From: Pseudomonadota bacterium
GTDB lineage: Bacteria > Desulfobacterota > Desulfobulbia > Desulfobulbales > SURF-16
Assembly: GCA_018816555.1 (NCBI GenBank)
Contig: JAHIVT010000019.1
Span: 1 to 56,962 of the forward strand
Direction: 5' to 3'
Length of the DNA stretch: 56,962 bases
Shown here: positions 1 through 56,962 of the stretch, piece by piece
Layout of the letters: each line of letters starts with the position of its first letter
How positions within the stretch are numbered: position 1 is the first letter of the stretch
Notes under the pieces: generated by a model
Databases searched by the model: none
The model's input: the letters and a program-made list of their open reading frames with translations, nothing else
Told to the model about the DNA's origin: nothing
Made by a program: the position numbers and the translations under genes

Positions 1-301
1 TGCGGTACCACATTGCCGCCTTCTTGTAATCTCTGGGCAGACCTTTGCCCATGGCATACATGAGGCCGAGATAATACTGGCCGTCGGCTTGGCCCTGCTC
101 GGCGAGCTGACGATACCAGATGATCGCCTCGCTGTAATCATTAGCTACATTCTGGGCCAGCAGGAGAGGAGACAGGTCAGAAGCCGATTGTTGTGTATCG
201 GCCTGCCGCAGGCTGACGGAGGGAAATCCTCCTGCGGCCGGGCTGAGAAAGATCATGAGCAGCAGCATCACGGCTGGTGGAAAAACAGGTATTTTTTTCA
301 T
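1..301 (-). CDS. Sel1-repeat secreted protein (partial, C-terminus outside window)
   Basis: The reading frame starts at the ATG complementary to 299-301 and runs off the left edge, giving the first 100 residues. It opens with a signal peptide (MKKIPVF, a hydrophobic stretch, then an Ala-Ala-Gly region near residue 24). From about residue 55 it shows Sel1/TPR-like spacing: SEAIIWYRQLAEQGQADGQY is followed by YYLGLMYAMGKGLPRDYKKA, the usual A-x-x-WY-x-x-A-E-Q-G pattern. Sel1 repeats are protein-binding solenoids, often periplasmic. The partner is unknown. The gene is divergent from the DUF3786 gene. Confidence 0.75.
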   Translation of the reverse strand, partial: MKKIPVFPPAVMLLLMIFLSPAAGGFPSVSLRQADTQQSASDLSPLLLAQNVANDYSEAIIWYRQLAEQGQADGQYYLGLMYAMGKGLPRDYKKAAMWYR

Positions 302-491
302 TTGCGGTTGTGGGCAGGTATTTTTTCTCTTATGTTTTGCAATGGCTCAGGCCGGATCAATTTCTGAACCAGCGGAATATACCAGAAAACAGCAAAAATG
401 CTGAGAGAGAAAATCGCGATCTCTTAATAGATGTGGTGTGCGGTGATGACGCCGGACAGGAGAGGTTACTTGATAGAAATGGGGGCGCAAT

Positions 492-1313
492 ATGACGCAG
501 ATTAAAAATCCGCTTGAACTCTACAAACTGCTGAAAAAGTCAAATTGTCGGGAATGCCGGTTGCCGTCCTGTATGGCCTTTGCCGTGGCGGTTATCCAGG
601 GACAGAAGCAACTGGCTGACTGCCCCTATATTGACAGGGAAACGCTGCAGGCTCTGGGAGGTGGGATTGTGGCCGGAAGAAGCTCCCGGGAGGATGAACA
701 GCAGCAGGTGCTCGCCCGTCTCAAGCAGGAGGCAGGCCAGATCGATTTCCCGGCAGCCGCGGCACGACTTGGGGTGCAATTACGCGATGGCAGGCTGGGA
801 ATCAACTGTCTGGGCAAGGATTTCTGGATCGACTCTGTTGGGGATATGTGGTCGGAATGCCATAATAACCCTTGGGTGCTGATCCCGCTGCTGAACTACA
901 TTATCCACGGCAAAGGCAGAAAATTGTCGGGTGAATGGGTTGCTTTCGGTGAGCTGTCGGGTGCGGCGGACTGGAACAGGTTCTTTTCCCGCCGGTGCGA
1001 GGAGGCAATGGGGCAACTGGCCGATGCCCATGCGGAACTGATTTTCGAGATTCTCCATCTTTTCGGGGCAAATCCGGCAGCCGGGGTGACCAATGCGGAT
1101 CAATCCCTTGTTATCTTTCCTCTGCCCGGCCTGCCCATGTTGATCAATTACTGGGCCCCGGAGGATCATTTCGCCTCAAAATTGAATATCCTCTTTGACC
1201 GGACAGCTACGGATAATCTTACCGTTGAATCGATTTACCTGCTGGGCAGGGGTCTGGTGGAAATGTTCCGCGGCCTGATTGTCAAACACAGCCGGGACGG
1301 AAAACTTTTCTAG
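492..1313 (+). CDS. DUF3786 domain protein with N-terminal 4Fe-4S motif
   Basis: 273 residues. The N-terminus has a four-cysteine cluster (Cys19, Cys22, Cys27, Cys44) spaced like the 4Fe-4S domain of corrinoid Fe-S proteins and their relatives. The rest matches the DUF3786 type: a long alpha/beta domain with 'NPWVLIPLLNYIIHG' and 'PLPGLPMLINYWAPEDHF'. The family is common in strict anaerobes and its role is unknown, though links to corrinoid or one-carbon metabolism are often assumed. The gene stands alone; the neighbours on both sides point the other way. The start is the ATG at 492, with a purine-rich stretch upstream. Confidence 0.8.
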   Translation: MTQIKNPLELYKLLKKSNCRECRLPSCMAFAVAVIQGQKQLADCPYIDRETLQALGGGIVAGRSSREDEQQQVLARLKQEAGQIDFPAAAARLGVQLRDGRLGINCLGKDFWIDSVGDMWSECHNNPWVLIPLLNYIIHGKGRKLSGEWVAFGELSGAADWNRFFSRRCEEAMGQLADAHAELIFEILHLFGANPAAGVTNADQSLVIFPLPGLPMLINYWAPEDHFASKLNILFDRTATDNLTVESIYLLGRGLVEMFRGLIVKHSRDGKLF

Positions 1314-1320
1314 CCGTTTT

Positions 1321-1662
1321 TCAGGCAACCACTTCTATGCCGTTTCTGGCTGCGGCACTGTTTTGTGCGGCCAGTTGCGCCGTTGCGGCCATATTCTGCG
1401 TAGTGATCTCAAAACGGGAACGATTGAGGGCGGGGTCTGTTGCCCGGGCCGTGGGCGGCGTCCTATCATAGCCGGTTCTGATTTTTGCCTGCTGGGCAAG
1501 CTGCTGTGCCTCCTCGGAGATCCGCACCTGATAGTCCCCATTTTCTGCTGTTTTTTCCTGGGGCTGGTTCATGTCCTGGGCCAGATCTTTATTGGACGCC
1601 AGGTTCATTTTATAGAGATTTGTCGCGGAAAAACCGGCGGAATTTGGGGTATGAACAGACAT
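1321..1662 (-). CDS. Hypothetical small Ala/Gln-rich protein
   Basis: 113 residues, no signal peptide, no membrane segment and no cysteine. The sequence is polar and rich in Ala, Gln, Asn and Thr (for example EEAQQLAQQAKIRTGY and a C-terminal Ala-rich stretch), suggesting a flexible or helical protein. It stops 7 bases past the convergent DUF3786 gene. A GGAG-type ribosome site (GATGGAGAGA) precedes the ATG. I do not recognise the family. The composition resembles small flagellum-associated accessory proteins, but no motif confirms this. Confidence 0.5.
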   Translation of the reverse strand: MSVHTPNSAGFSATNLYKMNLASNKDLAQDMNQPQEKTAENGDYQVRISEEAQQLAQQAKIRTGYDRTPPTARATDPALNRSRFEITTQNMAATAQLAAQNSAAARNGIEVVA

Positions 1663-1895
1663 TTTTTCTCTCCATCAACGATTATAATTTCATTGCGCGG
1701 GCAATATGTCGGCACATTTGGTAACGCCTGGCATGAAACGCAACTCATATCCGGCAGGATAAAAACTGGCATGGTGGAAAACAGCCGAATTAAATATCTG
1801 TTCGGAACAATGGGACGCGAACTTTACAATTTTTTACAGTTTGCGGAAGAAGTTTTGGGAAAAGCATTTTCATGCTGTTGGGCGTTGTGCGGATA

Positions 1896-2633
1896 TCAGG
1901 ACAGGGCGGTTTTGCGAAGGAGATTGAGTTCCGCGTCAGAGGCGCGGACATAGAGCGGGGTGCAGCCGGCAGGATCGAGAAATTCCTGCTTGTGCCAGCG
2001 GGACAGGGCAAGAAAGCCGATACTGGAGGCCTTGGCAAAGTAAAGCTGTTCCGGGGCGAAAATGGCGTGATCCCCCAGTTTTTCCCGCAGCAGATCACCG
2101 TAAACCGAGATACCGTCTCCGGCAAAGACGGTGGGTTCGGTGATCTGTGCGGCAAGCTCTGCGGCGGGGATGACGAGATAATCGCTCAGGCGTTGCATGG
2201 AGCCGTTCTCATCGGTTTGGTAAAGGGCGGTGTAGACCTCGTTTTTCCTGGCATCAAGAATCGGGCAGACCGGCATGGCTGCATAGCTGAACTGACTGGC
2301 CAGGCCGTCAAGGGTGGGTACACCGATCAGCGGGATGGAGGTGGCCAGGGCCAGGCCTTTCACCGTGCTGAGGCCGATACGCAGGCCGGTGAAACTGCCC
2401 GGTCCCAGGCTGATGGCAATGGCGTCGATGGCCTCCCAGGTAACCTGGCATTCGGCCATGATCCGATCCAGGGTAACGAGCAGCCGTTTGGAATGGGTCA
2501 GTTTGGACAATAAGCTCTGTTCGGCAATGCAGTGGGAACCGCTCACCAGGGCGATACTGCCGCACATGCCGGAATTCTCCACTGCCAGAATAAGAGGCGG
2601 CTCTTGGGCCGGGTCTTTGGTCACGGGGGCCAT
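1896..2633 (-). CDS. tsaB: tRNA threonylcarbamoyladenosine biosynthesis protein TsaB
   Basis: 245 residues with the ASKHA-fold signature of TsaB: an N-terminal ILAVENSGMCGSIAL strand-turn, a conserved His47 region (LTHSKRL) and GPGSFTGLRIG at 77-87. TsaB is the non-catalytic scaffold that pairs with TsaD and, with TsaE, makes t6A37 in tRNAs reading ANN codons. It is the last gene of the rpsB-to-rseP block, 36 bp after rseP on the same strand, so probably co-transcribed. The length is normal for the family. TsaD and TsaE are not in the window. Confidence 0.92.
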   Translation of the reverse strand: MAPVTKDPAQEPPLILAVENSGMCGSIALVSGSHCIAEQSLLSKLTHSKRLLVTLDRIMAECQVTWEAIDAIAISLGPGSFTGLRIGLSTVKGLALATSIPLIGVPTLDGLASQFSYAAMPVCPILDARKNEVYTALYQTDENGSMQRLSDYLVIPAAELAAQITEPTVFAGDGISVYGDLLREKLGDHAIFAPEQLYFAKASSIGFLALSRWHKQEFLDPAGCTPLYVRASDAELNLLRKTALS

Positions 2634-2669
2634 GGGTAATTCTCAATCGTCACTTGTCATAAAGGTCGC

Positions 2670-3746
2670 TCACCCTTTGGTGAAAATGCGGACAATGTCG
2701 TTGTAGAAGACAAAGATCATCAGGCTGCCCAGCAGCAGTATGCCGACCTGCTGCAGTTTTTCCTGGGTCCGCTGTTCAAGGGGTTTGCGCCGGATAGCCT
2801 CAAGGGTGTACAGGACAAGATGGCCGCCGTCCAGCACCGGGATGGGAAAGAGGTTGAGGATGCCCAGATTGACGCTGAGCAGCCCGATGAAATAGGCCAG
2901 GTTGATCCAGCCGGCCTCCATCTGTTGTCCGGCCATCTGGGCAATGAGGATGGGGCCGCCCAGTTCGGAGGCAGGCACCACCCGCTCGATGATTTTGACG
3001 ACCCCCATGATGGTGAGGTAGATGAAGGTCCAGGTCTGGTTGACCCCGGCGACAAAGGCTTCGGGGATGGAGGCCTTTTCATAGGTAACCTCACTGCTGC
3101 GGGAGATGCCCAGCATGAAACGTTCATCCACCACTTCACCGAAGATATTTTTGACATCCTGGCGTTCCGGTTGTCCGGTTGTTGTAATCTCTTTGCCTTC
3201 ACGGGATATGACCAGAGCCACCGGCTTGCCGTTTGATTCACGGATGAGCCGGGAGACATCTTCCCATCCTTCGGTTTTTTCGCCGTTGATGGAGATGATG
3301 ATATCCCCGGCCTTGATCCCGGCCGCCTGAGCGGGCGAGTTCTCGGTGATGGCGCCGATCTCCGTACCGGCTTTGGGCACCGGCAGACCGGCAATGGCAA
3401 AGATGGTAAAGAACACCGCCACCGCGAAAAACAGGTTGAAAGCAGGGCCGGCCAGCACGATGAAAAAACGTTTCCACACGGGCTTGTGGGCAAAAGAATA
3501 GGGCTGCTCGGTGAAAGAGACCTCATCGTCCTTGTTTTCCCCGGTCATTTTCACATAACCGCCCAGGGGAAAGGCGCTGAGCAGATATTCGGTGTCGCCG
3601 TATTTCCTGCCATATACCTTGGGACCGAAGCCGAGGGAGAATTTCAGCACCCGGACTCCGAAGAGCTTGGCAAAAAGAAAATGGCCGAATTCATGAACAA
3701 AAATGAGAAGGCCGAGAACGATGATAAAGGAGATAACGGAGTTCAT
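2670..3746 (-). CDS. rseP: Site-2 intramembrane zinc metalloprotease RseP
   Basis: 358 residues. An M50 HEFGH zinc motif (18-22) sits in the first membrane helix, one PDZ domain lies at about 127-190 ([21 protein letters not shown]), and a third metal-ligand motif [13 protein letters not shown] is at 298-310. The protein has about four membrane segments. RseP cleaves anti-sigma factors such as RseA and remnant signal peptides within the inner membrane. A single PDZ is shorter than the tandem PDZ of E. coli RseP and is common outside gammaproteobacteria. Its ATG overlaps the dxr stop by 4 bp (ATGA), showing translational coupling. Confidence 0.95.
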
Positions 3747-4978
3747 AATTTGACATTCAGGCCAGGCGGTAAATCAGGAGTATCATATTGCTGGCCAGTC
3801 CTCTGTTTGAATTTAATGCACAATGCTTCGATAATTGATTCGGCCTGCACCCTGGCGGCAAGGTCGGCCTCTAAAATTGTTTCTATGTCTTTGATCTCTT
3901 TTTGACTCAATCGGTTCAATGTTTCTGCCACTACAAGTGAAATTTCCGGAAAACGTATCTTCTTGTCGAGAAAGGAAGCCACTGCCACCTCGTTGGCCGC
4001 ATTGAGCACCGTCGGCATGGTGCCGCCCTGCTTGCAGGCGTGGTAGGCAAGTTTCAGGGCCGGGAATTTCCTGAAGTCCGGCGGCTGGAAACTGAGATCC
4101 ATGCACCGGGGCAGATTGAGCCGGGCAAGTCCGGTCTTGAGACGTTCCGGCCAGGAGAGGGCATAGGTGATGGGGATACGCATGTCCGGCACACCCATCT
4201 GGGCGATGACCGAGCCGTCGATATATTCCACCAGTGAGTGCACAATACTCTGAGGATGCACCAGAACCTCGATATGTTCCACATCAATGTCAAAAAGCCA
4301 GCGCGCCTCGATGACCTCAAGACCTTTGTTCATCAGGGTGGCGGAGTCGATGGAGATTTTGTTGCCCATGCTCCAGTTGGGATGATTCAATGCCTCTTCC
4401 GGGGTGACGTCCCATAAATCCCTTTCGTTTTTATCACGGAAGGGGCCGCCCGAGGCGGTGAGGATGATCTTGTGCACATCCTCCCGGCGGCCGGCTGCCA
4501 GGGCCTGGAAGATGGCATTATGCTCGCTGTCCACCGGAAGAATGTTAACCTTGTGGCGCCTGGCCTCGCCCATGACCAGATCGCCGGCCATGACCAGGGT
4601 TTCCTTGTTGGCCAGGGCGATATGCTTGCCCGCTTTGATGGCGGCCAGGGTGGGCAGCAGGCCCGCAGCCCCGACAATGGCCGACACCACGGTATCGGCC
4701 TGGTCAATGGTTGCCACCAGTTCGTTGCCTGCCCGGCCGAAAAATATTTTTTCACTCCAGCCGGCGGGCAGCATCCGGGCCAGTTCTTCGGCAAGCTTCT
4801 CCGTGGCCACGGACACGGCCAGGGGACTAAAGGCCTCGATCTGGTCGCGCAGCAGGGCTATATTGCGGCCGGCGGCCAGGCCGACGATGCGGAAACGGCC
4901 TGGATACTGACGGACAACCTTCAGCACGTTGCGGCCGATGGAACCGGTGGACCCTAAAAGAGAGATGTTTTTCTGCAT
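3743..4978 (-). CDS. dxr: 1-deoxy-D-xylulose 5-phosphate reductoisomerase
   Basis: 411 residues. Dxr converts DXP to MEP with NADPH, the committed step of the non-mevalonate isoprenoid pathway. Visible motifs are the NADPH-binding GSTGSIG (9-15), the metal ligands Asp150 and Glu152 in VDSEHNAIF, the flap motif NWSMG (201-205), and [15 protein letters not shown] (211-225) with the third acidic ligand. The length is near the usual 390-400. It lies 6 bp from cdsA. Pathway logic links it to uppS nearby, which uses its isoprenoid products for the wall lipid carrier. Confidence 0.97.
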
Positions 4979-4984
4979 TCTCTG

Positions 4985-5782
4985 TTACCCGAGTAGATGA
5001 TATGTGACCAGATAGTATAAAACCGGAGCCGTGAGCAGCAGGGAATCGGCGCGATCAAGAATGCCGCCATGGCCGGGCAGTATGTTGCCCGAATCCTTTA
5101 CCCCCATACTTCGCTTTAACAGCGACTCCACCAGGTCGCCCACCACGCCGAGAGCGGAAAGAAACAGGGCTGCGGCGGCAAAACGGATCAAGCTTGCATC
5201 GTTGAAGAAAAAGACGGCAATAAGCAGGGCAAAGCCGGTGCCGCACAGCATGCCGCCGATAAATCCTTCCACGGTTTTCTTCGGGCTGATGGACGGGCAC
5301 AATTTGTGTCTGCCGAACGACATGCCGGAAAAATAGGCCCCGGTGTCGGAGGCCGCGGTGATGGTGGTCAGAAACAGCAGCCAGGCAGCGCCGTTGGGGA
5401 GCGCCATGAAGAGAATCAAGTGGGCGGTGAAAAGGCCGGTATACATGGTCCCATAACTTGCCTTTAACAGCAGGTCAAAGGGCCTCGAGAGCTGCGCGGC
5501 CTTGAAAACCGCCAGCACCGCAACAAGCATAAGGGCAGCGACAAACGAGACATAAACCAGATCAATCCGCTGAAACCAGGTGACGACGACAGGCAGCAGG
5601 GCAATGGCCACCAGCAGCGGTCGGAGAGTTTTTTCTTCACTCTGCAGGCAGATGGCGAAGAACTCAAAGGCGGCAATCAGGCTGACGGCTGTAATAATCA
5701 GCCAGAAGAAAATAAAAGACTGGGAATAGAGCAGGGCAAGCCAAGCGGCAACGGCAATAAGTCCTGTAATGATTCGTTTCAT
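4985..5782 (-). CDS. cdsA: Phosphatidate cytidylyltransferase
   Basis: 265 residues with about seven hydrophobic segments. The C-terminal CdsA signature runs from LLKRSMGVKDSGNILPGHGG into ILDRADSLL, containing the K-D, PGHGG and DRxD elements needed for CTP and Mg binding. The enzyme makes CDP-diacylglycerol, precursor of phosphatidylethanolamine and phosphatidylglycerol, in the inner membrane. It follows uppS after a 233-bp gap that holds a dispersed repeat, so the two may be partly uncoupled. Confidence 0.95.
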   Translation of the reverse strand: MKRIITGLIAVAAWLALLYSQSFIFFWLIITAVSLIAAFEFFAICLQSEEKTLRPLLVAIALLPVVVTWFQRIDLVYVSFVAALMLVAVLAVFKAAQLSRPFDLLLKASYGTMYTGLFTAHLILFMALPNGAAWLLFLTTITAASDTGAYFSGMSFGRHKLCPSISPKKTVEGFIGGMLCGTGFALLIAVFFFNDASLIRFAAAALFLSALGVVGDLVESLLKRSMGVKDSGNILPGHGGILDRADSLLLTAPVLYYLVTYHLLG

Positions 5783-5907
5783 ATCATTTTGGTGTCACAT
5801 GCCGAAAATATCTGACACGGATCCGCAGAGTATTAAAATAAAGAGGGCGTGCAGTGTGCCTGCTTTTACGGTCCCCTCATTATTGGTGGACTCGGAAAAA
5901 GTCTTTT

Positions 5908-5993
5908 TTCACCACAGAGCACACAGAGATCACAGAGAAATATTTTTTATTACAGTCAGTTAGCTCTGTGGGCTCTGTGCTCTCTGTGGTGAA
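5908..5993. repeat. Dispersed inverted repeat, family A copy 1 (CACAGAG type)
   Basis: Left arm TTCACCACAGAGCACACAGAG pairs with the right arm ending CTCTCTGTGGTGAA, so the whole 86 bp can fold as a long hairpin. Further copies lie at 20949-21032 and 47270-47366, with a half copy at 49143-49183. All are intergenic. The copies share flanks (AACTGAAAA or TTTTCAGTT), so the mobile unit may be a little longer than the arms. Open frames over this repeat (His-Arg-Glu-rich peptides) are artefacts. Confidence 0.85.
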
Positions 5994-6015
5994 TTTTCAG
6001 TTCTTACGGAATCCG

Positions 6016-6765
6016 TCAATTATTTCCGCTTACCTGGTCTCCTGTTTTGCCAAAACGTCTTTGTCTTTTCTGAAAGGTGGCGATTGCCGCAATAAAATCT
6101 TCCCGGGTGAAGTCGGGCCAGTGTGTTTCGCTAATAAAAATTTCGGCGTAGGAGGCCTGCCAGAGGAGAAAGTTGCTCAGACGGAATTCCCCGCCGGTGC
6201 GGATGATGAGGTCCGGATCCGGGAGCCCGGCGGTGTAGAGATAACCGGAGAAGGCTTCTTCTGTAATGTCCTCGGGGCGCAATTTGCCGGCAACACAGAG
6301 TTTTGCCATCTCCCTGGCTGCAGCCACGATTTCATCCCGGCTGCCGTAACTCAAGGCAAGATTGAGAACAAGGCCGGTGTTGGCTGCGGTGTTGGCAATA
6401 GAGGCGTTTAATACCTCACTGATTTCCCTGGGCAGATTCTCTTTGCGCCCGATAGTGCGCAGGTGAATGTTGTTTTCCTGCATGAAGGCGAGTTCGCTTT
6501 CAAGATAGCTCTTTAAAAGCGACATGAGCCCGGAAACCTCAGTAGCCGGCCTTTTCCAGTTTTCAGAGGAAAAGGCGTAAAGAGTGAGGGCGGATATGCC
6601 GATTTCCCTGGCAGCCTTGACGATCAGCTGAACCGTTTTAACCCCTGCCTTGTGCCCCATGAGGCGCATCAGACCGCGACTCCGGGCCCAGCGGCCGTTG
6701 CCGTCCATGATAATGGCAATATGCTGCGGGAGTTTTTTTTTGTCCAGTTCCAAGGATGTCGACAC
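6016..6765 (-). CDS. uppS: Isoprenyl transferase (undecaprenyl diphosphate synthase)
   Basis: 249 residues. Cis-prenyltransferase motifs are clear: MDGNGRWARSRG near residue 20 (catalytic Asp and Arg), GHKAGV, and DLIIRTGGEFRLSNFLLWQ followed by YAEIFI near the C-terminus. UppS elongates farnesyl diphosphate with IPP to the C55 lipid carrier for peptidoglycan and O-antigen. It starts 9 bp after frr. The usual bacterial order frr-uppS-cdsA-dxr-rseP is kept. Confidence 0.96.
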   Translation of the reverse strand: MSTSLELDKKKLPQHIAIIMDGNGRWARSRGLMRLMGHKAGVKTVQLIVKAAREIGISALTLYAFSSENWKRPATEVSGLMSLLKSYLESELAFMQENNIHLRTIGRKENLPREISEVLNASIANTAANTGLVLNLALSYGSRDEIVAAAREMAKLCVAGKLRPEDITEEAFSGYLYTAGLPDPDLIIRTGGEFRLSNFLLWQASYAEIFISETHWPDFTREDFIAAIATFQKRQRRFGKTGDQVSGNN

Positions 6766-6774
6766 TGGGGGCCG

Positions 6775-7329
6775 TTAAACCTCCATGACCTCTTTTTCTT
6801 TCTCAACTAGAATTGCATCGATTTTTTTGATGAATGCATCTGTCTCTTTCTGGGCTTCGTCCTGGCACTTGAAGAGATCGTCTTCTGAGATTTCTTTGTC
6901 TTTTTTGAGTTTTTTCAGGTGATCAATGGCGTCCCGGCGGCAGTTGCGCACCGCCACCCGGTATTCTTCGCCGATTTTTTTCGCCTGTTTAACCATTTCC
7001 TTGCGGCGTTCCTCGGTGAGCTGGGGAATGGAAATGCGCAGCATTTTGCCGTCGCTTGCCGGGGTCAGGCCGATATTTGCAGCAAGGATAGCCTTGTCAA
7101 TGGCTGGAAGCACCTGGGGATCCCAGGGCTGGATGACAATCAGTCTGCTTTCCGGAATGGTAATGGATGCAACCTGGTTAAGCGGCATTTTAGAGCCGTA
7201 GGAATCCACCTTGATTCCATCAACCAGAGACAATGAAGCACGGCCGGTACGGATTGTCGTCAACTCCCGGCGGAAGGCCTCCAGGCTTTTTTCCATTTTG
7301 TCCTTCATTTCTAACAGAACTTCACTCAT
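6775..7329 (-). CDS. frr: Ribosome recycling factor
   Basis: 184 residues from the chosen ATG at 7329, which has a GGAG site 6 bases upstream; a longer frame to 7341 adds four residues without a better site. The sequence carries RRF landmarks: EAFRRELTTIRTGRAS, the hinge near VDSYGSKMPLNQVASI, and LTEERRKEMVKQAKKIGEE. RRF splits post-termination ribosomes with EF-G. The start lies inside the last codons of pyrH, so the two are translationally coupled. Confidence 0.96.
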   Translation of the reverse strand: MSEVLLEMKDKMEKSLEAFRRELTTIRTGRASLSLVDGIKVDSYGSKMPLNQVASITIPESRLIVIQPWDPQVLPAIDKAILAANIGLTPASDGKMLRISIPQLTEERRKEMVKQAKKIGEEYRVAVRNCRRDAIDHLKKLKKDKEISEDDLFKCQDEAQKETDAFIKKIDAILVEKEKEVMEV

Positions 7330-8050
7330 TCTCAACTCCACTGATTAAAGTACCGATTTTCGCCCCGCAAATGGCTTTTTTGATATTGCCGGGGATATTC
7401 ACATCTAAAACTAGAATGGTCATGTTGTTGTCCATGGCCAGAGAAATGGCTGCCGCATCCATCACCTTCAGCCGCCTTCTCAGGACCTCGGCGTAACACA
7501 TGCTGTCAAATTTCACCGCGTCATCATAGATGAGAGGGTCTTTGTCGTAAACCCCGTCAACCCGGGTGGCCTTGCAGATGATATCCGCGTTGATTTCCAG
7601 GCCCCGCAGTACCGCCGCAGTGTCGGTGGTGAAATAGGGGTTGCCGGTGCCGGCTGCGAAAATGACAATCGTACCCTTTTTCAGATGTTCAAGGGAGCGA
7701 CGATGGGAATAGGGCTCGCAGACCGTCTCCATGGGGATGGCTGACAGAACGGCGGTTTTGACGTCGATCTGTTCAAGGGTGTCACTCAAGGCCAGGGCAT
7801 TCATGACCGTGGCCAGCATGCCCATATTATCGGCCATGGCCCTGTCCATGCCGGCCGAGGAGCCTGCGACACCGCGGAAAATATTGCCGGCGCCAATGAC
7901 GATGGCGATCTCGGTACCGAGAGCCCGCAGTTCCCGGATCTCGTCGGCCACATAGGCAAGCACATCGTTGCTGATGCCGAAAGCGGCGTCGCCCATCAGG
8001 GCTTCGCCGCTTAATTTCAGCAATATTCTTTTATATTTGTAAGTATCCAT
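7322..8050 (-). CDS. pyrH: UMP kinase
   Basis: 242 residues from the ATG at 8050, preferred to a longer frame (8095) that would overlap tsf. Homology begins at YKRILLKLSGEALMG, the normal N-terminus of hexameric bacterial UMP kinases. Other motifs are the glycine-rich GAGNIFRG, ADNMGMLATVMNAL, and the C-terminal AKIGTLI. It phosphorylates UMP to UDP and is allosterically tuned by GTP and UTP in many bacteria. The gene lies 19 bp after tsf and overlaps frr by 8 bp. Confidence 0.95.
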   Translation of the reverse strand: MDTYKYKRILLKLSGEALMGDAAFGISNDVLAYVADEIRELRALGTEIAIVIGAGNIFRGVAGSSAGMDRAMADNMGMLATVMNALALSDTLEQIDVKTAVLSAIPMETVCEPYSHRRSLEHLKKGTIVIFAAGTGNPYFTTDTAAVLRGLEINADIICKATRVDGVYDKDPLIYDDAVKFDSMCYAEVLRRRLKVMDAAAISLAMDNNMTILVLDVNIPGNIKKAICGAKIGTLISGVENE

Positions 8051-8069
8051 GCCCAAAGAATCCTTATGA

Positions 8070-8663
8070 TCAGGCGCCGACCTGAAAACGGGCAAATTTC
8101 TTGATGCTGATGTTTTCCCCGAGAGAGGCGATCAGCTCGTTAAGCAGATCCTGTACCTTCAGGTCCGGGTTCTTGACATACTGCTGTTCAAGCAGGCAGA
8201 CATCCGAGTAGAATTTTTCAATTTTGCCGCCCACGATTTTTTCCACGATATTAGCGGGTTTGCCTGAGTCCGCGGCCTGATTGACGTAGATGGCCTTTTC
8301 TCTGGCCAGCAGTTCTTCCGACACATCTTCCCTTTTGATGGACACGGGATTGACTGCGGCGATATGCATGGCGATATTTTTGGCAAACTCAATGAATGAT
8401 TCTGTTTTGGCGACAAAATCCGTTTCGCAGCCCACTTCCACCATCACGCCGAGTTTGCCGCCCGCATGGATATAGCACTCGATGATACCTTCACTGGTGG
8501 CCCGGCTCGCCCTTTTGGCGGCAACCGCCAGCCCTTTCTGGCGGAGATAGTCAACGGCCTTTTCCATGTCGCCGTTGTTTTCCGCAAGAGCCTTCTTGCA
8601 ATCCATCATGCCCGCGTTGGTTTTGTCGCGGAGTTCCTTGACCATTTGACTGGTTATATTCAT
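8070..8663 (-). CDS. tsf: Elongation factor Ts (short form)
   Basis: 197 residues. It opens with VKELRDKTNAGMMDCKKALA, the EF-Ts TDVGMM-type motif, followed by NNGDMEKAVDYLRQKG and the core VEVGCETDFVAKTE. EF-Ts exchanges GDP for GTP on EF-Tu. At 197 residues it is the compact type, lacking much of the second core subdomain and coiled coil of the 283-residue E. coli protein. Short EF-Ts is known in several phyla. It is separated from rpsB by a 227-bp gap with a palindromic element. Confidence 0.95.
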   Translation of the reverse strand: MNITSQMVKELRDKTNAGMMDCKKALAENNGDMEKAVDYLRQKGLAVAAKRASRATSEGIIECYIHAGGKLGVMVEVGCETDFVAKTESFIEFAKNIAMHIAAVNPVSIKREDVSEELLAREKAIYVNQAADSGKPANIVEKIVGGKIEKFYSDVCLLEQQYVKNPDLKVQDLLNELIASLGENISIKKFARFQVGA

Positions 8664-8695
8664 GGTGTTCTTATCCTTCTAATCTTTTAATGGAA

Positions 8696-8844
8696 CCTTG
8701 AAAAATTGCCCTCCGGCCCGATTGACTTTGTCGCGGCAAAAAGAAAAATGCTCACATCTACCCAATATGCGGAGTTTATTTCCTTTGGGGAGCTTTTTAT
8801 TTTTCCGCTCCTTGTCCTCGAACCAGATGCCTGATTTTTCAAGG
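8696..8844. repeat. 149-bp palindromic element between rpsB and tsf
   Basis: The outer arms CCTTGAAAAAT (8696-8706) and ATTTTTCAAGG (8834-8844) are perfect inverted repeats. An inner pair, GCGGCAAAAAGAAAAA near 8733 and TTTTTATTTTTCCGCT near 8797, is also complementary with mismatches, so the RNA could form one long stem. It has no coding potential. It could act as an attenuator or RNA-processing site between rpsB and tsf, or be a dispersed repeat. A related end, GATTTTTCAAGGTACT, occurs upstream of kdpA near 39787. Confidence 0.65.
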
Positions 8845-8890
8845 CACCCTAATGAAATAGTGTTGCTATACTTCTGTAATAACGTCGGTC

Positions 8891-9676
8891 TTATTCGCCG
8901 GCTTCCACTTGCATGTCGGCAGGGGGCGCGGCCGGTGCATTGGCTGCAGCCATGGCTTCGGCAATGGCGTCGTCGGTCTCGACCTCTTCGCCCCGTTTGG
9001 CCTTGCCGGAAAGTACCGCATCAGCAATCTTGGAGGTGATCAGTTTGATGGAGCGGATCGCATCGTCGTTGCCCGGAATAAGGTGGTCGATGCCGTCCGG
9101 GTCACAGTTGGTGTCCGCTATGGCGATGACCGGGATTCCCAGACGGTTTGCCTCGTCAACGGCAATGTCTTCCCGTTTGGGGTCAATGATGAAAATCATG
9201 GAGGGTAGACCCTTCATGTCCTTGATGCCGCCGAGGTTGCGCTCAAGCTTGCCCAGTTCTTTTTCCATGCCCAGAGCTTCTTTTTTCTTGTAGCGATGGA
9301 TGCTGCCGTCGTCCCGCATGGATTGGATGGATTTCATGCGGTCAACGGATTTTTTGATGGTCTGGAAGTTGGTCAGCATGCCGCCCAGCCAGCGGTGGTT
9401 GATATAGAACATGCCGGCCCTGCTGGCTTCCTCTTTGACGATGTCCTGCGCCTGACGCTTGGTGCCGACGAAAAGAACCGAACCGCCTTTGGTAACAGTA
9501 TTCACAACTGCCTCATAGGCCTTATTGAAAAGAGGCAGGGTCTTGTCCAGGTTGATGATGTAGATCTTGTTGCGGGCTCCGAAAATATAAGGTTTCATCT
9601 TCGGGTTCCAGCGACGGGTTTGGTGGCCGAAGTGCAGACCGGCAACCAGCATTTCTTTCATTGTAATGTAAGCCAT
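8891..9676 (-). CDS. rpsB: 30S ribosomal protein S2
   Basis: 261 residues from the ATG at 9676, chosen for its GGAG site and because S2 homology begins at [18 protein letters not shown]; the frame extends upstream to 9730 without support. Motifs include [31 protein letters not shown], and [19 protein letters not shown]. The C-terminal tail is acidic and Ala/Pro-rich. S2 joins late in 30S assembly and helps S1 bind. It is the first gene of the rpsB-tsf-pyrH-frr block. Confidence 0.97.
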
Positions 9677-9790
9677 TGTTAAATCTCCATTTTTTTTGGT
9701 TAGTCCGCCATCCCGTTTTCCCCAACCCATACGGGCACCAAAGGGGTTTCTCAGGGATGTGTGATGTAAAAATCCAATTCTTTTACCACT

Positions 9791-9820
9791 CTATTATTTT
9801 TTTTGCAAGGGATAGACCAA
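9791..9820 (-). promoter_or_regulatory. Candidate sigma-70 promoter of rpsB
   Basis: Read on the minus strand: -35 TTGGTC (9815-9820), an 18-bp spacer and -10 TAATAG (9791-9796), about 115 bp upstream of the rpsB ATG. It is the best match in the gap between rpsB and divergent waaF. One mismatch pair in the -35 and the 18-bp spacer keep confidence low. Confidence 0.35.
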
Positions 9821-9959
9821 GACTCGGATAAAAAACTTGACAGCTTCCGGGAAAGTAAGCAATCATACGAGATTGCATGAAGCTGATTAAGAGAGTGAAC
9901 AATCCTGTCCCATTTTTTTTATTCCTCCAGCCGGCAGAACCGGTTTCTACAGAAGGCAT

Positions 9960-10997
9960 ATGACGTCATCCCTGAAAGAGTTTCAACCCGAAAAAATACT
10001 GGTACGCTCCACCAACTGGATCGGCGATGCCATCATGACAACCCCGGCAGTACGGACGATTCGGCAGAACTTCCCGGAAGCGGAAATCTCCATGCTTGCT
10101 CAGCCGTGGATGGCCGATGTCTTTGCCGCCAGTCCCCATGTGGATAAAATCATCTTCTATGAAAAAAAGGGTGAGCACCGTGGACTTGCCGGTATGCTGC
10201 GGTTGAGCAGTCTGCTGAAAACCATGCATTTTGATATGGCCATCCTGCTGCAGAACGCCTTTGAGGCGGCGCTGCTGGCCAAACTGGCCGCTATCCCGGT
10301 TCGCGCCGGGTATCAAAGGGATGCACGCTCGCTGCTTCTGACCCATGGCGTGCCCATACGGGCGGAAATACGCAGAAAGCATCAGGTCTACTATTATCAG
10401 GCGCTGATGGAGGATCTCGGCTTGACCATCGGCAGCAACGAACTCTTCCTGCAGCTGGCGGACAGGGATATGGAGTTTGCCGACAAATTCAGGAAAGGTC
10501 TTGGTTCCGGTCCTGTCATCGGCATTAATCCCGGAGCGGCATATGGGCCGGCCAAATGCTGGCCGGCGGAACGATACGGCCAGCTGGCCGCCAATCTTCA
10601 TCGGGAAAACGGGGCGAAATTCATGGTCTTCGGCACCGGGGCGGACCAGGCAACCATTGATGTCATCACCAGTTACGGCGAAGGCTTTATCCACGGTCTG
10701 GCCGGCAAAACGACCCTGGGCCAGGCCATGGCCCTGATATCGCTCTGTGACGCCTTTGTCACCAATGATTCGGGGCTGATGCATGTGGGAGCTGCCGCCA
10801 GAACGCCGCTGGTGGCTATTTTCGGCTCCACCGATGCGGTGGCGACCGGCCCGTTCTCGGACAGGGTGGTGGTGGTGCAGAAGGAGCTTGCCTGCCGGCC
10901 CTGTCTGAAAAAAAACTGTAAATCTGATTTCCGCTGCATGCTCGATATCTCGGTGGCCGAGGTGACGGGTGCTGTGCGGGGATTACTGGAGAAATGA
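9960..10997 (+). CDS. waaF: LPS heptosyltransferase II
   Basis: 345 residues, GT9 family. The N-terminus KILVRSTNWIGDAIMTTPAV is diagnostic of WaaF. Later motifs are INPGAAYGPAKCWPAERYG and TNDSGLMHVGAAARTPLVAIFG (GT-B C-domain nucleotide site). It adds the second L-glycero-D-manno-heptose to the LPS inner core on the cytoplasmic face. Cysteines near the C-terminus (CRPCLKKNC) are frequent in this subgroup. Its stop overlaps the gmhB start (ATGA), and the pair forms a heptose mini-operon. Confidence 0.95.
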   Translation: MTSSLKEFQPEKILVRSTNWIGDAIMTTPAVRTIRQNFPEAEISMLAQPWMADVFAASPHVDKIIFYEKKGEHRGLAGMLRLSSLLKTMHFDMAILLQNAFEAALLAKLAAIPVRAGYQRDARSLLLTHGVPIRAEIRRKHQVYYYQALMEDLGLTIGSNELFLQLADRDMEFADKFRKGLGSGPVIGINPGAAYGPAKCWPAERYGQLAANLHRENGAKFMVFGTGADQATIDVITSYGEGFIHGLAGKTTLGQAMALISLCDAFVTNDSGLMHVGAAARTPLVAIFGSTDAVATGPFSDRVVVVQKELACRPCLKKNCKSDFRCMLDISVAEVTGAVRGLLEK

Positions 10998-11581
10998 TGA
11001 AACCTGCGGTATTTCTGGACAGGGACGGCACCATCAATGAACAGATGGGCTACATCAACCATATCGACCGTTTTCATCTGCTGGAAGGGGTGCCGGACGC
11101 CATTCGCCGGCTCAACATTGCCGGCATTCCCGTGGTGGTGGTCACCAACCAGTCAGGCCTTGCCAGGGGCTATTTCCCGGAAAGTCTGCTGGAGGAGGTG
11201 CATCGCAAGATGGAGCTGCTGCTGGCCGATGACAATGCCCATATTGACGGCATTTTTGTCTGCCCCCACCATCCCGAGGCCAAGGAGGCTAAATTCCGGG
11301 TGGACTGCGATTGCCGCAAACCCAAGAACGGCCTTTTTGTCAGGGCCGCCCGGGAGCTGGAGCTTGATCTGGCCCGCTCCTATGTGGTGGGTGACCGCTG
11401 GTCTGATCTCAAGGCCGCGGCCAGCTGCGGGGCCAAGGGTATTCTGGTGCTCACCGGTTATGGCCGGGGGGATTATGAGTACATCGGCCCGCAGCAGCAG
11501 ATCCAGCCCCATTATGTGGCCGAGAACCTGCAGGAGGCGGTTGACTGGATCCTGGCGGATCTGGCTGTCAGCCGCGTCTGA
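10994..11581 (+). CDS. gmhB: D-glycero-D-manno-heptose 1,7-bisphosphate 7-phosphatase
   Basis: 195 residues, HAD superfamily. Motif I is FLDRDGTIN (catalytic Asp pair), motif II VVVTNQSG, and motif IV VGDRWSDLKAA. The Zn-binding loop CPHHPE...CDCRKPK is typical of GmhB. It removes the 7-phosphate of heptose bisphosphate on the route to ADP-heptose, the donor used by the adjacent waaF product. It is translationally coupled to waaF. A histidinol-phosphatase-like alternative is less likely given the neighbour. Confidence 0.94.
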   Translation: MMKPAVFLDRDGTINEQMGYINHIDRFHLLEGVPDAIRRLNIAGIPVVVVTNQSGLARGYFPESLLEEVHRKMELLLADDNAHIDGIFVCPHHPEAKEAKFRVDCDCRKPKNGLFVRAARELELDLARSYVVGDRWSDLKAAASCGAKGILVLTGYGRGDYEYIGPQQQIQPHYVAENLQEAVDWILADLAVSRV

Positions 11582-11586
11582 CTGGA

Positions 11587-11663
11587 GAATTCAGGAGAGA
11601 GGAGACAGGAGAGAGAATTTTCGTTTTAATTCTGACTCCTGTCTTCTGATTTCTGTCTCCTGC
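11587..11663. repeat. Dispersed inverted repeat, family B copy 1 (AGGAGTCAG type)
   Basis: Left arm GAATTCAGGAGAGAGGAGAC and right arm around CTGACTCCTGTCTTCTGA can pair imperfectly. It sits between the convergent gmhB and RcnB-like genes and may also serve as their terminator. Cleaner copies are at 24189-24292 and 53938-54046. Confidence 0.6.
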
Positions 11664-11665
11664 CT

Positions 11666-12214
11666 TTAGTAATCGCTCAAATCCTGAATGGCATCAACCA
11701 CCATCCCGGTTCCCACCGCGATCAACAGGATATCGTTTGCCACGCGCACGAAGCGGTGATGCTCCGGCGGGGGGCCTAGCTGCACAATAACCTCGGGCGG
11801 CAGATCATAGAAGATGACATCCCGGGGCAGCTGTTTTCCCTTCTTCCATTTCTTGGCGTGTCCGGGAGGCATGCAGCCGTTTTTCTTCTTGGCCAGGCCC
11901 GGCGGGCAGTGGCCGGAACGAAACTGCTCCCTGTAGTAGCTGTGCACGGCGGTACGCTGCGGGTCACCGAAATAGATGTTTGGTGTGACGCCCTGGTGGT
12001 GGTCGTCATGGCCATCACGACCGTCACGGTAGTCATGGTCGCCCCGGTCGTCATGTTTTTCTTTGTCGTACTTTTCACTCTGTTCGTGTTTGTTGTCCTT
12101 TTTGCCGCCGCCGGCCCATGAAGGCTTCTCCGCCAAGGCGGGCGCTGCGGTGGCCAGGATTCCGGCCAGAGCCAGGGCCAGGATACGATTTTTCTGCAGT
12201 GTAATTTTCCGCAT
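11666..12214 (-). CDS. RcnB/CigR-like periplasmic protein
   Basis: 182 residues from the ATG at 12214, which has a GGAG site; an upstream in-frame ATG would bury the signal peptide. The signal peptide ends near AAPALA. Next comes a low-complexity, His/Asp/Lys-rich segment of about 45 residues that could bind metal, then PPGHAKKWKKGKQLP and the C-terminal RcnB-type module ending in a hydrophobic LLIAVGTGMVVDAI. RcnB affects Ni/Co homeostasis in E. coli and CigR is an anti-virulence factor in Salmonella. The role here is unknown. Confidence 0.75.
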   Translation of the reverse strand: MRKITLQKNRILALALAGILATAAPALAEKPSWAGGGKKDNKHEQSEKYDKEKHDDRGDHDYRDGRDGHDDHHQGVTPNIYFGDPQRTAVHSYYREQFRSGHCPPGLAKKKNGCMPPGHAKKWKKGKQLPRDVIFYDLPPEVIVQLGPPPEHHRFVRVANDILLIAVGTGMVVDAIQDLSDY

Positions 12215-12456
12215 GTTTTTTCTCCGAATAAAAAATTGCACACCCGTCCACAGGCAGAACCCGCCTGGGGATTTCTTCCCTTATTACCTTTCCAGACTCC
12301 AATTATAGCCCCGGTTAACTGATTTAGGGAGATATTTTTTCAGGCCTTGTCTGTCTCAGATGTTGATGAAATCCCTATCCCGCAATTCCATCTCTACTTT
12401 GCGCCATTTGCCATGACGAACTGATTCGGTTCATTGACTGTTGTGTTGAAAGCAGG

Positions 12457-13284
12457 TTAGTTCTGTTTGTTAATGAGATGCACATCCCGCTGCGGGAATG
12501 GGATTGAAATTTTGTTTTCTGCCAAAGCCTGATGGATGGCTGCATTGACCTTGAACCGGACTTGAAAGTAGTTTTGGGTAGGCACCCAGTATCTCAGGCC
12601 GATGTTGATGGCTGAATCTGCAAATTCATCGATTCCAATCTGCGGCGCAGGGTCCTGGCAGACGGCTTCAACCTTTTCAAGAACCGACTTGATCGCTGAG
12701 ATCGCTTTTTTGGGATCGTCTTCATAAGATATGCCGACTGAGCCTTCCACGACTTTGTTTGCAAATGAGTTGCGAATAATTTCGCCAACAATGTGTTTGT
12801 TGGGAATGGTGATTTCCTCCTCGTCTTCCGTCGTCAGAATAGTAGCCGCAAGGCCGATCTCTTTAACGATGCCGTTTACTTCATGTATGGTTATGGTGTT
12901 GCCAACCACAAAAGGCCTGGAAATAATTATAGACAGGCCTGCACCGTAATTGGAGAGCGGTCCCTGAACAGCGAAACTGGCTCCAAAAGCAAGGGCACTG
13001 ATTGCTGCAACCATCGGCGTAATGGAGATGCCGAATTTTCCGATGACGATAATAATCACAAAGGCCAGTACGAGAACCTTGATCACATTACCGAGGAATT
13101 TGGATAAAGTTATGTCAACGGAGTGCTTTTCGCAAAGGTTTACTGTCAGTCGTCCCAGCCATCCGGCAAGCTTGATGCCGATAATGAAGATGATAATGGC
13201 ACCAACGATCTGAAAGCTGTATTGAACCATGAATTCAGCAGCAACATCATACAGTTTTTGGATGGTAGCCAGTTCTTCTTGCAT
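12457..13284 (-). CDS. Small-conductance mechanosensitive channel, MscS family
   Basis: 275 residues, the compact three-helix MscS type. TM3 carries the Gly/Ala packing pattern ALAFGASFAVQGPLSNYGAG, followed by the beta domain signature FVVGNTITIHEVNGIVKEIG and NKHIVGEIIRNS. It vents solutes during hypo-osmotic shock. It lies 19 bp after the HU gene on the same strand, so the two probably share the promoter at 13637-13664. Confidence 0.93.
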   Translation of the reverse strand: MQEELATIQKLYDVAAEFMVQYSFQIVGAIIIFIIGIKLAGWLGRLTVNLCEKHSVDITLSKFLGNVIKVLVLAFVIIIVIGKFGISITPMVAAISALAFGASFAVQGPLSNYGAGLSIIISRPFVVGNTITIHEVNGIVKEIGLAATILTTEDEEEITIPNKHIVGEIIRNSFANKVVEGSVGISYEDDPKKAISAIKSVLEKVEAVCQDPAPQIGIDEFADSAINIGLRYWVPTQNYFQVRFKVNAAIHQALAENKISIPFPQRDVHLINKQN

Positions 13285-13303
13285 GGATTTTCCCCTCCGT
13301 CAT

Positions 13304-13582
13304 CTACCCGTTATTTACCTCATCTCCTAATTTCTTTCCAACTTTGAACTTTACCACCGTTTTAGCTGGAATTTCGATGGCTTTACCAGACTGAGGATTT
13401 CTGCCGGCACGAGCAGCTCGCTTGCTTGTTGAGAAGGTACCAAAGCCAATGAGACTGACATTCTCACCTTTCTGTAAGGAATCGGTAATGGCTTCCAGCA
13501 TGCCGAGTAATACTCTGTCAGCATCTATTTTGGTTATGTTTGCTGATTCGGCTATCTGGTTGATCAATTCTGTTTTGTTCAT
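13304..13582 (-). CDS. HU-family DNA-binding protein
   Basis: 92 residues, the normal HU length. It opens MNKTELINQIAESANITK, has the dimer-core GENVSLIGFGTFSTSKRAAR, and the arm motif GRNPQSGKAIEIPAKTVVKF with the intercalating Pro in RNPQ. HU bends and compacts DNA and assists recombination and regulatory loops, including sigma-54 activation in general. An AGGAG site lies 6 bases before the ATG. Confidence 0.95.
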   Translation of the reverse strand: MNKTELINQIAESANITKIDADRVLLGMLEAITDSLQKGENVSLIGFGTFSTSKRAARAGRNPQSGKAIEIPAKTVVKFKVGKKLGDEVNNG

Positions 13583-13636
13583 TGGGTCTCCTGTTATGTC
13601 CTATGTGAGGTGAGTTTGTCGGTAAAGATAGAAGAT

Positions 13637-13664
13637 ACTATATTATTTTAGACAGCACTGGCAA
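13637..13664 (-). promoter_or_regulatory. Sigma-70 promoter of the HU gene
   Basis: Read on the minus strand: -35 TTGCCA (13659-13664), a 16-bp spacer and -10 TATAGT (13637-13642), about 55 bp before the HU ATG. Both boxes are close to consensus. It should also drive the MscS gene. Confidence 0.5.
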
Positions 13665-13885
13665 GAGATAATGGGCGGGGAAAGACGTTTCTGCTGTAAC
13701 GAAAACATGAGACAGGTGATGAAAATGTAACCTCAGAACTCCTGATGTCATGACGTAATTTCAATGAGTTAAGCCACCGTCTTAGATTCTGTCCTGTTAC
13801 CGGATTGAGTACTTAAAGTGCCTAAAATTCCTCAAGTACTTAAGATGAAAGGTTGTATCTGGTCAGATAAGTACCATATCTTTCA

Positions 13886-14137
13886 TTATTTACAGGAAGA
13901 TAAAGGCAGTAAATCCAAGCCATCAACATCTCCATCACTATCAAAATCGCCGGCACATACAACAGTTTGACTGCAGTCTGTACGGCCAAAATCTGTAAAT
14001 GCCTCTGTAAGACTTGTACCATGTAATACGCATTGGTCAAGATGAGCGGTTAAGATGTTGTAATTTACTAATAAAAACGGAATTTGAAATGAGGGCGATG
14101 ATAATTTGAAGGTTCCCTGGTGTGAGTCAACCATCAC
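13886..14137 (-). pseudogene. Relic of a secreted protein with a calcium-loop (dockerin/TSP3-like) end
   Basis: An 83-residue frame whose end reads FGRTDCSQTVVCAGDFDSDG then DVDGLDLL. This is the F-G-R-x-x-C...C-x-G-D-F-D-x-D-G-D-V-D-G pattern found at the C-terminus of many large extracellular deltaproteobacterial proteins. The expected tail (D-L-x-x-F-x-x-D-F) continues only after a frame change, and no large upstream domain or signal peptide is present. I infer the decayed 3' end of a longer gene. A short lineage-specific protein is the alternative. Confidence 0.5.
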
Positions 14138-14254
14138 TGATAGTCGCCGTGATATGCAAACGCTCCTCCAGCGAAGATTGTTGGGGATGTGATGGCCGGG
14201 TTTGATTAAGCAAAGGGGAATAAGAACTGACTTCCCGGTGATCAGGTATGATCG

Positions 14255-14968
14255 TCAAGATCCGTCGACAATGGATGCTGGTGCCAGCCAGGCGCCAACC
14301 TCGCCCAAGGCGGTGGAGGCCAAAAGATAAGCGATATTGCCCGAGGCGGCAAGTTCGCGGGTCAGCTGCAGCAGCTGGCGTGGGCTTTGTTCTTTTGAGC
14401 TTCGGGCCGAAAGATGGGAGACGTAGCCCCACATATGATCCAGGCCGTTCTGCAGTCTCCCTGCCGGGGGAGCAAGGCGCAGGGTGCGGACTAGAATCCT
14501 TGCCAGGGCTCTGAAGCGGAGCTTATCATCAGCGGCGGCAAGCCACGGTCCGATGATTTTGTAAAGCCTTGGGTCACGGGCCAGCACGGAGTATTTATGC
14601 TGGGCCCACAACTGCCGGGCCGAGGAGGGCAGGGGAATGCGGCCGGGTTCCTTGCCGCGATACTTCTCCTGCAGGAGGGCAAACTGGGCGTGGGGCGGGT
14701 CGATAAAGGTTTTCGGCCAGTTGGTTTTGCCGGTGACAACCGGCAGTGGACTGTGATGCTTATACCCTCTTAAACGCATCTCCTCCACCAGCAGGTCGTG
14801 ACGTTTGCCGAGGGCGGCCAGATGGTCTTTCCAGCGCCTTGTTTCCGGATGGGCGGCATAGCCTTTTTTGTTCTGGGTCAGCACCACGAAGATGGCGTGC
14901 AGCTCCCGATGTTCGCCCAGCAGGCTCTGCCGGTTCAGATAGCCCGGATCAATGTCCCAGATACGCAT
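14255..14968 (-). CDS. Pyrimidine dimer DNA glycosylase (T4 endonuclease V-like)
   Basis: 237 residues. The N-terminal 75 residues match the T4 DenV layout: MRIWDIDPGYLNRQSLLGEH then REL. Arg21-Glu22 align with catalytic Arg22-Glu23 of DenV, and the helix LAALGKRHDLLVEEMRLRGY corresponds to DenV 'KRQIELIAECLKRGF'. PPHAQFALLQEKYRGK follows as in family members. These enzymes cut UV dimers. Residue 2 is Arg, not the Thr whose amino group is the DenV nucleophile. An extra C-terminal domain of about 100 residues is unrecognised. It is the third gene of a minus-strand operon with the SDR and PPOX genes, 12 bp after the SDR. Confidence 0.7.
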   Translation of the reverse strand: MRIWDIDPGYLNRQSLLGEHRELHAIFVVLTQNKKGYAAHPETRRWKDHLAALGKRHDLLVEEMRLRGYKHHSPLPVVTGKTNWPKTFIDPPHAQFALLQEKYRGKEPGRIPLPSSARQLWAQHKYSVLARDPRLYKIIGPWLAAADDKLRFRALARILVRTLRLAPPAGRLQNGLDHMWGYVSHLSARSSKEQSPRQLLQLTRELAASGNIAYLLASTALGEVGAWLAPASIVDGS

Positions 14969-14980
14969 GTCCGGCTCCTG

Positions 14981-15883
14981 TCAACCGTTGATCGCCGCCT
15001 GCATGGCGCCCTGGAGCAAGGGATATATGAATTTGTAGCCTGTGTCGCTGGCCTTGTCCGGCATGACCCGTTGTGAGCCGAGGAGCACGGTGGCAAATTC
15101 GCCGATCGCTGCCTTCAGTATGCAGCCGGGCACCGGCAGGATGGCCGGCCGGTGCAGAGCGGCCGCCAGGGCAGCCGTAAATTCCCTGTTGGTCACCGGA
15201 TTGGAGGCCACGCCGTTTATGGGTCCGCGCACCTCCGGGTTCTGAGCTGCATGGAGTATGATGCCGATCAGGTCGTCAATATGTATCCAGGACATATACT
15301 GCCTTCCATTACCGAGCCGGCCTCCAAGCCCCAGTTTGAAGGGGGTGAGCATCTTCTCCAGGGCACCGCCGTCTTTTCCCAGGACGACTCCGGTGCGCAG
15401 CGTGACAACACGGATCCCCAACTCCTCCGCTTTCATGGCCTCTTCCTCCCAGCGCAGGCAGACCGTAGCCAGAAAATCGTTGCCGGGTAGCGATGATTCC
15501 GTCAGCATCTCCCCTCCTCGTGATCCGTAATAGCCGATGGCCGAGGAGGATATCAGGGTAAGGGGACGCTTGCCGGGCTCAAGCCGGGCAAGGGAGTTGA
15601 CCAGAGTGCGGGTGCCATCAACCCGGCTGCCCATGATCCGCTGCTTTTTGGCGCTGTCCCAGCGGCCGTTGAATAAGGGTTCTCCTGCCAGGTGATAAAC
15701 CGTGTCAACTCCGCTGAAAACAGCAGGATCTATTTCTCCCGCAGGGTCCCACTTGCGGGCTTCCACACCCGTGAATACCTTGCTGATGCGGTCGGGATTG
15801 CGTCCCAGCACCACGGGACTTTCCAGCCTGCCGATAAGATGCGTCCCTATAAATCCTGTTCCACCGGTGATGAGGCTTTTCAT
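14981..15883 (-). CDS. TIGR01777-type NAD(P)-dependent epimerase (YfcH/SulA family)
   Basis: 300 residues from the ATG at 15883, which has a GGGAG site; a longer frame adds nine residues upstream. The extended SDR Rossmann motif TGGTGFIGTHL is at the N-terminus, followed by YHLAGEPLFNGRWDSAKKQR, SSSAIGYYGSRGGE (active-site Tyr) and WIHIDDLIGIILHA. The family is widespread and its substrate is undefined. TIGR01777 genes recur in light-induced LitR/CarH gene clusters, which fits the neighbourhood. It is probably co-transcribed with the PPOX gene 63 bp upstream. Confidence 0.88.
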   Translation of the reverse strand: MKSLITGGTGFIGTHLIGRLESPVVLGRNPDRISKVFTGVEARKWDPAGEIDPAVFSGVDTVYHLAGEPLFNGRWDSAKKQRIMGSRVDGTRTLVNSLARLEPGKRPLTLISSSAIGYYGSRGGEMLTESSLPGNDFLATVCLRWEEEAMKAEELGIRVVTLRTGVVLGKDGGALEKMLTPFKLGLGGRLGNGRQYMSWIHIDDLIGIILHAAQNPEVRGPINGVASNPVTNREFTAALAAALHRPAILPVPGCILKAAIGEFATVLLGSQRVMPDKASDTGYKFIYPLLQGAMQAAING

Positions 15884-15946
15884 GTTTCTCTCCCGCGCTC
15901 TTATTGTCAATGATTATGCCGGTTACTGCAGATGGGGAAATTATCC

Positions 15947-16330
15947 TTATTCCCCGGCGCCGATCAGCGGCAACTCTTTGTCAATATTAAAATATACAAC
16001 ATATCGTTTCCGCATGGAATCCGGGTTGTTTACTTCCTTGCAGCGTCGGCACAGTTCCCGTACGAGTTCGTCGTTTTCCTCTTCTGCGGTTTTCGTCAGA
16101 TAAAAACGGCTGCCGCGGTAGCCCGGTCCAGCTTCCAGGAAGAGAAAGGAGGCATGGGGATTGGTTTGCAGATTCTCGTGGGTTCTGTTGTCGCCCATGA
16201 TAAAAACCATTCTGCCGTCCTCTGCGATATGGGGCCTGGAGAATATGGCTGTATTGACCTCACCTTCTCTGTTGGCCGAGGCAAAGACGCCGGTTCCCGT
16301 TGTATCAGTAAAATATTTGTCAAGGTTCAT
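15947..16330 (-). CDS. Pyridoxamine 5'-phosphate oxidase family (FMN split-barrel) protein
   Basis: 127 residues. The split-barrel pattern is visible: TGVFASANREGEVNTAIFSRPH, MVFIMGDNRTHENLQTNPHA, FLFLEAGPGYRGSRFYLTK. These small proteins bind FMN or F420 and reduce diverse substrates or sense flavin. A role in PLP synthesis is unlikely because the C-terminal PNPOx dimer region is absent. It is the first gene of the minus-strand light cassette. A TTGACA-N17-TACCTT promoter with overlapping 11-bp repeats lies about 60 bp upstream. Confidence 0.85.
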   Translation of the reverse strand: MNLDKYFTDTTGTGVFASANREGEVNTAIFSRPHIAEDGRMVFIMGDNRTHENLQTNPHASFLFLEAGPGYRGSRFYLTKTAEEENDELVRELCRRCKEVNNPDSMRKRYVVYFNIDKELPLIGAGE

Positions 16331-16391
16331 AATCTTTCCTCCTGGTGTTTACGTTTTTTTTCCGGACTGGATGATCTACCGACTTATCAAT

Positions 16392-16420
16392 AAGGTATGT
16401 AGTTGTTTTCGTTTTGTCAA
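16392..16420 (-). promoter_or_regulatory. Sigma-70 promoter of the PPOX-SDR-glycosylase operon
   Basis: Read on the minus strand: -35 TTGACA (perfect, 16415-16420), a 17-bp spacer and -10 TACCTT (16392-16397), 62 bp before the PPOX start. The -35 box lies inside the third 11-bp repeat of the adjacent operator candidate, so a bound repressor would block RNA polymerase. Confidence 0.55.
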
Positions 16421-16433
16421 TGTATTGTATAGT
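16403..16433 (+). promoter_or_regulatory. Weak divergent promoter toward the methyltransferase-carH operon
   Basis: On the plus strand, -10 TATAGT (16428-16433) is a good match. The only -35 candidates are TTGTTT (16403-16408, 19-bp spacer) and a poorer box at 17 bp. The -10 falls within the 11-bp repeats. The position, about 108 bp upstream of the methyltransferase ATG, is reasonable. Confidence 0.35.
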
Positions 16434-16441
16434 TTTTGTAT
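16409..16441 (-). promoter_or_regulatory. Three tandem 11-bp repeats: candidate CarH-type operator
   Basis: Read on the minus strand, three contiguous 11-mers share ACA at the same offset: ATACAAAAACT (16431-16441), ATACAATACAT (16420-16430) and TGACAAAACGA (16409-16419). The last contains most of the TTGACA -35 box. Thermus CarH binds tandem 11-bp direct repeats overlapping a -35 element, one protomer per repeat, so layout and period fit a CarH operator. Assignment to the CarH-type protein encoded at 17833-18816 is inferred from proximity. Confidence 0.5.
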
Positions 16442-16541
16442 TGATTGTAGGCTGGGGCATGTTTATATTCTTAAAAAAAGAGATGACAACAATTCCCCTT
16501 CATGATGCCGGGGAAGGAAAAGATTACAGGGAGTATGCACT

Positions 16542-17750
16542 ATGGAATCATTAACAGAAAAAAGTCGCGCCACCATCGAGTTCGAACTTCGCTGGCAAAG
16601 CACCAAGGCTGCCCATACCGACTGTCTGTGGGCGGAGAAGGTCAGTCTGTGGCGGGACTGCTTTCCGGGCAGCCTCTGTTCGCAACTGCTGGGGCTCAGG
16701 GAAGGCGAACGGGCAAGCCAGTTGACCAGGCCGGAGAGCTTTTCTCAGCCCTACACGGACAGGAAAATTGTCCGCGTCAAGCCGTACCAGTTTGAAGGGA
16801 AAGTTGCCGGCAACAAGCCCATGATTCCCCGGCAGGGACGCTTTTATCCCCAGGGGCTGCTGCGCGGGGTGAGCGGGGTCTTCCCTGTCAGCAACGCGCC
16901 TTGCCGTTATCTCGGCCAGGACAAGGACCTGCTCGTTTTTGATCTGAATCATCCCCTCAGCAACACCACCCTTGAGCTGACGGCCCATGTACGCAAGATA
17001 GAACAGAAGCTGGTGGAGCGGGGCGGCCGCTGTGAAGACTGGCTTGCGGCAGTAACAGACAACGGGCCGGGCATGCAGGCCCGGCACGGGGAAATTACCA
17101 CAGACTTTTTCAACCCGGCCGGTTTCCGGCGCAGCAATGAAGAAGCTGATCATCTCTTTTATCAGCAACCTCGGCTGGTCCAGCATCTTGACAGCACAGC
17201 CGAGGAAACCCTCAGCCGGCTCTATGGCAGGATTATCGAGCCGGGCATGGCGGTGCTGGATCTCATGGGAAGCTGGACATCCCATCTGCCGGATGACATG
17301 GAGACAGCGGGGCTGACCGTGCTTGGCATGAACAAAGATGAGTTGACCCGCAACATGCAGGCCACCGATATCGTTGTCCATGATTTGAACGGCAACCCGT
17401 CATTGCCGTTTGCAGATGGTTCTTTTGATGTGGTGCTGTGCACGGTTTCCATTGAATATCTTGTTGCCCCCCTTGCCGTTTTCCGGGAAGCGGCCCGAAT
17501 CCTGCGCCGGGACGGGTTGTTGCTGGTGTCCTTTTCCAACCGCTGGTTTGCGCCCAAGGTGATCAGTCTGTGGCCGGAGCTGCATGATTTTGAACGGATG
17601 GGTTTTGTGCTTGAGCTTTTTCTTCAGTCGGGTAATTTTTTCGATCTGCAGACCTTTTCCCGGCGGGGTCTTCCAAGGCCGGCCGATGACCGGCATGCCG
17701 AGCTGCCCTACAGCGACCCCGTCTTTCTGGTGTGGGGACGGAAACGGTGA
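16542..17750 (+). CDS. FKBP/SlyD-like segment joined to a SAM-dependent methyltransferase
   Basis: 402 residues. Residues about 85-156 look like part of an FKBP/SlyD domain: FYPQGLLRGV, then LLVFDLNHPLSNTTLELTAH, the SlyD-type D-x-N-H-P-L-x-x-x-T-L motif. Residues about 215-400 form a class I methyltransferase: VLDLMGSWTSHLPDD (SAM loop, 238-252), HDLNGNPSLPFADGSFDVVL, and REAARILRRDGLLLVSFSNR. The substrate is unknown. It is the first gene of the plus-strand operon with the CarH-type gene 82 bp downstream, divergent from the PPOX operon. The start at 16542 has an upstream purine run (ACAGGGAG). Confidence 0.75.
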   Translation: MESLTEKSRATIEFELRWQSTKAAHTDCLWAEKVSLWRDCFPGSLCSQLLGLREGERASQLTRPESFSQPYTDRKIVRVKPYQFEGKVAGNKPMIPRQGRFYPQGLLRGVSGVFPVSNAPCRYLGQDKDLLVFDLNHPLSNTTLELTAHVRKIEQKLVERGGRCEDWLAAVTDNGPGMQARHGEITTDFFNPAGFRRSNEEADHLFYQQPRLVQHLDSTAEETLSRLYGRIIEPGMAVLDLMGSWTSHLPDDMETAGLTVLGMNKDELTRNMQATDIVVHDLNGNPSLPFADGSFDVVLCTVSIEYLVAPLAVFREAARILRRDGLLLVSFSNRWFAPKVISLWPELHDFERMGFVLELFLQSGNFFDLQTFSRRGLPRPADDRHAELPYSDPVFLVWGRKR

Positions 17751-17832
17751 AAGGGAGCAGGACTGCGGTGGCTCCTTGGTGGGCATTTTTAACAGGGTGA
17801 AATCATAATGGGGTTTTCTGGAGAATAGAATA

Positions 17833-18816
17833 ATGTACAAGATCGGCACACTGGCAAAAAAGAGCGGCTATTCCCCCAACCTGCTGCGGGTCTGGGAAAA
17901 ACGCTATGGTTTTCTCCAGCCGCTTCGGGGATCGGGTGGCCAGCGTCTTTATCCGGAGGAGGATCTCAACCTGTTGCTCGTTATCAGAAGCGAACTGGAA
18001 AAGGGGAGAAGCATCGGTGAGCTGGCCCTGCTTGGCCGCGCTCAACTTCTCCTGTCCGCTGGGTTGCCTGCCGGCAGCGGCGCAGCCAGGCAACCGCAGC
18101 ATGGTTTCGGCGAGCAGGGAGAGTATTGGGATTTCGTTGGTCCCATTGTTGAGGCAGCCGTCGCCTTGGACCTGACGGACTTGACCAGATGTCTTGACGC
18201 AGCCTTTTCCCGTCTCAGCCCGGATGTGGTGGTGCACAAGGTGATTGCCGCGGCCATGGAAAGAGTCGGGGATGAATGGATGAAGGGAAGGGTCACTGTG
18301 GCCGGTGAGCACATGGTCAGCAGCCTTATTGAATACAGGCTGCGCAATCTTTTTGAGGCAAGCGGCCCGCGGGTGGGCGCATCTCCGGCCCAATCACCGG
18401 TTATCTTCGCCTGTTTTCCTGGCGAGGAACACCGAATAGGCCTTTTGAGTGTTGCTTACTGTCTGGCCCGGCAGGGGCTGCCGGTTCTCTATCTCGGCGC
18501 GTCGCTTCCCTTTTCGGCCCTGGAGGTTTCCATCAATCAGCTAGGTGCCGGAAGTGTCTGGCTGTCGGTGACCAGTCCGGAGATTTTTCAGAGCAACCGC
18601 AAGCAGTTCATGGGTCTGATTGCCAGCTATCCGAGCGTCAGGTTTATCATCGGTGGCCAGGCGGTAACTGCAGAGGATGAACAGCTCAGAGAGGTTGGGT
18701 GTCATTTGTGTTTGTATCCATGCTCTGTGCCGGATGTTATTCCGCCTTTAATGAGAGCCTCTTGCAAAATGAACGTCGTAGCGAGATCGAGAGAAAAATT
18801 TTCTGTGCAAGGATGA
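17833..18816 (+). CDS. carH: CarH-type MerR regulator with adenosylcobalamin-binding domain (B12 photoreceptor)
   Basis: 327 residues. A MerR winged helix (1-70, IGTLAKKSGYSPNLLRVWEK) is followed by a four-helix B12-cap domain with the CarH motif W149-x9-E159-H160 (WMKGRVTVAGEH), then a Rossmann B12 domain with E198-x-H200-x-x-G203, where His200 is the expected cobalt-ligating histidine after light. Known CarH tetramers bind DNA with adenosylcobalamin in the dark and fall apart in light, freeing their promoters. All diagnostic residues are present. The last 20 residues are encoded by a MITE-like insertion (18755-18931), outside the B12 core. Its operon partner and the divergent genes are the likely targets. 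Confidence 0.85.
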   Translation: MYKIGTLAKKSGYSPNLLRVWEKRYGFLQPLRGSGGQRLYPEEDLNLLLVIRSELEKGRSIGELALLGRAQLLLSAGLPAGSGAARQPQHGFGEQGEYWDFVGPIVEAAVALDLTDLTRCLDAAFSRLSPDVVVHKVIAAAMERVGDEWMKGRVTVAGEHMVSSLIEYRLRNLFEASGPRVGASPAQSPVIFACFPGEEHRIGLLSVAYCLARQGLPVLYLGASLPFSALEVSINQLGAGSVWLSVTSPEIFQSNRKQFMGLIASYPSVRFIIGGQAVTAEDEQLREVGCHLCLYPCSVPDVIPPLMRASCKMNVVARSREKFSVQG

Positions 18817-18931
18817 GTTGTGAAACCGCCCGGAAGCTTAGCAGTGCTCCGTTGAGGACGATTTCACCAGGAAGACGCCGCACCGGATATTTTTAGCCGA
18901 TCGGAGTAGATGTTCATTTTGCAAGAGGCTC
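18755..18931. mobile_element. 177-bp MITE-like element with 20-bp perfect terminal inverted repeats
   Basis: GAGCCTCTTGCAAAATGAAC (18755-18774) is exactly inverted at 18912-18931. The interior (137 bp) has no transposase frame. Outside the perfect arms the flanks also mirror each other (AATGA before, TCATT after), and no clear target duplication is visible. The ends resemble the GAGxCxxTTGCAAAA termini of some IS5/IS1182-like elements (from memory, unverified). It supplies the stop and last 20 codons of the carH-like gene. Confidence 0.75.
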
Positions 18932-19109
18932 ATTATATAGGTTTCTTATTTTTACCCGGTTGTTGTTGGTAAAGGCCATCCAGCAGTTAAAGCCAGGGAG
19001 GGAAAACTGGAGAATTTTTATCTTGCCTTGATTTGCTATTGTGGATGCTTATGGTATCATGTAGAAGTAATAATGATTCTCAGATAGAAAGATTCCTGTG
19101 GAGGTTATA

Positions 19110-19412
19110 ATGAATCTATATGATTATTGTGAAGCAGTTGCCCTGGAGCTTGGCAACTGGAGAAAGAAACTTACCGTCCTTGATCTTAAGATTGCCCTTC
19201 TTCCCAGTGATGACAAAGAAAAGATGCTTGGCAGTATAGAGGAGATGCATATGATTGTAGCCGAGATGGAAGACAGGATATACAACCTGGAGCATTCCTC
19301 TCCGACTTCATTGCGTCCGCTGCTGAGCAATGGGGAGAGGATCGGACCGGTGCTGATTGATTTTGAAGCAGTCACCCGCGGCGAAAAAGCTGATTATGAT
19401 TTCCGCGGCTGA
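19110..19412 (+). CDS. Hypothetical short helical protein
   Basis: 100 residues from the ATG at 19110, chosen for the GGAGG site 5 bases upstream; a GTG at 19098 is in frame but lies before that site. It is soluble, without signal peptide or cysteine cluster, and probably a two-helix coiled coil (LDLKIALLPSDDKEKMLGSI, MIVAEMEDRIYNLE) with an extended C-terminus. I do not recognise the family. It stands alone and ends in a strong terminator. Confidence 0.6.
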   Translation: MNLYDYCEAVALELGNWRKKLTVLDLKIALLPSDDKEKMLGSIEEMHMIVAEMEDRIYNLEHSSPTSLRPLLSNGERIGPVLIDFEAVTRGEKADYDFRG

Positions 19413-19432
19413 AAAGCCGGCTGGATGGCCAT

Positions 19433-19469
19433 AAAAAAAAGAGCAGCGTCTATGCTGCTCTTTTTTTTT
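19433..19469 (+). terminator. Rho-independent terminator
   Basis: Stem GAGCAGC (19441-19447) pairs with GCTGCTC (19454-19460), with a 6-base loop and a run of nine T after it and eight A before it. The A run means it could also work for the opposite strand, where a decayed PAS gene lies. Confidence 0.9.
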
Positions 19470-19498
19470 GCACTTTCATGCATGGGAGAGAGGAATTT

Positions 19499-19988
19499 TT
19501 ATTTGCATGCCCCTTCCGGCAGTTGTTTGATGGTCAGAGCGATATTGACATTCTCCTCTGGCCGGTAGGTTACCTCGACAGGTTGATCCTTTTCGATGAG
19601 TTCAGCGGAAGGATAGCCTTTCCATTCTGGCCTGGCAGGCAGGGCAGGGAACCGTTTCCCCCTGGGGATGGAAAATGGAAGAGATGTCTTTGCCGATTGC
19701 CTGTTCCGGGCTTGAACCGATTATTTTATAAAAGGACCGGTTGGCATGGATGATTCTGTCGTTCAGATCGAGCAGATAAACGGCATCCTCGATGAAATCC
19801 ATGGCAAAAGTCCACTCGGACGCCCTTTTTGCCAGTTCCGATTCCGTCTTTTTGCGTTCCTGGGCTATTCTCCGCGTAATAATCCCATAGCTGATATCCG
19901 AGGCAAGACCCTGCAGCAGTCCCAACTCCTGTGCGGCAAAGCAGTCCTGTTCAACGGCATAGATGTTCAAAGCGCAGGCGTTGAGCAA
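19499..19988 (-). pseudogene. Decayed GAF-PAS sensor gene fragment
   Basis: The first part, ALNIYAVEQDCFAAQELGLL to QGLASDISYGI, is the typical end of a GAF domain, followed by the linker ERKKTESELAKRASEWTFAM and a PAS core (VYLLDLNDRIIHANRSFYKI, IGKDISSIFH, CPACQA). The frame is then interrupted near 19620; the next frame continues as PEWKGYPSAELIEKDQPVEV to a stop at 19499. The 5' end of the GAF domain and any kinase domain are missing. It is a relic of a sensor kinase. Confidence 0.65.
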
Positions 19989-20133
19989 TAGATTGACAGC
20001 AAGTGTATCTTAACAGAAAATAAAAACCGTTTGTAGCGGTTATGTTATCTGAATTTTTTTACCTGCGGGGTGATGCCACGGGGTATTAACCGATATTTAA
20101 GAAAAGAATTGCGGAGGAGGTTGTTAAAGGGGA

Positions 20134-20442
20134 CTATTTGAATTCAAAAAGCAGCTCGTTTTTTTTAAGCAGGTTGTATTCCTCGCGGGCTAACTCTTCC
20201 AAATAGGCCGGATCATTTTTGATCTTGTCGATTTTTTGCTGCAGCAGTCGGTTCTCTTCCTTTAACTGCTCGTTTTCCGCTTGCACCGCCTCAATCTGTT
20301 TCTTTAAATGATAATATGTTAGAATCCCGTTGGGAGAAAAAAACAGCCAGGCAATTACTGCGCATCCGGAGAGGATGCTGACCAGAATAAGCGTCCGGAG
20401 TTCCTTGCTGTTTAACTGTTTAATAATTTTTGCCAGATCCAT
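20134..20442 (-). CDS. ftsB: Cell division protein FtsB/DivIC (septum formation initiator)
   Basis: 102 residues. It has a short cytoplasmic N-terminus, one membrane helix (LILVSILSGCAVIAWLFF), then a coiled coil of about 45 residues (HLKKQIEAVQAENEQLKEEN) and the conserved DPAYLEELAREEYNLLKKNE. FtsB bridges FtsL and FtsQ in the divisome. It is single here and divergent from the DUF523 gene. Confidence 0.85.
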   Translation of the reverse strand: MDLAKIIKQLNSKELRTLILVSILSGCAVIAWLFFSPNGILTYYHLKKQIEAVQAENEQLKEENRLLQQKIDKIKNDPAYLEELAREEYNLLKKNELLFEFK

Positions 20443-20533
20443 GGGATTATCTATTTATTTTTGTGAAAAGCAGATGGTAAACCAAAGCCTGGAAAAGGAA
20501 AAGACAATTTTGCATGAAAAGCCGAGGATTTAC

Positions 20534-20926
20534 ATGGTAAGTGCCTGTCTGCTCGGTCTGCAGACCAGATATGACGGCAAATTGAAGCCCTGCGAGGCTT
20601 GCCGGTTAATGGTAAAAAATGCACTGTGGATACCCGTCTGTCCGGAGCAGCTGGGCGGCCTGCCCACGCCCCGGACGGCGGCGGATATCGTTGGCGGTGA
20701 CGGTTATGATGTCCTGGCGGGCCGTGCCGCAGTGGTCACCCGTGACGGTCGGGATGTGACCTCTTCTTTTCTGCTTGGCGCCCGTCAGGTGCTGGCAATC
20801 GCCATGGCGCAGCAGATCACCGGTGTGCTGCTCAAATCCCGCAGTCCCTCCTGCGGCATGACCCCGCGATTCGGCGTCACCGCCGCCTTGCTCCAGCAGC
20901 ATGGTTTTACCCTGCAGGAATATTGA
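20534..20926 (+). CDS. DUF523 family protein
   Basis: 130 residues from the ATG at 20534, which has a GAGGA site and begins at the family's N-terminal motif VSACLLGLQTRYDGK. An upstream ATG at 20474 would add 20 residues with a weaker site. Other family features: PVCPEQLGGLPTPR, and the C-terminal LLKSRSPSCGMTPRFGVTAAL with the conserved S-P-S-C-G. Conserved cysteines (CLLG, PCEAC, VCPE, SCG) suggest a metal or thiol role. The function is unknown. Confidence 0.88.
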   Translation: MVSACLLGLQTRYDGKLKPCEACRLMVKNALWIPVCPEQLGGLPTPRTAADIVGGDGYDVLAGRAAVVTRDGRDVTSSFLLGARQVLAIAMAQQITGVLLKSRSPSCGMTPRFGVTAALLQQHGFTLQEY

Positions 20927-20948
20927 TGGCTTCATAAGAACTGAAAAA

Positions 20949-21032
20949 TTACCACAGAGCACACAGAGATCACAGAGAAATATTTTTATTACAGTCAGTT
21001 AGCTCTGTGGACTCTGGGCTCTCTGTGGTGAA
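20949..21032. repeat. Dispersed inverted repeat, family A copy 2
   Basis: The same architecture as 5908-5993: ACCACAGAGCACACAGAGAT on the left, CTCTCTGTGGTGAA on the right, central TATTTTTATTACAGTCAG. It sits between the convergent DUF523 and ydbL genes and could double as a terminator. Confidence 0.85.
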
Positions 21033-21077
21033 AAAAAAGGTTTTTACGAATCCATCATTATGAGCAGGTTTACTCGG

Positions 21078-21455
21078 CTATTTCTGATACCACGTTCCAT
21101 CCGGCTTCTGCAGCCAGGTGCCGGCATCGGCCTGGCCGGCAATCTGCAGGGCACGCCGGGAACCGACCAGTGCCGCGTCCACCCCCTGCTGTTTGGCAAT
21201 GGCGGTATAAACTTTTTGCCGGTCTCCGTTTTCCTCTTTGATCAGGGCCTCCTGGCTTTTGTCGGCTTTTTTGAACTCAAGGTAGCCCTGTTTGTTCTCA
21301 CCAATAACCCCCTGGGACTTTAAAGTGGCAAGGTCCGGGAGCCTTGCCTTCATGCGGCCTTTGATATCATCGCCCGCCTGGCAGGTGGCGGCAAGCAGAA
21401 AGGAAATTAGCAGCAGGAAAAGAATAACGGACCGGTTGCGGTATTGTCTGTACAT
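21078..21455 (-). CDS. ydbL: YdbL family (DUF1318) periplasmic protein
   Basis: 125 residues with a signal peptide (LFLLLISFLLAATCQAG). The mature part begins DDIKGRMKARLPDLATLKSQ with GVIGENKQGYLEF, the DUF1318 pattern, and ends QIAGQADAGTWLQKPDGTWY. In E. coli, YdbL acts with the YdbH-YnbE intermembrane bridge and prevents YnbE multimer excess. It is the third gene of the ydbH-ynbE-ydbL operon, 16 bp after ynbE. Confidence 0.9.
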   Translation of the reverse strand: MYRQYRNRSVILFLLLISFLLAATCQAGDDIKGRMKARLPDLATLKSQGVIGENKQGYLEFKKADKSQEALIKEENGDRQKVYTAIAKQQGVDAALVGSRRALQIAGQADAGTWLQKPDGTWYQK

Positions 21456-21471
21456 GGGAAAATCTCCTTAT

Positions 21472-21675
21472 TTACGGTTGCGCCTTGTCAATGTCGTCAA
21501 AGAAGTTGTCAAGCGCCCTGTCAACCTTGATGTTGATATCGATGGTGATATGAATCGGCTTTATTTCAACCGGCGCAATCTGTACTTCATTGCGGGATTG
21601 AATTTCATGTTTTGTGCAGGCGCACAGCAGGAAAAGGGAGGTGATGACAAGCATCGTCTTTTTGGCAAACATCAT
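21472..21675 (-). CDS. ynbE: YnbE-like outer-membrane lipoprotein
   Basis: 67 residues from the ATG at 21675, which has a GGAG site; a second ATG follows immediately. A lipoprotein signal peptide ends in the lipobox LLCAC. The mature peptide NEVQIAPVEIKPIHITIDIN then IKVDRALDNFFDDID is the YnbE signature. YnbE multimerises on YdbH by beta-strand augmentation in E. coli, linking it to the outer membrane. It overlaps nothing and starts inside the ydbH 3' end by position. Confidence 0.88.
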   Translation of the reverse strand: MMFAKKTMLVITSLFLLCACTKHEIQSRNEVQIAPVEIKPIHITIDINIKVDRALDNFFDDIDKAQP

Positions 21676-21724
21676 ATGACTCCTGTCTTTGCGGCTCATG
21701 GAAAAATACCCGGCAGGCGGTTCG

Positions 21725-24139
21725 TTACCGGGCGCGTTGCAAAAGATCCTTAAGGTTTTTATCATAATCGAGAAAGGTGTTCAGGGGAAAGCGAAAATTG
21801 ACATCCAGCAGAATAGGTTGGGAAATACCCTGTGCGCCTTGCACATGGGTACGCTGCAGTCCCCCTGTTGCCGAGTCAAAGGCGAAAGGCAGAGGTGATG
21901 CCGGTTTGCCGTCAAGCTTCAACTGCATCACCAGGGTATCATTTTCACTGAAGAGATGCACCTTTGCCCAGTTGTAACTGAAATTGCGCAGGGCCTCCTG
22001 GGCAAAATCCAGCTGACCGAACTGGGGGGAATCAAGGGGGATGGCCTGGGTGAGGAAATCCCCGCCGGCAATACGGATAACGCCTCCTTCGCCGGGCGTG
22101 GAGTAGAGATAGCTCGGTGCAAAGGTGATTTTGCCTTCGTTGAAACTTACCGGAATGCGGCCATTGACCGTGCCATCCCCTTCGACATTCTTGATGCCCA
22201 CCTGTTCCAGGATTCCGGCAAGCTTCAGTTGGGTGCAGTAAAAAATCATCTCCGGCTGCAGATGGTTTTCGGAAAAACGCAGGGCATAGGTATTGATGGA
22301 CCCATCCGCCCAGTTGAAAATTCCCTTTTCAAGTAAGAACGAGCTGTTTGACTCCACCGTGAAATGCAGGGTACCCCCGTCTATGGCAAGCTCACCTAGG
22401 CGGGCCGAGGAAAAATTGAGTTGCTGGTTCGGGGCGCTGCGCAGCTGCGGCAGAAAGGGCAGGGTAAGGGTTGTCTCAATGCCGGAGACGGTGATTTTCT
22501 GCTCTGCCAGCTCAAGGCTGCCTTTTTTCAGGGATAGCCGGCCATTGCCTGTCAATTGGCCTGCACCAAGGGATATTTGCGCCTCACCGCTGATGAGGCC
22601 GGAGAAGGAGATGTCTTTTGCCTGGGGGAATATCTGGGAAGGGGAGAAGTCCGTCAATTTGGTTGGCGGAATTGTCAGTGCAATCGCACTTTTTCCTGTC
22701 TCTCCAGAAATATCAGAGGACAGTGATAAGGATGCGGTAACACCCTGCAGCAGCTGGGAGTGAAAATCGGCTGCCATGACCAGTTTGTTTTCCTGCAGCT
22801 GGATTGTACCGGCCAGTGCGCCGATTTCCTTTTCCTGCCAGGTGATTTTTGTCAGTGCCAGTTTTCCTTCGGCATTGCCGTCGGCCAGCGGCCAGCTCAG
22901 TGGCAGGGTAAGACTGCCACCTTCCGCCCTGGTGCCTGAAGAGTGGTGGTCAAACAATGCGTTGTCAACGTTGAGATTGCCCTGCACATGCCAGCCTTCC
23001 TTGCCCTGCCGTTTGCCTGTTGCCTGCAAGACGATGGAGGGCAGCTCTACGGTGAGATCCTCGTTTTTGGCTTTTAGTGACAAGTGGGCAGCCGAGTCAA
23101 TGCTGATGGTGTCAGCCGCAACAGATCCTTTGATGGCAATGGATGGTGATGGCAGTGACAGAATGGTTTTTTGCATGTCAGCGGCAAGATCAGGCAGAGA
23201 ACCGGTGACGGTAAACAGCAGCGGCTGGGTGATGTCCTTCCGGCTGCCGGAAAAAGTGATGGCGATCGGCGGTGCTGCCTGCTGCGGGAGCTTTTTGGGG
23301 GAGAGGCTGATGTCATGATAATGCAGTGAGGTGTCCTGCAATGACAGTTGCGCCTTGATGTCCATGGGAACAAAAGGGGAAAGAGCCACGTCGGCGCTGC
23401 CGGAAAAATCCGCTTTGGTTTCCAGCTGCAGACCGGCCGGCAGGTCGATCAGGCCGGCAAAATGGTGGGGACTCAGGTTGTTTGCGGAAAAGGTAAGGTG
23501 TGCCTGCTGCTGGTTCAGATCAAGGGCTGCGGTGATGGCGATTTCCTGCTCTGCGGGGAAAAGCTGCAGATGAACCTGCAGAGGGCCGTTCGCTTCGCCC
23601 TTTGCCGCCAGAGCCGCATCTGCGGCAAAGGGCAGACGGATCACCCGGTCCGCCAGGCGGCAGATGAGCGCTGACCGGCGGATTACCACCCGTTTCACCC
23701 CCAGCGGTAGTTGGATGGTTTTTGTTGCTCCACCGCTGTCTTTGGCAGGGGAGGGATTGGTGATAAGTGTCTGCAGTCCCGGATCGGCAAAGATGATTCG
23801 GTTGTCGCTTAAAGCACAGTGGATCTCCACACCGCTTATCGCCACTTCTTCCAGCTTTCCGGCCAGCAGCGCAACAGGATTATACCTTGCGGTCAACTCA
23901 GAAACGGCAACGTCAGGGGATTCTTCCGGTCCGATGGTAAAGCCTGCGCCGGCCTCGGTAAGATTGATAAACAGATAGCGGGTATGGAAGTTGTCGATGC
24001 CTGCCCTGGCGGCCAGGGAGGGCAGCAGGGAATGCTGGAGATAGACGGGCAGCAGGGTGGTAATGGTCGCCCAGCCGATAACCGGCAACAGGGCAATGAT
24101 TATGATGAGACGGAGGAAAAGCCTCGTCCTGGTTGTCAT
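21725..24139 (-). CDS. ydbH: YdbH, AsmA-like intermembrane phospholipid transport protein
   Basis: 804 residues. One N-terminal membrane anchor (LFLRLIIIIALLPVIGWATI) is followed by a long periplasmic beta-rich AsmA-type groove and the conserved C-terminal YdbH domain (IFYCTQLKLAGILEQVGIKN, GTVNGRIPVSFNEGKITF, ending in NTFLDYDKNLKDLLQRAR). E. coli YdbH works redundantly with TamB and YhdP to move phospholipids to the outer membrane. Gene order with ynbE and ydbL matches E. coli. No clear ribosome site precedes the ATG, so the start is less sure. Confidence 0.9.
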   Translation of the reverse strand: MTTRTRLFLRLIIIIALLPVIGWATITTLLPVYLQHSLLPSLAARAGIDNFHTRYLFINLTEAGAGFTIGPEESPDVAVSELTARYNPVALLAGKLEEVAISGVEIHCALSDNRIIFADPGLQTLITNPSPAKDSGGATKTIQLPLGVKRVVIRRSALICRLADRVIRLPFAADAALAAKGEANGPLQVHLQLFPAEQEIAITAALDLNQQQAHLTFSANNLSPHHFAGLIDLPAGLQLETKADFSGSADVALSPFVPMDIKAQLSLQDTSLHYHDISLSPKKLPQQAAPPIAITFSGSRKDITQPLLFTVTGSLPDLAADMQKTILSLPSPSIAIKGSVAADTISIDSAAHLSLKAKNEDLTVELPSIVLQATGKRQGKEGWHVQGNLNVDNALFDHHSSGTRAEGGSLTLPLSWPLADGNAEGKLALTKITWQEKEIGALAGTIQLQENKLVMAADFHSQLLQGVTASLSLSSDISGETGKSAIALTIPPTKLTDFSPSQIFPQAKDISFSGLISGEAQISLGAGQLTGNGRLSLKKGSLELAEQKITVSGIETTLTLPFLPQLRSAPNQQLNFSSARLGELAIDGGTLHFTVESNSSFLLEKGIFNWADGSINTYALRFSENHLQPEMIFYCTQLKLAGILEQVGIKNVEGDGTVNGRIPVSFNEGKITFAPSYLYSTPGEGGVIRIAGGDFLTQAIPLDSPQFGQLDFAQEALRNFSYNWAKVHLFSENDTLVMQLKLDGKPASPLPFAFDSATGGLQRTHVQGAQGISQPILLDVNFRFPLNTFLDYDKNLKDLLQRAR

Positions 24140-24188
24140 GGCAATAGCGTTTTTAGGCAGTGATGATCTTGTCCGGTGAATGGCGGCG

Positions 24189-24292
24189 AGCTTGTTTCCA
24201 GAGAATACAAGAATTCAGGAGTCAGAAGCCAGAATAAAACGTATAAAGTCAAACATTCTGAATTCCGCCTCCTGACTCCTGAATTCCAGTGA
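24189..24292. repeat. Dispersed inverted repeat, family B copy 2
   Basis: GAATTCAGGAGTCAGAAGCC and GCCTCCTGACTCCTGAATTC form a strong hairpin around AATAAAACGTATAAAGTC. The left flank GCTTGTTTCCAGAGAAT recurs in copy 3 (53938), so the unit is at least 100 bp. It lies between tatC and ydbH and may separate the two transcripts. Confidence 0.8.
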
Positions 24293-24364
24293 CGAAGATC
24301 CGGGCTGCAATCATGTCACAAAAACGATGTTATTCCGGCAAAATAAAGCAAATCAGCCCAGTGT

Positions 24365-25084
24365 TTAGTTAATTTTCATGATTTTGAGAACAATAATCCC
24401 CATTTCATAGAGGAGATAGAGCGGTGCGCCCATGAGCATCATGTTAACCACATCCGGCGTGGGGGTGAGCAGGGCGGCAACGATGCTGATGGCAAGCACC
24501 GCGTAGCGGCGGTTTTTTTCAAAGGTTGAACGGGGGCAGATTCCTGCCCGGGCGAAAAAAATCATGAAAATGGGCAGTTCGAAGATGAGACCGAAGGCAA
24601 GGACAAAGATGGTGACAAAGGAGACGAATTTGCCTACGGAGATAATCGACTTCAGCTGCTCTGATTCGAATCCCAGCAGGAACTTCACCCCGAAGGGCAG
24701 GGTGACGAAGTAACAGAAAAGGGTGCCGAGGTAAAAGAGAAGAGAGGTGAAAAAGACAAATGCCGTCAGGGCCTTGGTGGACAGGCCAAAGGGTCTGGCC
24801 ATGGCGCGCCAGAAACAGAAAACGATCCAGGGCATGAGCAGAAAGAGGGTGACAAAAAGGGCCAGTTTGACATGGGCGACAAAGGGTTCGGCCACGGTAA
24901 AGAAGGCCAGTTTCTGGTGGAGATGATTCTGCACCGTGGCAAAAATTGCCGGGGAAAGAAAGTAGAACCCAAAGGTGCCCAGACCGATGCCGCAACCTAA
25001 AGACAGGATGGTCTTGCGTATTTCGAGAAGAAAACCTAACAGCCTTTTCCCCGGTGGGGCAGGTTCGGCCACTGTTGTTGTCAT
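24365..25084 (-). CDS. tatC: Sec-independent protein translocase TatC
   Basis: 239 residues from the ATG at 25084; the frame stays open to a TTG at 25102, inside a palindrome, and no clear ribosome site supports either. Six membrane segments are visible. TatC landmarks: a cytoplasmic N-terminus before RKTILSLGCGIGLG, the TM3-4 region with FLLGFESEQLK, and FGLIFELPIFMIFFARAGI. TatC is the core twin-arginine receptor. No tatA or tatB lies in the window. It follows purQ on the same strand. Confidence 0.92.
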   Translation of the reverse strand: MTTTVAEPAPPGKRLLGFLLEIRKTILSLGCGIGLGTFGFYFLSPAIFATVQNHLHQKLAFFTVAEPFVAHVKLALFVTLFLLMPWIVFCFWRAMARPFGLSTKALTAFVFFTSLLFYLGTLFCYFVTLPFGVKFLLGFESEQLKSIISVGKFVSFVTIFVLAFGLIFELPIFMIFFARAGICPRSTFEKNRRYAVLAISIVAALLTPTPDVVNMMLMGAPLYLLYEMGIIVLKIMKIN

Positions 25085-25094
25085 GGTTGCAGAG

Positions 25095-25130
25095 GCGCTC
25101 AAACGTTTAAGCGTTCAAACGTTTGAGCGC
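25095..25130. repeat. 36-bp near-perfect palindrome between purQ and tatC
   Basis: Arms GCGCTCAAACGTTT (25095-25108) and AAACGTTTGAGCGC (25117-25130) are exact inverted repeats around 8 bases. The core AAACGTTT is itself palindromic. It lies 5 bases after the purQ stop and just before the tatC start. It could be a processing or attenuation hairpin, a repressor site or a small dispersed repeat. Confidence 0.8.
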
Positions 25131-25135
25131 TTTCC

Positions 25136-25960
25136 TCACAGGTTCTGTCTGATAAAATTGATGCCGTTGCGGAAAAGTGCCAGGCCCTGTCCCTCTTCCG
25201 GCAGTTCTTCCCTGGTCCAGCGCGGATGGTTGGTCCGATGGAGAAAGGCTTCGGGGTGGGGCATCAGACCGAAAAGCCTGCCGGTGGGATCGCAGATCCC
25301 GGCAATGGCATCAGGTGAACCGTTCGGGTTGGCCGGATAGTCCAAGGTCGGACGATTGCTCTGGGGATCGGTATAACGGAGGACAACCAGTTTTTCATCC
25401 TTGAGACGCTGCAGGGTTGCCTCATCCTTGGCGACAAATTTGCCTTCACCATGACGGACAGGGAAATAGAGGTTGGTCAGCCCGCTGGTGAAAACACAGG
25501 GAGAGCTCTGATCAACGGCAAGGGTCACCCAGCGGTCTTCAAAACGGCTGGAATCATTATAGGTGAGGCTGACCTGCCGGTCGTCGTGCCGGTTGTCAAA
25601 GGCCGGCAGCAGACCCATTTTCACCATGAGCTGAAAGCCGTTGCACACCCCCAGGATCAGTTTGCCTGCATCGATGAAACGGAGCAGCTGGTCCTGCAGT
25701 TTTTCGCCGCTGCCCTTGACCACCGCATATTTCATGCGGTGGGCTCCGGCCTGTCCTGCCCCGAGATCATCGCCGTCAAGGAAGCCGCCCGGCAGGTTGA
25801 GGAGATGGTAATCGTTTAAGGAGTATTCGCCGTGGATCAGTTCGCTGATATGGACAATGTCGACTTGGTCGGCCCCGCCAAGTTTGCAGGCATGGGCCAT
25901 TTCCGTCTCGCAGTTTGTTCCAAAGCCGGTCAATACAATGGCTTTTACCTGTTTTGTCAT
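25136..25960 (-). CDS. purQ: Phosphoribosylformylglycinamidine synthase, glutaminase subunit
   Basis: 274 residues. A class I glutamine amidotransferase: TGFGTNCETEMAHA at the start, GGFLDGDDLGAGQA, the nucleophile motif LGVCNGFQLMVKMGLLP, and the catalytic His-Glu in GLMPHPEAFLHRTNHPRW. It supplies ammonia to PurL in step 4 of purine synthesis. At 274 residues it is the longer PurQ type (short forms are about 225). Its ATG overlaps the upstream stop by one base (TGATG). No purL or purS is nearby. Confidence 0.93.
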   Translation of the reverse strand: MTKQVKAIVLTGFGTNCETEMAHACKLGGADQVDIVHISELIHGEYSLNDYHLLNLPGGFLDGDDLGAGQAGAHRMKYAVVKGSGEKLQDQLLRFIDAGKLILGVCNGFQLMVKMGLLPAFDNRHDDRQVSLTYNDSSRFEDRWVTLAVDQSSPCVFTSGLTNLYFPVRHGEGKFVAKDEATLQRLKDEKLVVLRYTDPQSNRPTLDYPANPNGSPDAIAGICDPTGRLFGLMPHPEAFLHRTNHPRWTREELPEEGQGLALFRNGINFIRQNL

Positions 25961-26670
25961 CAGAGAGTACCCCGTTCATCAAAAAATTGTTGTATCAGCC
26001 AGTCTACGGCGCAATGCAATAATGCCAGATCCGTCAGTTCCTGGAAATTCCGGTCAGTGTTCCTGAAATTCTCAAGATTGTAAAGTGTGGCCAGATAAAG
26101 ATCCTGCTGCTCGGCGGTGGGTTTGCATCCCTGCTTCAGCTTCTGGTGGTGCTGCAGGGGCATCAGCATGTCATTGGCCTGATAGTAGTCAGCAAGTTCC
26201 TGAGCGGCAATCCACTGGTCCACCCCCTGCTCAATCGGTTCGGCAAATCCTCGGCAGTGTGTTTCCCGCTGCACAACATAAAAGGCCTGCGGGCAGCCGG
26301 TTTTGTCCTGCCAGGCCCCACGGCCCAGGGGGTAGGTGCGGCAGGGGGCGGGACGTCCTCCATACACTTGGCACCCTTTACTCGTCACAAAGGGGCAGTT
26401 TGCCTGGCCGTCATCCACCATGCCGAGATAGACCCGGGGGAAGACGTCATCTTCTTCCCGTTCGATGATGGCGTAGCGGTCAAGAAACTCCTGGCTGGTT
26501 ATGTCCAGTTCGCGGCCCAGGCGCAGCACGTCATAGGGCGAAAGGGCCAGTTCCAGATCCCGGCAGCATTCGGTAAAGCAGGGAACGGCGGAATGGCAGG
26601 CAAAGGTGAATAATTCGTTGTCCGCCAGGGGGTGAATGTGTTCCGGTAATTGCAGATCTGGTTTATTCAT
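25960..26670 (-). CDS. YkgJ family cysteine-cluster protein
   Basis: 236 residues from the ATG at 26670; a TTG at 26691 overlapping the secDF stop is the alternative. The N-terminal part carries FACHSAVPCFTECCRDLELA, and later NCPFVTSKGCQVYGGRPAPC, the C-x-x-C/C-x-V-Y-x-x-R-P-x-x-C pattern of YkgJ/UPF0153, likely a Zn or Fe-S site. The C-terminal half is helical and less conserved. The function is unknown. It sits between secDF and purQ with almost no spacing. Confidence 0.88.
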   Translation of the reverse strand: MNKPDLQLPEHIHPLADNELFTFACHSAVPCFTECCRDLELALSPYDVLRLGRELDITSQEFLDRYAIIEREEDDVFPRVYLGMVDDGQANCPFVTSKGCQVYGGRPAPCRTYPLGRGAWQDKTGCPQAFYVVQRETHCRGFAEPIEQGVDQWIAAQELADYYQANDMLMPLQHHQKLKQGCKPTAEQQDLYLATLYNLENFRNTDRNFQELTDLALLHCAVDWLIQQFFDERGTL

Positions 26671-26687
26671 GGTTTTTCCCGGCGCGG

Positions 26688-29255
26688 TCAACTGGCCTCT
26701 TTCTGCCAGAGCATGAGCAGCGGGCTGGCCACGAAAATTGAGGAATAGGTGCCCACCAAAATGCCGACCAGCAGGGCAAAGCAGAAATCATGGATCACCG
26801 TGCCGCCCAGGAAATAGAGGGGCAGCAGGGCCATGGCGGTGGTCAGGGCAGTGGCAACGGTGCGGCTCATGACCTCGTTGACGCTGGCGTTGATGATGGG
26901 ACCGAGATCAGGGCTCTGGTTCTGTTTGCGCACGTTTTCCCGGACCCGGTCGAAAACAATGACCGTGTCATTTAACGAATATCCGGCCAGGGTGAGCAGG
27001 GCGGTGACGATGAGCAGGGTGATCTCGATGTTTAATACCCAGCAGATGCCCAAAACGAAGATGACGTCATGGAAGGTGGCGATGGCGGCCGCCATGCCGA
27101 AGCGGTAATCAAAACGCAGGGCGATATAGACCACCACGCCGATCATGGAGATGAGGACGGCCTGCATGGCCTTGGTCTTGAGGGTGTCACTCACCGAGGC
27201 GCCTATTTCCGACTGGCTTTCCAGGCTGAAATGGTATTCCGGCAGTTTGTCGTTGAGGAAGGCGGTGATCGTTTCAGCGTCCTTGCCCACGATCTGCTCG
27301 GATTTTTTGATCTTGACGATCAGCCGGTTTTCGCTGGTCACCGGCTGCAGGTCCACCCCGGACAGCTCGCTTTGGGCAAAGACCTTGCGCACCTTTTCAA
27401 GTTCATAGGGTTGGGAGGCCTGGTACTGCAGCAGCGAGCCGCCGGAAAAATCAACGCCGATGTTGCCCTGGCCCCGCAGCAGCTGCACAAAGGAGAAGAT
27501 GCCGAGCAGCACCATGACGGCGGAAAAGGTGTAGGTGATCCTGCGCAGTTTCATGTAGTCAATGTTGGGTTTCCTGATGAGGTGCAGAAACTTGAGCGGA
27601 CGCAGGAGTTTTTTGTAGTACAGGGAGTCATAGACCATCTTGGTGCAGAACAGCGTGGTGAAGAGGTTGATGGACACGCCCAGGATGAGGGTCACGGCAA
27701 AGCCCTTGATCGGACCGGTGCCGAAGAGAAAGAGGGCGAATGAGGTGATCAGGGTGGTGACATGGGAGTCGACAATGGTCCAGAAGGCCTTGTCAAAGCC
27801 CGCCTCCACCCCGGAGTGCACTGATTTGCCGAGATCAAACTCCTCCCGCATCCTCTCAAAAATAAGGATGTTCGAGTCCACCGCCATGCCGATGGACAGG
27901 ATGATGCCGGCGATGCCGGGCAGGGTGAGGGTGGCCTGCAGCGCCGCCAGGCCGGCAAAAAGAAAGACCATGTTGAGCACCAGGGCCGCGTTGGCAATGA
28001 TCCCGGACATGCGGTAGTAAAAGATCATGAACAGGATGACCAGCGCCGTTCCCAGCAGACCGGATGAAAGGCCCTTGTTGATGGAATCCTGGCCGAGTGA
28101 GGCGCCGATGGTCAGGTTCTGGACAATGGAGACCGGCGCGGGCAGGGCGCCGACCCGGAGGATAATGGCCAGGTCGGATGCCTCTTCATAGGTGAAACTG
28201 CCGGAAATCTGGGCGCTGCCGCCCAGGATTTTCTCCCGGATGACCGGGGCGGAGCGCACCACATCGTCCAGGACAATGGCCAGCCGCTTATTGACATTCT
28301 TGGAGGTGACCTGGCCGAAGACCTTGCCGCCCCGGCCGGTGAGATCAAGGCTGACATAGGGCTCATTAAAGCTGCCGCCCACCCGGACCTGGGCGTCTTT
28401 TACCATCTCGCCGGTCATCAGCACCTGGTTGTGGAGCAGCAGCGGGGTCTTTATTTCACTGCCGGTCTGTTTATCCTTTTCCTTTTCAAAATAGACCTGG
28501 GTGTCATTGGGCAGAAAACGCTTGAGGGCCATGTTCAGTTTATCCCGGCTTTCCCCATCCTTCCACTGGCCGGCGGTGATGGCCTGGTTGATCAGCGCCG
28601 GGAGATTGACGCCGCTGTCGTCAACCACCTTGAATTGCAGCTGGGCGGTCTGGCCGATCAGGGTCAGGGCGCGTTTCGGGTCTTTCACACCGGGCAGCTG
28701 GACGATAATTTCGTCCTTGCCCTGGCGGACGATGACCGGCTCGGCCACGCCGAACTGATCAATACGGTTGCGGATGATTTCCAGGGACTGGTTCACCGCG
28801 TTTTTATTGATGAAATCGACCTGGTCCTGCTTGAGGGCAAGGGTGACGCGGGGAAAGCTGCCCTCCTCGGACTGGATGTTGATATCCAGGTTGGGGAAGT
28901 CGTCCTCCACCAGTTTCTGCACCTTGTCGACGGAATCAACATTGGGCAGGGTGAAGATGATTTTTTTCGGGTCGCCGGACACGGTCTGCACCATTGAGAT
29001 GCGCTGTTCCTTCAGGTTGTTTTTCAGATCCTGCGCGGCAAAATCCAGCGAGTTTTCAACGGCCTTGTCCAAATCGACCTTCAGGACCAGATGCATGCCG
29101 CCCTGCAGATCAAGGCCCAGGCGCAGCCCTTCCGGGGTAACATATTTTTTCCACCAGTCCGGCATATTGCCGTAGAAAGTCGGCAGCATCGTCACACCGG
29201 CGAAGGCGAGGAGGCAGAAAAGGAGAAGAAATTTCCAGCGAAGTGACTTATTCAT
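26688..29255 (-). CDS. secDF: Fused protein-export membrane protein SecDF
   Basis: 855 residues. The SecD half (about 1-535) has GLRLGLDLQGGMHLVLKVDL, the P1 domain, PYVSLDLTGRGGKVF, and a six-helix block with NIGASLGQDSINKG-like and AGLAALQATLTLPGIAGIIL segments. The SecF half (about 560-855) begins RRITYTFSAVMVLLGIFSF, has IGVDFSGGSLLQYQ, and ends with a second six-helix block (LTLAGYSLNDTVIVFDRVRE). SecDF uses the proton gradient to pull exported proteins. SecD and SecF are separate genes in many proteobacteria; here they are one frame without interruption. Confidence 0.94.
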   Translation of the reverse strand: MNKSLRWKFLLLFCLLAFAGVTMLPTFYGNMPDWWKKYVTPEGLRLGLDLQGGMHLVLKVDLDKAVENSLDFAAQDLKNNLKEQRISMVQTVSGDPKKIIFTLPNVDSVDKVQKLVEDDFPNLDINIQSEEGSFPRVTLALKQDQVDFINKNAVNQSLEIIRNRIDQFGVAEPVIVRQGKDEIIVQLPGVKDPKRALTLIGQTAQLQFKVVDDSGVNLPALINQAITAGQWKDGESRDKLNMALKRFLPNDTQVYFEKEKDKQTGSEIKTPLLLHNQVLMTGEMVKDAQVRVGGSFNEPYVSLDLTGRGGKVFGQVTSKNVNKRLAIVLDDVVRSAPVIREKILGGSAQISGSFTYEEASDLAIILRVGALPAPVSIVQNLTIGASLGQDSINKGLSSGLLGTALVILFMIFYYRMSGIIANAALVLNMVFLFAGLAALQATLTLPGIAGIILSIGMAVDSNILIFERMREEFDLGKSVHSGVEAGFDKAFWTIVDSHVTTLITSFALFLFGTGPIKGFAVTLILGVSINLFTTLFCTKMVYDSLYYKKLLRPLKFLHLIRKPNIDYMKLRRITYTFSAVMVLLGIFSFVQLLRGQGNIGVDFSGGSLLQYQASQPYELEKVRKVFAQSELSGVDLQPVTSENRLIVKIKKSEQIVGKDAETITAFLNDKLPEYHFSLESQSEIGASVSDTLKTKAMQAVLISMIGVVVYIALRFDYRFGMAAAIATFHDVIFVLGICWVLNIEITLLIVTALLTLAGYSLNDTVIVFDRVRENVRKQNQSPDLGPIINASVNEVMSRTVATALTTAMALLPLYFLGGTVIHDFCFALLVGILVGTYSSIFVASPLLMLWQKEAS

Positions 29256-29358
29256 TAACAGTGTTCCTTGGGTAGCCTGTTTGCATGATATGATTTTTAT
29301 AATCAGGTGAGAGATTATACTCCAGATGCCTCAGAAGTCAATCAGATGAATGTTGTAA

Positions 29359-29386
29359 TTGAGCATTTAACTTGTTAGCGTAATAG
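29359..29386 (+). promoter_or_regulatory. Candidate sigma-70 promoter of the hydrolase-rsfS-thrC genes
   Basis: TTGAGC (29359-29364), a 16-bp spacer and TAATAG (29381-29386), about 50 bp before the hydrolase ATG. The match is moderate. The 180-bp gap must also hold the divergent secDF promoter, which I could not place. Confidence 0.4.
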
Positions 29387-29436
29387 TATATGTTGTCGGT
29401 AAAAATTTTTATAGAAAAAAAAGCAGGAAGGAGTAA

Positions 29437-30033
29437 ATGATGGTTGAAGCGATTGAGCGCCGCGTGGTGGCCGGTCACTGTGAAGTTTCTTGTCTTGAGG
29501 CCGGACCAGCCGGCGGGCGGGATATTGTTCTGCTGCACGGGATGAAATTTAAGGCCCGGACCTGGCAGGAACTCGGCACCCTCGATGTGCTGGCCGGGTT
29601 GGGAAGGCATGCCGTTGCCCTTGATCTGCCCGGCTTCGGCGCGTCCCCTGCCTGCGAGAGTAAGCCTGGTGCGATTCTTGCCGATTTCCTCACGCAGATG
29701 CAGCTGACAAAACCTGTTTTCATCGGACCATCCATGGGCGGTCGGGTGGCGCTGGAATTCTGCCTTGACCATGCCGATCTGGTCGGAGCACTGGTGCTGG
29801 TCGGCGCTGTCGGCGTGCAGGAAAACAGGGAGCGCCTCTCGAAAGTCACCGTGCCGACCCTGATTGTCTGGGGCGGGGCCGATGCGGTATCCCCCATTGA
29901 AAACGGCCGGCTGCTTAACGGAAAGATCGCCGGTTCATCCTTTTTTATTATTGACGGAGCCCCCCATCCCTGTTATCTGGACCAACCTGTAATATGGCAT
30001 CGTGAGCTGGTTTCCTTTCTGGAGAAAACATGA
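29437..30033 (+). CDS. Alpha/beta hydrolase (ABHD14-like)
   Basis: 198 residues. Alpha/beta-hydrolase core: IVLLHGMKFKARTW (oxyanion region), ALDLPGFGASP, nucleophile elbow GPSMGGRVALEF, Asp in WGGADAVSP and His in GAPHPCYLDQP. The compact size and PCYLDQP ending resemble the ABHD14/CCG1-interacting group. The substrate is unknown. Two ATGs occur in tandem (29437, 29440); AAGGAG fits the second better. Its stop overlaps rsfS by 4 bp. Confidence 0.85.
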   Translation: MMVEAIERRVVAGHCEVSCLEAGPAGGRDIVLLHGMKFKARTWQELGTLDVLAGLGRHAVALDLPGFGASPACESKPGAILADFLTQMQLTKPVFIGPSMGGRVALEFCLDHADLVGALVLVGAVGVQENRERLSKVTVPTLIVWGGADAVSPIENGRLLNGKIAGSSFFIIDGAPHPCYLDQPVIWHRELVSFLEKT

Positions 30034-30407
30034 AAAAAATTCGCAAGAAAAATATTGAAAAACCGAGTCTGGAGATCGCCCGCCTGATCGGCAGGGCCGC
30101 ACTCGATAAAAAGGCCGAGGATCTGCTGATTCTCGATGTGCATGAAATTTCCTCCTTTACCGATTATTTTGTCATCATGAGCGGCAGGTCCACCCGTCAT
30201 GTGCAGGGTCTGGCCGAGGTGATTGACGGCGAGCTGCGGCTGAAAAAATTAAAGGAAGGTTCAACCGAAGGCCTGCAGGAAGGGCATTGGGTGCTGCTTG
30301 ATTACGGCGATGTGGTTGTCCATGTCTTTTACACGGACGAGCGGGCCTTCTATGATCTGGAAGGGTTGTGGCATGACGCCCCCAGGATTGAGGTTGAAGA
30401 GGCATGA
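30030..30407 (+). CDS. rsfS: Ribosomal silencing factor RsfS
   Basis: 125 residues. Family motifs: IARLIGRAALDKKAEDLLIL then DVHEISSFTDYFVIMSGRST, and GHWVLLDYGDVVVHVFYTDE then RAFYDLEGLW. RsfS binds L14 and blocks subunit joining when nutrients are low. In many genomes it lies next to nadD; here it is coupled to a hydrolase and followed by thrC. Confidence 0.93.
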   Translation: MKKIRKKNIEKPSLEIARLIGRAALDKKAEDLLILDVHEISSFTDYFVIMSGRSTRHVQGLAEVIDGELRLKKLKEGSTEGLQEGHWVLLDYGDVVVHVFYTDERAFYDLEGLWHDAPRIEVEEA

Positions 30408-30477
30408 TTTTTTTCCACCATGCGCTGTGAAATCCGTGTTGCCAGGGCACGGCAAGAGAACGAATTTCGGTGATAAT

Positions 30478-31863
30478 ATGAAATATATCAGTACCAGGGG
30501 CGGCATCGCCCCCATTTCCTTTAAAAAGGCGGTGATGATGGGGCTGGCCATTGACGGCGGACTGCTGCTGCCCCAGACCATGCCCCGGGTTGACGAAAAA
30601 ACGGTGGACGCTTGGGGGCGCATGTCTTTTCCTGCGCTGTCCCATGCCGTGCTTTCCCTTTTTATTGATGACATCCCCCCGGAAGACCTTCGTGAGCTGA
30701 TCAACCGCTCCTATGCCACCTTTACCCATCCGGAGATCACTCCGCTGGTGAAAAAAGGCAAAGTATATATTCTTGAGCTGTTCCACGGCCCCACCCTGGC
30801 CTTCAAGGATGTGGCCCTGCAGTTTCTCGGCAATGTCTTTGAGTATCTGCTCAAGGAAAGCGGCGAGAAGATGAATATCGTAGGCGCCACCTCGGGAGAC
30901 ACGGGCAGCGCCGCCATCTACGGGGTACGGGGCAAGGAGCGGATCAACATCTTCATCCTCCATCCCCATAAACGGGTCAGCGCCGTGCAGGAACTGCAGA
31001 TGACCACGGTCATTGATGCCAATGTCTTTAACCTGGCAATCCGCGGCACCTTTGACGACGGCCAGGCCATTGTCAAGACCCTGTTCAATGATATTGCCTT
31101 CAAGGAGCAATACCATCTGGGTGCGGTTAATTCCATCAACTGGGCGAGGATTCTTGCCCAAGTCGTCTATTATGTCTATGCGGCGCTGAAGCTGACCGAA
31201 CAGGGCGGCGCGGTTGATTTTGCCGTGCCCACCGGCAACTTCGGCGATATCTTCGCCGGATTTATCGCCAGAAAACTGCTGCCGGGCCGCATCCGCAACC
31301 TGGTGCTGGCCACCAATGAAAACGATCTGCTCTTCCGTTTTGTGTTAAATGGTGAATACTCCCTGGGCAAGGTGGTGCAGACCTCCAGCCCGTCAATGGA
31401 TATCCAGGTGGCCAGTAATTTTGAGCGCTACCTCTACTTCCTCTATGATATGGATGCACAGCGGACCAAAGAGGCCATGGCGCATTTCGCCCAAACCGGC
31501 AGTCTCCATTTTTCAGGGGCGGAACAGGAAAAAATCACCACAGCCTTCCTTTCGGCAAGTGCCGGCCAACAGAAAACCCTGTCCATTATCCGCGATTTTT
31601 ACCAGGACACCGGCTATGTGCTTGACCCGCACACGGCAGTGGGAGTGAGCGCCGCGCTCGATCATCTTGACCGGGCAGTGCCCATGGTCTGCCTGGCCAC
31701 CGCCCATCCCGCTAAGTTCGGAGCAGCCGTGGAACAGGCCATCGGCCGACCGCCTGAGATGCCCGAGAGTTTCCGGGACTTGGATAAAAAGGAAAGCCGC
31801 TGCCAGGTGCTTGATGCGGACGTGGCCCAAGTCAAGGCCTTTATCGAAGCAAACGCCATTTAG
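30478..31863 (+). CDS. thrC: Threonine synthase
   Basis: 461 residues from the ATG at 30478; the open frame reaches farther upstream through rsfS but homology starts at MKYISTRGGIAPISFKKAV. PLP-dependent fold type II: HGPTLAFKDVALQFLG (Lys binds PLP), ATSGDTGSAAIYGVRG, and TGNFGDIFAGFIARKL. It converts O-phosphohomoserine to threonine. This is the long class (E. coli/yeast-like) rather than the short 350-residue form. It is convergent with kdpE, with 18 bp between stops. Confidence 0.95.
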   Translation: MKYISTRGGIAPISFKKAVMMGLAIDGGLLLPQTMPRVDEKTVDAWGRMSFPALSHAVLSLFIDDIPPEDLRELINRSYATFTHPEITPLVKKGKVYILELFHGPTLAFKDVALQFLGNVFEYLLKESGEKMNIVGATSGDTGSAAIYGVRGKERINIFILHPHKRVSAVQELQMTTVIDANVFNLAIRGTFDDGQAIVKTLFNDIAFKEQYHLGAVNSINWARILAQVVYYVYAALKLTEQGGAVDFAVPTGNFGDIFAGFIARKLLPGRIRNLVLATNENDLLFRFVLNGEYSLGKVVQTSSPSMDIQVASNFERYLYFLYDMDAQRTKEAMAHFAQTGSLHFSGAEQEKITTAFLSASAGQQKTLSIIRDFYQDTGYVLDPHTAVGVSAALDHLDRAVPMVCLATAHPAKFGAAVEQAIGRPPEMPESFRDLDKKESRCQVLDADVAQVKAFIEANAI

Positions 31864-31881
31864 CAAGCTCTGCTGTTCTGT

Positions 31882-32589
31882 TCAGAATTCCGCTTTGAGA
31901 CGGTAGCCCACACCGGGCTCGGTCAGGATATAACGGGGGCGGGAGGAGTCCTTTTCGATCTTGTGCCGCAGGTTACTGATGTTTACCCGCAGAACGTGCG
32001 GCTGCTCGAGGTAACCGGGGCCCCATATCTGTTTCAGGATCTGGCGATGGGTCAGGACCTTGCCGGCATGATGTGCAAGCAGCCGCAGGAGGTCGTATTC
32101 GGTGGGAGTCAGCTGTATTTCTTTGTCGTCCACCAGGACTCTGCGGCGGGCCAGGTCGATTTCCAGATCATCTATTTTGTGGATCGGCGCCGGCGCCTGC
32201 TGCACGGCCCGCCGGAGCGCCACCCTGATGCGCGCCAGCAGTTCGCCGATGCCGAACGGTTTGGTCAGATAATCATCCGCGCCGGCATCCAGAGCCCTGA
32301 TCTTGTCATCCTCTCTTTCCCGAACAGACAGCACGATGATAGGCACCTGGGACCATTCCCGTATTCGCTTGATGACCTCCACTCCGTCCATATCAGGGAG
32401 CCCGAGATCAAGAAGGATCAGATCAGGACGGACCACCGCCGCCGCGGCCAGGGCCTGATGTGCGTTTTCCGCCTGGTGCACGCAGAATTCACTGCTGCTT
32501 AACACCGTTTTCAAAAAACGTAGGATGGCTGTCTCGTCATCCACTAGCAGGATGCGGGGTATATTCGTACCGTTGCTTACCATGTCCAT
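31882..32589 (-). CDS. kdpE: KdpE response regulator
   Basis: 235 residues, OmpR/PhoB type. The receiver domain has ILLVDDETAILRFL, phospho-Asp in LILLDLGLPDMDG, VIVLSVRE and the Lys in YLTKPFG. The DNA-binding half ends HVLRVNISNLRHKIEKDSSR with YILTEPGVGYRL. KdpE-phosphate activates kdpABC under potassium limitation or ionic stress. The ATG is 1 bp from the kdpD stop. Confidence 0.95.
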   Translation of the reverse strand: MDMVSNGTNIPRILLVDDETAILRFLKTVLSSSEFCVHQAENAHQALAAAAVVRPDLILLDLGLPDMDGVEVIKRIREWSQVPIIVLSVREREDDKIRALDAGADDYLTKPFGIGELLARIRVALRRAVQQAPAPIHKIDDLEIDLARRRVLVDDKEIQLTPTEYDLLRLLAHHAGKVLTHRQILKQIWGPGYLEQPHVLRVNISNLRHKIEKDSSRPRYILTEPGVGYRLKAEF

Positions 32590-32590
32590 G

Positions 32591-35278
32591 TCATGCTTTT
32601 GCCTCGGGTAAAATCTTCAGCGGCAGTCGGCAGATAATCCGGAGGCCACCGCCAGTTCGTTTTTCCGCCCTGATCTTGCCGCTGTGGGCTTCGATTATTC
32701 CTTTGCAGATGGAGAGTCCCAGTCCAGTACCGGACACTCCCCCCGGGGCCGGCACATGATAGAATTTTTCGAAAATCCGGCTGAGATCATGGTCGGGAAC
32801 CCCGCATCCGCGGTCACTTATCTCAATAAACAGCGACGTTCTGTCCGTGCGTACGCTGATATCCAGGGCGCTTCCGGCAGGCGAGAATTTCAGGCAGTTA
32901 TCCAGTATGTTGACCAGCACCTGGTTCATCAGGCCCATGTCCATGCTGACGAGAGGCAGGTTGGGCTGCAGGTCGATATGGACCGGTCTGCCGCTGAGGC
33001 GGGACTCGAGATGGGCAAGGGCGCAGCCGACCAGATCCTGGATGTCGCAGGGCTCCTCCTTTAATCTGATGACACCGGCCTCAAGACGGGTCATATCCAG
33101 CAGATTACCGACAAAACGGTTCAATCTGGCCGCTTCCTCGCAGGCTGTGGCGAGGAGTTCCTGGCTTGCCTTAACGTTCAGACGGCTCCCTTCATCATGC
33201 AGACTCGTAAGGATTCCTGTTATTGAGGCAAGGGGTGTGCGCAGATCATGGGAGATGGAATTGAGCAGGGCACGTTCCAGGTTTTCTCTGGTGAGAGCCA
33301 TCCTGGCCTGTTCGGCCTGATGTGAGAGTTGCACCCGCTCCAGGGCCATGACCGTCTGACTGGCAAATGCGTCCAGCAGAAGCCGGTGTTGCCGGGAAGT
33401 ATAATCTGCCTCTTTAGCCAGTTTTATTCCCAGAACTCCCATGGTGCTGGAGGACGTTTTCAGGGGCAGATAAAAATTGGTCGCAGAACCGAGTGTGGCG
33501 GTGCCGCGGCCGGCTGGCTGCCCGTTGCGAAAGGCCCATTCGGCCACCGCCTGTTCCTTGAGATCGGGTTTCAGCCCGTCACTGGTGTCCATGAGTTTGA
33601 GCTGTTCGCCGGCCGGGAGAAAAACCATGAGTTCCGCATTAAGGCTTTCTCCGGTGTTTTTGCGGAGAGCTCCGATGATGGTGGCGGTATCGGCAGCAGC
33701 CGCCAGATCACGGCTGAGATAATAGAGGCTGGCCGTCTCTCTTTCGCGGGTCCGTATTGCCTCAATGCGTTCCCGTCCCCTGGCCACCAGGGTGCTGATT
33801 ACCACTCCCACCGTGAAAAGCGAGAAAAACGTCAGCAGATATTCCGTGTCTTCAACGGCAAAAGTGAAGCGCGGCGGCACGAAAAAGAGATCAAAGGCGA
33901 GCACGCCCAAGAAGGCGGTGAGGATGGCCGGTTCCCGTCCGAGCCGGATCGACGCCAGCACGACCCCCAGGAGATAAATCATCACCATGTTGGTCGGCGA
34001 GAAGAAGGGCGTAAGCAGCAAACAGAGCAATGACGCCATGCAGACCAGGGCAACAGCCGCCAGATAGCCTTGCCAGAGCGTGCTTTTTCGCGGTTTCGGC
34101 AGCATCGCCTCGCTGGTTTCAGCGGTGCCGATACTGACCACATACACATCGATCTGTCCGCTGCACCTGATGATCTGATCGACAATCGGCGGCCGCAGAA
34201 ACTCCCGCCAGCGGGATTTGGCCGGTTTGCCCACCACTATTTTCGTGACATTATGATGGATGGCATAATCGACGAGCGCCTCGGAGACCGAGCTTGCCGT
34301 GATGGTTGTCACCTCTGCGCCCATACTTTCAGCCAGTCGCAGATCGTGCCAGATCCGTTCCCGGTTTTCCCGGGCGTATTTATCATCACTCGGGGATTCG
34401 ATGTACACGGCATGCCACGGCGCCTTCATTTCGCTGGCCAGCCGCCGGGTGACGCGCATGAGCCTTTCGCTGAACGGACTGCCGCTGATACAGACCAGCA
34501 GCCGTTCCGCCGCAGGCCACGGCCCGGGAATGGCGCGGGTTTCCATGTAGGCCCGCAGTTGATCATCGACGCGGATCGCCGCATGGCGGAGTGATAATTC
34601 GCGTAGCGCGATGAGGTTGCCGGGCTGGAAAAATTTTTCCATGGCCTGGGCCGCCTGCTCGGGAATGTAAACCTTGCCGTCGTGGAGCCGCTGCAGCAGC
34701 TCGTCCGGAGGGATGTCCACCAGGCGGATTTCTGCCGCCTGGTCAAGCAGCAGGTCAGGGATGGTTTCCCGTACGATGACCCCGGTGATCTGGGTGACAA
34801 TATCATTGACGCTTTCAAAGTGTTGAATGTTGACAGTGGTGTAGACGTCAATGCCGGCGTTCAGCAGTTCCTGCACGTCCTGCCAGCGCTTCTCATGCCG
34901 TGAACCTGGAGCGTTGGTGTGGGCTAGTTCGTCCACCAGGGCAAGCTGGGGCTGGCGTGCGAGCACCGCATCGATATCAGGTTCGGACAGCAGCATGCCC
35001 TGATAGGGAATATTCTTCCCGGGCATGATTTCCAGTCCCTCCAGCAGGGCATCGGTCTCCGGTCGGCCATGGGATTCCACATAGGCAGCCACCACATCCG
35101 CTCCCTCTTTTTTCATCTGCCGGGCCACGCTGAGCATGGCGTATGTCTTGCCGACCCCGGCGGCGTAGCCGAGAAAGATTTTCAGCCTGCCTTTGGCCGC
35201 CCTGTTTTCTTCGGCCTGGGCCAGTTTCAGCATGGCCTCCGGTGACGGCCGCCTTTCTTCGCCATTGGGTGTGTTCAT
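32591..35278 (-). CDS. kdpD: KdpD sensor histidine kinase
   Basis: 895 residues from the ATG at 35278, which overlaps kdpC by 4 bp; a longer frame adds 23 residues. The order is: an N-terminal KdpD domain with GYAAGVGKTYAMLSVAR (Walker A-like), a USP domain (LVCISGSPFSERLMR, KIVVGKPAKSRWRE), four membrane helices (DUF4118), GAF, HisKA NSISHDLRTPLASITGIL (phospho-His), and HATPase LVNILDNCLKFSPAG, ISDRGCGVPDHDL, GTGLGLSICKGIIEAH. It senses low potassium and can respond to c-di-AMP in other phyla. Confidence 0.96.
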   Translation of the reverse strand: MNTPNGEERRPSPEAMLKLAQAEENRAAKGRLKIFLGYAAGVGKTYAMLSVARQMKKEGADVVAAYVESHGRPETDALLEGLEIMPGKNIPYQGMLLSEPDIDAVLARQPQLALVDELAHTNAPGSRHEKRWQDVQELLNAGIDVYTTVNIQHFESVNDIVTQITGVIVRETIPDLLLDQAAEIRLVDIPPDELLQRLHDGKVYIPEQAAQAMEKFFQPGNLIALRELSLRHAAIRVDDQLRAYMETRAIPGPWPAAERLLVCISGSPFSERLMRVTRRLASEMKAPWHAVYIESPSDDKYARENRERIWHDLRLAESMGAEVTTITASSVSEALVDYAIHHNVTKIVVGKPAKSRWREFLRPPIVDQIIRCSGQIDVYVVSIGTAETSEAMLPKPRKSTLWQGYLAAVALVCMASLLCLLLTPFFSPTNMVMIYLLGVVLASIRLGREPAILTAFLGVLAFDLFFVPPRFTFAVEDTEYLLTFFSLFTVGVVISTLVARGRERIEAIRTRERETASLYYLSRDLAAAADTATIIGALRKNTGESLNAELMVFLPAGEQLKLMDTSDGLKPDLKEQAVAEWAFRNGQPAGRGTATLGSATNFYLPLKTSSSTMGVLGIKLAKEADYTSRQHRLLLDAFASQTVMALERVQLSHQAEQARMALTRENLERALLNSISHDLRTPLASITGILTSLHDEGSRLNVKASQELLATACEEAARLNRFVGNLLDMTRLEAGVIRLKEEPCDIQDLVGCALAHLESRLSGRPVHIDLQPNLPLVSMDMGLMNQVLVNILDNCLKFSPAGSALDISVRTDRTSLFIEISDRGCGVPDHDLSRIFEKFYHVPAPGGVSGTGLGLSICKGIIEAHSGKIRAEKRTGGGLRIICRLPLKILPEAKA

Positions 35279-35844
35279 GGGGCCAGGTTGTCCAGAGCCA
35301 GGTTCAGTGCCAGAACGTTGACCCGTGGTTCGCCGAGGATGCCCCACTGGCGGTCCTCAACATGGGTGGTTACGATCTGTTGTAATTCAATTTCGCTGAT
35401 GCCGCGAGCCTTGGCAATCCGGGGAATCTGCGCCAGGGCGGCATCCGGGCTGATATGGGGGTCAAGGCTGCTGGCCGAGGCAAGTACCAGGTCGGATGGG
35501 ATGGGCAAAACAATGCCGGTCGCATGAAATTTCCTGACCCGATTCTCCACCAGCTTGAGAAAGGAGGAATTGGTCGGGCCAAGGTTGCTGCCGCCAGAGG
35601 CGAGGGGATTATAACTGTGCCCGCCGGTTGCCGAGGGGCGCGGCCAGAAATAGTGGTCCGCGGAAAAGGGTTGACCGATCAGCGACGAGCCGATTGGCCG
35701 ACCATTTTTGTCGGCAATGAGACTGCCGGCCGCCAGCCTAGGGAAAAAGAGCTGTGCGCAGCCGGTAACCATCGCGGGATAGACACCTCCCAGCAGGAAG
35801 GTGAAAACAAAAAAGAGCAGTATGGCTGACTGGATATTTTTCAT
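35275..35844 (-). CDS. kdpC: Potassium-transporting ATPase KdpC subunit
   Basis: 189 residues. One N-terminal membrane helix (SAILLFFVFTFLLGGVYPAM) is followed by the KdpC periplasmic domain: GSSLIGQPFSADHYFWPRPS, YNPLASGGSNLGPTN, SSLDPHISPDAALAQIPRIA. KdpC helps the complex bind ATP and stay assembled. It is 23 bp after kdpB and coupled to kdpD. Confidence 0.95.
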   Translation of the reverse strand: MKNIQSAILLFFVFTFLLGGVYPAMVTGCAQLFFPRLAAGSLIADKNGRPIGSSLIGQPFSADHYFWPRPSATGGHSYNPLASGGSNLGPTNSSFLKLVENRVRKFHATGIVLPIPSDLVLASASSLDPHISPDAALAQIPRIAKARGISEIELQQIVTTHVEDRQWGILGEPRVNVLALNLALDNLAP

Positions 35845-35867
35845 GACCTTATTCCCGATTACCTCTA

Positions 35868-37934
35868 TTAAATGAAAATTGTGATCAGCATGTCAATCGC
35901 CTTGATGCCGGCAAAGGGAACAATCATTCCTCCTGCCCCGTAGATCAGCAGGTTGTGTATCAGCATCTTCTCGGCAGGCATGGGACGGTATCTGGTTCCT
36001 TTGAGGGCCAGGGGGATCAGCAGCGGAATGATGAGGGCATTGAAGATGACCGCCGACAGGATGGCGCTCTGTGGACTGGCCAACTGCATGATGTTGAGGG
36101 CGGCCAGTTGGGGGTAGATGGTGATCAGCGCCGCAGGGATAATGGCGAAGTACTTGGCCACATCATTGGAGATGCTGAAGGTGGTCAGATTGCCGCGGGT
36201 CATCAGGATCTGTTTGCCGATTTCCACGATATCCAGCAGTTTGGTGGGATTGCTGTCGAGATCAATGATGTTTGCCGCTTCCCGGGCCGGCTGGGTGCCG
36301 GTGTTCATGGCCACTGCCACGTCAGCCTGGGCCAGGGCCGGGGCGTCATTGGTGCCGTCACCGGTCATGGCCACCATGTAGCCTGCCTGCTGGTTTTCGC
36401 GGATTAGCCGCAGTTTGTCCTCGGGTTTTGCCTGGGCCAGGAAATCATCCACCTGCGCTTCAGCGGCAATGGCGGCTGCCGTATGGGGATTGTCGCCGGT
36501 GATCATGACCGTTCTGATGCCCATGCTGCGCAGCTGTTGAAACCGTTCCTGAATGCCTCCCTTGAGGATGTCTTTGAGGTTGATGACCCCCAGTATGTCA
36601 GCTTCACAGCAGACCACCAGCGGTGTTCCCCCGCTCCTGGCGATCTTGTGTGCCTGCTCTTCAAGGTCGCTTGGCGGCTGGCCGCCAAGTTCCTGCACAA
36701 AGACGACAATGGAGTCTGTCGCCCCCTTGCGGTAACGCATTCCAGCCATATCCGTCCCGGAGAGACGTGTTTCGGCGCTGAAGGGCACATTTCCCGCCCC
36801 GTCGGGCAGCTTGTCCAGCCGCAGATGATAACGTTGTTTGGCAAGCACGACAATGCTCCGGCCCTCCGGCGTCTCGTCGGCCAGCGAGGCGATCAAGGCA
36901 ACCCTGATCAGTTCTTCTTCCGTGTGGCTGCCGACCGGAATAAAGTCAACGGCCTCCCGGTTGCCGAGGGTGATGGTGCCGGTCTTGTCGAGCAGCAGCA
37001 CATTGACATCGCCTGCCGCTTCAATGGCCCTGCCAGACAGGGCTATGACGTTTTTTTGGAAGAGCCGGTCCATGCCGGCGATGCCGATGGCCGGCAGCAG
37101 GGCGGCAATGGTGGTGGGCGCAAGACAGACGAAAAGGGCGACAAGCACAGTCAGCGATACCGGCGTACCCTGGCCGGCGGCCTTGACGCTGTATATGGAA
37201 AGGGGGCTGAGATTCATCACCACCAGAAGAAAGACAAAGGTGAGCGCGATCAGCAGCACCTCCAGGGCGATTTCATTTGGGGTCTTGCGACGTTTTGCCC
37301 CTTCCACCATGCCGATCATCCGGTCGAGAAAGGTTTCGCCGGGGTTGGCGGTGATGCGCACCACAATGGAACCGGAAATGACCGTGGTGCCGCCGGTGAC
37401 GGCGCTGCGGTCTCCCCCGGATTCGCGCACCACCGGTGCTGATTCGCCGGTAACGGCTGCTTCGTTGACCAGCGCGGCGCCGGAAACCACCTCGCCGTCG
37501 CCGGCAATCAGTTCACCGGATTCAATCAGGATATGGTCATCCCGGCGGAGAAGATTTGCGGCAATCACTTCATGTGAGGCTCTGTCCCCGGGCGAGACAA
37601 GCCGTCTGGCCTGCACCTCGGTCCGGGTCTTTCTAAGGGAGGCGGCGCGTGCTTTGCCCCGGCCCTCGGCCAGAGACTCGGCAAAGGTGCCGAAAAATAC
37701 CGTGAGCCAGAGCCAGAGGGAGATAAGCCCGCTGAACCAGATCTGGATATTGTTTCCCGTTGTCAGGTCGAGCAGGAAGTTAACCGAAGTGATGCAGCCG
37801 CCCACCTCCACCAGGAACATGACGGGACTGCGCCACAGGGTGCGGGGGTCGAGTTTTTTTATCGCCTCCAATACGGCAGGACGCAGAATCGTTGGGGCAA
37901 AAATTGACAGAGGCGGCTGGATGTGTTTTGTCAT
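35868..37934 (-). CDS. kdpB: Potassium-transporting ATPase KdpB (catalytic P-type ATPase)
   Basis: 688 residues. P-type ATPase motifs: the phosphorylation site [13 protein letters not shown], actuator-domain [11 protein letters not shown], the hinge [20 protein letters not shown], and the family [22 protein letters not shown]. KdpB hydrolyses ATP to drive K+ through KdpA. Its length fits the family. It begins 2 bp after kdpA. Confidence 0.97.
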
Positions 37935-37936
37935 GA

Positions 37937-39718
37937 CTATCTTCCTCCGGCCATGGTCAGATATTCAGCCAGCGGTCCCAGGGCCAGGGCGGGAAAAAAT
38001 GTCAGTGCGCCGATAATGACAATGACTACAACGAGCCACAGGGTGAAGATGGATGTGTCCGTAGGCAAGGTCCCCAGACCCTGGGGGACATATTTTTTTT
38101 CTGCCAGGGCACCGGCCATGGCGAGCATCGCCATGGCCGGCACATAACGTCCGAAAAGCATGGCAGTTGAGGTCATCAGCCGGTAGAAGGGAGTTGCGGC
38201 GTCAAGGCCGGCAAAAGCACTGCCGTTGTTGTTGGCAGTGGAGGCAAAAGCATAAAGCACCTCTGAGAGACCGTGGGCCCCGGGATTGGCCATGGAAGAC
38301 AGTCCTGCCGGCAGCAGCAGGGCGGCAGCGACGAAGACGAGAACAATGGTGCCGGCGGTCAGCACGGTGACAACCGACAGCCACATCTCACGTACTTCAA
38401 GTTTTTTGCCCAGATATTCCGGCGAACGACCGATCATCAGGCCCGCGACAAAGACAGCTATGACCACAAAGGCCAGCATGGTGTAGAGTCCGGAGCCGAC
38501 ACCGCCGAAAACCACTTCCCCCAGCAGCATCAGAATCATCGGTATCATGCCGCCGATGGGGGTGAGCGAATCGTGCATGGCATTCACCGCCCCGCAGGAA
38601 GTGGCGGTGGTGAGGGCGGCAAACAGGACCGAGCCGCCCACGCCGAAGCGCACCTCCTTGCCCTCCAGGTAGGGTCCTGCTGCCCCCATTTTCTGCACCA
38701 GGGGATTGCCGGTGATTTCCGCCCAGTACATGGCGGCCACAGCAGTCACCAGCAGGATCAGCATGGCCAGAAACAGGGTTTTGCCCTGACCTGGATTGCC
38801 CGTCATATGGCCGAAGGTGAAGGTGAGGCCGGCGGGGATCAGCAGAATCAGCAGGCCTTCAATAAAATTGCTGAGGGGTGTCGGATTCTCGTAAGGATGC
38901 GCGGAGTTGGCATTGAAAAATCCGCCGCCATTGGTTCCCAGTTCCTTGATTGCCTCCTGGGAGGCAACCGGCCCCATGGGAATGACCTGGTCCCGGACGA
39001 TGAGGCCCCCTGCTGTTGCCTTGCCGCCTTGGTCAATGCCCTGTCCACTTTGCCCGGCAGGTTGCAGCCCTTCCAGGTGCAAGGGCTGCAGCAGGGCCAC
39101 GCTTCTGTATGGGCTGAAATTCTGAATGACCCCCTGGGAGACCAGAAAAATCGAGATGAGCAGCGACAACGGCAGCAGGATGTACAGGATGCCCCTGGTC
39201 AGATCAGTCCAGAAATTACCGATTCCTTTCGTGTTTTTCCGGGTGAAGCCGCGGATAAGGGCGATTGCCACAGCCATGCCGGTGGCCGCGGAGACAAAGT
39301 TGTGCACCGTAAATCCTGCCATCTGAGTGAAGTAACTGGCTCCCGTTTCACCGGCATATGACTGCCAGTTGGTATTGGTCGTGAAACTGACGGCTGTATT
39401 CAGGGCCATGGTCCAGGAGGCGTTTGGAATCTCCCCGGGGTTGAGCGGCAGCATCCCCTGGCTGAGCAGCATGATCAAAAGTGCCAGAAAAAATATGCCG
39501 TTGCAGAGAAGCAGGGCCCCGGCGTATTGCCGCCAGTCCATTTCCTCTCCGCTGATCCGGCTGACCCGGTAGATCAGTTTTTCGACAGGGGTCAGGACAG
39601 GAGTCAGAAAGGTTCGTTCCCCTTGATAGGTTTTTGCCATGAAGAGGCCGAATGGTCTGGCAAGCAGGAAAACAGTCGCCAGGTAGGCCAGAAATTCGAG
39701 AACATCAAGGTAGATCAT
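37937..39718 (-). CDS. kdpA: Potassium-transporting ATPase KdpA (K+ channel-like subunit)
   Basis: 593 residues with about ten membrane helices. Selectivity-filter segments are recognisable: [51 protein letters not shown], and [14 protein letters not shown]. KdpA binds K+ with micromolar affinity. It leads the minus-strand kdpABCDE operon. The 29-residue kdpF that often precedes kdpA is not seen upstream. Confidence 0.97.
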
Positions 39719-40097
39719 GGGGGGAGCTCCTCTTTGGCGCTCTGTGGCGGGTAGGTCTTCCTCATCCTGGGTAAGAGTGGATGGTGGGAGGATTTTTCAA
39801 GGTACTCATTATGTTATTTATACAATTAATATAATTGCAAGGATATAAAAATGGTCTCAAGATAGGTGATGAATGCATCAAGAAAATATCAAGATCCGTA
39901 CAACAAAGGAAACAAGGAATGGGGATGAACGCGGAATATGACCGGTTTGTTCCATAATTGCCCGAAAGCTAAAAGCTTGTTATTTTCCTGTCTTTGTCGC
40001 TGCGTTGTCTTCCGAATTTCAGTTTGACATCAAATCTCCATTTCCATACAGTATAAGTCTGCCGTGAAATTTTCTAACTATTTAACTGGGTGGGATA
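39719..40097. other. 379-bp divergent intergenic region (kdpA / chemoreceptor)
   Basis: It holds the MCP promoter (40024-40052) and an AT-rich tract at about 39810-39860 that probably includes the kdp promoter, although no clear -35/-10 pair is present. GATTTTTCAAGGTACT near 39787 resembles one end of the rpsB-tsf palindrome. I see no small hydrophobic kdpF-like frame on the minus strand. Confidence 0.5.
40024..40052 (+). promoter_or_regulatory. Sigma-70 promoter of the chemoreceptor gene
   Basis: Perfect -35 TTGACA (40024-40029), a 17-bp spacer and -10 TACAGT (40047-40052), 45 bp before the ATG at 40098. No sigma-28 type box is evident, so this receptor may not be under flagellar class III control. 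Confidence 0.55.
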
Positions 40098-42461
40098 ATG
40101 TTTGAGAATGTAAGGATCCGCACAAAGCTCATTCTGACCTTTCTGGCTGTTGCCGGGCTGTCGGCAATCTCTATCTGGCTTACCCTGGTAAGCGTTATCA
40201 GCAGCGATGGCCGTAAGGATATTGCCGATTTTGAAAAACGGGAGATGAGCCGGATTAAAACTGATCTACAGGATTACGTGAATATCGCCTGGCAGATTGC
40301 CGATCAGAATCTGCGGGCAGCCCAAAATAAGGAGCACCTCCAGAAAGTCTATGGGCCAAAGCTTGCCAGCGTCATTGATATGGTCGACTCCATTGTGCAG
40401 CAGGCCATAAAGGACGCGGCAAGCGGCAGGATGACCACTGATGAGGCAAAAAACTTTGTCAAAGAGGAAATCCGTAAATTACGCTACGACAACGGCACCG
40501 GCTATATTTTCATCATTGATGATCAGCTTCCCGTGCCCAGGGCCATTCTCCATCCCCTGCAGCCAAACCTGGAAGGCAAGATTCTCGATGCCCCGGAATA
40601 TAACTGCGCCCTCGGGCTGAATAAAAACCTTTTTGTTGCCATGGTGGAAGTCTGCCGCAGTGCCGGCGCGGGCTTTGTCGATTATCTGTGGCCGAAACCG
40701 GGCAAAGAGGGAGCCCAGCCGAAACTCTCGTATTGCCGGCTGGTCAAGGAGTGGGGCTGGATCCTCAGCACCGGGATCTATGTGGATGACGCCATCGCCG
40801 ATGCCGTTGCCCAGACCAAGGAAGATATCCGCAAAATCCGTTATGGCAACGGAGCCGGCTATCTGTGGATCAATGATACGGGAAAACCGTTGCCGAAAAT
40901 GGTGATGCATCCCCTGCAGCCCGAACTTGAGGGCAAGGTGCTGGATGACCAGAAATTTAATACCACCCTCGGCGGGAAAGAGAATTTTTTTAAGGCCATG
41001 GTTGATGTCTGCAACGAGGCCGGTGAAGGTTTCGTCGATTATACCTTTGATAAACAGGACGCGGACGGCACAAATCGGCAGCAGGACAAGCTCTCTTTTG
41101 TTCGGCTTTTCAAACCTCTGAATTGGGTGATCGGCACCGGGGTCTATCTGGATGAGGTGCAGAAAACCCTGGCGGAGAAAAATGAGGCACAGAGACAGCA
41201 GCAACGGGTTCTGCTCGTTAAATTATCGCTTGTTTTTGTTGTCATCGGTGTGCTGGCCCTGGCCCTCTTCTGGATAATCAGCAATCGCATCGCTCTGCCC
41301 CTGCAGAAATGCGCGGCATTCTGCGGGAAGCTCGGCCTCGGTGATCTGGGTGAGCGGCTTGAGGTGAAGTTGTCTGCAGGAGCCAGTGGGAAAAAATCAG
41401 GCGATGAAGTCGCCGCCATTGCCCTGGCCTTGAACTCTCTGCGTGACAGTCTCAAGGAAAAGGTAGACATGGCGGAAAAGATTGCTGACGGTGATCTGCA
41501 GAACGAGCTTCATGTTGCCTCGGACAAGGACATGCTCAGCATTTCTTTGAACCGGATGATCGCCAATCTGCGTGAGCTGCTTGCCGAGATTCGGGAAACG
41601 GCTGATGTGGTGTCCTCCTCCTCCCATGAAATGACGGCCATTACGACCGAACTTGCCGCCGGAGCGGAAGAGACCAGTGTGCAGGCAAATGCCGTGGCCG
41701 GTGCCACGGAAGAGATCAATGTCAATGCCAGCAGTGTGTCAACCACTTTTGGTCAGGTGGCGTCAAATGTGGCCGGGGTTGCCCAGGCCACCGAAAACAT
41801 GAATAAGGGCATTGCCCAGATCAACAGCAAGGCTGAGGAAGGGGCGCGCGTCACGGATACTGCCTACCAGAAGGCTCAAAAGGCCAACACCACAATCCAG
41901 AATCTGGTGACGGCTGCGGCGGAGATTGATAAAGTCACCAAAACAATTGGTGAGATCACGGAACAGACCAAGCTGCTTGCCTTAAATGCCACTATTGAAG
42001 CCGCTCGGGCCGGTGAGGCCGGCAAGGGATTTGCCGTGGTGGCCAACGAGGTGAAGGAGCTTGCCCTGCAGAGCGCCGGGGCCGCGGATAATATCTCCTC
42101 CAGTATCCGGGAGGTGCAGAAAAGCATCGGTGAGGCGGTGACGGCCATGACGGAGGTGGCTCTCATCATTAAAGAGGTGAATGATTCCTCCACCGCGATT
42201 TCCGGCTCCATCCAGGAGCAGGGCAATATTACCTCGCAGATTGCCGGTCAGATCGCCGATTCCAATGCCAGTATTCTTGATATCAACAGGGCCATGGAAG
42301 AGTTGTCCCTGGGTATCCGGGAGGTTTCCTCAAATATCCAGGGGGTAAGCCAGGTGGCCCAGGACAGCGGCAAGGGGGTTCAACAGTTGAGCCAGGCCGC
42401 CGGCGATCTGTCCAGGCTGGCAACCAGACTGCAGACCCTGGTGCACAAATTCAGGCTGTAA
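40098..42461 (+). CDS. Methyl-accepting chemotaxis protein with duplicated Cache_2-type sensor
   Basis: 787 residues. TM1 at about 10-32. The periplasmic part holds two homologous Cache units, each with RKLRYDNGTGYIFIID or RKIRYGNGAGYLWIND, HPLQPxLEGK, AGxGFVDY and W-x-L/I-x-TGxYxD, so it is a duplicated Cache_2/sCache design. TM2 is at about 374-396, then HAMP, then the cytoplasmic hairpin with the trimer-contact LLALNATIEAARAGEAGKG followed by FAVVANEVKELA. No C-terminal CheR-tethering pentapeptide. Cache_2 receptors often sense carboxylates. No cheA or cheW lies nearby. Confidence 0.93.
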   Translation: MFENVRIRTKLILTFLAVAGLSAISIWLTLVSVISSDGRKDIADFEKREMSRIKTDLQDYVNIAWQIADQNLRAAQNKEHLQKVYGPKLASVIDMVDSIVQQAIKDAASGRMTTDEAKNFVKEEIRKLRYDNGTGYIFIIDDQLPVPRAILHPLQPNLEGKILDAPEYNCALGLNKNLFVAMVEVCRSAGAGFVDYLWPKPGKEGAQPKLSYCRLVKEWGWILSTGIYVDDAIADAVAQTKEDIRKIRYGNGAGYLWINDTGKPLPKMVMHPLQPELEGKVLDDQKFNTTLGGKENFFKAMVDVCNEAGEGFVDYTFDKQDADGTNRQQDKLSFVRLFKPLNWVIGTGVYLDEVQKTLAEKNEAQRQQQRVLLVKLSLVFVVIGVLALALFWIISNRIALPLQKCAAFCGKLGLGDLGERLEVKLSAGASGKKSGDEVAAIALALNSLRDSLKEKVDMAEKIADGDLQNELHVASDKDMLSISLNRMIANLRELLAEIRETADVVSSSSHEMTAITTELAAGAEETSVQANAVAGATEEINVNASSVSTTFGQVASNVAGVAQATENMNKGIAQINSKAEEGARVTDTAYQKAQKANTTIQNLVTAAAEIDKVTKTIGEITEQTKLLALNATIEAARAGEAGKGFAVVANEVKELALQSAGAADNISSSIREVQKSIGEAVTAMTEVALIIKEVNDSSTAISGSIQEQGNITSQIAGQIADSNASILDINRAMEELSLGIREVSSNIQGVSQVAQDSGKGVQQLSQAAGDLSRLATRLQTLVHKFRL

Positions 42462-42516
42462 AGTCTACTTTTATAATTTCTAAGTCAATGTCGTTAACTT
42501 AAGAGCGAGCTGCAGA

Positions 42517-42563
42517 GGGGACTGAATTTTTTTCGCGGTTTTGGCGAAAATCATTCAGTCCCC
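42517..42563. terminator. Long hairpin downstream of the chemoreceptor gene
   Basis: GGGGACTGAAT (42517-42527) pairs exactly with ATTCAGTCCCC (42553-42563), with a nested TTTTCGC/GGCGAAAA pair inside, so almost the whole 47 bp can be double-stranded. No T run follows on the plus strand, so it may be a 3'-end stabiliser or dispersed repeat rather than a classical terminator. Confidence 0.6.
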
Positions 42564-42889
42564 GGCTTTGCTGTCAACTTAAACACCTGCAGACTATCCA
42601 CCTGAGTCGTTACGCTTGTTTTACCCTTCTCGGTCCATTGATCGCCGCACGGGTCAATAAACTGATCTGCCCCGCAGTTTCCACTCGTCCTGTTCATATT
42701 CCCGTCATAATCATCGGAAAGGGATTGATTTCAATGAAAGGTTAGGTTATTTATCAATAATCATTGGAAGATCCGATGGATAGTTGCGGAAGTTCTCTGT
42801 ATGACGAAGCAATTCGTGAAGATCGGTTGACAATGTGGCGACAAATCCTTTCACAGCGTAAGACAGACCAATACCTGAAGGAGAAAACC
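42564..42889. other. Gap upstream of the nucleotidase-cytochrome gene
   Basis: No second gene is convincing here. The downstream frame stays open back to 42764, but codons before 42890 lack a ribosome site and would place the signal peptide internally, so I treat them as untranslated. A TTGACA at 42827 has no -10 at the right distance. CAGACTATCCACCT near 42589 resembles CAGACTATCGACCT upstream of the CheB-CheR gene; its meaning is unclear. Confidence 0.4.
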
Positions 42890-44443
42890 ATGACCATCTG
42901 CCTGCGTCTGATCTCTGTAATTTTTTTCCTTTTCTTTCCCGCGTCGCTCTTCGCCGCACCGGCAACAGGAGAAATCACCCTTTTTTACAGTAATGATGTT
43001 CAAGGTGCAACCGCACCTTGTGGTTGCAGGCCGATGCAGTTGGGTGGTCTGTCCAAAAGAAAAACCCTCTTTCAGCAGATTGACGCCAAAGAGAACCGCG
43101 TTCTGTTTCTTGACGCGGGAGCATTGCTGTTTAACAAAAGAAAACTTCCTCCCGGTGAGTATCTCGATCTGGCAAAAATAAATGCCGAGGGAGTTGTGGA
43201 GTCCTATAATATCCTTGGCTATGAGGCTGTTGGGGTCTCCGTGTTTGATCTTGCCGGAGGAGTGGATTTTTTAAAGCAGTTAGAGAGACAATCAAATTTT
43301 ACCTGGCTCAGTGCCAACCTGTTCGACTGGCAAAACAGACAAAATCTTTTCCCCCCGTATATCATCAGGGAAAAAACAGGGCTGCGCATTGCCGTTATCG
43401 GCCTTACCGGAAACGGCGCGGCAAATATACCCCAGGATCGGGAGGAGGACTACCTCATCCTTCCCTGGCAGGATCTGTTGCCGAAAATCATGAAAGAAAT
43501 CAGTAACCAGGCCGATCTTGTCATCCTGTTATCCAGTTTGAGCCCCCAGGAAAACGAACAGATCAGCCGGGAATTTCCCCATGTCAATATCATTATTCAG
43601 GGGGGGATGGACGCCCATAAACAGGATATTTCACTGATAAACAACACATTGATCTGCCAGGCGGAAATGCAGGGGAAATACGTAGGTCATTTGCTTATCA
43701 AGTGGAAAAAAAACGGCATATGGATCGATGAAACAACAGATCCGGCCCTCATAAAAAAACAGGAGCTTGACCGGTTAACATGGCAGATAAGAAAGCTGGA
43801 AATTCAGGGAGACCCGCGTATTGTCTACAAGGACACCCCGGCAATTTTACAATCCTATGATAGACTTGTTGAACGGCTGAGAACCATTGAAGAGGAAATC
43901 AGCGATGCGAAACAGAACAAGAAGCAGTCTGCGGCAAGCTCCTTGTATAGTAATACTTTTTTAGCGATAGAGCCGACTATTCCCGCAGATTCTGCCATGG
44001 AAGAAATCATGAGGAAGACGAGGGACAAAATTAATGCTTTCGGCAGAAGCGGATTCCACGAGGGCACCCTGAGCGATTATGTGGGGAGTCATGCCTGTGT
44101 GAAATGTCATGCCGAAATAGGCGAGCGTTGGCAACAGACCCGGCATGCCCATGCCTTTGAAACCCTGGTTGAGAAAAAACAGCAATCCAACACCCACTGT
44201 CTTCCCTGCCACGTAACAGGCGTTTCCATTTTCGACCGACAACCATCCTTGGCTCTATCGCTCACTGACTCTTTGCACAACGTGGGCTGTGAAACCTGCC
44301 ATGGGCCGGGTATGGCCCATACGATAAATCCGGAAGAGGCAAAGCTGAACAAGCATCCTGACGCCTATCTCTGTCTTGAATGCCACAGCACGGAGCATGA
44401 TGATGCATTTCATTTCGAGCAAGACAGTAAACTTGTCCATTGA
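42890..44443 (+). CDS. 5'-nucleotidase/UshA-like protein fused to a tetraheme c-type cytochrome domain
   Basis: 517 residues from the ATG at 42890, which has a GGAG site 8 bases upstream and starts the signal peptide (ISVIFFLFFPASLFAAP). Residues about 25-300 follow the UshA/metallophosphatase layout (YSNDVQGATAPCGC, GGLSKRKTLF, VLFLDAGALL, WLSANLFDW, IAVIGLTG, IIIQGGMDAH), with several canonical metal His/Asn residues not obvious. The last 120 residues hold four CxxCH heme sites (CVKCH, CLPCH, CETCH, CLECH), like cytochrome c554-type proteins. Expected to be periplasmic. Catalysis is doubtful; a redox or sensing role is possible. Confidence 0.82.
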   Translation: MTICLRLISVIFFLFFPASLFAAPATGEITLFYSNDVQGATAPCGCRPMQLGGLSKRKTLFQQIDAKENRVLFLDAGALLFNKRKLPPGEYLDLAKINAEGVVESYNILGYEAVGVSVFDLAGGVDFLKQLERQSNFTWLSANLFDWQNRQNLFPPYIIREKTGLRIAVIGLTGNGAANIPQDREEDYLILPWQDLLPKIMKEISNQADLVILLSSLSPQENEQISREFPHVNIIIQGGMDAHKQDISLINNTLICQAEMQGKYVGHLLIKWKKNGIWIDETTDPALIKKQELDRLTWQIRKLEIQGDPRIVYKDTPAILQSYDRLVERLRTIEEEISDAKQNKKQSAASSLYSNTFLAIEPTIPADSAMEEIMRKTRDKINAFGRSGFHEGTLSDYVGSHACVKCHAEIGERWQQTRHAHAFETLVEKKQQSNTHCLPCHVTGVSIFDRQPSLALSLTDSLHNVGCETCHGPGMAHTINPEEAKLNKHPDAYLCLECHSTEHDDAFHFEQDSKLVH

Positions 44444-44475
44444 CAGGAAGCAAGGGAGAAAATAAGTTAGATCCC

Positions 44476-46590
44476 ATGGTTCAGAAATTTTTTAATAAAA
44501 AAAACCGCATCGGAAAAACGTCTCGCGAAATGCGGAAACAAGCGGAACAGTTGCTTGGCAAAAAGGCGATGATGGTTCAGGATATTGACCCGGAGGATAT
44601 CCCGGCGCTTATCCATGAACTGCAGGTCCATCAGATCGAACTTACCTTGCAGAACGAGGAACTGATTGCGTCCCAGCTTCAGCTTGAGGAATCCTGGGCC
44701 CGGTATATTTATCTCTATGATCACGCGCCGGTCGGTTATTTTACCTTTGACGGTAAAGGGCTGATATTGGCGGTAAATCTCACCGGATGCAGGCAGTTGG
44801 GATTGGAAAAAGAGGCCTTGCTCCAAAAACCTTTTACTTCCTTTATGAGCCAGGATGACAGTGATCTGTTTTATCTGCATTTAAAAAAAATATCTGCCAC
44901 AAAAAGCCGGCAGACCTGCACCCTCACGCTTTTTCGAGAAAAAGGCAAACCGTTTCATGTTCAGCTTGACAGTATTCCTTCAGTGCAAGGCACTGACGAA
45001 AATCTTCTCTGCCAGAGTACGGTCACCGACATCACCGAACGCAAGGAGTTGGCGGATGCACTGCAGGTTTCGGAAACTTTCTTCCGCCGTCTCTTTGAAG
45101 AGGCCAGAGAGGGAATAGTAATTCTCGATGCCGAGACCGGGCAGATATCCGATGTCAATCCTTTCATGATGGAAATGCTGGGCTATTCACACGAGGATTT
45201 TTTGGGCAAGAAACTCTGGGAAATCGGCCTGTTCAAGGATGTTGAGGCGTGGAGGGTTTCATTTGCGGAACTGCTGAGCAAAGGATGTGTCCGTTACAAC
45301 AATTTGCCGCTGGAGACCAAAAACGGCAGGATAATTGCCGTGGAATTTATCAGCAGTGTTTTTCTGGTCAATCATCATAAGGTGATTCAGTGCCGCATCC
45401 GCGATGTCACCAGACGCCAATTTGGGGCGGTTTCAACGCAAGAAGTTCATGACGGCACTGAACGACGCGTGCGGGAGCGGAGGTCCGTATTGCGGTCGAG
45501 CGATGAGCAGCTGGAGCAGGAGAGAAAAAGACACCGGCAGCTGGAGGAATCCCTGCTGCAGGCCCTGGCGGAAATCAAAACATTAAAAGACCGGCTGGTG
45601 ATCGAGAATTTATACTTTCGTCAGGAAAGCATAAAGAAACAGCAATTCGACCATATCATCGGCCAAAGCGATGGCCTCAAATATGTTCTCTATCGCGCGG
45701 AGCAGGTAGCGCCGATAGATACGACCGTGCTTATACTCGGCGAGACCGGCACGGGAAAGGAGCTGATCGCCGAGGTCATCCACAACTTAAGCCCCCGCAA
45801 GGATCGACCGCTGGTCACCGTCAACTGCGCAGCCCTGCCCGTCAATCTGATTGAGAGCGAATTGTTCGGCCGGGAGAAAGGGGCCTTTACCGGGGCCGAT
45901 ACCCGCCGGATGGGCCGGTTTGAGATCGCCAATGGCTCCACCCTGTGTCTGGACGAAATAGGGGAACTGCCCATGGAGGTTCAGGCCAAGCTGCTGCGGG
46001 TGATCCAGCATGGCGTGTTTGAGCGCTTGGGCTCATCGAAGAGCATCAAGGTCGATGTGCGCATCGTGGCCACCACCAATCGCAATCTTGATGAGGCGAT
46101 CCGCACCGGCAGGTTCCGGGAGGATCTTTTCTATCGGCTCAACGTTTTCCCCATCACGATCCCTCCCTTGCGGCAGCGAATCGACGATATTCCGCTGCTG
46201 GTTGAGGCCTTTGTAGAGCGATATGCCCGCAAAATGGGGAAACAGATCACCTCGATCCCCAAGGAAACGATGAAGGCATTGCAGGATTACCCCTGGCCCG
46301 GCAACATCAGGGAACTGGAAAGCATCATCGAACGGGCCGTGATCCTCTGCCGCGGGCCGATTCTGCAACTGGCGGATAAACTGCATATCTCGTCACTCCC
46401 CTTGCCTTCCCCAGGGGGAACCATGAAGGAGATGGAGCGCAGCCAGATCCTGCAGGCCCTGGCAAAAACCGGGTGGCGCATTGAAGGCAAGAACGGGGCT
46501 GCCAAGCTCCTGGGTCTTCACCCCAGCACCCTGCGGGCGAGAATGCACAAGCTCAGCATCGTGCGGCCTCATTCCGGATCGCCGGTTTAA
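44476..46590 (+). CDS. PAS-PAS sigma-54-dependent transcriptional activator
   Basis: 704 residues from the ATG at 44476; a TTG at 44440 overlapping the previous stop is the alternative. An N-terminal helical segment ELQVHQIELTLQNEEL leads into PAS1 (YLYDHAPVGYFTFDGKGLIL), then PAS2 (GIVILDAETGQISDVNPFMM), a coiled coil, the AAA+ domain with Walker A GETGTGKE, sigma-54 loop GAFTGAD and Walker B LCLDEIGELP, and a Fis-type HTH (GAAKLLGLHPSTLRARMHKL). There is no receiver domain, so PAS ligands or redox probably control it. Twelve bp after its stop lies the first of three 34-bp palindromes paired with sigma-54 promoters, its likely targets. Confidence 0.93.
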   Translation: MVQKFFNKKNRIGKTSREMRKQAEQLLGKKAMMVQDIDPEDIPALIHELQVHQIELTLQNEELIASQLQLEESWARYIYLYDHAPVGYFTFDGKGLILAVNLTGCRQLGLEKEALLQKPFTSFMSQDDSDLFYLHLKKISATKSRQTCTLTLFREKGKPFHVQLDSIPSVQGTDENLLCQSTVTDITERKELADALQVSETFFRRLFEEAREGIVILDAETGQISDVNPFMMEMLGYSHEDFLGKKLWEIGLFKDVEAWRVSFAELLSKGCVRYNNLPLETKNGRIIAVEFISSVFLVNHHKVIQCRIRDVTRRQFGAVSTQEVHDGTERRVRERRSVLRSSDEQLEQERKRHRQLEESLLQALAEIKTLKDRLVIENLYFRQESIKKQQFDHIIGQSDGLKYVLYRAEQVAPIDTTVLILGETGTGKELIAEVIHNLSPRKDRPLVTVNCAALPVNLIESELFGREKGAFTGADTRRMGRFEIANGSTLCLDEIGELPMEVQAKLLRVIQHGVFERLGSSKSIKVDVRIVATTNRNLDEAIRTGRFREDLFYRLNVFPITIPPLRQRIDDIPLLVEAFVERYARKMGKQITSIPKETMKALQDYPWPGNIRELESIIERAVILCRGPILQLADKLHISSLPLPSPGGTMKEMERSQILQALAKTGWRIEGKNGAAKLLGLHPSTLRARMHKLSIVRPHSGSPV

Positions 46591-46601
46591 CCAGCGCTTT
46601 C

Positions 46602-46635
46602 CCTCAATATTTTGAGGAGCCGCCATATGTTGAGG
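46602..46635. promoter_or_regulatory. 34-bp palindromic upstream activator site, copy 1
   Basis: Two inverted CCTCAA/TTGAGG-type half-site pairs: CCTCAATATTTTGAGG, then 5 bases, then CCATATGTTGAGG. The same 34-bp layout recurs at 54064 and 56412. Each copy ends 98-103 bp before a sigma-54 -24 box, the usual enhancer distance. Binding by the activator encoded just upstream is inferred. Confidence 0.7.
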
Positions 46636-46737
46636 CCAGGCAGCTCCCTCTCACCCTTCTCTTCTGTTTGCGCCGTCTCTTCTCAATACTTGTCAGTAAA
46701 GGCTTTTCCCATATGTTTCCGCCTGCCTCCGGTTGCA

Positions 46738-46751
46738 GGCACACCTCTTGC
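46738..46751 (+). promoter_or_regulatory. Sigma-54 promoter 1 (twin small peptides)
   Basis: GGCACACCTCTTGC: GG at -24 (46738-46739), 10 bases, GC at -12 (46750-46751), matching the TGGCAC-N5-TTGC consensus closely. The predicted start is near 46763, about 50 bp before the first 21-residue peptide. Confidence 0.85.
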
Positions 46752-46815
46752 TTTGCTCTCTGGATGGTTATGGCGAAATTGAAAAAGCAATAAAGCAATA
46801 CTGAAGGAGGCAATT

Positions 46816-46881
46816 ATGGGGTTAGTAATCGGTATTTTGGTTGTCGTTATTCTCGTTATCGTGATAATGCGATTAACCTAG
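46816..46881 (+). CDS. 21-residue hydrophobic membrane peptide 1
   Basis: ATG at 46816, TAG at 46879-46881. AAGGAGG lies exactly 5 bases upstream. The peptide starts Met-Gly-Leu-Val-Ile-Gly, continues as an unbroken run of Val/Ile/Leu, and ends Met-Arg-Leu-Thr, so nearly the whole molecule is one membrane helix. Sixteen of 21 residues match peptide 2 (47068). The surrounding bases are also duplicated (AATACTGAAGGAGG before, TAGCGCACATGA after). Size and composition recall type I toxins (Ibs, about 19 residues) and small stress-induced membrane peptides. It is driven by the sigma-54 promoter at 46738. Confidence 0.7.
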   Translation: MGLVIGILVVVILVIVIMRLT

Positions 46882-46961
46882 CGCACATGAGGGTTCGGCA
46901 AAATTAAGGCCGTTGTAATAAAATAATGTCCGCATCCGGCTGGTCCAAACGGCACTCTTTT

Positions 46962-47054
46962 CAGTACCCCCCTTTGAGGGGTATAAAGAGCCGTAACGAA
47001 AAGGCTAAGAAAGCAGATGTTATTTCGTAACGACCCCTCAAAGGGGTAATACTG
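46962..47054. repeat. Large inverted repeat between the twin peptide genes (family E copy 1)
   Basis: Arms around CCCCCCTTTGAGGGGT (46966-46982) and ACCCCTCAAAGGGGTAATAC (47033-47052), preceded by CAGTA and followed by TG, can pair. Inside lies GCCGTAACGAAAA...TTATTTCGTAACG (46990-47032), which has a relative at 55305-55370. The right arm ends 3 bases before the ribosome site of peptide 2, so the stem could control its translation or protect the RNA. Confidence 0.7.
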
Positions 47055-47067
47055 AAAGGAGGTAATG

Positions 47068-47133
47068 ATGGAATTCGTAATCGGTGTTTTGGTTGTCGTG
47101 ATTCTCGTTCTCGTTATCATGCAGTTAACGTAG
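47068..47133 (+). CDS. 21-residue hydrophobic membrane peptide 2
   Basis: ATG at 47068 (an in-frame ATG at 47065 is too close to the ribosome site), TAG at 47131-47133. AGGAGG is 5 bases upstream, as in peptide 1. It differs from peptide 1 only at residues 2 (Glu for Gly), 3 (Phe for Leu), 7, 15 and 19 (Gln for Arg). The mostly conservative changes and kept length argue that both copies are translated and selected. It is probably read from the same sigma-54 transcript, with the large hairpin in between. Confidence 0.7.
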   Translation: MEFVIGVLVVVILVLVIMQLT

Positions 47134-47269
47134 CGCCCATGAAAGTCCGGCCAGGCAACATTCTTTCTCAACCGGCGGGCGGGCAAGGGATTTCTGAAGG
47201 GTGACGTCGTTTGCCGTCAGTCCGTTTTGCAGCAGGCTCTAAAGATGATGATCTCGACAAAAGTCCGTT

Positions 47270-47366
47270 TTCACCACAGAGCACACAGAGCACACAGAGA
47301 TCACAGAGAAAATATTTTTTATTTTCAGTAAGTTATCTCTGTTGGCTTTGTGCTCTCTGTGGTTAA
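47270..47366. repeat. Dispersed inverted repeat, family A copy 3
   Basis: Left arm TTCACCACAGAGCACACAGA with one extra CACAGAG unit, right arm CTTTGTGCTCTCTGTGGTTAA, so it is slightly longer (97 bp) and less perfect than copies 1 and 2. It lies 43 bp before the ABC transporter gene and may carry or disturb its promoter. Confidence 0.85.
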
Positions 47367-47409
47367 TTTTCAGTTTTTACGAATTTATCAAAGATGCGAT
47401 GAATAAGGT

Positions 47410-48090
47410 ATGCAGCTAGAAATCCTGAATCTGACAAAGCTCTATGATCAAAAAAGGGGTCTGCAGCCCACCAGTTTTGCCGTAAAAAAAGGCGAACTGA
47501 TCGCTGTTGTCGGTCATAACGGCGCCGGCAAATCCACTCTGCTGAAAATGCTGGCAAACTGGATTCTGCCGGACAGCGGTCAAGTCACGATTGACGGCAT
47601 CGATCTGAAGAACAGGACGGCTGTTGTTAAAAAAGTGGGTTTTGTTCCGGAAGTGCCCAATCTTTTTGATTTTTTCAGCGTTGAATACAATCTCAAACTC
47701 TTTGCCTTTCTCTTTCAAACTCCCTTTCTGCGGGTGGATGAGATCTTGCGAGAGTTCAATCTGCTTGCTTTTCGAAAAAACAAAATACAGGAACTGTCAA
47801 AGGGTTTAAAGCAAAGAGTGAACATTGGGCGCGCCCTGCTGGCGGACCCTCCGGTGCTCCTTTTTGACGAGCCGACATCAGGTCTGGACTTCGAGATGAC
47901 AAAAGAACTCTACCGGCTTTTGCACACTATCCATGCTGCCGGGAAAACAATCCTTTTCACTTCCCACCGGCCTGAGGAGATTAAAAGCCTGGCGACGCGC
48001 ATCATGGTGCTGCACAAAGGCAGTCTGGTCTTTGACGGATCTCCGCAGAAATATTTTCAATCCGAAGTTCATGAAAATCTCTACGCATGA
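47410..48090 (+). CDS. ABC transporter ATP-binding protein (ABC-2 exporter type)
   Basis: 226 residues. Walker A GHNGAGKST, Q-loop replaced by a region around VGFVPEVPNLFDFFSV, signature LSKGLKQR, Walker B LLFDEPTSGLD, and H-loop FTSHRPEEI. It groups by pattern with CcmA/NatA-like drug, Na+ or lipid exporters. It overlaps the permease gene by 4 bp and works with it. The substrate cannot be told. Confidence 0.92.
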   Translation: MQLEILNLTKLYDQKRGLQPTSFAVKKGELIAVVGHNGAGKSTLLKMLANWILPDSGQVTIDGIDLKNRTAVVKKVGFVPEVPNLFDFFSVEYNLKLFAFLFQTPFLRVDEILREFNLLAFRKNKIQELSKGLKQRVNIGRALLADPPVLLFDEPTSGLDFEMTKELYRLLHTIHAAGKTILFTSHRPEEIKSLATRIMVLHKGSLVFDGSPQKYFQSEVHENLYA

Positions 48091-49118
48091 TGATCAGAAA
48101 TATTTTAGCCCTCGCATTCAATGATTTAGCCATCGCCTTAAAGAATAAAACGATTTATCTCATTCTTTTTATTCCTCTTTTTGTTTTTGTTTCTTTAAAG
48201 TTGCTGGACCGGACCGACGTGGAAGTAAATAAAATCAGAATCGGTCTCCTGCAGCATTACGCCTATGCGCCCCAGATTGTGGGCAGCGTCAAGGCAGCTG
48301 AAAAAATCATTGAAGTTACCTGGGTGCAAAATGAAGAGGAAGGCACTCGTCTTTTGCAAGAAAAAAAAATAGACGGAGTTTTGCTGGGAAATGAAAAAGA
48401 ACCGGGCAGCCTTGCCCTCCTGGTTTTAAAAAAAGAGTCTCTCCCCACCCTTGCCATCGTGGAAAGTTTTTCAGCTTTGCAGAAAGCTGCGGAAGGAGGC
48501 AGTGCCAGTTGGATCACCGACATTAAACCGCTGCACGAGGGCGGTATTCAAAGGCAGACTTTGCCGACCTGGATTTTGATGCTTGTTCTGCTCGTCGGTT
48601 TCATAATTCTTCCGGCGCAAGTCGCCGAGGAAAAAGAAAAAAAGCTGCTCCTGGCGCTCCTACAGACCCCCATACGCGAGGTGCAATGGCTGATTGCCAA
48701 AGTAATCATGGGGATGGTTCTGACCATGATGGCGATCTTATTTCTCCATCTTTTGGGAAGATTTACTGTGGTCAATCTCTTCGACTATATCGCCTTCATC
48801 TTGGCAGGCAGTTTCTGTTTCAGCGCCTATGGGGTTTTCCTGGGTTTTCTCTGCCGCAATCAGGCCAGCGCCAGAACCATAGGGGTTCTCTTTTATCTGC
48901 CGCACCTTCTTCCTTCCGCGCTGTCCGATTTCTCGCAAAAATTGACCATTGTTGCGCCTCTGCTGCCGTCCTACCAATTTTATGAGCCGCTTAAATCCCT
49001 TCTGCTGGAAGACGGCAGGGCAGCGAACATGTCTTTTGAGTTGGTCTATTTATTTCTCGTGGGATCGTTTACCTTTTACCTTTCCTATTTATTGATGAAA
49101 AGACGCTGGTTGATGTGA
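48087..49118 (+). CDS. ABC-2 type permease
   Basis: 343 residues with the NatB/ABC-2 layout: one N-terminal helix (TIYLILFIPLFVFVSL), an extracytoplasmic domain of about 130 residues, then five helices (TWILMLVLLVGFIILPAQVA, MVLTMMAILFLHLLG, YIAFILAGSFCFSAYGVFLG, ending VYLFLVGSFTFYLSYLLM). EEKEKKLLLALLQTPIREVQ is the typical coupling helix after TM2. It forms the membrane part of the exporter with the preceding ATPase. The pair is flanked by family A repeats (47270 and 49143). Confidence 0.88.
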   Translation: MMIRNILALAFNDLAIALKNKTIYLILFIPLFVFVSLKLLDRTDVEVNKIRIGLLQHYAYAPQIVGSVKAAEKIIEVTWVQNEEEGTRLLQEKKIDGVLLGNEKEPGSLALLVLKKESLPTLAIVESFSALQKAAEGGSASWITDIKPLHEGGIQRQTLPTWILMLVLLVGFIILPAQVAEEKEKKLLLALLQTPIREVQWLIAKVIMGMVLTMMAILFLHLLGRFTVVNLFDYIAFILAGSFCFSAYGVFLGFLCRNQASARTIGVLFYLPHLLPSALSDFSQKLTIVAPLLPSYQFYEPLKSLLLEDGRAANMSFELVYLFLVGSFTFYLSYLLMKRRWLM

Positions 49119-49142
49119 TTATGGACCGCCAATTCGATAATA

Positions 49143-49183
49143 AAAAATTATTTCTCTGTGATTTCTGTGTGCTCTGTGGTGAA
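49143..49183 (-). repeat. Family A repeat, half copy
   Basis: Only one arm is present, in minus orientation: read in reverse it gives TTCACCACAGAGCACACAGA, then AATCACAGAGAAATAATTTT, the left half of the full element. The other arm is lost or was never present. It closes the ABC cassette on the right side. Confidence 0.75.
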
Positions 49184-49288
49184 AAAAGGTTTGCTCCGGA
49201 TTGAAGGATACTTTGCTCCCCCGGAATATTTTTTTGCCAAGCCAAATGGATTCATGTATTGTTAGGGAAGCAAGTATAGGAGACGATT

Positions 49289-51010
49289 ATGCACATAGGG
49301 AATCTCGATGAATTGCGCAAACGGGCAGTAGAAAAGCTTGGCGCCGGAAACCACGGCTTTTCAGAGAATTTCCAAGATGGATTCCGGGCGGTGCTTCATG
49401 AGCTCCAGACCTATCAGATCGAGCTGGAATTGCAGAATGAGGAGCTTCGCCGGGTTCAGGAAGAACTTGTGGAAACCCGCGACCAGTATGTTGATCTCTA
49501 TGATTTTGCTCCAGTCGGCTATCTCACCCTCGGCGATAAGAATCTGATCGAAGAGGTAAATCTGACCATGGCCGACCTGCTGGGCGAAGAAAGGAAGTCG
49601 CTCCTCGGCCGGCCCTTTTCCCGCTTCATTTTTCCTGAAGATCAGGACATCTTCTATAAACACCTCAGAGAACTTAGTGGTACGAAAAGTCGGCGGGTAT
49701 GCGATCTGCGGATGCAGAGAAAGAATGGTGACTGGTTCTGGGCCAGGCTGGAATGTGTTCCCAAGGAAAAACGCCATAAGAGCGGGATGCGACTGCGAAT
49801 AGCCGTCAATGACATCACGGAGGCAAAGCGCCTGGAAAACGAAATCATCAAGGCTAAAAAGCTTGAAGCCACGGCACTGCTCGCCGGCGGCATAGCCCAT
49901 GACTTCAATAATCTTCTCGCGGTAATTCTGGGTAACCTTGATCTCGCCAAGGAAGATATGCTGCTTGGCCGGTCAATTGCCAAAGGATTGCAGACTGCGC
50001 GGGAAGCGTGTCTGAGCGCCGGAAATCTGACCAGGAAGTTCCTTACTTTTTCAGCAGGCGGTGAACCTTTTAAAGAACCTACCCCTGCCGAGGCGTTCAT
50101 TACAGACGCGGTGAGTCTTGCGCTTGCAGGATCAAATGTCAATTCCGAAAGTTCATTCCCGGAAGGTTTGTGGCCTGTTGTGGTTGATGCCGGTCAGATG
50201 ACTCAGGCAATTGCTAATGTGATCAGCAACGCAAGGGAAGCCATGCCCCAGGGAGGCGTGATTCGCATTCGCGCTGAAAATGTCGACTCAATCCCTGGGA
50301 AAAACCGGGAATTGCCGGGCAATCAGGATGCAAAGTATGTCAAGGTTTCAATCCAGGATCAAGGAGTGGGCATACCCGAGGATATTCTCCCCAAGGTGTT
50401 TGACCCTTATTTTTCATCCAAGGAGATGGGACAGGAAAAAGGAATGGGCCTGGGGCTCACGGTTGCCTATTCCATATTAAAAAAGCATGGAGGTTTTATA
50501 GATATTGCCTCGCAACCAAATATCGGCACGACGGTCTCGATGTATCTGCCTGCCACCGACAAACCGATCGTCTCCTTGGAGACCAGGACCGAACATACCC
50601 CTCTGGTGAACAACAGAATTCTGGTCATGGATGATGAGGATTTGATAAGAATGGTAACCCGTAATATGCTGGAAAGATTGGATTATGACGTTGAAGTGGC
50701 ATGCGATGGGGAAGAAGCCGTCGAGCTCTATTTGCATGCGCTACTTGAAGGGTCGCCTTTTGGCTCGGTTATTCTCGATCTGACCATCAAGGGTGGCATG
50801 GGGGGCAGGGAAACCATCAAACGGCTTAAGGAAATCGATCCGCATGTCAGAGCCATTGTTGTCAGCGGCTATTCCAATGACCCGGTTATGGCAAACTTCA
50901 AGGAGTATGGTTTTTTTGATGCACTCCATAAACCATATCGATTGGAAGATCTTGAGAGATCCCTGCGGGCTATCGCCCACGCTTGTGGAAAGCAGTTTTC
51001 CCGGGTATAA
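49289..51010 (+). CDS. PAS hybrid histidine kinase with C-terminal receiver
   Basis: 573 residues. A helical N-terminus (ELQTYQIELELQNEELRR) leads into a PAS domain (LYDFAPVGYLTLGDKNLIEE), HisKA with GGIAHDFNNLLAVILGN (phospho-His), HATPase (ISNAREAMPQGGVIRI, DQGVGIPEDILPKVFDPYFS, GLGLTVAYSILKKHGG), and a receiver with VMDDEDLIR, phospho-Asp in VILDLTIKGGMGG and Lys in LHKPYRLEDL. It is cytosolic, with no membrane helix. The PAS module is clearly related to PAS1 of the sigma-54 activator at 44476. The output partner is not adjacent; phosphorelay to another regulator is likely. Confidence 0.93.
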   Translation: MHIGNLDELRKRAVEKLGAGNHGFSENFQDGFRAVLHELQTYQIELELQNEELRRVQEELVETRDQYVDLYDFAPVGYLTLGDKNLIEEVNLTMADLLGEERKSLLGRPFSRFIFPEDQDIFYKHLRELSGTKSRRVCDLRMQRKNGDWFWARLECVPKEKRHKSGMRLRIAVNDITEAKRLENEIIKAKKLEATALLAGGIAHDFNNLLAVILGNLDLAKEDMLLGRSIAKGLQTAREACLSAGNLTRKFLTFSAGGEPFKEPTPAEAFITDAVSLALAGSNVNSESSFPEGLWPVVVDAGQMTQAIANVISNAREAMPQGGVIRIRAENVDSIPGKNRELPGNQDAKYVKVSIQDQGVGIPEDILPKVFDPYFSSKEMGQEKGMGLGLTVAYSILKKHGGFIDIASQPNIGTTVSMYLPATDKPIVSLETRTEHTPLVNNRILVMDDEDLIRMVTRNMLERLDYDVEVACDGEEAVELYLHALLEGSPFGSVILDLTIKGGMGGRETIKRLKEIDPHVRAIVVSGYSNDPVMANFKEYGFFDALHKPYRLEDLERSLRAIAHACGKQFSRV

Positions 51011-51026
51011 ACGAGGAGTAACTGCT

Positions 51027-51096
51027 CAGGTTGCTTGGGCCTTTAGGTTTGCAGTCTTGCAGTTCAGGTTGTTTAGGCCTTTAGGTTTGTAGTCTT
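51027..51096. repeat. Two 32-bp direct repeats
   Basis: CAGGTTGCTTGGGCCTTTAG continues TTTGCAGTCTT (51027-51058) and recurs with four differences at 51065-51096, a 38-bp period. It lies between the hybrid kinase and the CheB-CheR fusion. With only two units it is not a CRISPR array. Confidence 0.75.
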
Positions 51097-51154
51097 TTAG
51101 CAAAAAACCTAAACCCCTTCAGACTATCGACCTTTTTAGTTGCCGGAGTTGAAC

Positions 51155-53860
51155 ATGCCCCCCAGAAAAGAGAAAAAATCCACGATCCACACCCCCGGGG
51201 CGACTGCCGGGACAAAAAAGGCCGTACCCCCCCAAAATAAAACCAAGGCCAAGGCCTTGCCGGCTTCCGGCGAAGACGCCTTCCGGCCCAGGGGAACACT
51301 GCCGATTGTCGGAATAGGCGCCTCGGCCGGCGGCCTGGAGGCCTTTGAAGCATTTTTTACCGCCATGCCGGCTGACGCAGGCCTTGCCTTTATTGTGGTG
51401 CCTCATCTCGATCCAACCCATGGCAGCATCATGCCCGAACTGATCCAGAAGCGCACGGCGATGCCGGTCCTGCAGATCAAGGACGGGATGCGGGTGGAGC
51501 CGGACACCGTGTATGTCGTGCCGCCCAACCAGAACCTCTCCATCCTGAACGGCACCCTGCAGCTCATGGAACTGAGCCGGCCCCGCGGCGTCAATCTGCC
51601 GATTGACAGCTTTCTCCGGGCACTGGCCCGGGACCAGGGGGAAAATGCGGTGGGCATCATTCTCTCAGGCACCGGCAGCGACGGCACCCTGGGAGTAAAA
51701 GCGATCAAGGGCGAGGCCGGCATGGTGATGGTGCAGGATGAAGAGTCCGCCAAATATGACGGCATGCCGCGAAGCGCCATTGCCACGGGGCTTGCCGACT
51801 ATGTCCTGCCGCCCGGCGAAATGCCGGGGCAACTGATCAAATACCTGCGACATGCGGTCCATGAAAACACGGCAACGGTTCTGGCCGATGACGGGAGGAT
51901 GCCCGACACCCTGCAGAAAATCTGTATCCTCCTGCGCACCCGCACCGGACACGATTTTTCCCTTTACAAAAAAAACACGATCCAGCGGCGCCTGGAAAGG
52001 AGGATGCACGTCCACCAGATCGACGTGGTCAAGGACTACGTTACCTATCTCCAGAAAAGCGAGGTTGAAGCTGATATCCTGTTCAAGGAACTGTTGATCG
52101 GGGTGACCAATTTTTTTCGGGACGCTCAAGCCTTTGAGGCGCTCCGGGGAAAAATCCTGCCCGAACTGCTCAAGGAGAAACGGGACGGCGATACACTGCG
52201 AGTCTGGGTTGCCGGCTGCAGCAGCGGCGAGGAGGCCTATTCCGTTGCCATCCTCCTGCAGGAGGTCATGGAGGATCAGGGGCGCCGCTTCAACGTCCAG
52301 ATATTCGGCACCGATATTGACGAGGACGCCGTGGCTGCGGCCCGGGCCGGGATTTATCCGGCCAGCATCATTGGTGACGTGAGCGCTGCACGCCTGAAGC
52401 GCTGGTTCGTCAAGGAGGATAAGCAGTACCGGATTAAAAAATCGATCCGGGAGATGCTGGTCTTTGCCGAGCAGAGTATTATCAAGGACCCGCCGTTTAC
52501 CAAACTGGATCTGATCTGCTGCCGCAATCTGCTCATTTACCTCGGCCCGGAATTACAGAAGAGGCTCATACCCCTTTTCCACTACAGTCTGAAACCGGAT
52601 GGTATTCTTTTTCTCGGTTCCTCGGAAGCCATTGGGCAGGCCCTGGACCTCTTCGCCATGGTGGACAAGAAATGGAAAATATACAGACGCAAGCCGTTAT
52701 CCGCGGCCTCCGCCCGGCGGGGGTTGGAACTTCCGGTGGCTCCCGTCATCAGGGAGAGTGCTCAACCACAACTTCCGGAACCCATCAGAAAGGCCGAAGA
52801 GCTGAGCGCCTTCCAGCTGGTCGAAACCATTCTGCAGCAGGTCAACGCCCCTCCCTGCGTCATTATCGACGAGGCGAGCAACATCATCTATGTCCATGGA
52901 CGCACCGGCAGGTATCTGGAACCGGCCATCGGCAAAGTCAGCGTTAATATCCTGGATATGGCGCTTCCCGGTTTGCAAATGGATCTGGCGGCCGCAATCC
53001 GCGGGGTCGCGGCCAACCAGCATGAATGTATCCGTCAAGGAGTATCCATTGAGCATGACGGAGGTCATCTGTCCATTGATCTGATCGTGAAGCCGGTTCT
53101 GGAACACAGAGCCTTGCGCGGCCTGATGATGGTTATTTTTAAGGAGCCCCCCCCTCCCACGAAAAAAAAGGGCGCCTTGCAACAGTCAGGGATAGGCACA
53201 AAAAACCCTTCTGTCGAGACGCTCGAACAGGAGTTGCGGTACACCAAGGAAAATCTGCAAACCACCATCGAAGAGCTGGAGACCGCCAATGAAGAGCTTA
53301 AATCCACCAATGAAGAGTTGCAGTCAACCAATGAGGAGTTGCAGAGCACCAATGAAGAGCTGGAAACCTCCAAGGAGGAACTCCAATCCCTGAACGAGGA
53401 AGCCGCCACGGTCAACGCTGAACTGCAGAGCCGCATCGACGAGCTGTCTATAACCAATGATGACATGAAAAACCTGCTCGACAGCACCCAGATTGCCACT
53501 ATTTTCCTTGATTTCGATCTGTGCGTGAGAAGGTTCACCCCGAAAGCCGTTGACATCATCCCCTTGTCCGGCATCGACGCCGGCCGCCCCATCAGGCATT
53601 TTGCGACTGCTTTGATCGACACCGACCTGGCGGGGGATGCCCACGAAATTCTCCAGAATTTGGGTATGAAGGAAAAGGAGGTGCGGAGTAAGGGCGGCGC
53701 CGTTTACCGCATGCGGATCCGGCCCTATCGCACGGTGAACAATGTGATTGACGGGGTGGTGATCACCTTCGAGGATATTACCGCACTCAAAGAGGCCCAG
53801 GCAGCGCTTAACACATTGAATGCGGAACTTGAACAACGGGACCGGCAACGTATCTCATAA
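51155..53860 (+). CDS. CheB-CheR-PAS fusion protein
   Basis: 901 residues from the ATG at 51155, which has GGAG 7 bases upstream; an in-frame TTG at 51140 is less likely. After a Lys/Pro-rich N-terminus comes CheB methylesterase: GIGASAGGLEAF (Ser), VVPHLDPTHGS (His), SGTGSDGTLGVKAI (Asp). CheR methyltransferase follows with GVTNFFRDAQAFE, VWVAGCSSGEEAYS, FGTDIDEDAVAAAR and CCRNLLIYL. Next is a PAS-like segment, a long coiled coil of E-E-L-x-S-T-N repeats, and a last PAS. No kinase or receiver domain follows, unlike many CheBR-PAS-HK proteins. It may couple receptor methylation to a PAS input. Confidence 0.92.
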   Translation: MPPRKEKKSTIHTPGATAGTKKAVPPQNKTKAKALPASGEDAFRPRGTLPIVGIGASAGGLEAFEAFFTAMPADAGLAFIVVPHLDPTHGSIMPELIQKRTAMPVLQIKDGMRVEPDTVYVVPPNQNLSILNGTLQLMELSRPRGVNLPIDSFLRALARDQGENAVGIILSGTGSDGTLGVKAIKGEAGMVMVQDEESAKYDGMPRSAIATGLADYVLPPGEMPGQLIKYLRHAVHENTATVLADDGRMPDTLQKICILLRTRTGHDFSLYKKNTIQRRLERRMHVHQIDVVKDYVTYLQKSEVEADILFKELLIGVTNFFRDAQAFEALRGKILPELLKEKRDGDTLRVWVAGCSSGEEAYSVAILLQEVMEDQGRRFNVQIFGTDIDEDAVAAARAGIYPASIIGDVSAARLKRWFVKEDKQYRIKKSIREMLVFAEQSIIKDPPFTKLDLICCRNLLIYLGPELQKRLIPLFHYSLKPDGILFLGSSEAIGQALDLFAMVDKKWKIYRRKPLSAASARRGLELPVAPVIRESAQPQLPEPIRKAEELSAFQLVETILQQVNAPPCVIIDEASNIIYVHGRTGRYLEPAIGKVSVNILDMALPGLQMDLAAAIRGVAANQHECIRQGVSIEHDGGHLSIDLIVKPVLEHRALRGLMMVIFKEPPPPTKKKGALQQSGIGTKNPSVETLEQELRYTKENLQTTIEELETANEELKSTNEELQSTNEELQSTNEELETSKEELQSLNEEAATVNAELQSRIDELSITNDDMKNLLDSTQIATIFLDFDLCVRRFTPKAVDIIPLSGIDAGRPIRHFATALIDTDLAGDAHEILQNLGMKEKEVRSKGGAVYRMRIRPYRTVNNVIDGVVITFEDITALKEAQAALNTLNAELEQRDRQRIS

Positions 53861-53937
53861 GCGCGGGATATATTGAACGCGACCTGTTGAATTACGATAA
53901 CTTTCTGAAATTAAATAATATTTTTAAGCTACCCGCA

Positions 53938-54046
53938 GCTTGTTTCCCGAGAATTTAGAATACAGAAGTCAGGAGCCGGAATAAAACCTGATAAAATAAC
54001 TATTCCCAATTCCAGCTCCTGACTCCTGAATGCCAATTTCCAGCTG
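53938..54046. repeat. Dispersed inverted repeat, family B copy 3
   Basis: ACAGAAGTCAGGAGCCGGAA and CCAGCTCCTGACTCCTGAAT flank an AT-rich loop beginning TAAAACCTGATAAAATAA. The left flank GCTTGTTTCCCGAGAAT matches the flank of copy 2. It sits between the CheB-CheR gene and activator site 2 and may insulate the two. Confidence 0.8.
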
Positions 54047-54063
54047 AACTCCCTCTCCATTCC

Positions 54064-54097
54064 CCTCAGCAATATGTGGATCCACCACATATTGAGG
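54064..54097. promoter_or_regulatory. 34-bp palindromic upstream activator site, copy 2
   Basis: This is the most symmetrical of the three copies: CCTCA, then AATATGTGG, a GATCC-centred core, and CCACATATTGAGG. Its right end is 99 bases before the -24 GG of promoter 2. Confidence 0.7.
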
Positions 54098-54196
54098 CCG
54101 GATAACTGCTGTCAGCTTTTTCCCCTGTTCTCGCTGTTTCGCTTAATCCATTGTTAATAAATGATTTATTTTAATCTTCGTCAGCATTTGCCTGGG

Positions 54197-54210
54197 GGCA
54201 TGCCTCTTGC
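54197..54210 (+). promoter_or_regulatory. Sigma-54 promoter 2 (BON/DUF3309/SpoIIAA-like/CsbD genes)
   Basis: GGCATGCCTCTTGC: GG at 54197-54198, GC at 54209-54210, exact N10 spacing. The predicted start is near 54222, leaving a leader of about 277 bases before the BON gene. Confidence 0.82.
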
Positions 54211-54421
54211 TCATGAGCTTATGCATGAGTCTGGTCAGCATGCCCTCACATGAGGGTGTCTGCTGAGAAACGTGAAGACTTGTCCCAGATGATCGCCTCG
54301 ATGCGCAACTCCATTCGGCAAAAGAAAATTGCAGGAGAAAAAAATGCGGAAAAGTTGTCTGCCTCCCCTCCGGAAATGCCAACCGCGTCACATGTACCGA
54401 CGGAGGTTTCGTCGGGAGGAA

Positions 54422-54446
54422 GCCTCTCCCCTGCAAAGGGGGAGGC
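54422..54446. other. GC-rich hairpin in the leader of the BON gene
   Basis: GCCTCTCCCC (54422-54431) pairs with GGGGGAGGC (54438-54446) around a TGCAAA loop, 52 bases before the BON ATG. No T run follows, so it is not a standard terminator; an RNA stability or translation element is possible. Confidence 0.55.
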
Positions 54447-54498
54447 TGGCGGCAACGGTGGGGGAAAAAATAACAAAATATGCAAGGAGAAATCATTT

Positions 54499-55302
54499 AT
54501 GAAAACACTGTATCATTTGGCTTTGATGGTAGTTGCCATTGCTCTGCTGGTAGCCGGCGGACCTGTTCTCGCGTCTGCGACCGGAACGGATGAGGGGATC
54601 GAATCAGCGGCCAGGAATTCGTATGTTTTCAAGACATACCTCAAGGACGATGCCATTCAAATCGTGTCCAGGGATGGTGTCGTCACCTTGACAGGGACAG
54701 TCGCCGAAGAGCCCCATAAATCTCTGGCCCAGGAGACCGTGGCAAACCTGCCCGGAGTCAAAAGCGTGGAAAACCGGCTGGAAATCAAAGGTGAACCCGT
54801 TGCCGAGAATTTAGATACGTGGATCAGCATGAAAGTGAAAACCTCGCTGTTGTTTCATCGTAACCTGAGCACCAGCAAGACTGACGTTCAAGTCAAGGAT
54901 GGGGTTGTCACCTTGCGGGGTGAAGCCGCCAGTCCGGCTCAAATGGACCTGACGACTCAATACGTCAAGGATGTCGAAGGCGTTAAAGACGTACAAAATG
55001 AGATGACCGTATCACAGACACCCGGCAATCCGGACGAAAAAACCATGGGTGAAAAAATGGGTGACGTGGTCGAATCAATTGATGACGCATCCATCACCGC
55101 CCTGGTCAAGATGACGTTACTCTATCATCGCTCTACCAGCGCACTCCACACCAATGTTGAAACGAACAATGGCATGGTAACCTTGGAAGGCAAGGCAAAA
55201 AACGCGGCCGAAAAGGATTTAGTCACCAAATACGTGCAGGATGTTTACGGCGTGAAAGGCGTGGCCAACAACATATCAATCGAAGAGTCCAAGGCCAATT
55301 AG
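54499..55302 (+). CDS. Periplasmic triple-BON-domain protein
   Basis: 267 residues from the ATG at 54499, with AGGAGA upstream and a signal peptide (LALMVVAIALLVAGGPVLAS). Three BON domains follow at about 33-97, 107-175 and 197-263, each with the V-x-x-x-G-V-V-T-L-x-G core (SRDGVVTLTGTV, VKDGVVTLRGEA, TNNGMVTLEGKA) and a V-x-G-V-K-x-V ending. BON proteins such as OsmY bind phospholipid or outer-membrane proteins under osmotic stress. It is the first gene after sigma-54 promoter 2. Confidence 0.9.
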   Translation: MKTLYHLALMVVAIALLVAGGPVLASATGTDEGIESAARNSYVFKTYLKDDAIQIVSRDGVVTLTGTVAEEPHKSLAQETVANLPGVKSVENRLEIKGEPVAENLDTWISMKVKTSLLFHRNLSTSKTDVQVKDGVVTLRGEAASPAQMDLTTQYVKDVEGVKDVQNEMTVSQTPGNPDEKTMGEKMGDVVESIDDASITALVKMTLLYHRSTSALHTNVETNNGMVTLEGKAKNAAEKDLVTKYVQDVYGVKGVANNISIEESKAN

Positions 55303-55304
55303 GA

Positions 55305-55370
55305 GCCGTTACGAAAGAGCGCTGCTTTCTCAGCTAAGCAGTCAGCTGAGGACATTATTTTGTAACGCGG
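55305..55370. repeat. Hairpin repeat, family E copy 2
   Basis: CCGTTACGAAA near 55306 and TTTTGTAACGCGG (55358-55370) are inverted, with a second nested pair TCAGCT/AGCTGA inside. The ends match the inner part of the repeat at 46990-47032 (GCCGT-ACGAAA and TTATTT-GTAACG). Both copies lie downstream of a sigma-54-driven small gene. Confidence 0.6.
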
Positions 55371-55457
55371 CTTAGGCTGGAGGACCGTTTCCCCGGCTCC
55401 GTCGCGTGACTGAACCCGAGCCGGCAGGGAGCCAGTGCAATACAAAGGAGGAACGTT

Positions 55458-55607
55458 ATGATCGGAAGGATTTTGATCATTGTCGTGATTCTGATGCTGG
55501 TGGGTACGTTACCCGCCTGGCCTCACAGCCGAGGGTGGTCTTACTACCCGAGCGGCGGCTTGATCCTGCTGACCCTGATCATACTGCTGCTGTTAGGCCC
55601 GATATAA
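55458..55607 (+). CDS. DUF3309 small membrane protein
   Basis: 49 residues with a strong AAGGAGG site. It begins MIGRILIIVVILMLVGTLPA, continues WPHSRGWSYYPSGG and ends in a second hydrophobic segment, the exact layout of DUF3309 (two short helices around LPxWPHSRxWGYxPSGG). The function is unknown. These proteins are often found beside CsbD, BON and other stress genes, as here. It is probably on the transcript from sigma-54 promoter 2. Confidence 0.88.
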   Translation: MIGRILIIVVILMLVGTLPAWPHSRGWSYYPSGGLILLTLIILLLLGPI

Positions 55608-55646
55608 TTGAGGCCGAGCAGGGTCACTCTGAACGAGGAAAATTCC

Positions 55647-56027
55647 ATGACCTTTACCTGCTCCATTGACCACGATCAAGGCTACATGGTGGCGATCGCC
55701 TCTGGTCAAATCGGGTGGGAGGAAGTCCGGGCTCATCTACTCGCCGAGCGCCTTGCCGGCGGCCTGAGTTACCGCGAGTTAATCGACGCTCGCACCGCGA
55801 CGCCGACCTGGTCTTCAGCCCAGGCCCGCGAAATCATTTCGCTGCTCACCAACTTCGGCCGCAGATCCGTGCTCGGCCCTACGGCGGTGGTGGTCGCCAG
55901 TGAATTTGGCTTTGGGATGATACGCATGCTTGAGATTCTGCTTGAGGAGGTGTGCCTCGTCAAGCCGTTTCACGACTATGACGCTGCCGAGCAATGGCTC
56001 CGGGACCTGCGGGAGACCGGCAGCTGA
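55647..56027 (+). CDS. SpoIIAA/STAS-fold-like protein
   Basis: 126 residues from the ATG at 55647, with GAGGA upstream; a frame to 55608 adds 13 residues. A small alpha/beta domain: strand YMVAIASGQIGWEEVRAHLL, central YRELIDARTATPTWSS, then SVLGPTAVVVASEFGFGMIR and VKPFHDYDAAEQWLRDL. The order of strands and helices is that of SpoIIAA-like (STAS/SEC14) proteins common in proteobacterial stress clusters. No obvious phosphorylatable Ser motif. The partner is unknown. Confidence 0.6.
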   Translation: MTFTCSIDHDQGYMVAIASGQIGWEEVRAHLLAERLAGGLSYRELIDARTATPTWSSAQAREIISLLTNFGRRSVLGPTAVVVASEFGFGMIRMLEILLEEVCLVKPFHDYDAAEQWLRDLRETGS

Positions 56028-56145
56028 CAAGTAAACAGAAAAGTATCTCATCTCCTTCAATCCACAGCTGGAAAGGAGAAATATTACGGCGTTGATGCAA
56101 TGAGTGATTGACGCTGGTCAACCAAGAGTAGACAAGGATAATAAC

Positions 56146-56325
56146 ATGAAATCAAGCACAAAAGACAAAACAGAAGGCAAGATGCATCAGGTGAAAGGCA
56201 AGATTAAAGAGATTGTCGGGAAAATAGCCAAGAAGCGTGATCTGGAAGCCGAGGGCAAAGTTGAAAATTTAGAGGGAAAAGTCCAGGAAAAGATCGGCCA
56301 GATTGAAGAAGTTGTGGAACAATAG
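56146..56325 (+). CDS. CsbD family stress protein
   Basis: 59 residues from the ATG at 56146, with AAGGA upstream. The peptide is almost all charged helix: KDKTEGKMHQVKGKIKEIVG then KIAKKRDLEAEGKVENLEGK and VQEKIGQIEEV, the K-G-x-x-K-E-x-x-G-K pattern of CsbD. CsbD is a general stress protein (sigma-B regulon in Bacillus) of unknown action. It is the last gene of the second sigma-54 group before activator site 3. Confidence 0.9.
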   Translation: MKSSTKDKTEGKMHQVKGKIKEIVGKIAKKRDLEAEGKVENLEGKVQEKIGQIEEVVEQ

Positions 56326-56411
56326 TATCCAGGCGCAGAGAAAATAGGATTTTGGGGTCGTTTGTGTTGAATCATCATGTCCGACCTCAGGACCAATTTC
56401 CATCTTTTTTT

Positions 56412-56445
56412 CCTCAACATTTTGAGGTGCCACCATATATGGAGG
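56412..56445. promoter_or_regulatory. 34-bp palindromic upstream activator site, copy 3
   Basis: CCTCAACATTTTGAGG, then GTGCCA-type spacer bases, then CCATATATGGAGG. It aligns base for base with copy 1 without gaps, and the next bases also match (TCAAGCAGATCCC versus CCAGGCAGCTCCC), so conservation extends past the palindrome. Confidence 0.7.
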
Positions 56446-56542
56446 TCAAGCAGATCCCGCCAGCCTTCTTTTTTGTTCCTTCCTCTGAGTAATCCACTGT
56501 TATTAAAGACTAATTTTGTCTCGGTGCATATTGCCGTCTGCA

Positions 56543-56556
56543 GGCATGTTTCTTGC
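56543..56556 (+). promoter_or_regulatory. Sigma-54 promoter 3
   Basis: GGCATGTTTCTTGC: GG at 56543-56544, GC at 56555-56556. It starts 97 bases after activator site 3. It reads through a phosphatase relic into the partial gene at 56778. Confidence 0.82.
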
Positions 56557-56567
56557 CATTACCTTTT

Positions 56568-56753
56568 AATGAGCTCAGAGTCCAGGGCTGGACAAAGGAC
56601 GAAGCCATCGCGGAAATGACCCAGGGCGGGTTCGGCTTCCATGAAGTGTGGCAGAACCTTGTTGAGTACCTGCGCGATCTCGACGTGGAAAAGCTGAAAC
56701 GACAGGCATTTCCTTCGCTCGTTCATCTTCCGCCCACTAACTTCAATCGTTAG
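56568..56753 (+). pseudogene. 3' remnant of a dual-specificity/tyrosine phosphatase-like gene
   Basis: The frame reads ELRVQGWTKDEAIAEMTQGG followed by FGFHEVWQNLVEYLRDLDVE, the usual C-terminal end of bacterial DSP-type phosphatases (x-x-x-Q-G-W-x-x-E-A-A-x-x-E-M-x-x-G-x-F-G-F-H). The catalytic C-x5-R loop and all upstream sequence are absent. The frame enters directly from the sigma-54 promoter, and its first possible start overlaps the -12 box. I read it as a truncated gene captured behind the promoter. Confidence 0.6.
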
Positions 56754-56777
56754 TTTTCTGTAAGGAGAAAAAATTAA

Positions 56778-56962
56778 ATGAAAATTTCAGACTGGCTGGA
56801 TGAAAAGGAAGCAGAGAGCGGGGATGTATCGCAAATCATATTGCCTACAGATATGTCTTATGATGAGGTCCCGGATGAAGCTATTTATTTCAAAGAGATT
56901 AATCCTTGCGGGTTTCTCTGTAACGAGAATCATCCCTTTTCCAAGGTCGAACGCTTTGGCCA
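56778..56962 (+). CDS. Hypothetical protein (partial, runs off the right edge)
   Basis: 61 complete codons are visible from the ATG at 56778, with TAAGGAG 10 bases upstream. The sequence is acidic: MKISDWLDEKEAESGDVSQI, then PTDMSYDEVPDEAIYFKEIN, then PCGFLCNENHPFSKVERFG. The C-G-x-x-C and H-P motifs suggest a possible metal or thiol site. I do not recognise the function. It is the likely true target of sigma-54 promoter 3. Confidence 0.65.
   Translation, partial: MKISDWLDEKEAESGDVSQIILPTDMSYDEVPDEAIYFKEINPCGFLCNENHPFSKVERFG

Follow-up and report, generated by a model that had tools for sequence, protein, structure and literature searches.

Control of envelope or surface genes by sigma-54 is familiar from the PspF phage-shock and PrsK/PrsR PEP-CTERM systems, and OsmY-like BON proteins, CsbD and universal stress proteins (Usp) are typical members of the general stress regulons of RpoS and SigB. 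In Desulfovibrio vulgaris, the available text of a survey of regulons controlled by sigma-54 and enhancer-binding proteins (EBPs) includes regulons for "envelope stress" and "general stress" (Kazakov et al. 2015, PMC4641369). The orp operons and DVU2106 of the same species are described, in the accessible part of that report, as having palindromic EBP sites (at -131 for orp1) with IHF sites between the EBP site and the promoter (PMC3897727), an arrangement similar to the one proposed here. Within the window (the whole 56,962-nt stretch of DNA analyzed, on the + strand of which all features below lie) and a second contig of the same genome, we identified seven units that, judged from sequence, probably comprise the enhancers and promoters of a single clustered sigma-54 envelope/osmotic stress regulon run by a one-component EBP.

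A search of the window placed 34-bp elements with starts at 46602, 54064 and 56412, exactly where the initial annotation had reported three palindromes. Their length and coordinates stand, and a more apt description of their layout is a tandem pair of 16-bp dyads with a centre-to-centre distance of 18 bp. From consensus matches, these upstream activating sequences (UAS) occupy 46602..46635 (UAS 1, with dyads at 46602-46617 and 46620-46635), 54064..54097 (UAS 2) and 56412..56445 (UAS 3). A degenerate consensus of the three 34-mers, allowing ≤3 mismatches, matched the window six times, corresponding to the three sites on both strands, compared to 0.03 matches expected from shuffles. Without mismatches, it occurred four times in the 4.93-Mb genome, and the fourth copy lies on contig C28, upstream of a universal stress protein (usp) gene. 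Other inverted repeats are present in the same region of the window.

The distances from the end of each UAS to its sigma-54 box, previously given as 102, 99 and 97 bases, were reproduced exactly for GGCACACCTCTTGC (46738..46751), GGCATGCCTCTTGC (54197..54210) and GGCATGTTTCTTGC (56543..56556), respectively. The first unit scored 96.0 bits with R1, a profile built from 47 sites that include the unit 1 site itself; the second and third units scored 88.3 and 87.7 bits. The box pattern alone (TGGCAY-N5-TTGC with 2 mismatches) showed no enrichment across the window (107 matches versus 133 expected); the signal is the pairing of element and box and their fixed distance, not the box alone. It is for this pair, and for the consensus counts, that the earlier description "very unlikely by chance" holds, and we rejected a chance match on the consensus counts, the spacing between element and box and the unit profile in genomes. 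Random scatter of the palindrome in the genome without a box, which the initial annotation had named as evidence against a regulon, was absent: three of the four exact matches have a canonical box, and the fourth, at usp, has a spacer shortened by ~50 nt and a -12 region that is not clean. A genome-wide search with a profile of the whole 150-nt unit gave seven matches at E ≤ 0.001, every one on contig C53 (the window) or C28, while relatives G010 and G053 carry six units inside ~24 kb of a single contig and 10 similar units, respectively.

Spacing between element and box was also conserved in other genomes. When 80 to 115 nt was allowed between the end of the UAS and the GG, 46 of 49 raw sites fell at 96 to 102 nt; after two reverse-strand readings were dropped, this was true of 45 of the 47 curated sites from the source genome and its relatives. 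Among these sites, spacers of near-constant length vary in sequence. Outside the order, 27 matches were obtained at E ≤ 1e-8, and in all 25 inspected the box lay at 97 to 100 nt, a finding that is not independent of the search because the model that found the sites contains the box. A GG-N10-GC box at a conserved distance from the UAS, as expected of a sigma-54 promoter, is thus present, and a single rpoN (Sigma54_DBD) gene was found in each of the five genomes searched, including the source genome. With element, spacing and box conserved elsewhere, rpoN in the genome, units confined to two contigs and the element tied to one clade of GAFTGA activators (see below), the proposal of a local sigma-54 regulon is supported.

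Midway between element and box, a motif resembling an IHF site recurs. In the window, candidate sites lie 53 nt upstream of the second box (TAATCCATTGTTA, 54144..54156, 1 mismatch to YAANNNNTTGATW) and 53 nt upstream of the third (TAATCCACTGTTA, 56490..56502, 2 mismatches), with a weak position in the first unit (46683..46695, 3 mismatches). Among the out-of-order sites, 17 of 25 had the motif at -56 to -52 with ≤2 mismatches, compared to 4% in shuffles. This enrichment sits at -53/-54, and its commonest form, TTGTTA, differs from TTGATW. When matches at any spacer position were included for the 47 sites, again with ≤2 mismatches, the excess of the motif was only modest (32 versus 24.8 in shuffles).

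The gene that we propose to encode the regulator (44440..46590, with a tentative TTG start) has its stop codon 11 bases before the start of UAS 1. Its product is a bacterial EBP with two PAS domains (Pfam PAS), an AAA+ domain (Sigma54_activat, 2.9e-70) whose alignment places the characteristic GAFTGA loop at residues 481 to 486, and a C-terminal Fis-type helix-turn-helix (HTH_8, 1.4e-7); Pfam revealed no receiver domain. Judged on the best 25 of 41 NCBIfam matches, the protein fell below the equivalog cut-offs of the named activator families FhlA (391 of 830), NifA (373 of 529), NorR (348 of 476), PrsR (319.4 versus 502.6), PspF (295 of 444) and ZraR (293 of 760). Among the matches listed, its seven best relatives by E-value in named genome contigs are 43 to 53% identical, and six of the seven are titled Desulfonema, Desulfosarcina, Desulfobacteraceae or Deltaproteobacteria; none of the 80 activator-relative loci listed from named genome contigs had an R1 match at E ≤ 0.5. 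The initial annotation did not connect the elements with the adjoining activator gene, with an IHF-like site or with the further cluster on C28.

Of 31 activator orthologues, 27 have an element ≤300 bp downstream of the gene. Within the order (E ≤ 1e-199), R1 matched in this range in 16 of 18, five of them weakly (20.8 to 26.3 bits); outside it (E ≤ 1e-200), the count was 11 of 13 (12 of 14 if a truncated gene in G361 is included), and the elements of the other two lay at 1.4 and 2.1 kb. Of 297 genomes from the phylum, 18 carry the element at E ≤ 1e-10, and these include all 15 that have a close activator (Fisher 1.2e-22, uncorrected for relatedness). In the tree, linked activators fall in one 32-row clade (98/98), with an element beside the gene or within 2.2 kb in 29 of 32; rows labelled "none" there are genes that lack an adjacent element (G048 and G063 carry elements elsewhere), and the tree omits six activator rows (L101, L105, L106, L110, L112 and L276), two of whose genomes, G040 and G003, carry elements. 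The distribution is patchy, with strong elements (E ≤ 1e-10) in 20 of 193 order genomes as well as the 18 of 297 in the phylum. In the order sample, where 3 to 5 activator candidates per genome were scored, only 12 of 18 activator genomes had a strong element, and 8 of 20 strong-element genomes had no activator at E ≤ 1e-199; in four of the latter group (G019, G028, G049 and G105), none matched even at 1e-120. Broken assemblies may lie behind some of these cases; G048, for instance, has a 73% fragment where a contig ends.

Downstream of the first unit, a 21-residue membrane peptide (46816..46881) has a ribosome-binding site and differs from the first peptide of relatives by mostly synonymous changes; sequence comparison places a second 21-residue membrane peptide (47068..47133) within a 96-nt duplication that is 82% identical. 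Next are an ABC transporter ATPase (47410..48090, Pfam ABC_tran), for which co-transcription with the peptides is putative, and an ABC-2 permease (48087..49118, Pfam ABC2_membrane_3). G010 and G021 likewise have the ATPase gene after the peptides, and G005 has it after a single peptide. Pfam domains further identify a PAS-histidine kinase-receiver protein (49289..51010), of which a homologue in G039 (67% identity over 323 aa) begins 64 nt beyond a box, and a CheB-CheR-PAS protein (51140..53860) whose operon membership is putative. The second unit precedes genes for an OsmY-like protein with three BON domains (54499..55302; Pfam BON in three stretches; NCBIfam OsmY 88.5 bits, below the cut-off of 174), a DUF3309 membrane miniprotein (55458..55607, 5.1e-17), a 126-aa protein (55647..56027) and a CsbD-like protein (56146..56325, Pfam CsbD 2.4e-15). 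The name "SpoIIAA-like" given earlier to the 126-aa protein had to be dropped: searches of Pfam and NCBIfam gave this protein no match at E ≤ 0.01, and its family is unassigned. The third unit precedes the 5' part of an uncharacterized gene cut by the contig end (56778..56962); in G053, a gene with 79% identity to it over 61 aa also lies after an element.

Across genomes, recurrent targets were OsmY-like BON proteins, CsbD, DUF3309, DUF5670, Usp, FtsH, YtxH and PEP-CTERM proteins; outside the order they were CsbD, DUF3309, DUF5670-like proteins, DUF3096, YtxH, FtsH and AI-2E transporters. In 12 chosen regulon genomes, CsbD lay ≤6 kb downstream of an element in 8 of 9 cases, DUF3309 in 9 of 11 and BON proteins in 23 of 35 (a list collapsed by hand, with a split frame in G089:C78 counted once); nine of the 12 BON entries outside this range are on contigs without a listed element. 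Several sites precede unrelated or unrecognizable genes, for example L079 in G028 and the first site of L073 in G056, and many target families have no known function. The gene content fits the envelope or osmotic stress role suggested initially, a role whose basis is annotation only.

Element, spacing, box, activator linkage, gene content and rpoN are the sequence-based parts of this reading, and from them we infer DNA binding, use of IHF, a signal and the stress role. At least two dimers of the activator would bind the two tandem dyads, which are centred ~140 bp before the start site, at a predicted motif CCTCAANATNTTGAGG. IHF or a similar bend may fold the ~100-bp spacer so that the GAFTGA AAA+ ring touches RNA polymerase-sigma54 at the GG-N10-GC box and opens the promoter. 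The cytosolic PAS domains would read a signal, perhaps relayed by the downstream-encoded PAS-kinase, and the putative output is a set of operons for membrane miniproteins and envelope or osmoprotective functions, forming a sigma-54 envelope/osmotic, perhaps general, stress response. We tentatively speculate, while thinking it rather doubtful, that the circuit is the general stress response of its carrier lineages, in which a PAS-type EBP and sigma-54 replace an RpoS/SigB-like sigma factor to control a clustered regulon of osmoprotective proteins and membrane miniproteins, with lineage-variable PAS-bearing input halves on a conserved AAA+/HTH output half. The patchy distribution weakens this idea.

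An alternative hypothesis is that the sigma-54 regulon is real but, like PEP-CTERM control, serves to build the cell surface or a biofilm, with CsbD and BON proteins as accessories. PEP-CTERM, C-type lectin, ice-binding-like and OmpA/VWA proteins are indeed among the targets, and sigma-54 has been argued, in the accessible portion of one article, to be a general controller of the bacterial exterior (PMC3162934). The recurrent out-of-order targets, however, are the families from CsbD to AI-2E transporters listed above, and the activator's PrsR score is below the cut-off of that PEP-CTERM response regulator model, making this hypothesis unlikely. Less probable still is that another protein binds the 34-mers and a different activator serves the boxes: the four strong-element genomes lacking a match at E ≤ 1e-120, and the dozens of activator-like candidates per genome at first look, would be in keeping with it, but the placement of the element just 3' of the activator gene in most orthologues and its one-clade distribution argue against it, as does the constant distance between element and box, which suggests a looping contact.

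Two further explanations seem highly improbable to us. Several similar units per genome (seven here, more in G053), in a region that holds other inverted repeats, could be REP- or MITE-like dispersed repeats carrying a box by accident; yet the units are few, clustered and mostly located before recurring gene families, and we rejected a repeat element on the divergence of the spacer at constant length and recurrence between orders. The element beside the activator gene could instead function in RNA, as a hairpin or terminator of the gene, given a palindrome so close to its stop codon and the position of UAS 2 and UAS 3, which lie 203 and 86 bases after same-strand genes. A terminator, however, needs no fixed distance to a GG-N10-GC box, and an RNA element or terminator was rejected since a terminator scan made no call at the element and Rfam had no match in the window.

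The preferred reading, a clustered stress regulon under a one-component EBP, would define, for a probable stress regulon, a specific operator, a regulator and a set of genes in bacteria whose control of stress responses is little known, and would place several families of unknown function (DUF3309, DUF5670, DUF3096, Thivi_2564 and the 21-residue peptides) under shared regulation. The near-fixed spacing over dozens of natural variants, together with a natural short form, constitutes a ready data set for tests of DNA looping by EBPs. We found no report of this operator, or of sigma-54 control of the CsbD/BON/DUF3309 set, in the open literature searched. In contrast to the RpoS and SigB regulons, control here would lie with sigma-54 and an ATP-driven activator; RpoS passed the curated proteobacterial cut-off in 0 of 12 regulon genomes (best 294.6 versus 378.7), in which sub-cut-off sigma-70-family paralogues exist. 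In comparison with the PspF and PrsK/PrsR systems, the activator here has no receiver domain and scores below the PspF and PrsR model cut-offs. With the D. vulgaris regulons, as far as the available text describes them, the locus shares a UAS at least 100 bp upstream of the sigma-54 promoter, GAFTGA activators and EBP genes that are often beside their targets, whereas the stress EBPs there are two-component response regulators (DVU1419, DVU3305 and DVU3381) rather than a one-component PAS protein, and UAS-promoter distances are variable, four exceeding 300 bp, rather than near-fixed; the operator was not found in the same text (PMC4641369). The orp operons, as presented in the accessible part of their description, differ in genes, operator and activator, and their need for IHF was shown experimentally, while here IHF is represented by a motif only (PMC3897727). 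The parts of the circuit are classical, and no account of its regulator, operator or regulon was found in the open literature searched.

The three 34-bp palindromic elements proposed in the initial annotation are present at 46602-46635, 54064-54097 and 56412-56445 (UAS 1, 2 and 3), and the putative sigma-54 promoter boxes (GG-N10-GC) assigned to them start 102, 99 and 97 bases past the respective elements. With up to three mismatches allowed, 0.03 occurrences of the degenerate element would be expected in the window, and it matches at these three sites, on each strand. By itself the box pattern shows no enrichment in the window, so the evidence lies in the pairing of element with box. Across the source genome (4.93 Mb in 183 contigs), the element occurs four times without mismatch, at the three window sites and at position 18766 of contig C28. 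R1, a sequence-only profile of element, spacer and box built from 47 curated units, detects seven units at E<=0.001: the three on C53, the contig that the window spans in full, and four on C28 (9177, 12726, 18766 [partial] and 21670).

The near-constant spacing recurs in relatives. The curated units were 49 raw sites from fetched clusters less two reverse-strand readings, and with 80-115 bases permitted, the spacing is 96-102 in 46 of the raw and 45 of the kept sites. Allowing two mismatches, the element matches in 10 of the 22 genomes from the family, although what matches in G004 and G012 seems to be related coding sequence rather than an element. A looser half-element-plus-box pattern matches in 95 of 193 genomes of the source's order, in many of them only once or twice and apparently within genes, with dense clusters revealed in some genomes (the reversed-pattern control gave 0 or 1 per listed genome). 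R1 matches in 28 of the 193 genomes from the order, 20 of them at E<=1e-10, and in 21 of 297 genomes sampled from the phylum, 18 of them at E<=1e-10; as these are minorities, the system is patchy. Twenty-seven R1 matches at E<=1e-8 lie outside the order, and in all 25 whose stretches were inspected the box is 97-100 nt past the UAS, a finding not independent of R1, which includes the box.

The commonest UAS outside the order, CCTCAATATATTGAGG-TT-CCACCAAATATTGAGG, consists of two 16-bp dyads, of which the first is almost perfect; dyad match (first/second) averages 0.88/0.64 at the out-of-order sites compared to 0.68/0.66 at the 47 in-order sites. In out-of-order sites, YAANNNNTTGTTA lies 53-54 nt before the GG and differs at one position from YAANNNNTTGATW, which is an IHF consensus (WATCARxxxxTTR in PMC3897727) read in reverse complement. 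An IHF-like motif falls at -56 to -52 in 17 of 25 out-of-order sites against 4% of shuffles; of the 47 sites, 18 have their best match at -53 or -54 with at most two mismatches, and 32 have a match anywhere in the spacer against 24.8 in shuffles. All these counts overstate independence because the sites share ancestry.

The gene of the proposed activator (44440-46590, forward strand) stops 11 bases before UAS 1, and its product combines two PAS domains with a GAFTGA-bearing sigma-54 AAA+ domain and a Fis HTH; the domain scan detected no receiver domain. An orthologue at E<=1e-199 is present in 18 of the 193 genomes from the order. In 16 of these, R1 matches within 300 bp on the 3' side of the coding match (none in G149 or G153), and five of the R1 matches are weak at 20.8-26.3 bits (G025, G141, G138, G117, G100). 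Of the 297 phylum genomes, 15 carry the activator at E<=1e-200, and every one of them belongs to the 18 that have an element at E<=1e-10 (Fisher 1.2e-22, kinship ignored). Excluding G000 (the source) and G005, the element lies 30-153 bp 3' of the activator in 11 of 13 of these genomes and farther off in G238 (1.4 kb) and G273 (2.1 kb). Among the other three of the 18, G361 carries a fragment of the activator at the edge of a contig, followed by an element 35 bp further on; G310 and G330 have a strong element and no activator. The fit is looser in the order sample (p 4.6e-10): a strong element is present in 12 of 18 activator genomes, and the activator at E<=1e-199 is missing from 8 of 20 strong-element genomes, four of which have no hit at 1e-120 either. 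In G172, a more distant activator (C224:6538-7737, E 4.6e-122) has a weak element (25.2 bits) directly 3' and may represent a diverged offshoot of this circuit.

In a tree of the AAA+/HTH parts (41 rows), all 29 linked activators fall in one clade of 32 (98/98), within which only G370, G149 and G153 lack a nearby element. The N-terminal halves vary, with one or two PAS domains in ten scanned, and many out-of-order activators align over the AAA+/HTH part only. A single rpoN was found in each of five genomes searched. In relative G053, rpoN lies ~7 kb from the activator (C42:84043, C42:92226), on a contig that also holds nine of that genome's ten R1 matches. Sequence evidence indicates a sigma-54 regulon with its own activator.

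Downstream of UAS 1 lie two 21-aa membrane peptides, followed by an ABC transporter, a PAS-kinase and a CheB-CheR protein, the last three being putative members of the same operon. The first peptide differs from the relatives' first peptides mostly by synonymous changes (synonymous/other: 5/1 in G010, 8/3 in G005, 6/1 in G021), and from second peptides not mostly so (4/5, 4/6, 5/5; 5/1 in G010). The twins sit in a 96-nt direct duplication (46804-46899 and 47056-47151, 82% identical). The ABC transporter gene pair lies between CACAGAG-rich inverted repeats (47268-47326 and 49136-49185; 33-43 nt, 91% complementary), an arrangement resembling a repeat-bounded insert. In G039, a PAS-kinase 67% identical to the window's over 323 aa immediately follows an element, which makes the sensor kinase a possible member of the regulon. 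Within the CheB-CheR-PAS gene, a repeat with a 21-nt (7-residue) period at 53231-53398 probably encodes a coiled coil.

UAS 2 precedes genes for a three-BON protein, DUF3309, a 126-aa protein without an assigned family and CsbD. An in-frame extension before the BON gene (54250-54327) matches a protein downstream of an element in G089 at 58% over 26 aa and a Pfam-ABM protein of G010 at 46%, and looks like the remnant of an ABM-type gene. UAS 3 precedes a gene truncated by the end of the contig, which shares 79% identity across 61 aa with a gene under an element in G053. A short ORF (56553-56753) overlaps the unit 3 box, and a transcript from that promoter would hence lack part of it; the ORF has no Pfam match and may be the tail of a phosphatase-like gene.

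In relatives, the families downstream of elements are BON lipoprotein, DUF5670, LapA, ABM, Usp, FtsH, YtxH, DUF948, AI-2E transporter, OmpA proteins, ice-binding-like and other PEP-CTERM proteins, LTXXQ, ATP-synthase beta-type, Cpn10, DUF3096, DUF3185-like, Thivi_2564 and TreT trehalose synthase; some elements precede unassigned or seemingly unrelated ORFs, e.g., in G028 (locus L079) and G056 (first site of L073). Among 12 genomes picked for carrying the regulon, entries on the same strand within 6 kb downstream of an element number 8 of 9 for CsbD, 9 of 11 for DUF3309 and 23 of 35 for BON, families present in 7, 7 and 11 of these genomes, respectively. All eight BON domain matches of the source genome fall on C28 and C53. 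The unit before usp is canonical in G053 and G040, and in G010 a canonical unit precedes an ABM gene followed by usp. G021 has a full-length usp unit with TG in place of GG. The source genome (C28:18766 = L032:10767) and G018 retain the UAS before usp with a spacer ~50 nt shorter and an altered, degenerate -12; G019 has the same shortened unit with differing sequence after it.

From the OsmY-like BON, CsbD, Usp, FtsH, trehalose synthase and chaperonin targets, we infer that the regulon answers osmotic, envelope or general stress. No description of the operator or regulon was found in the main text of the open-licence literature searched, including passages of PMC4641369, PMC12316311, PMC3162934 and PMC3897727; given that coverage, we provisionally consider both new. 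No gene in the 12 regulon genomes passes the proteobacterial RpoS cut-off, and sigma-70 paralogues below it exist in regulon genomes; given these paralogues, we regard it only as a possibility that the circuit takes the place of RpoS.
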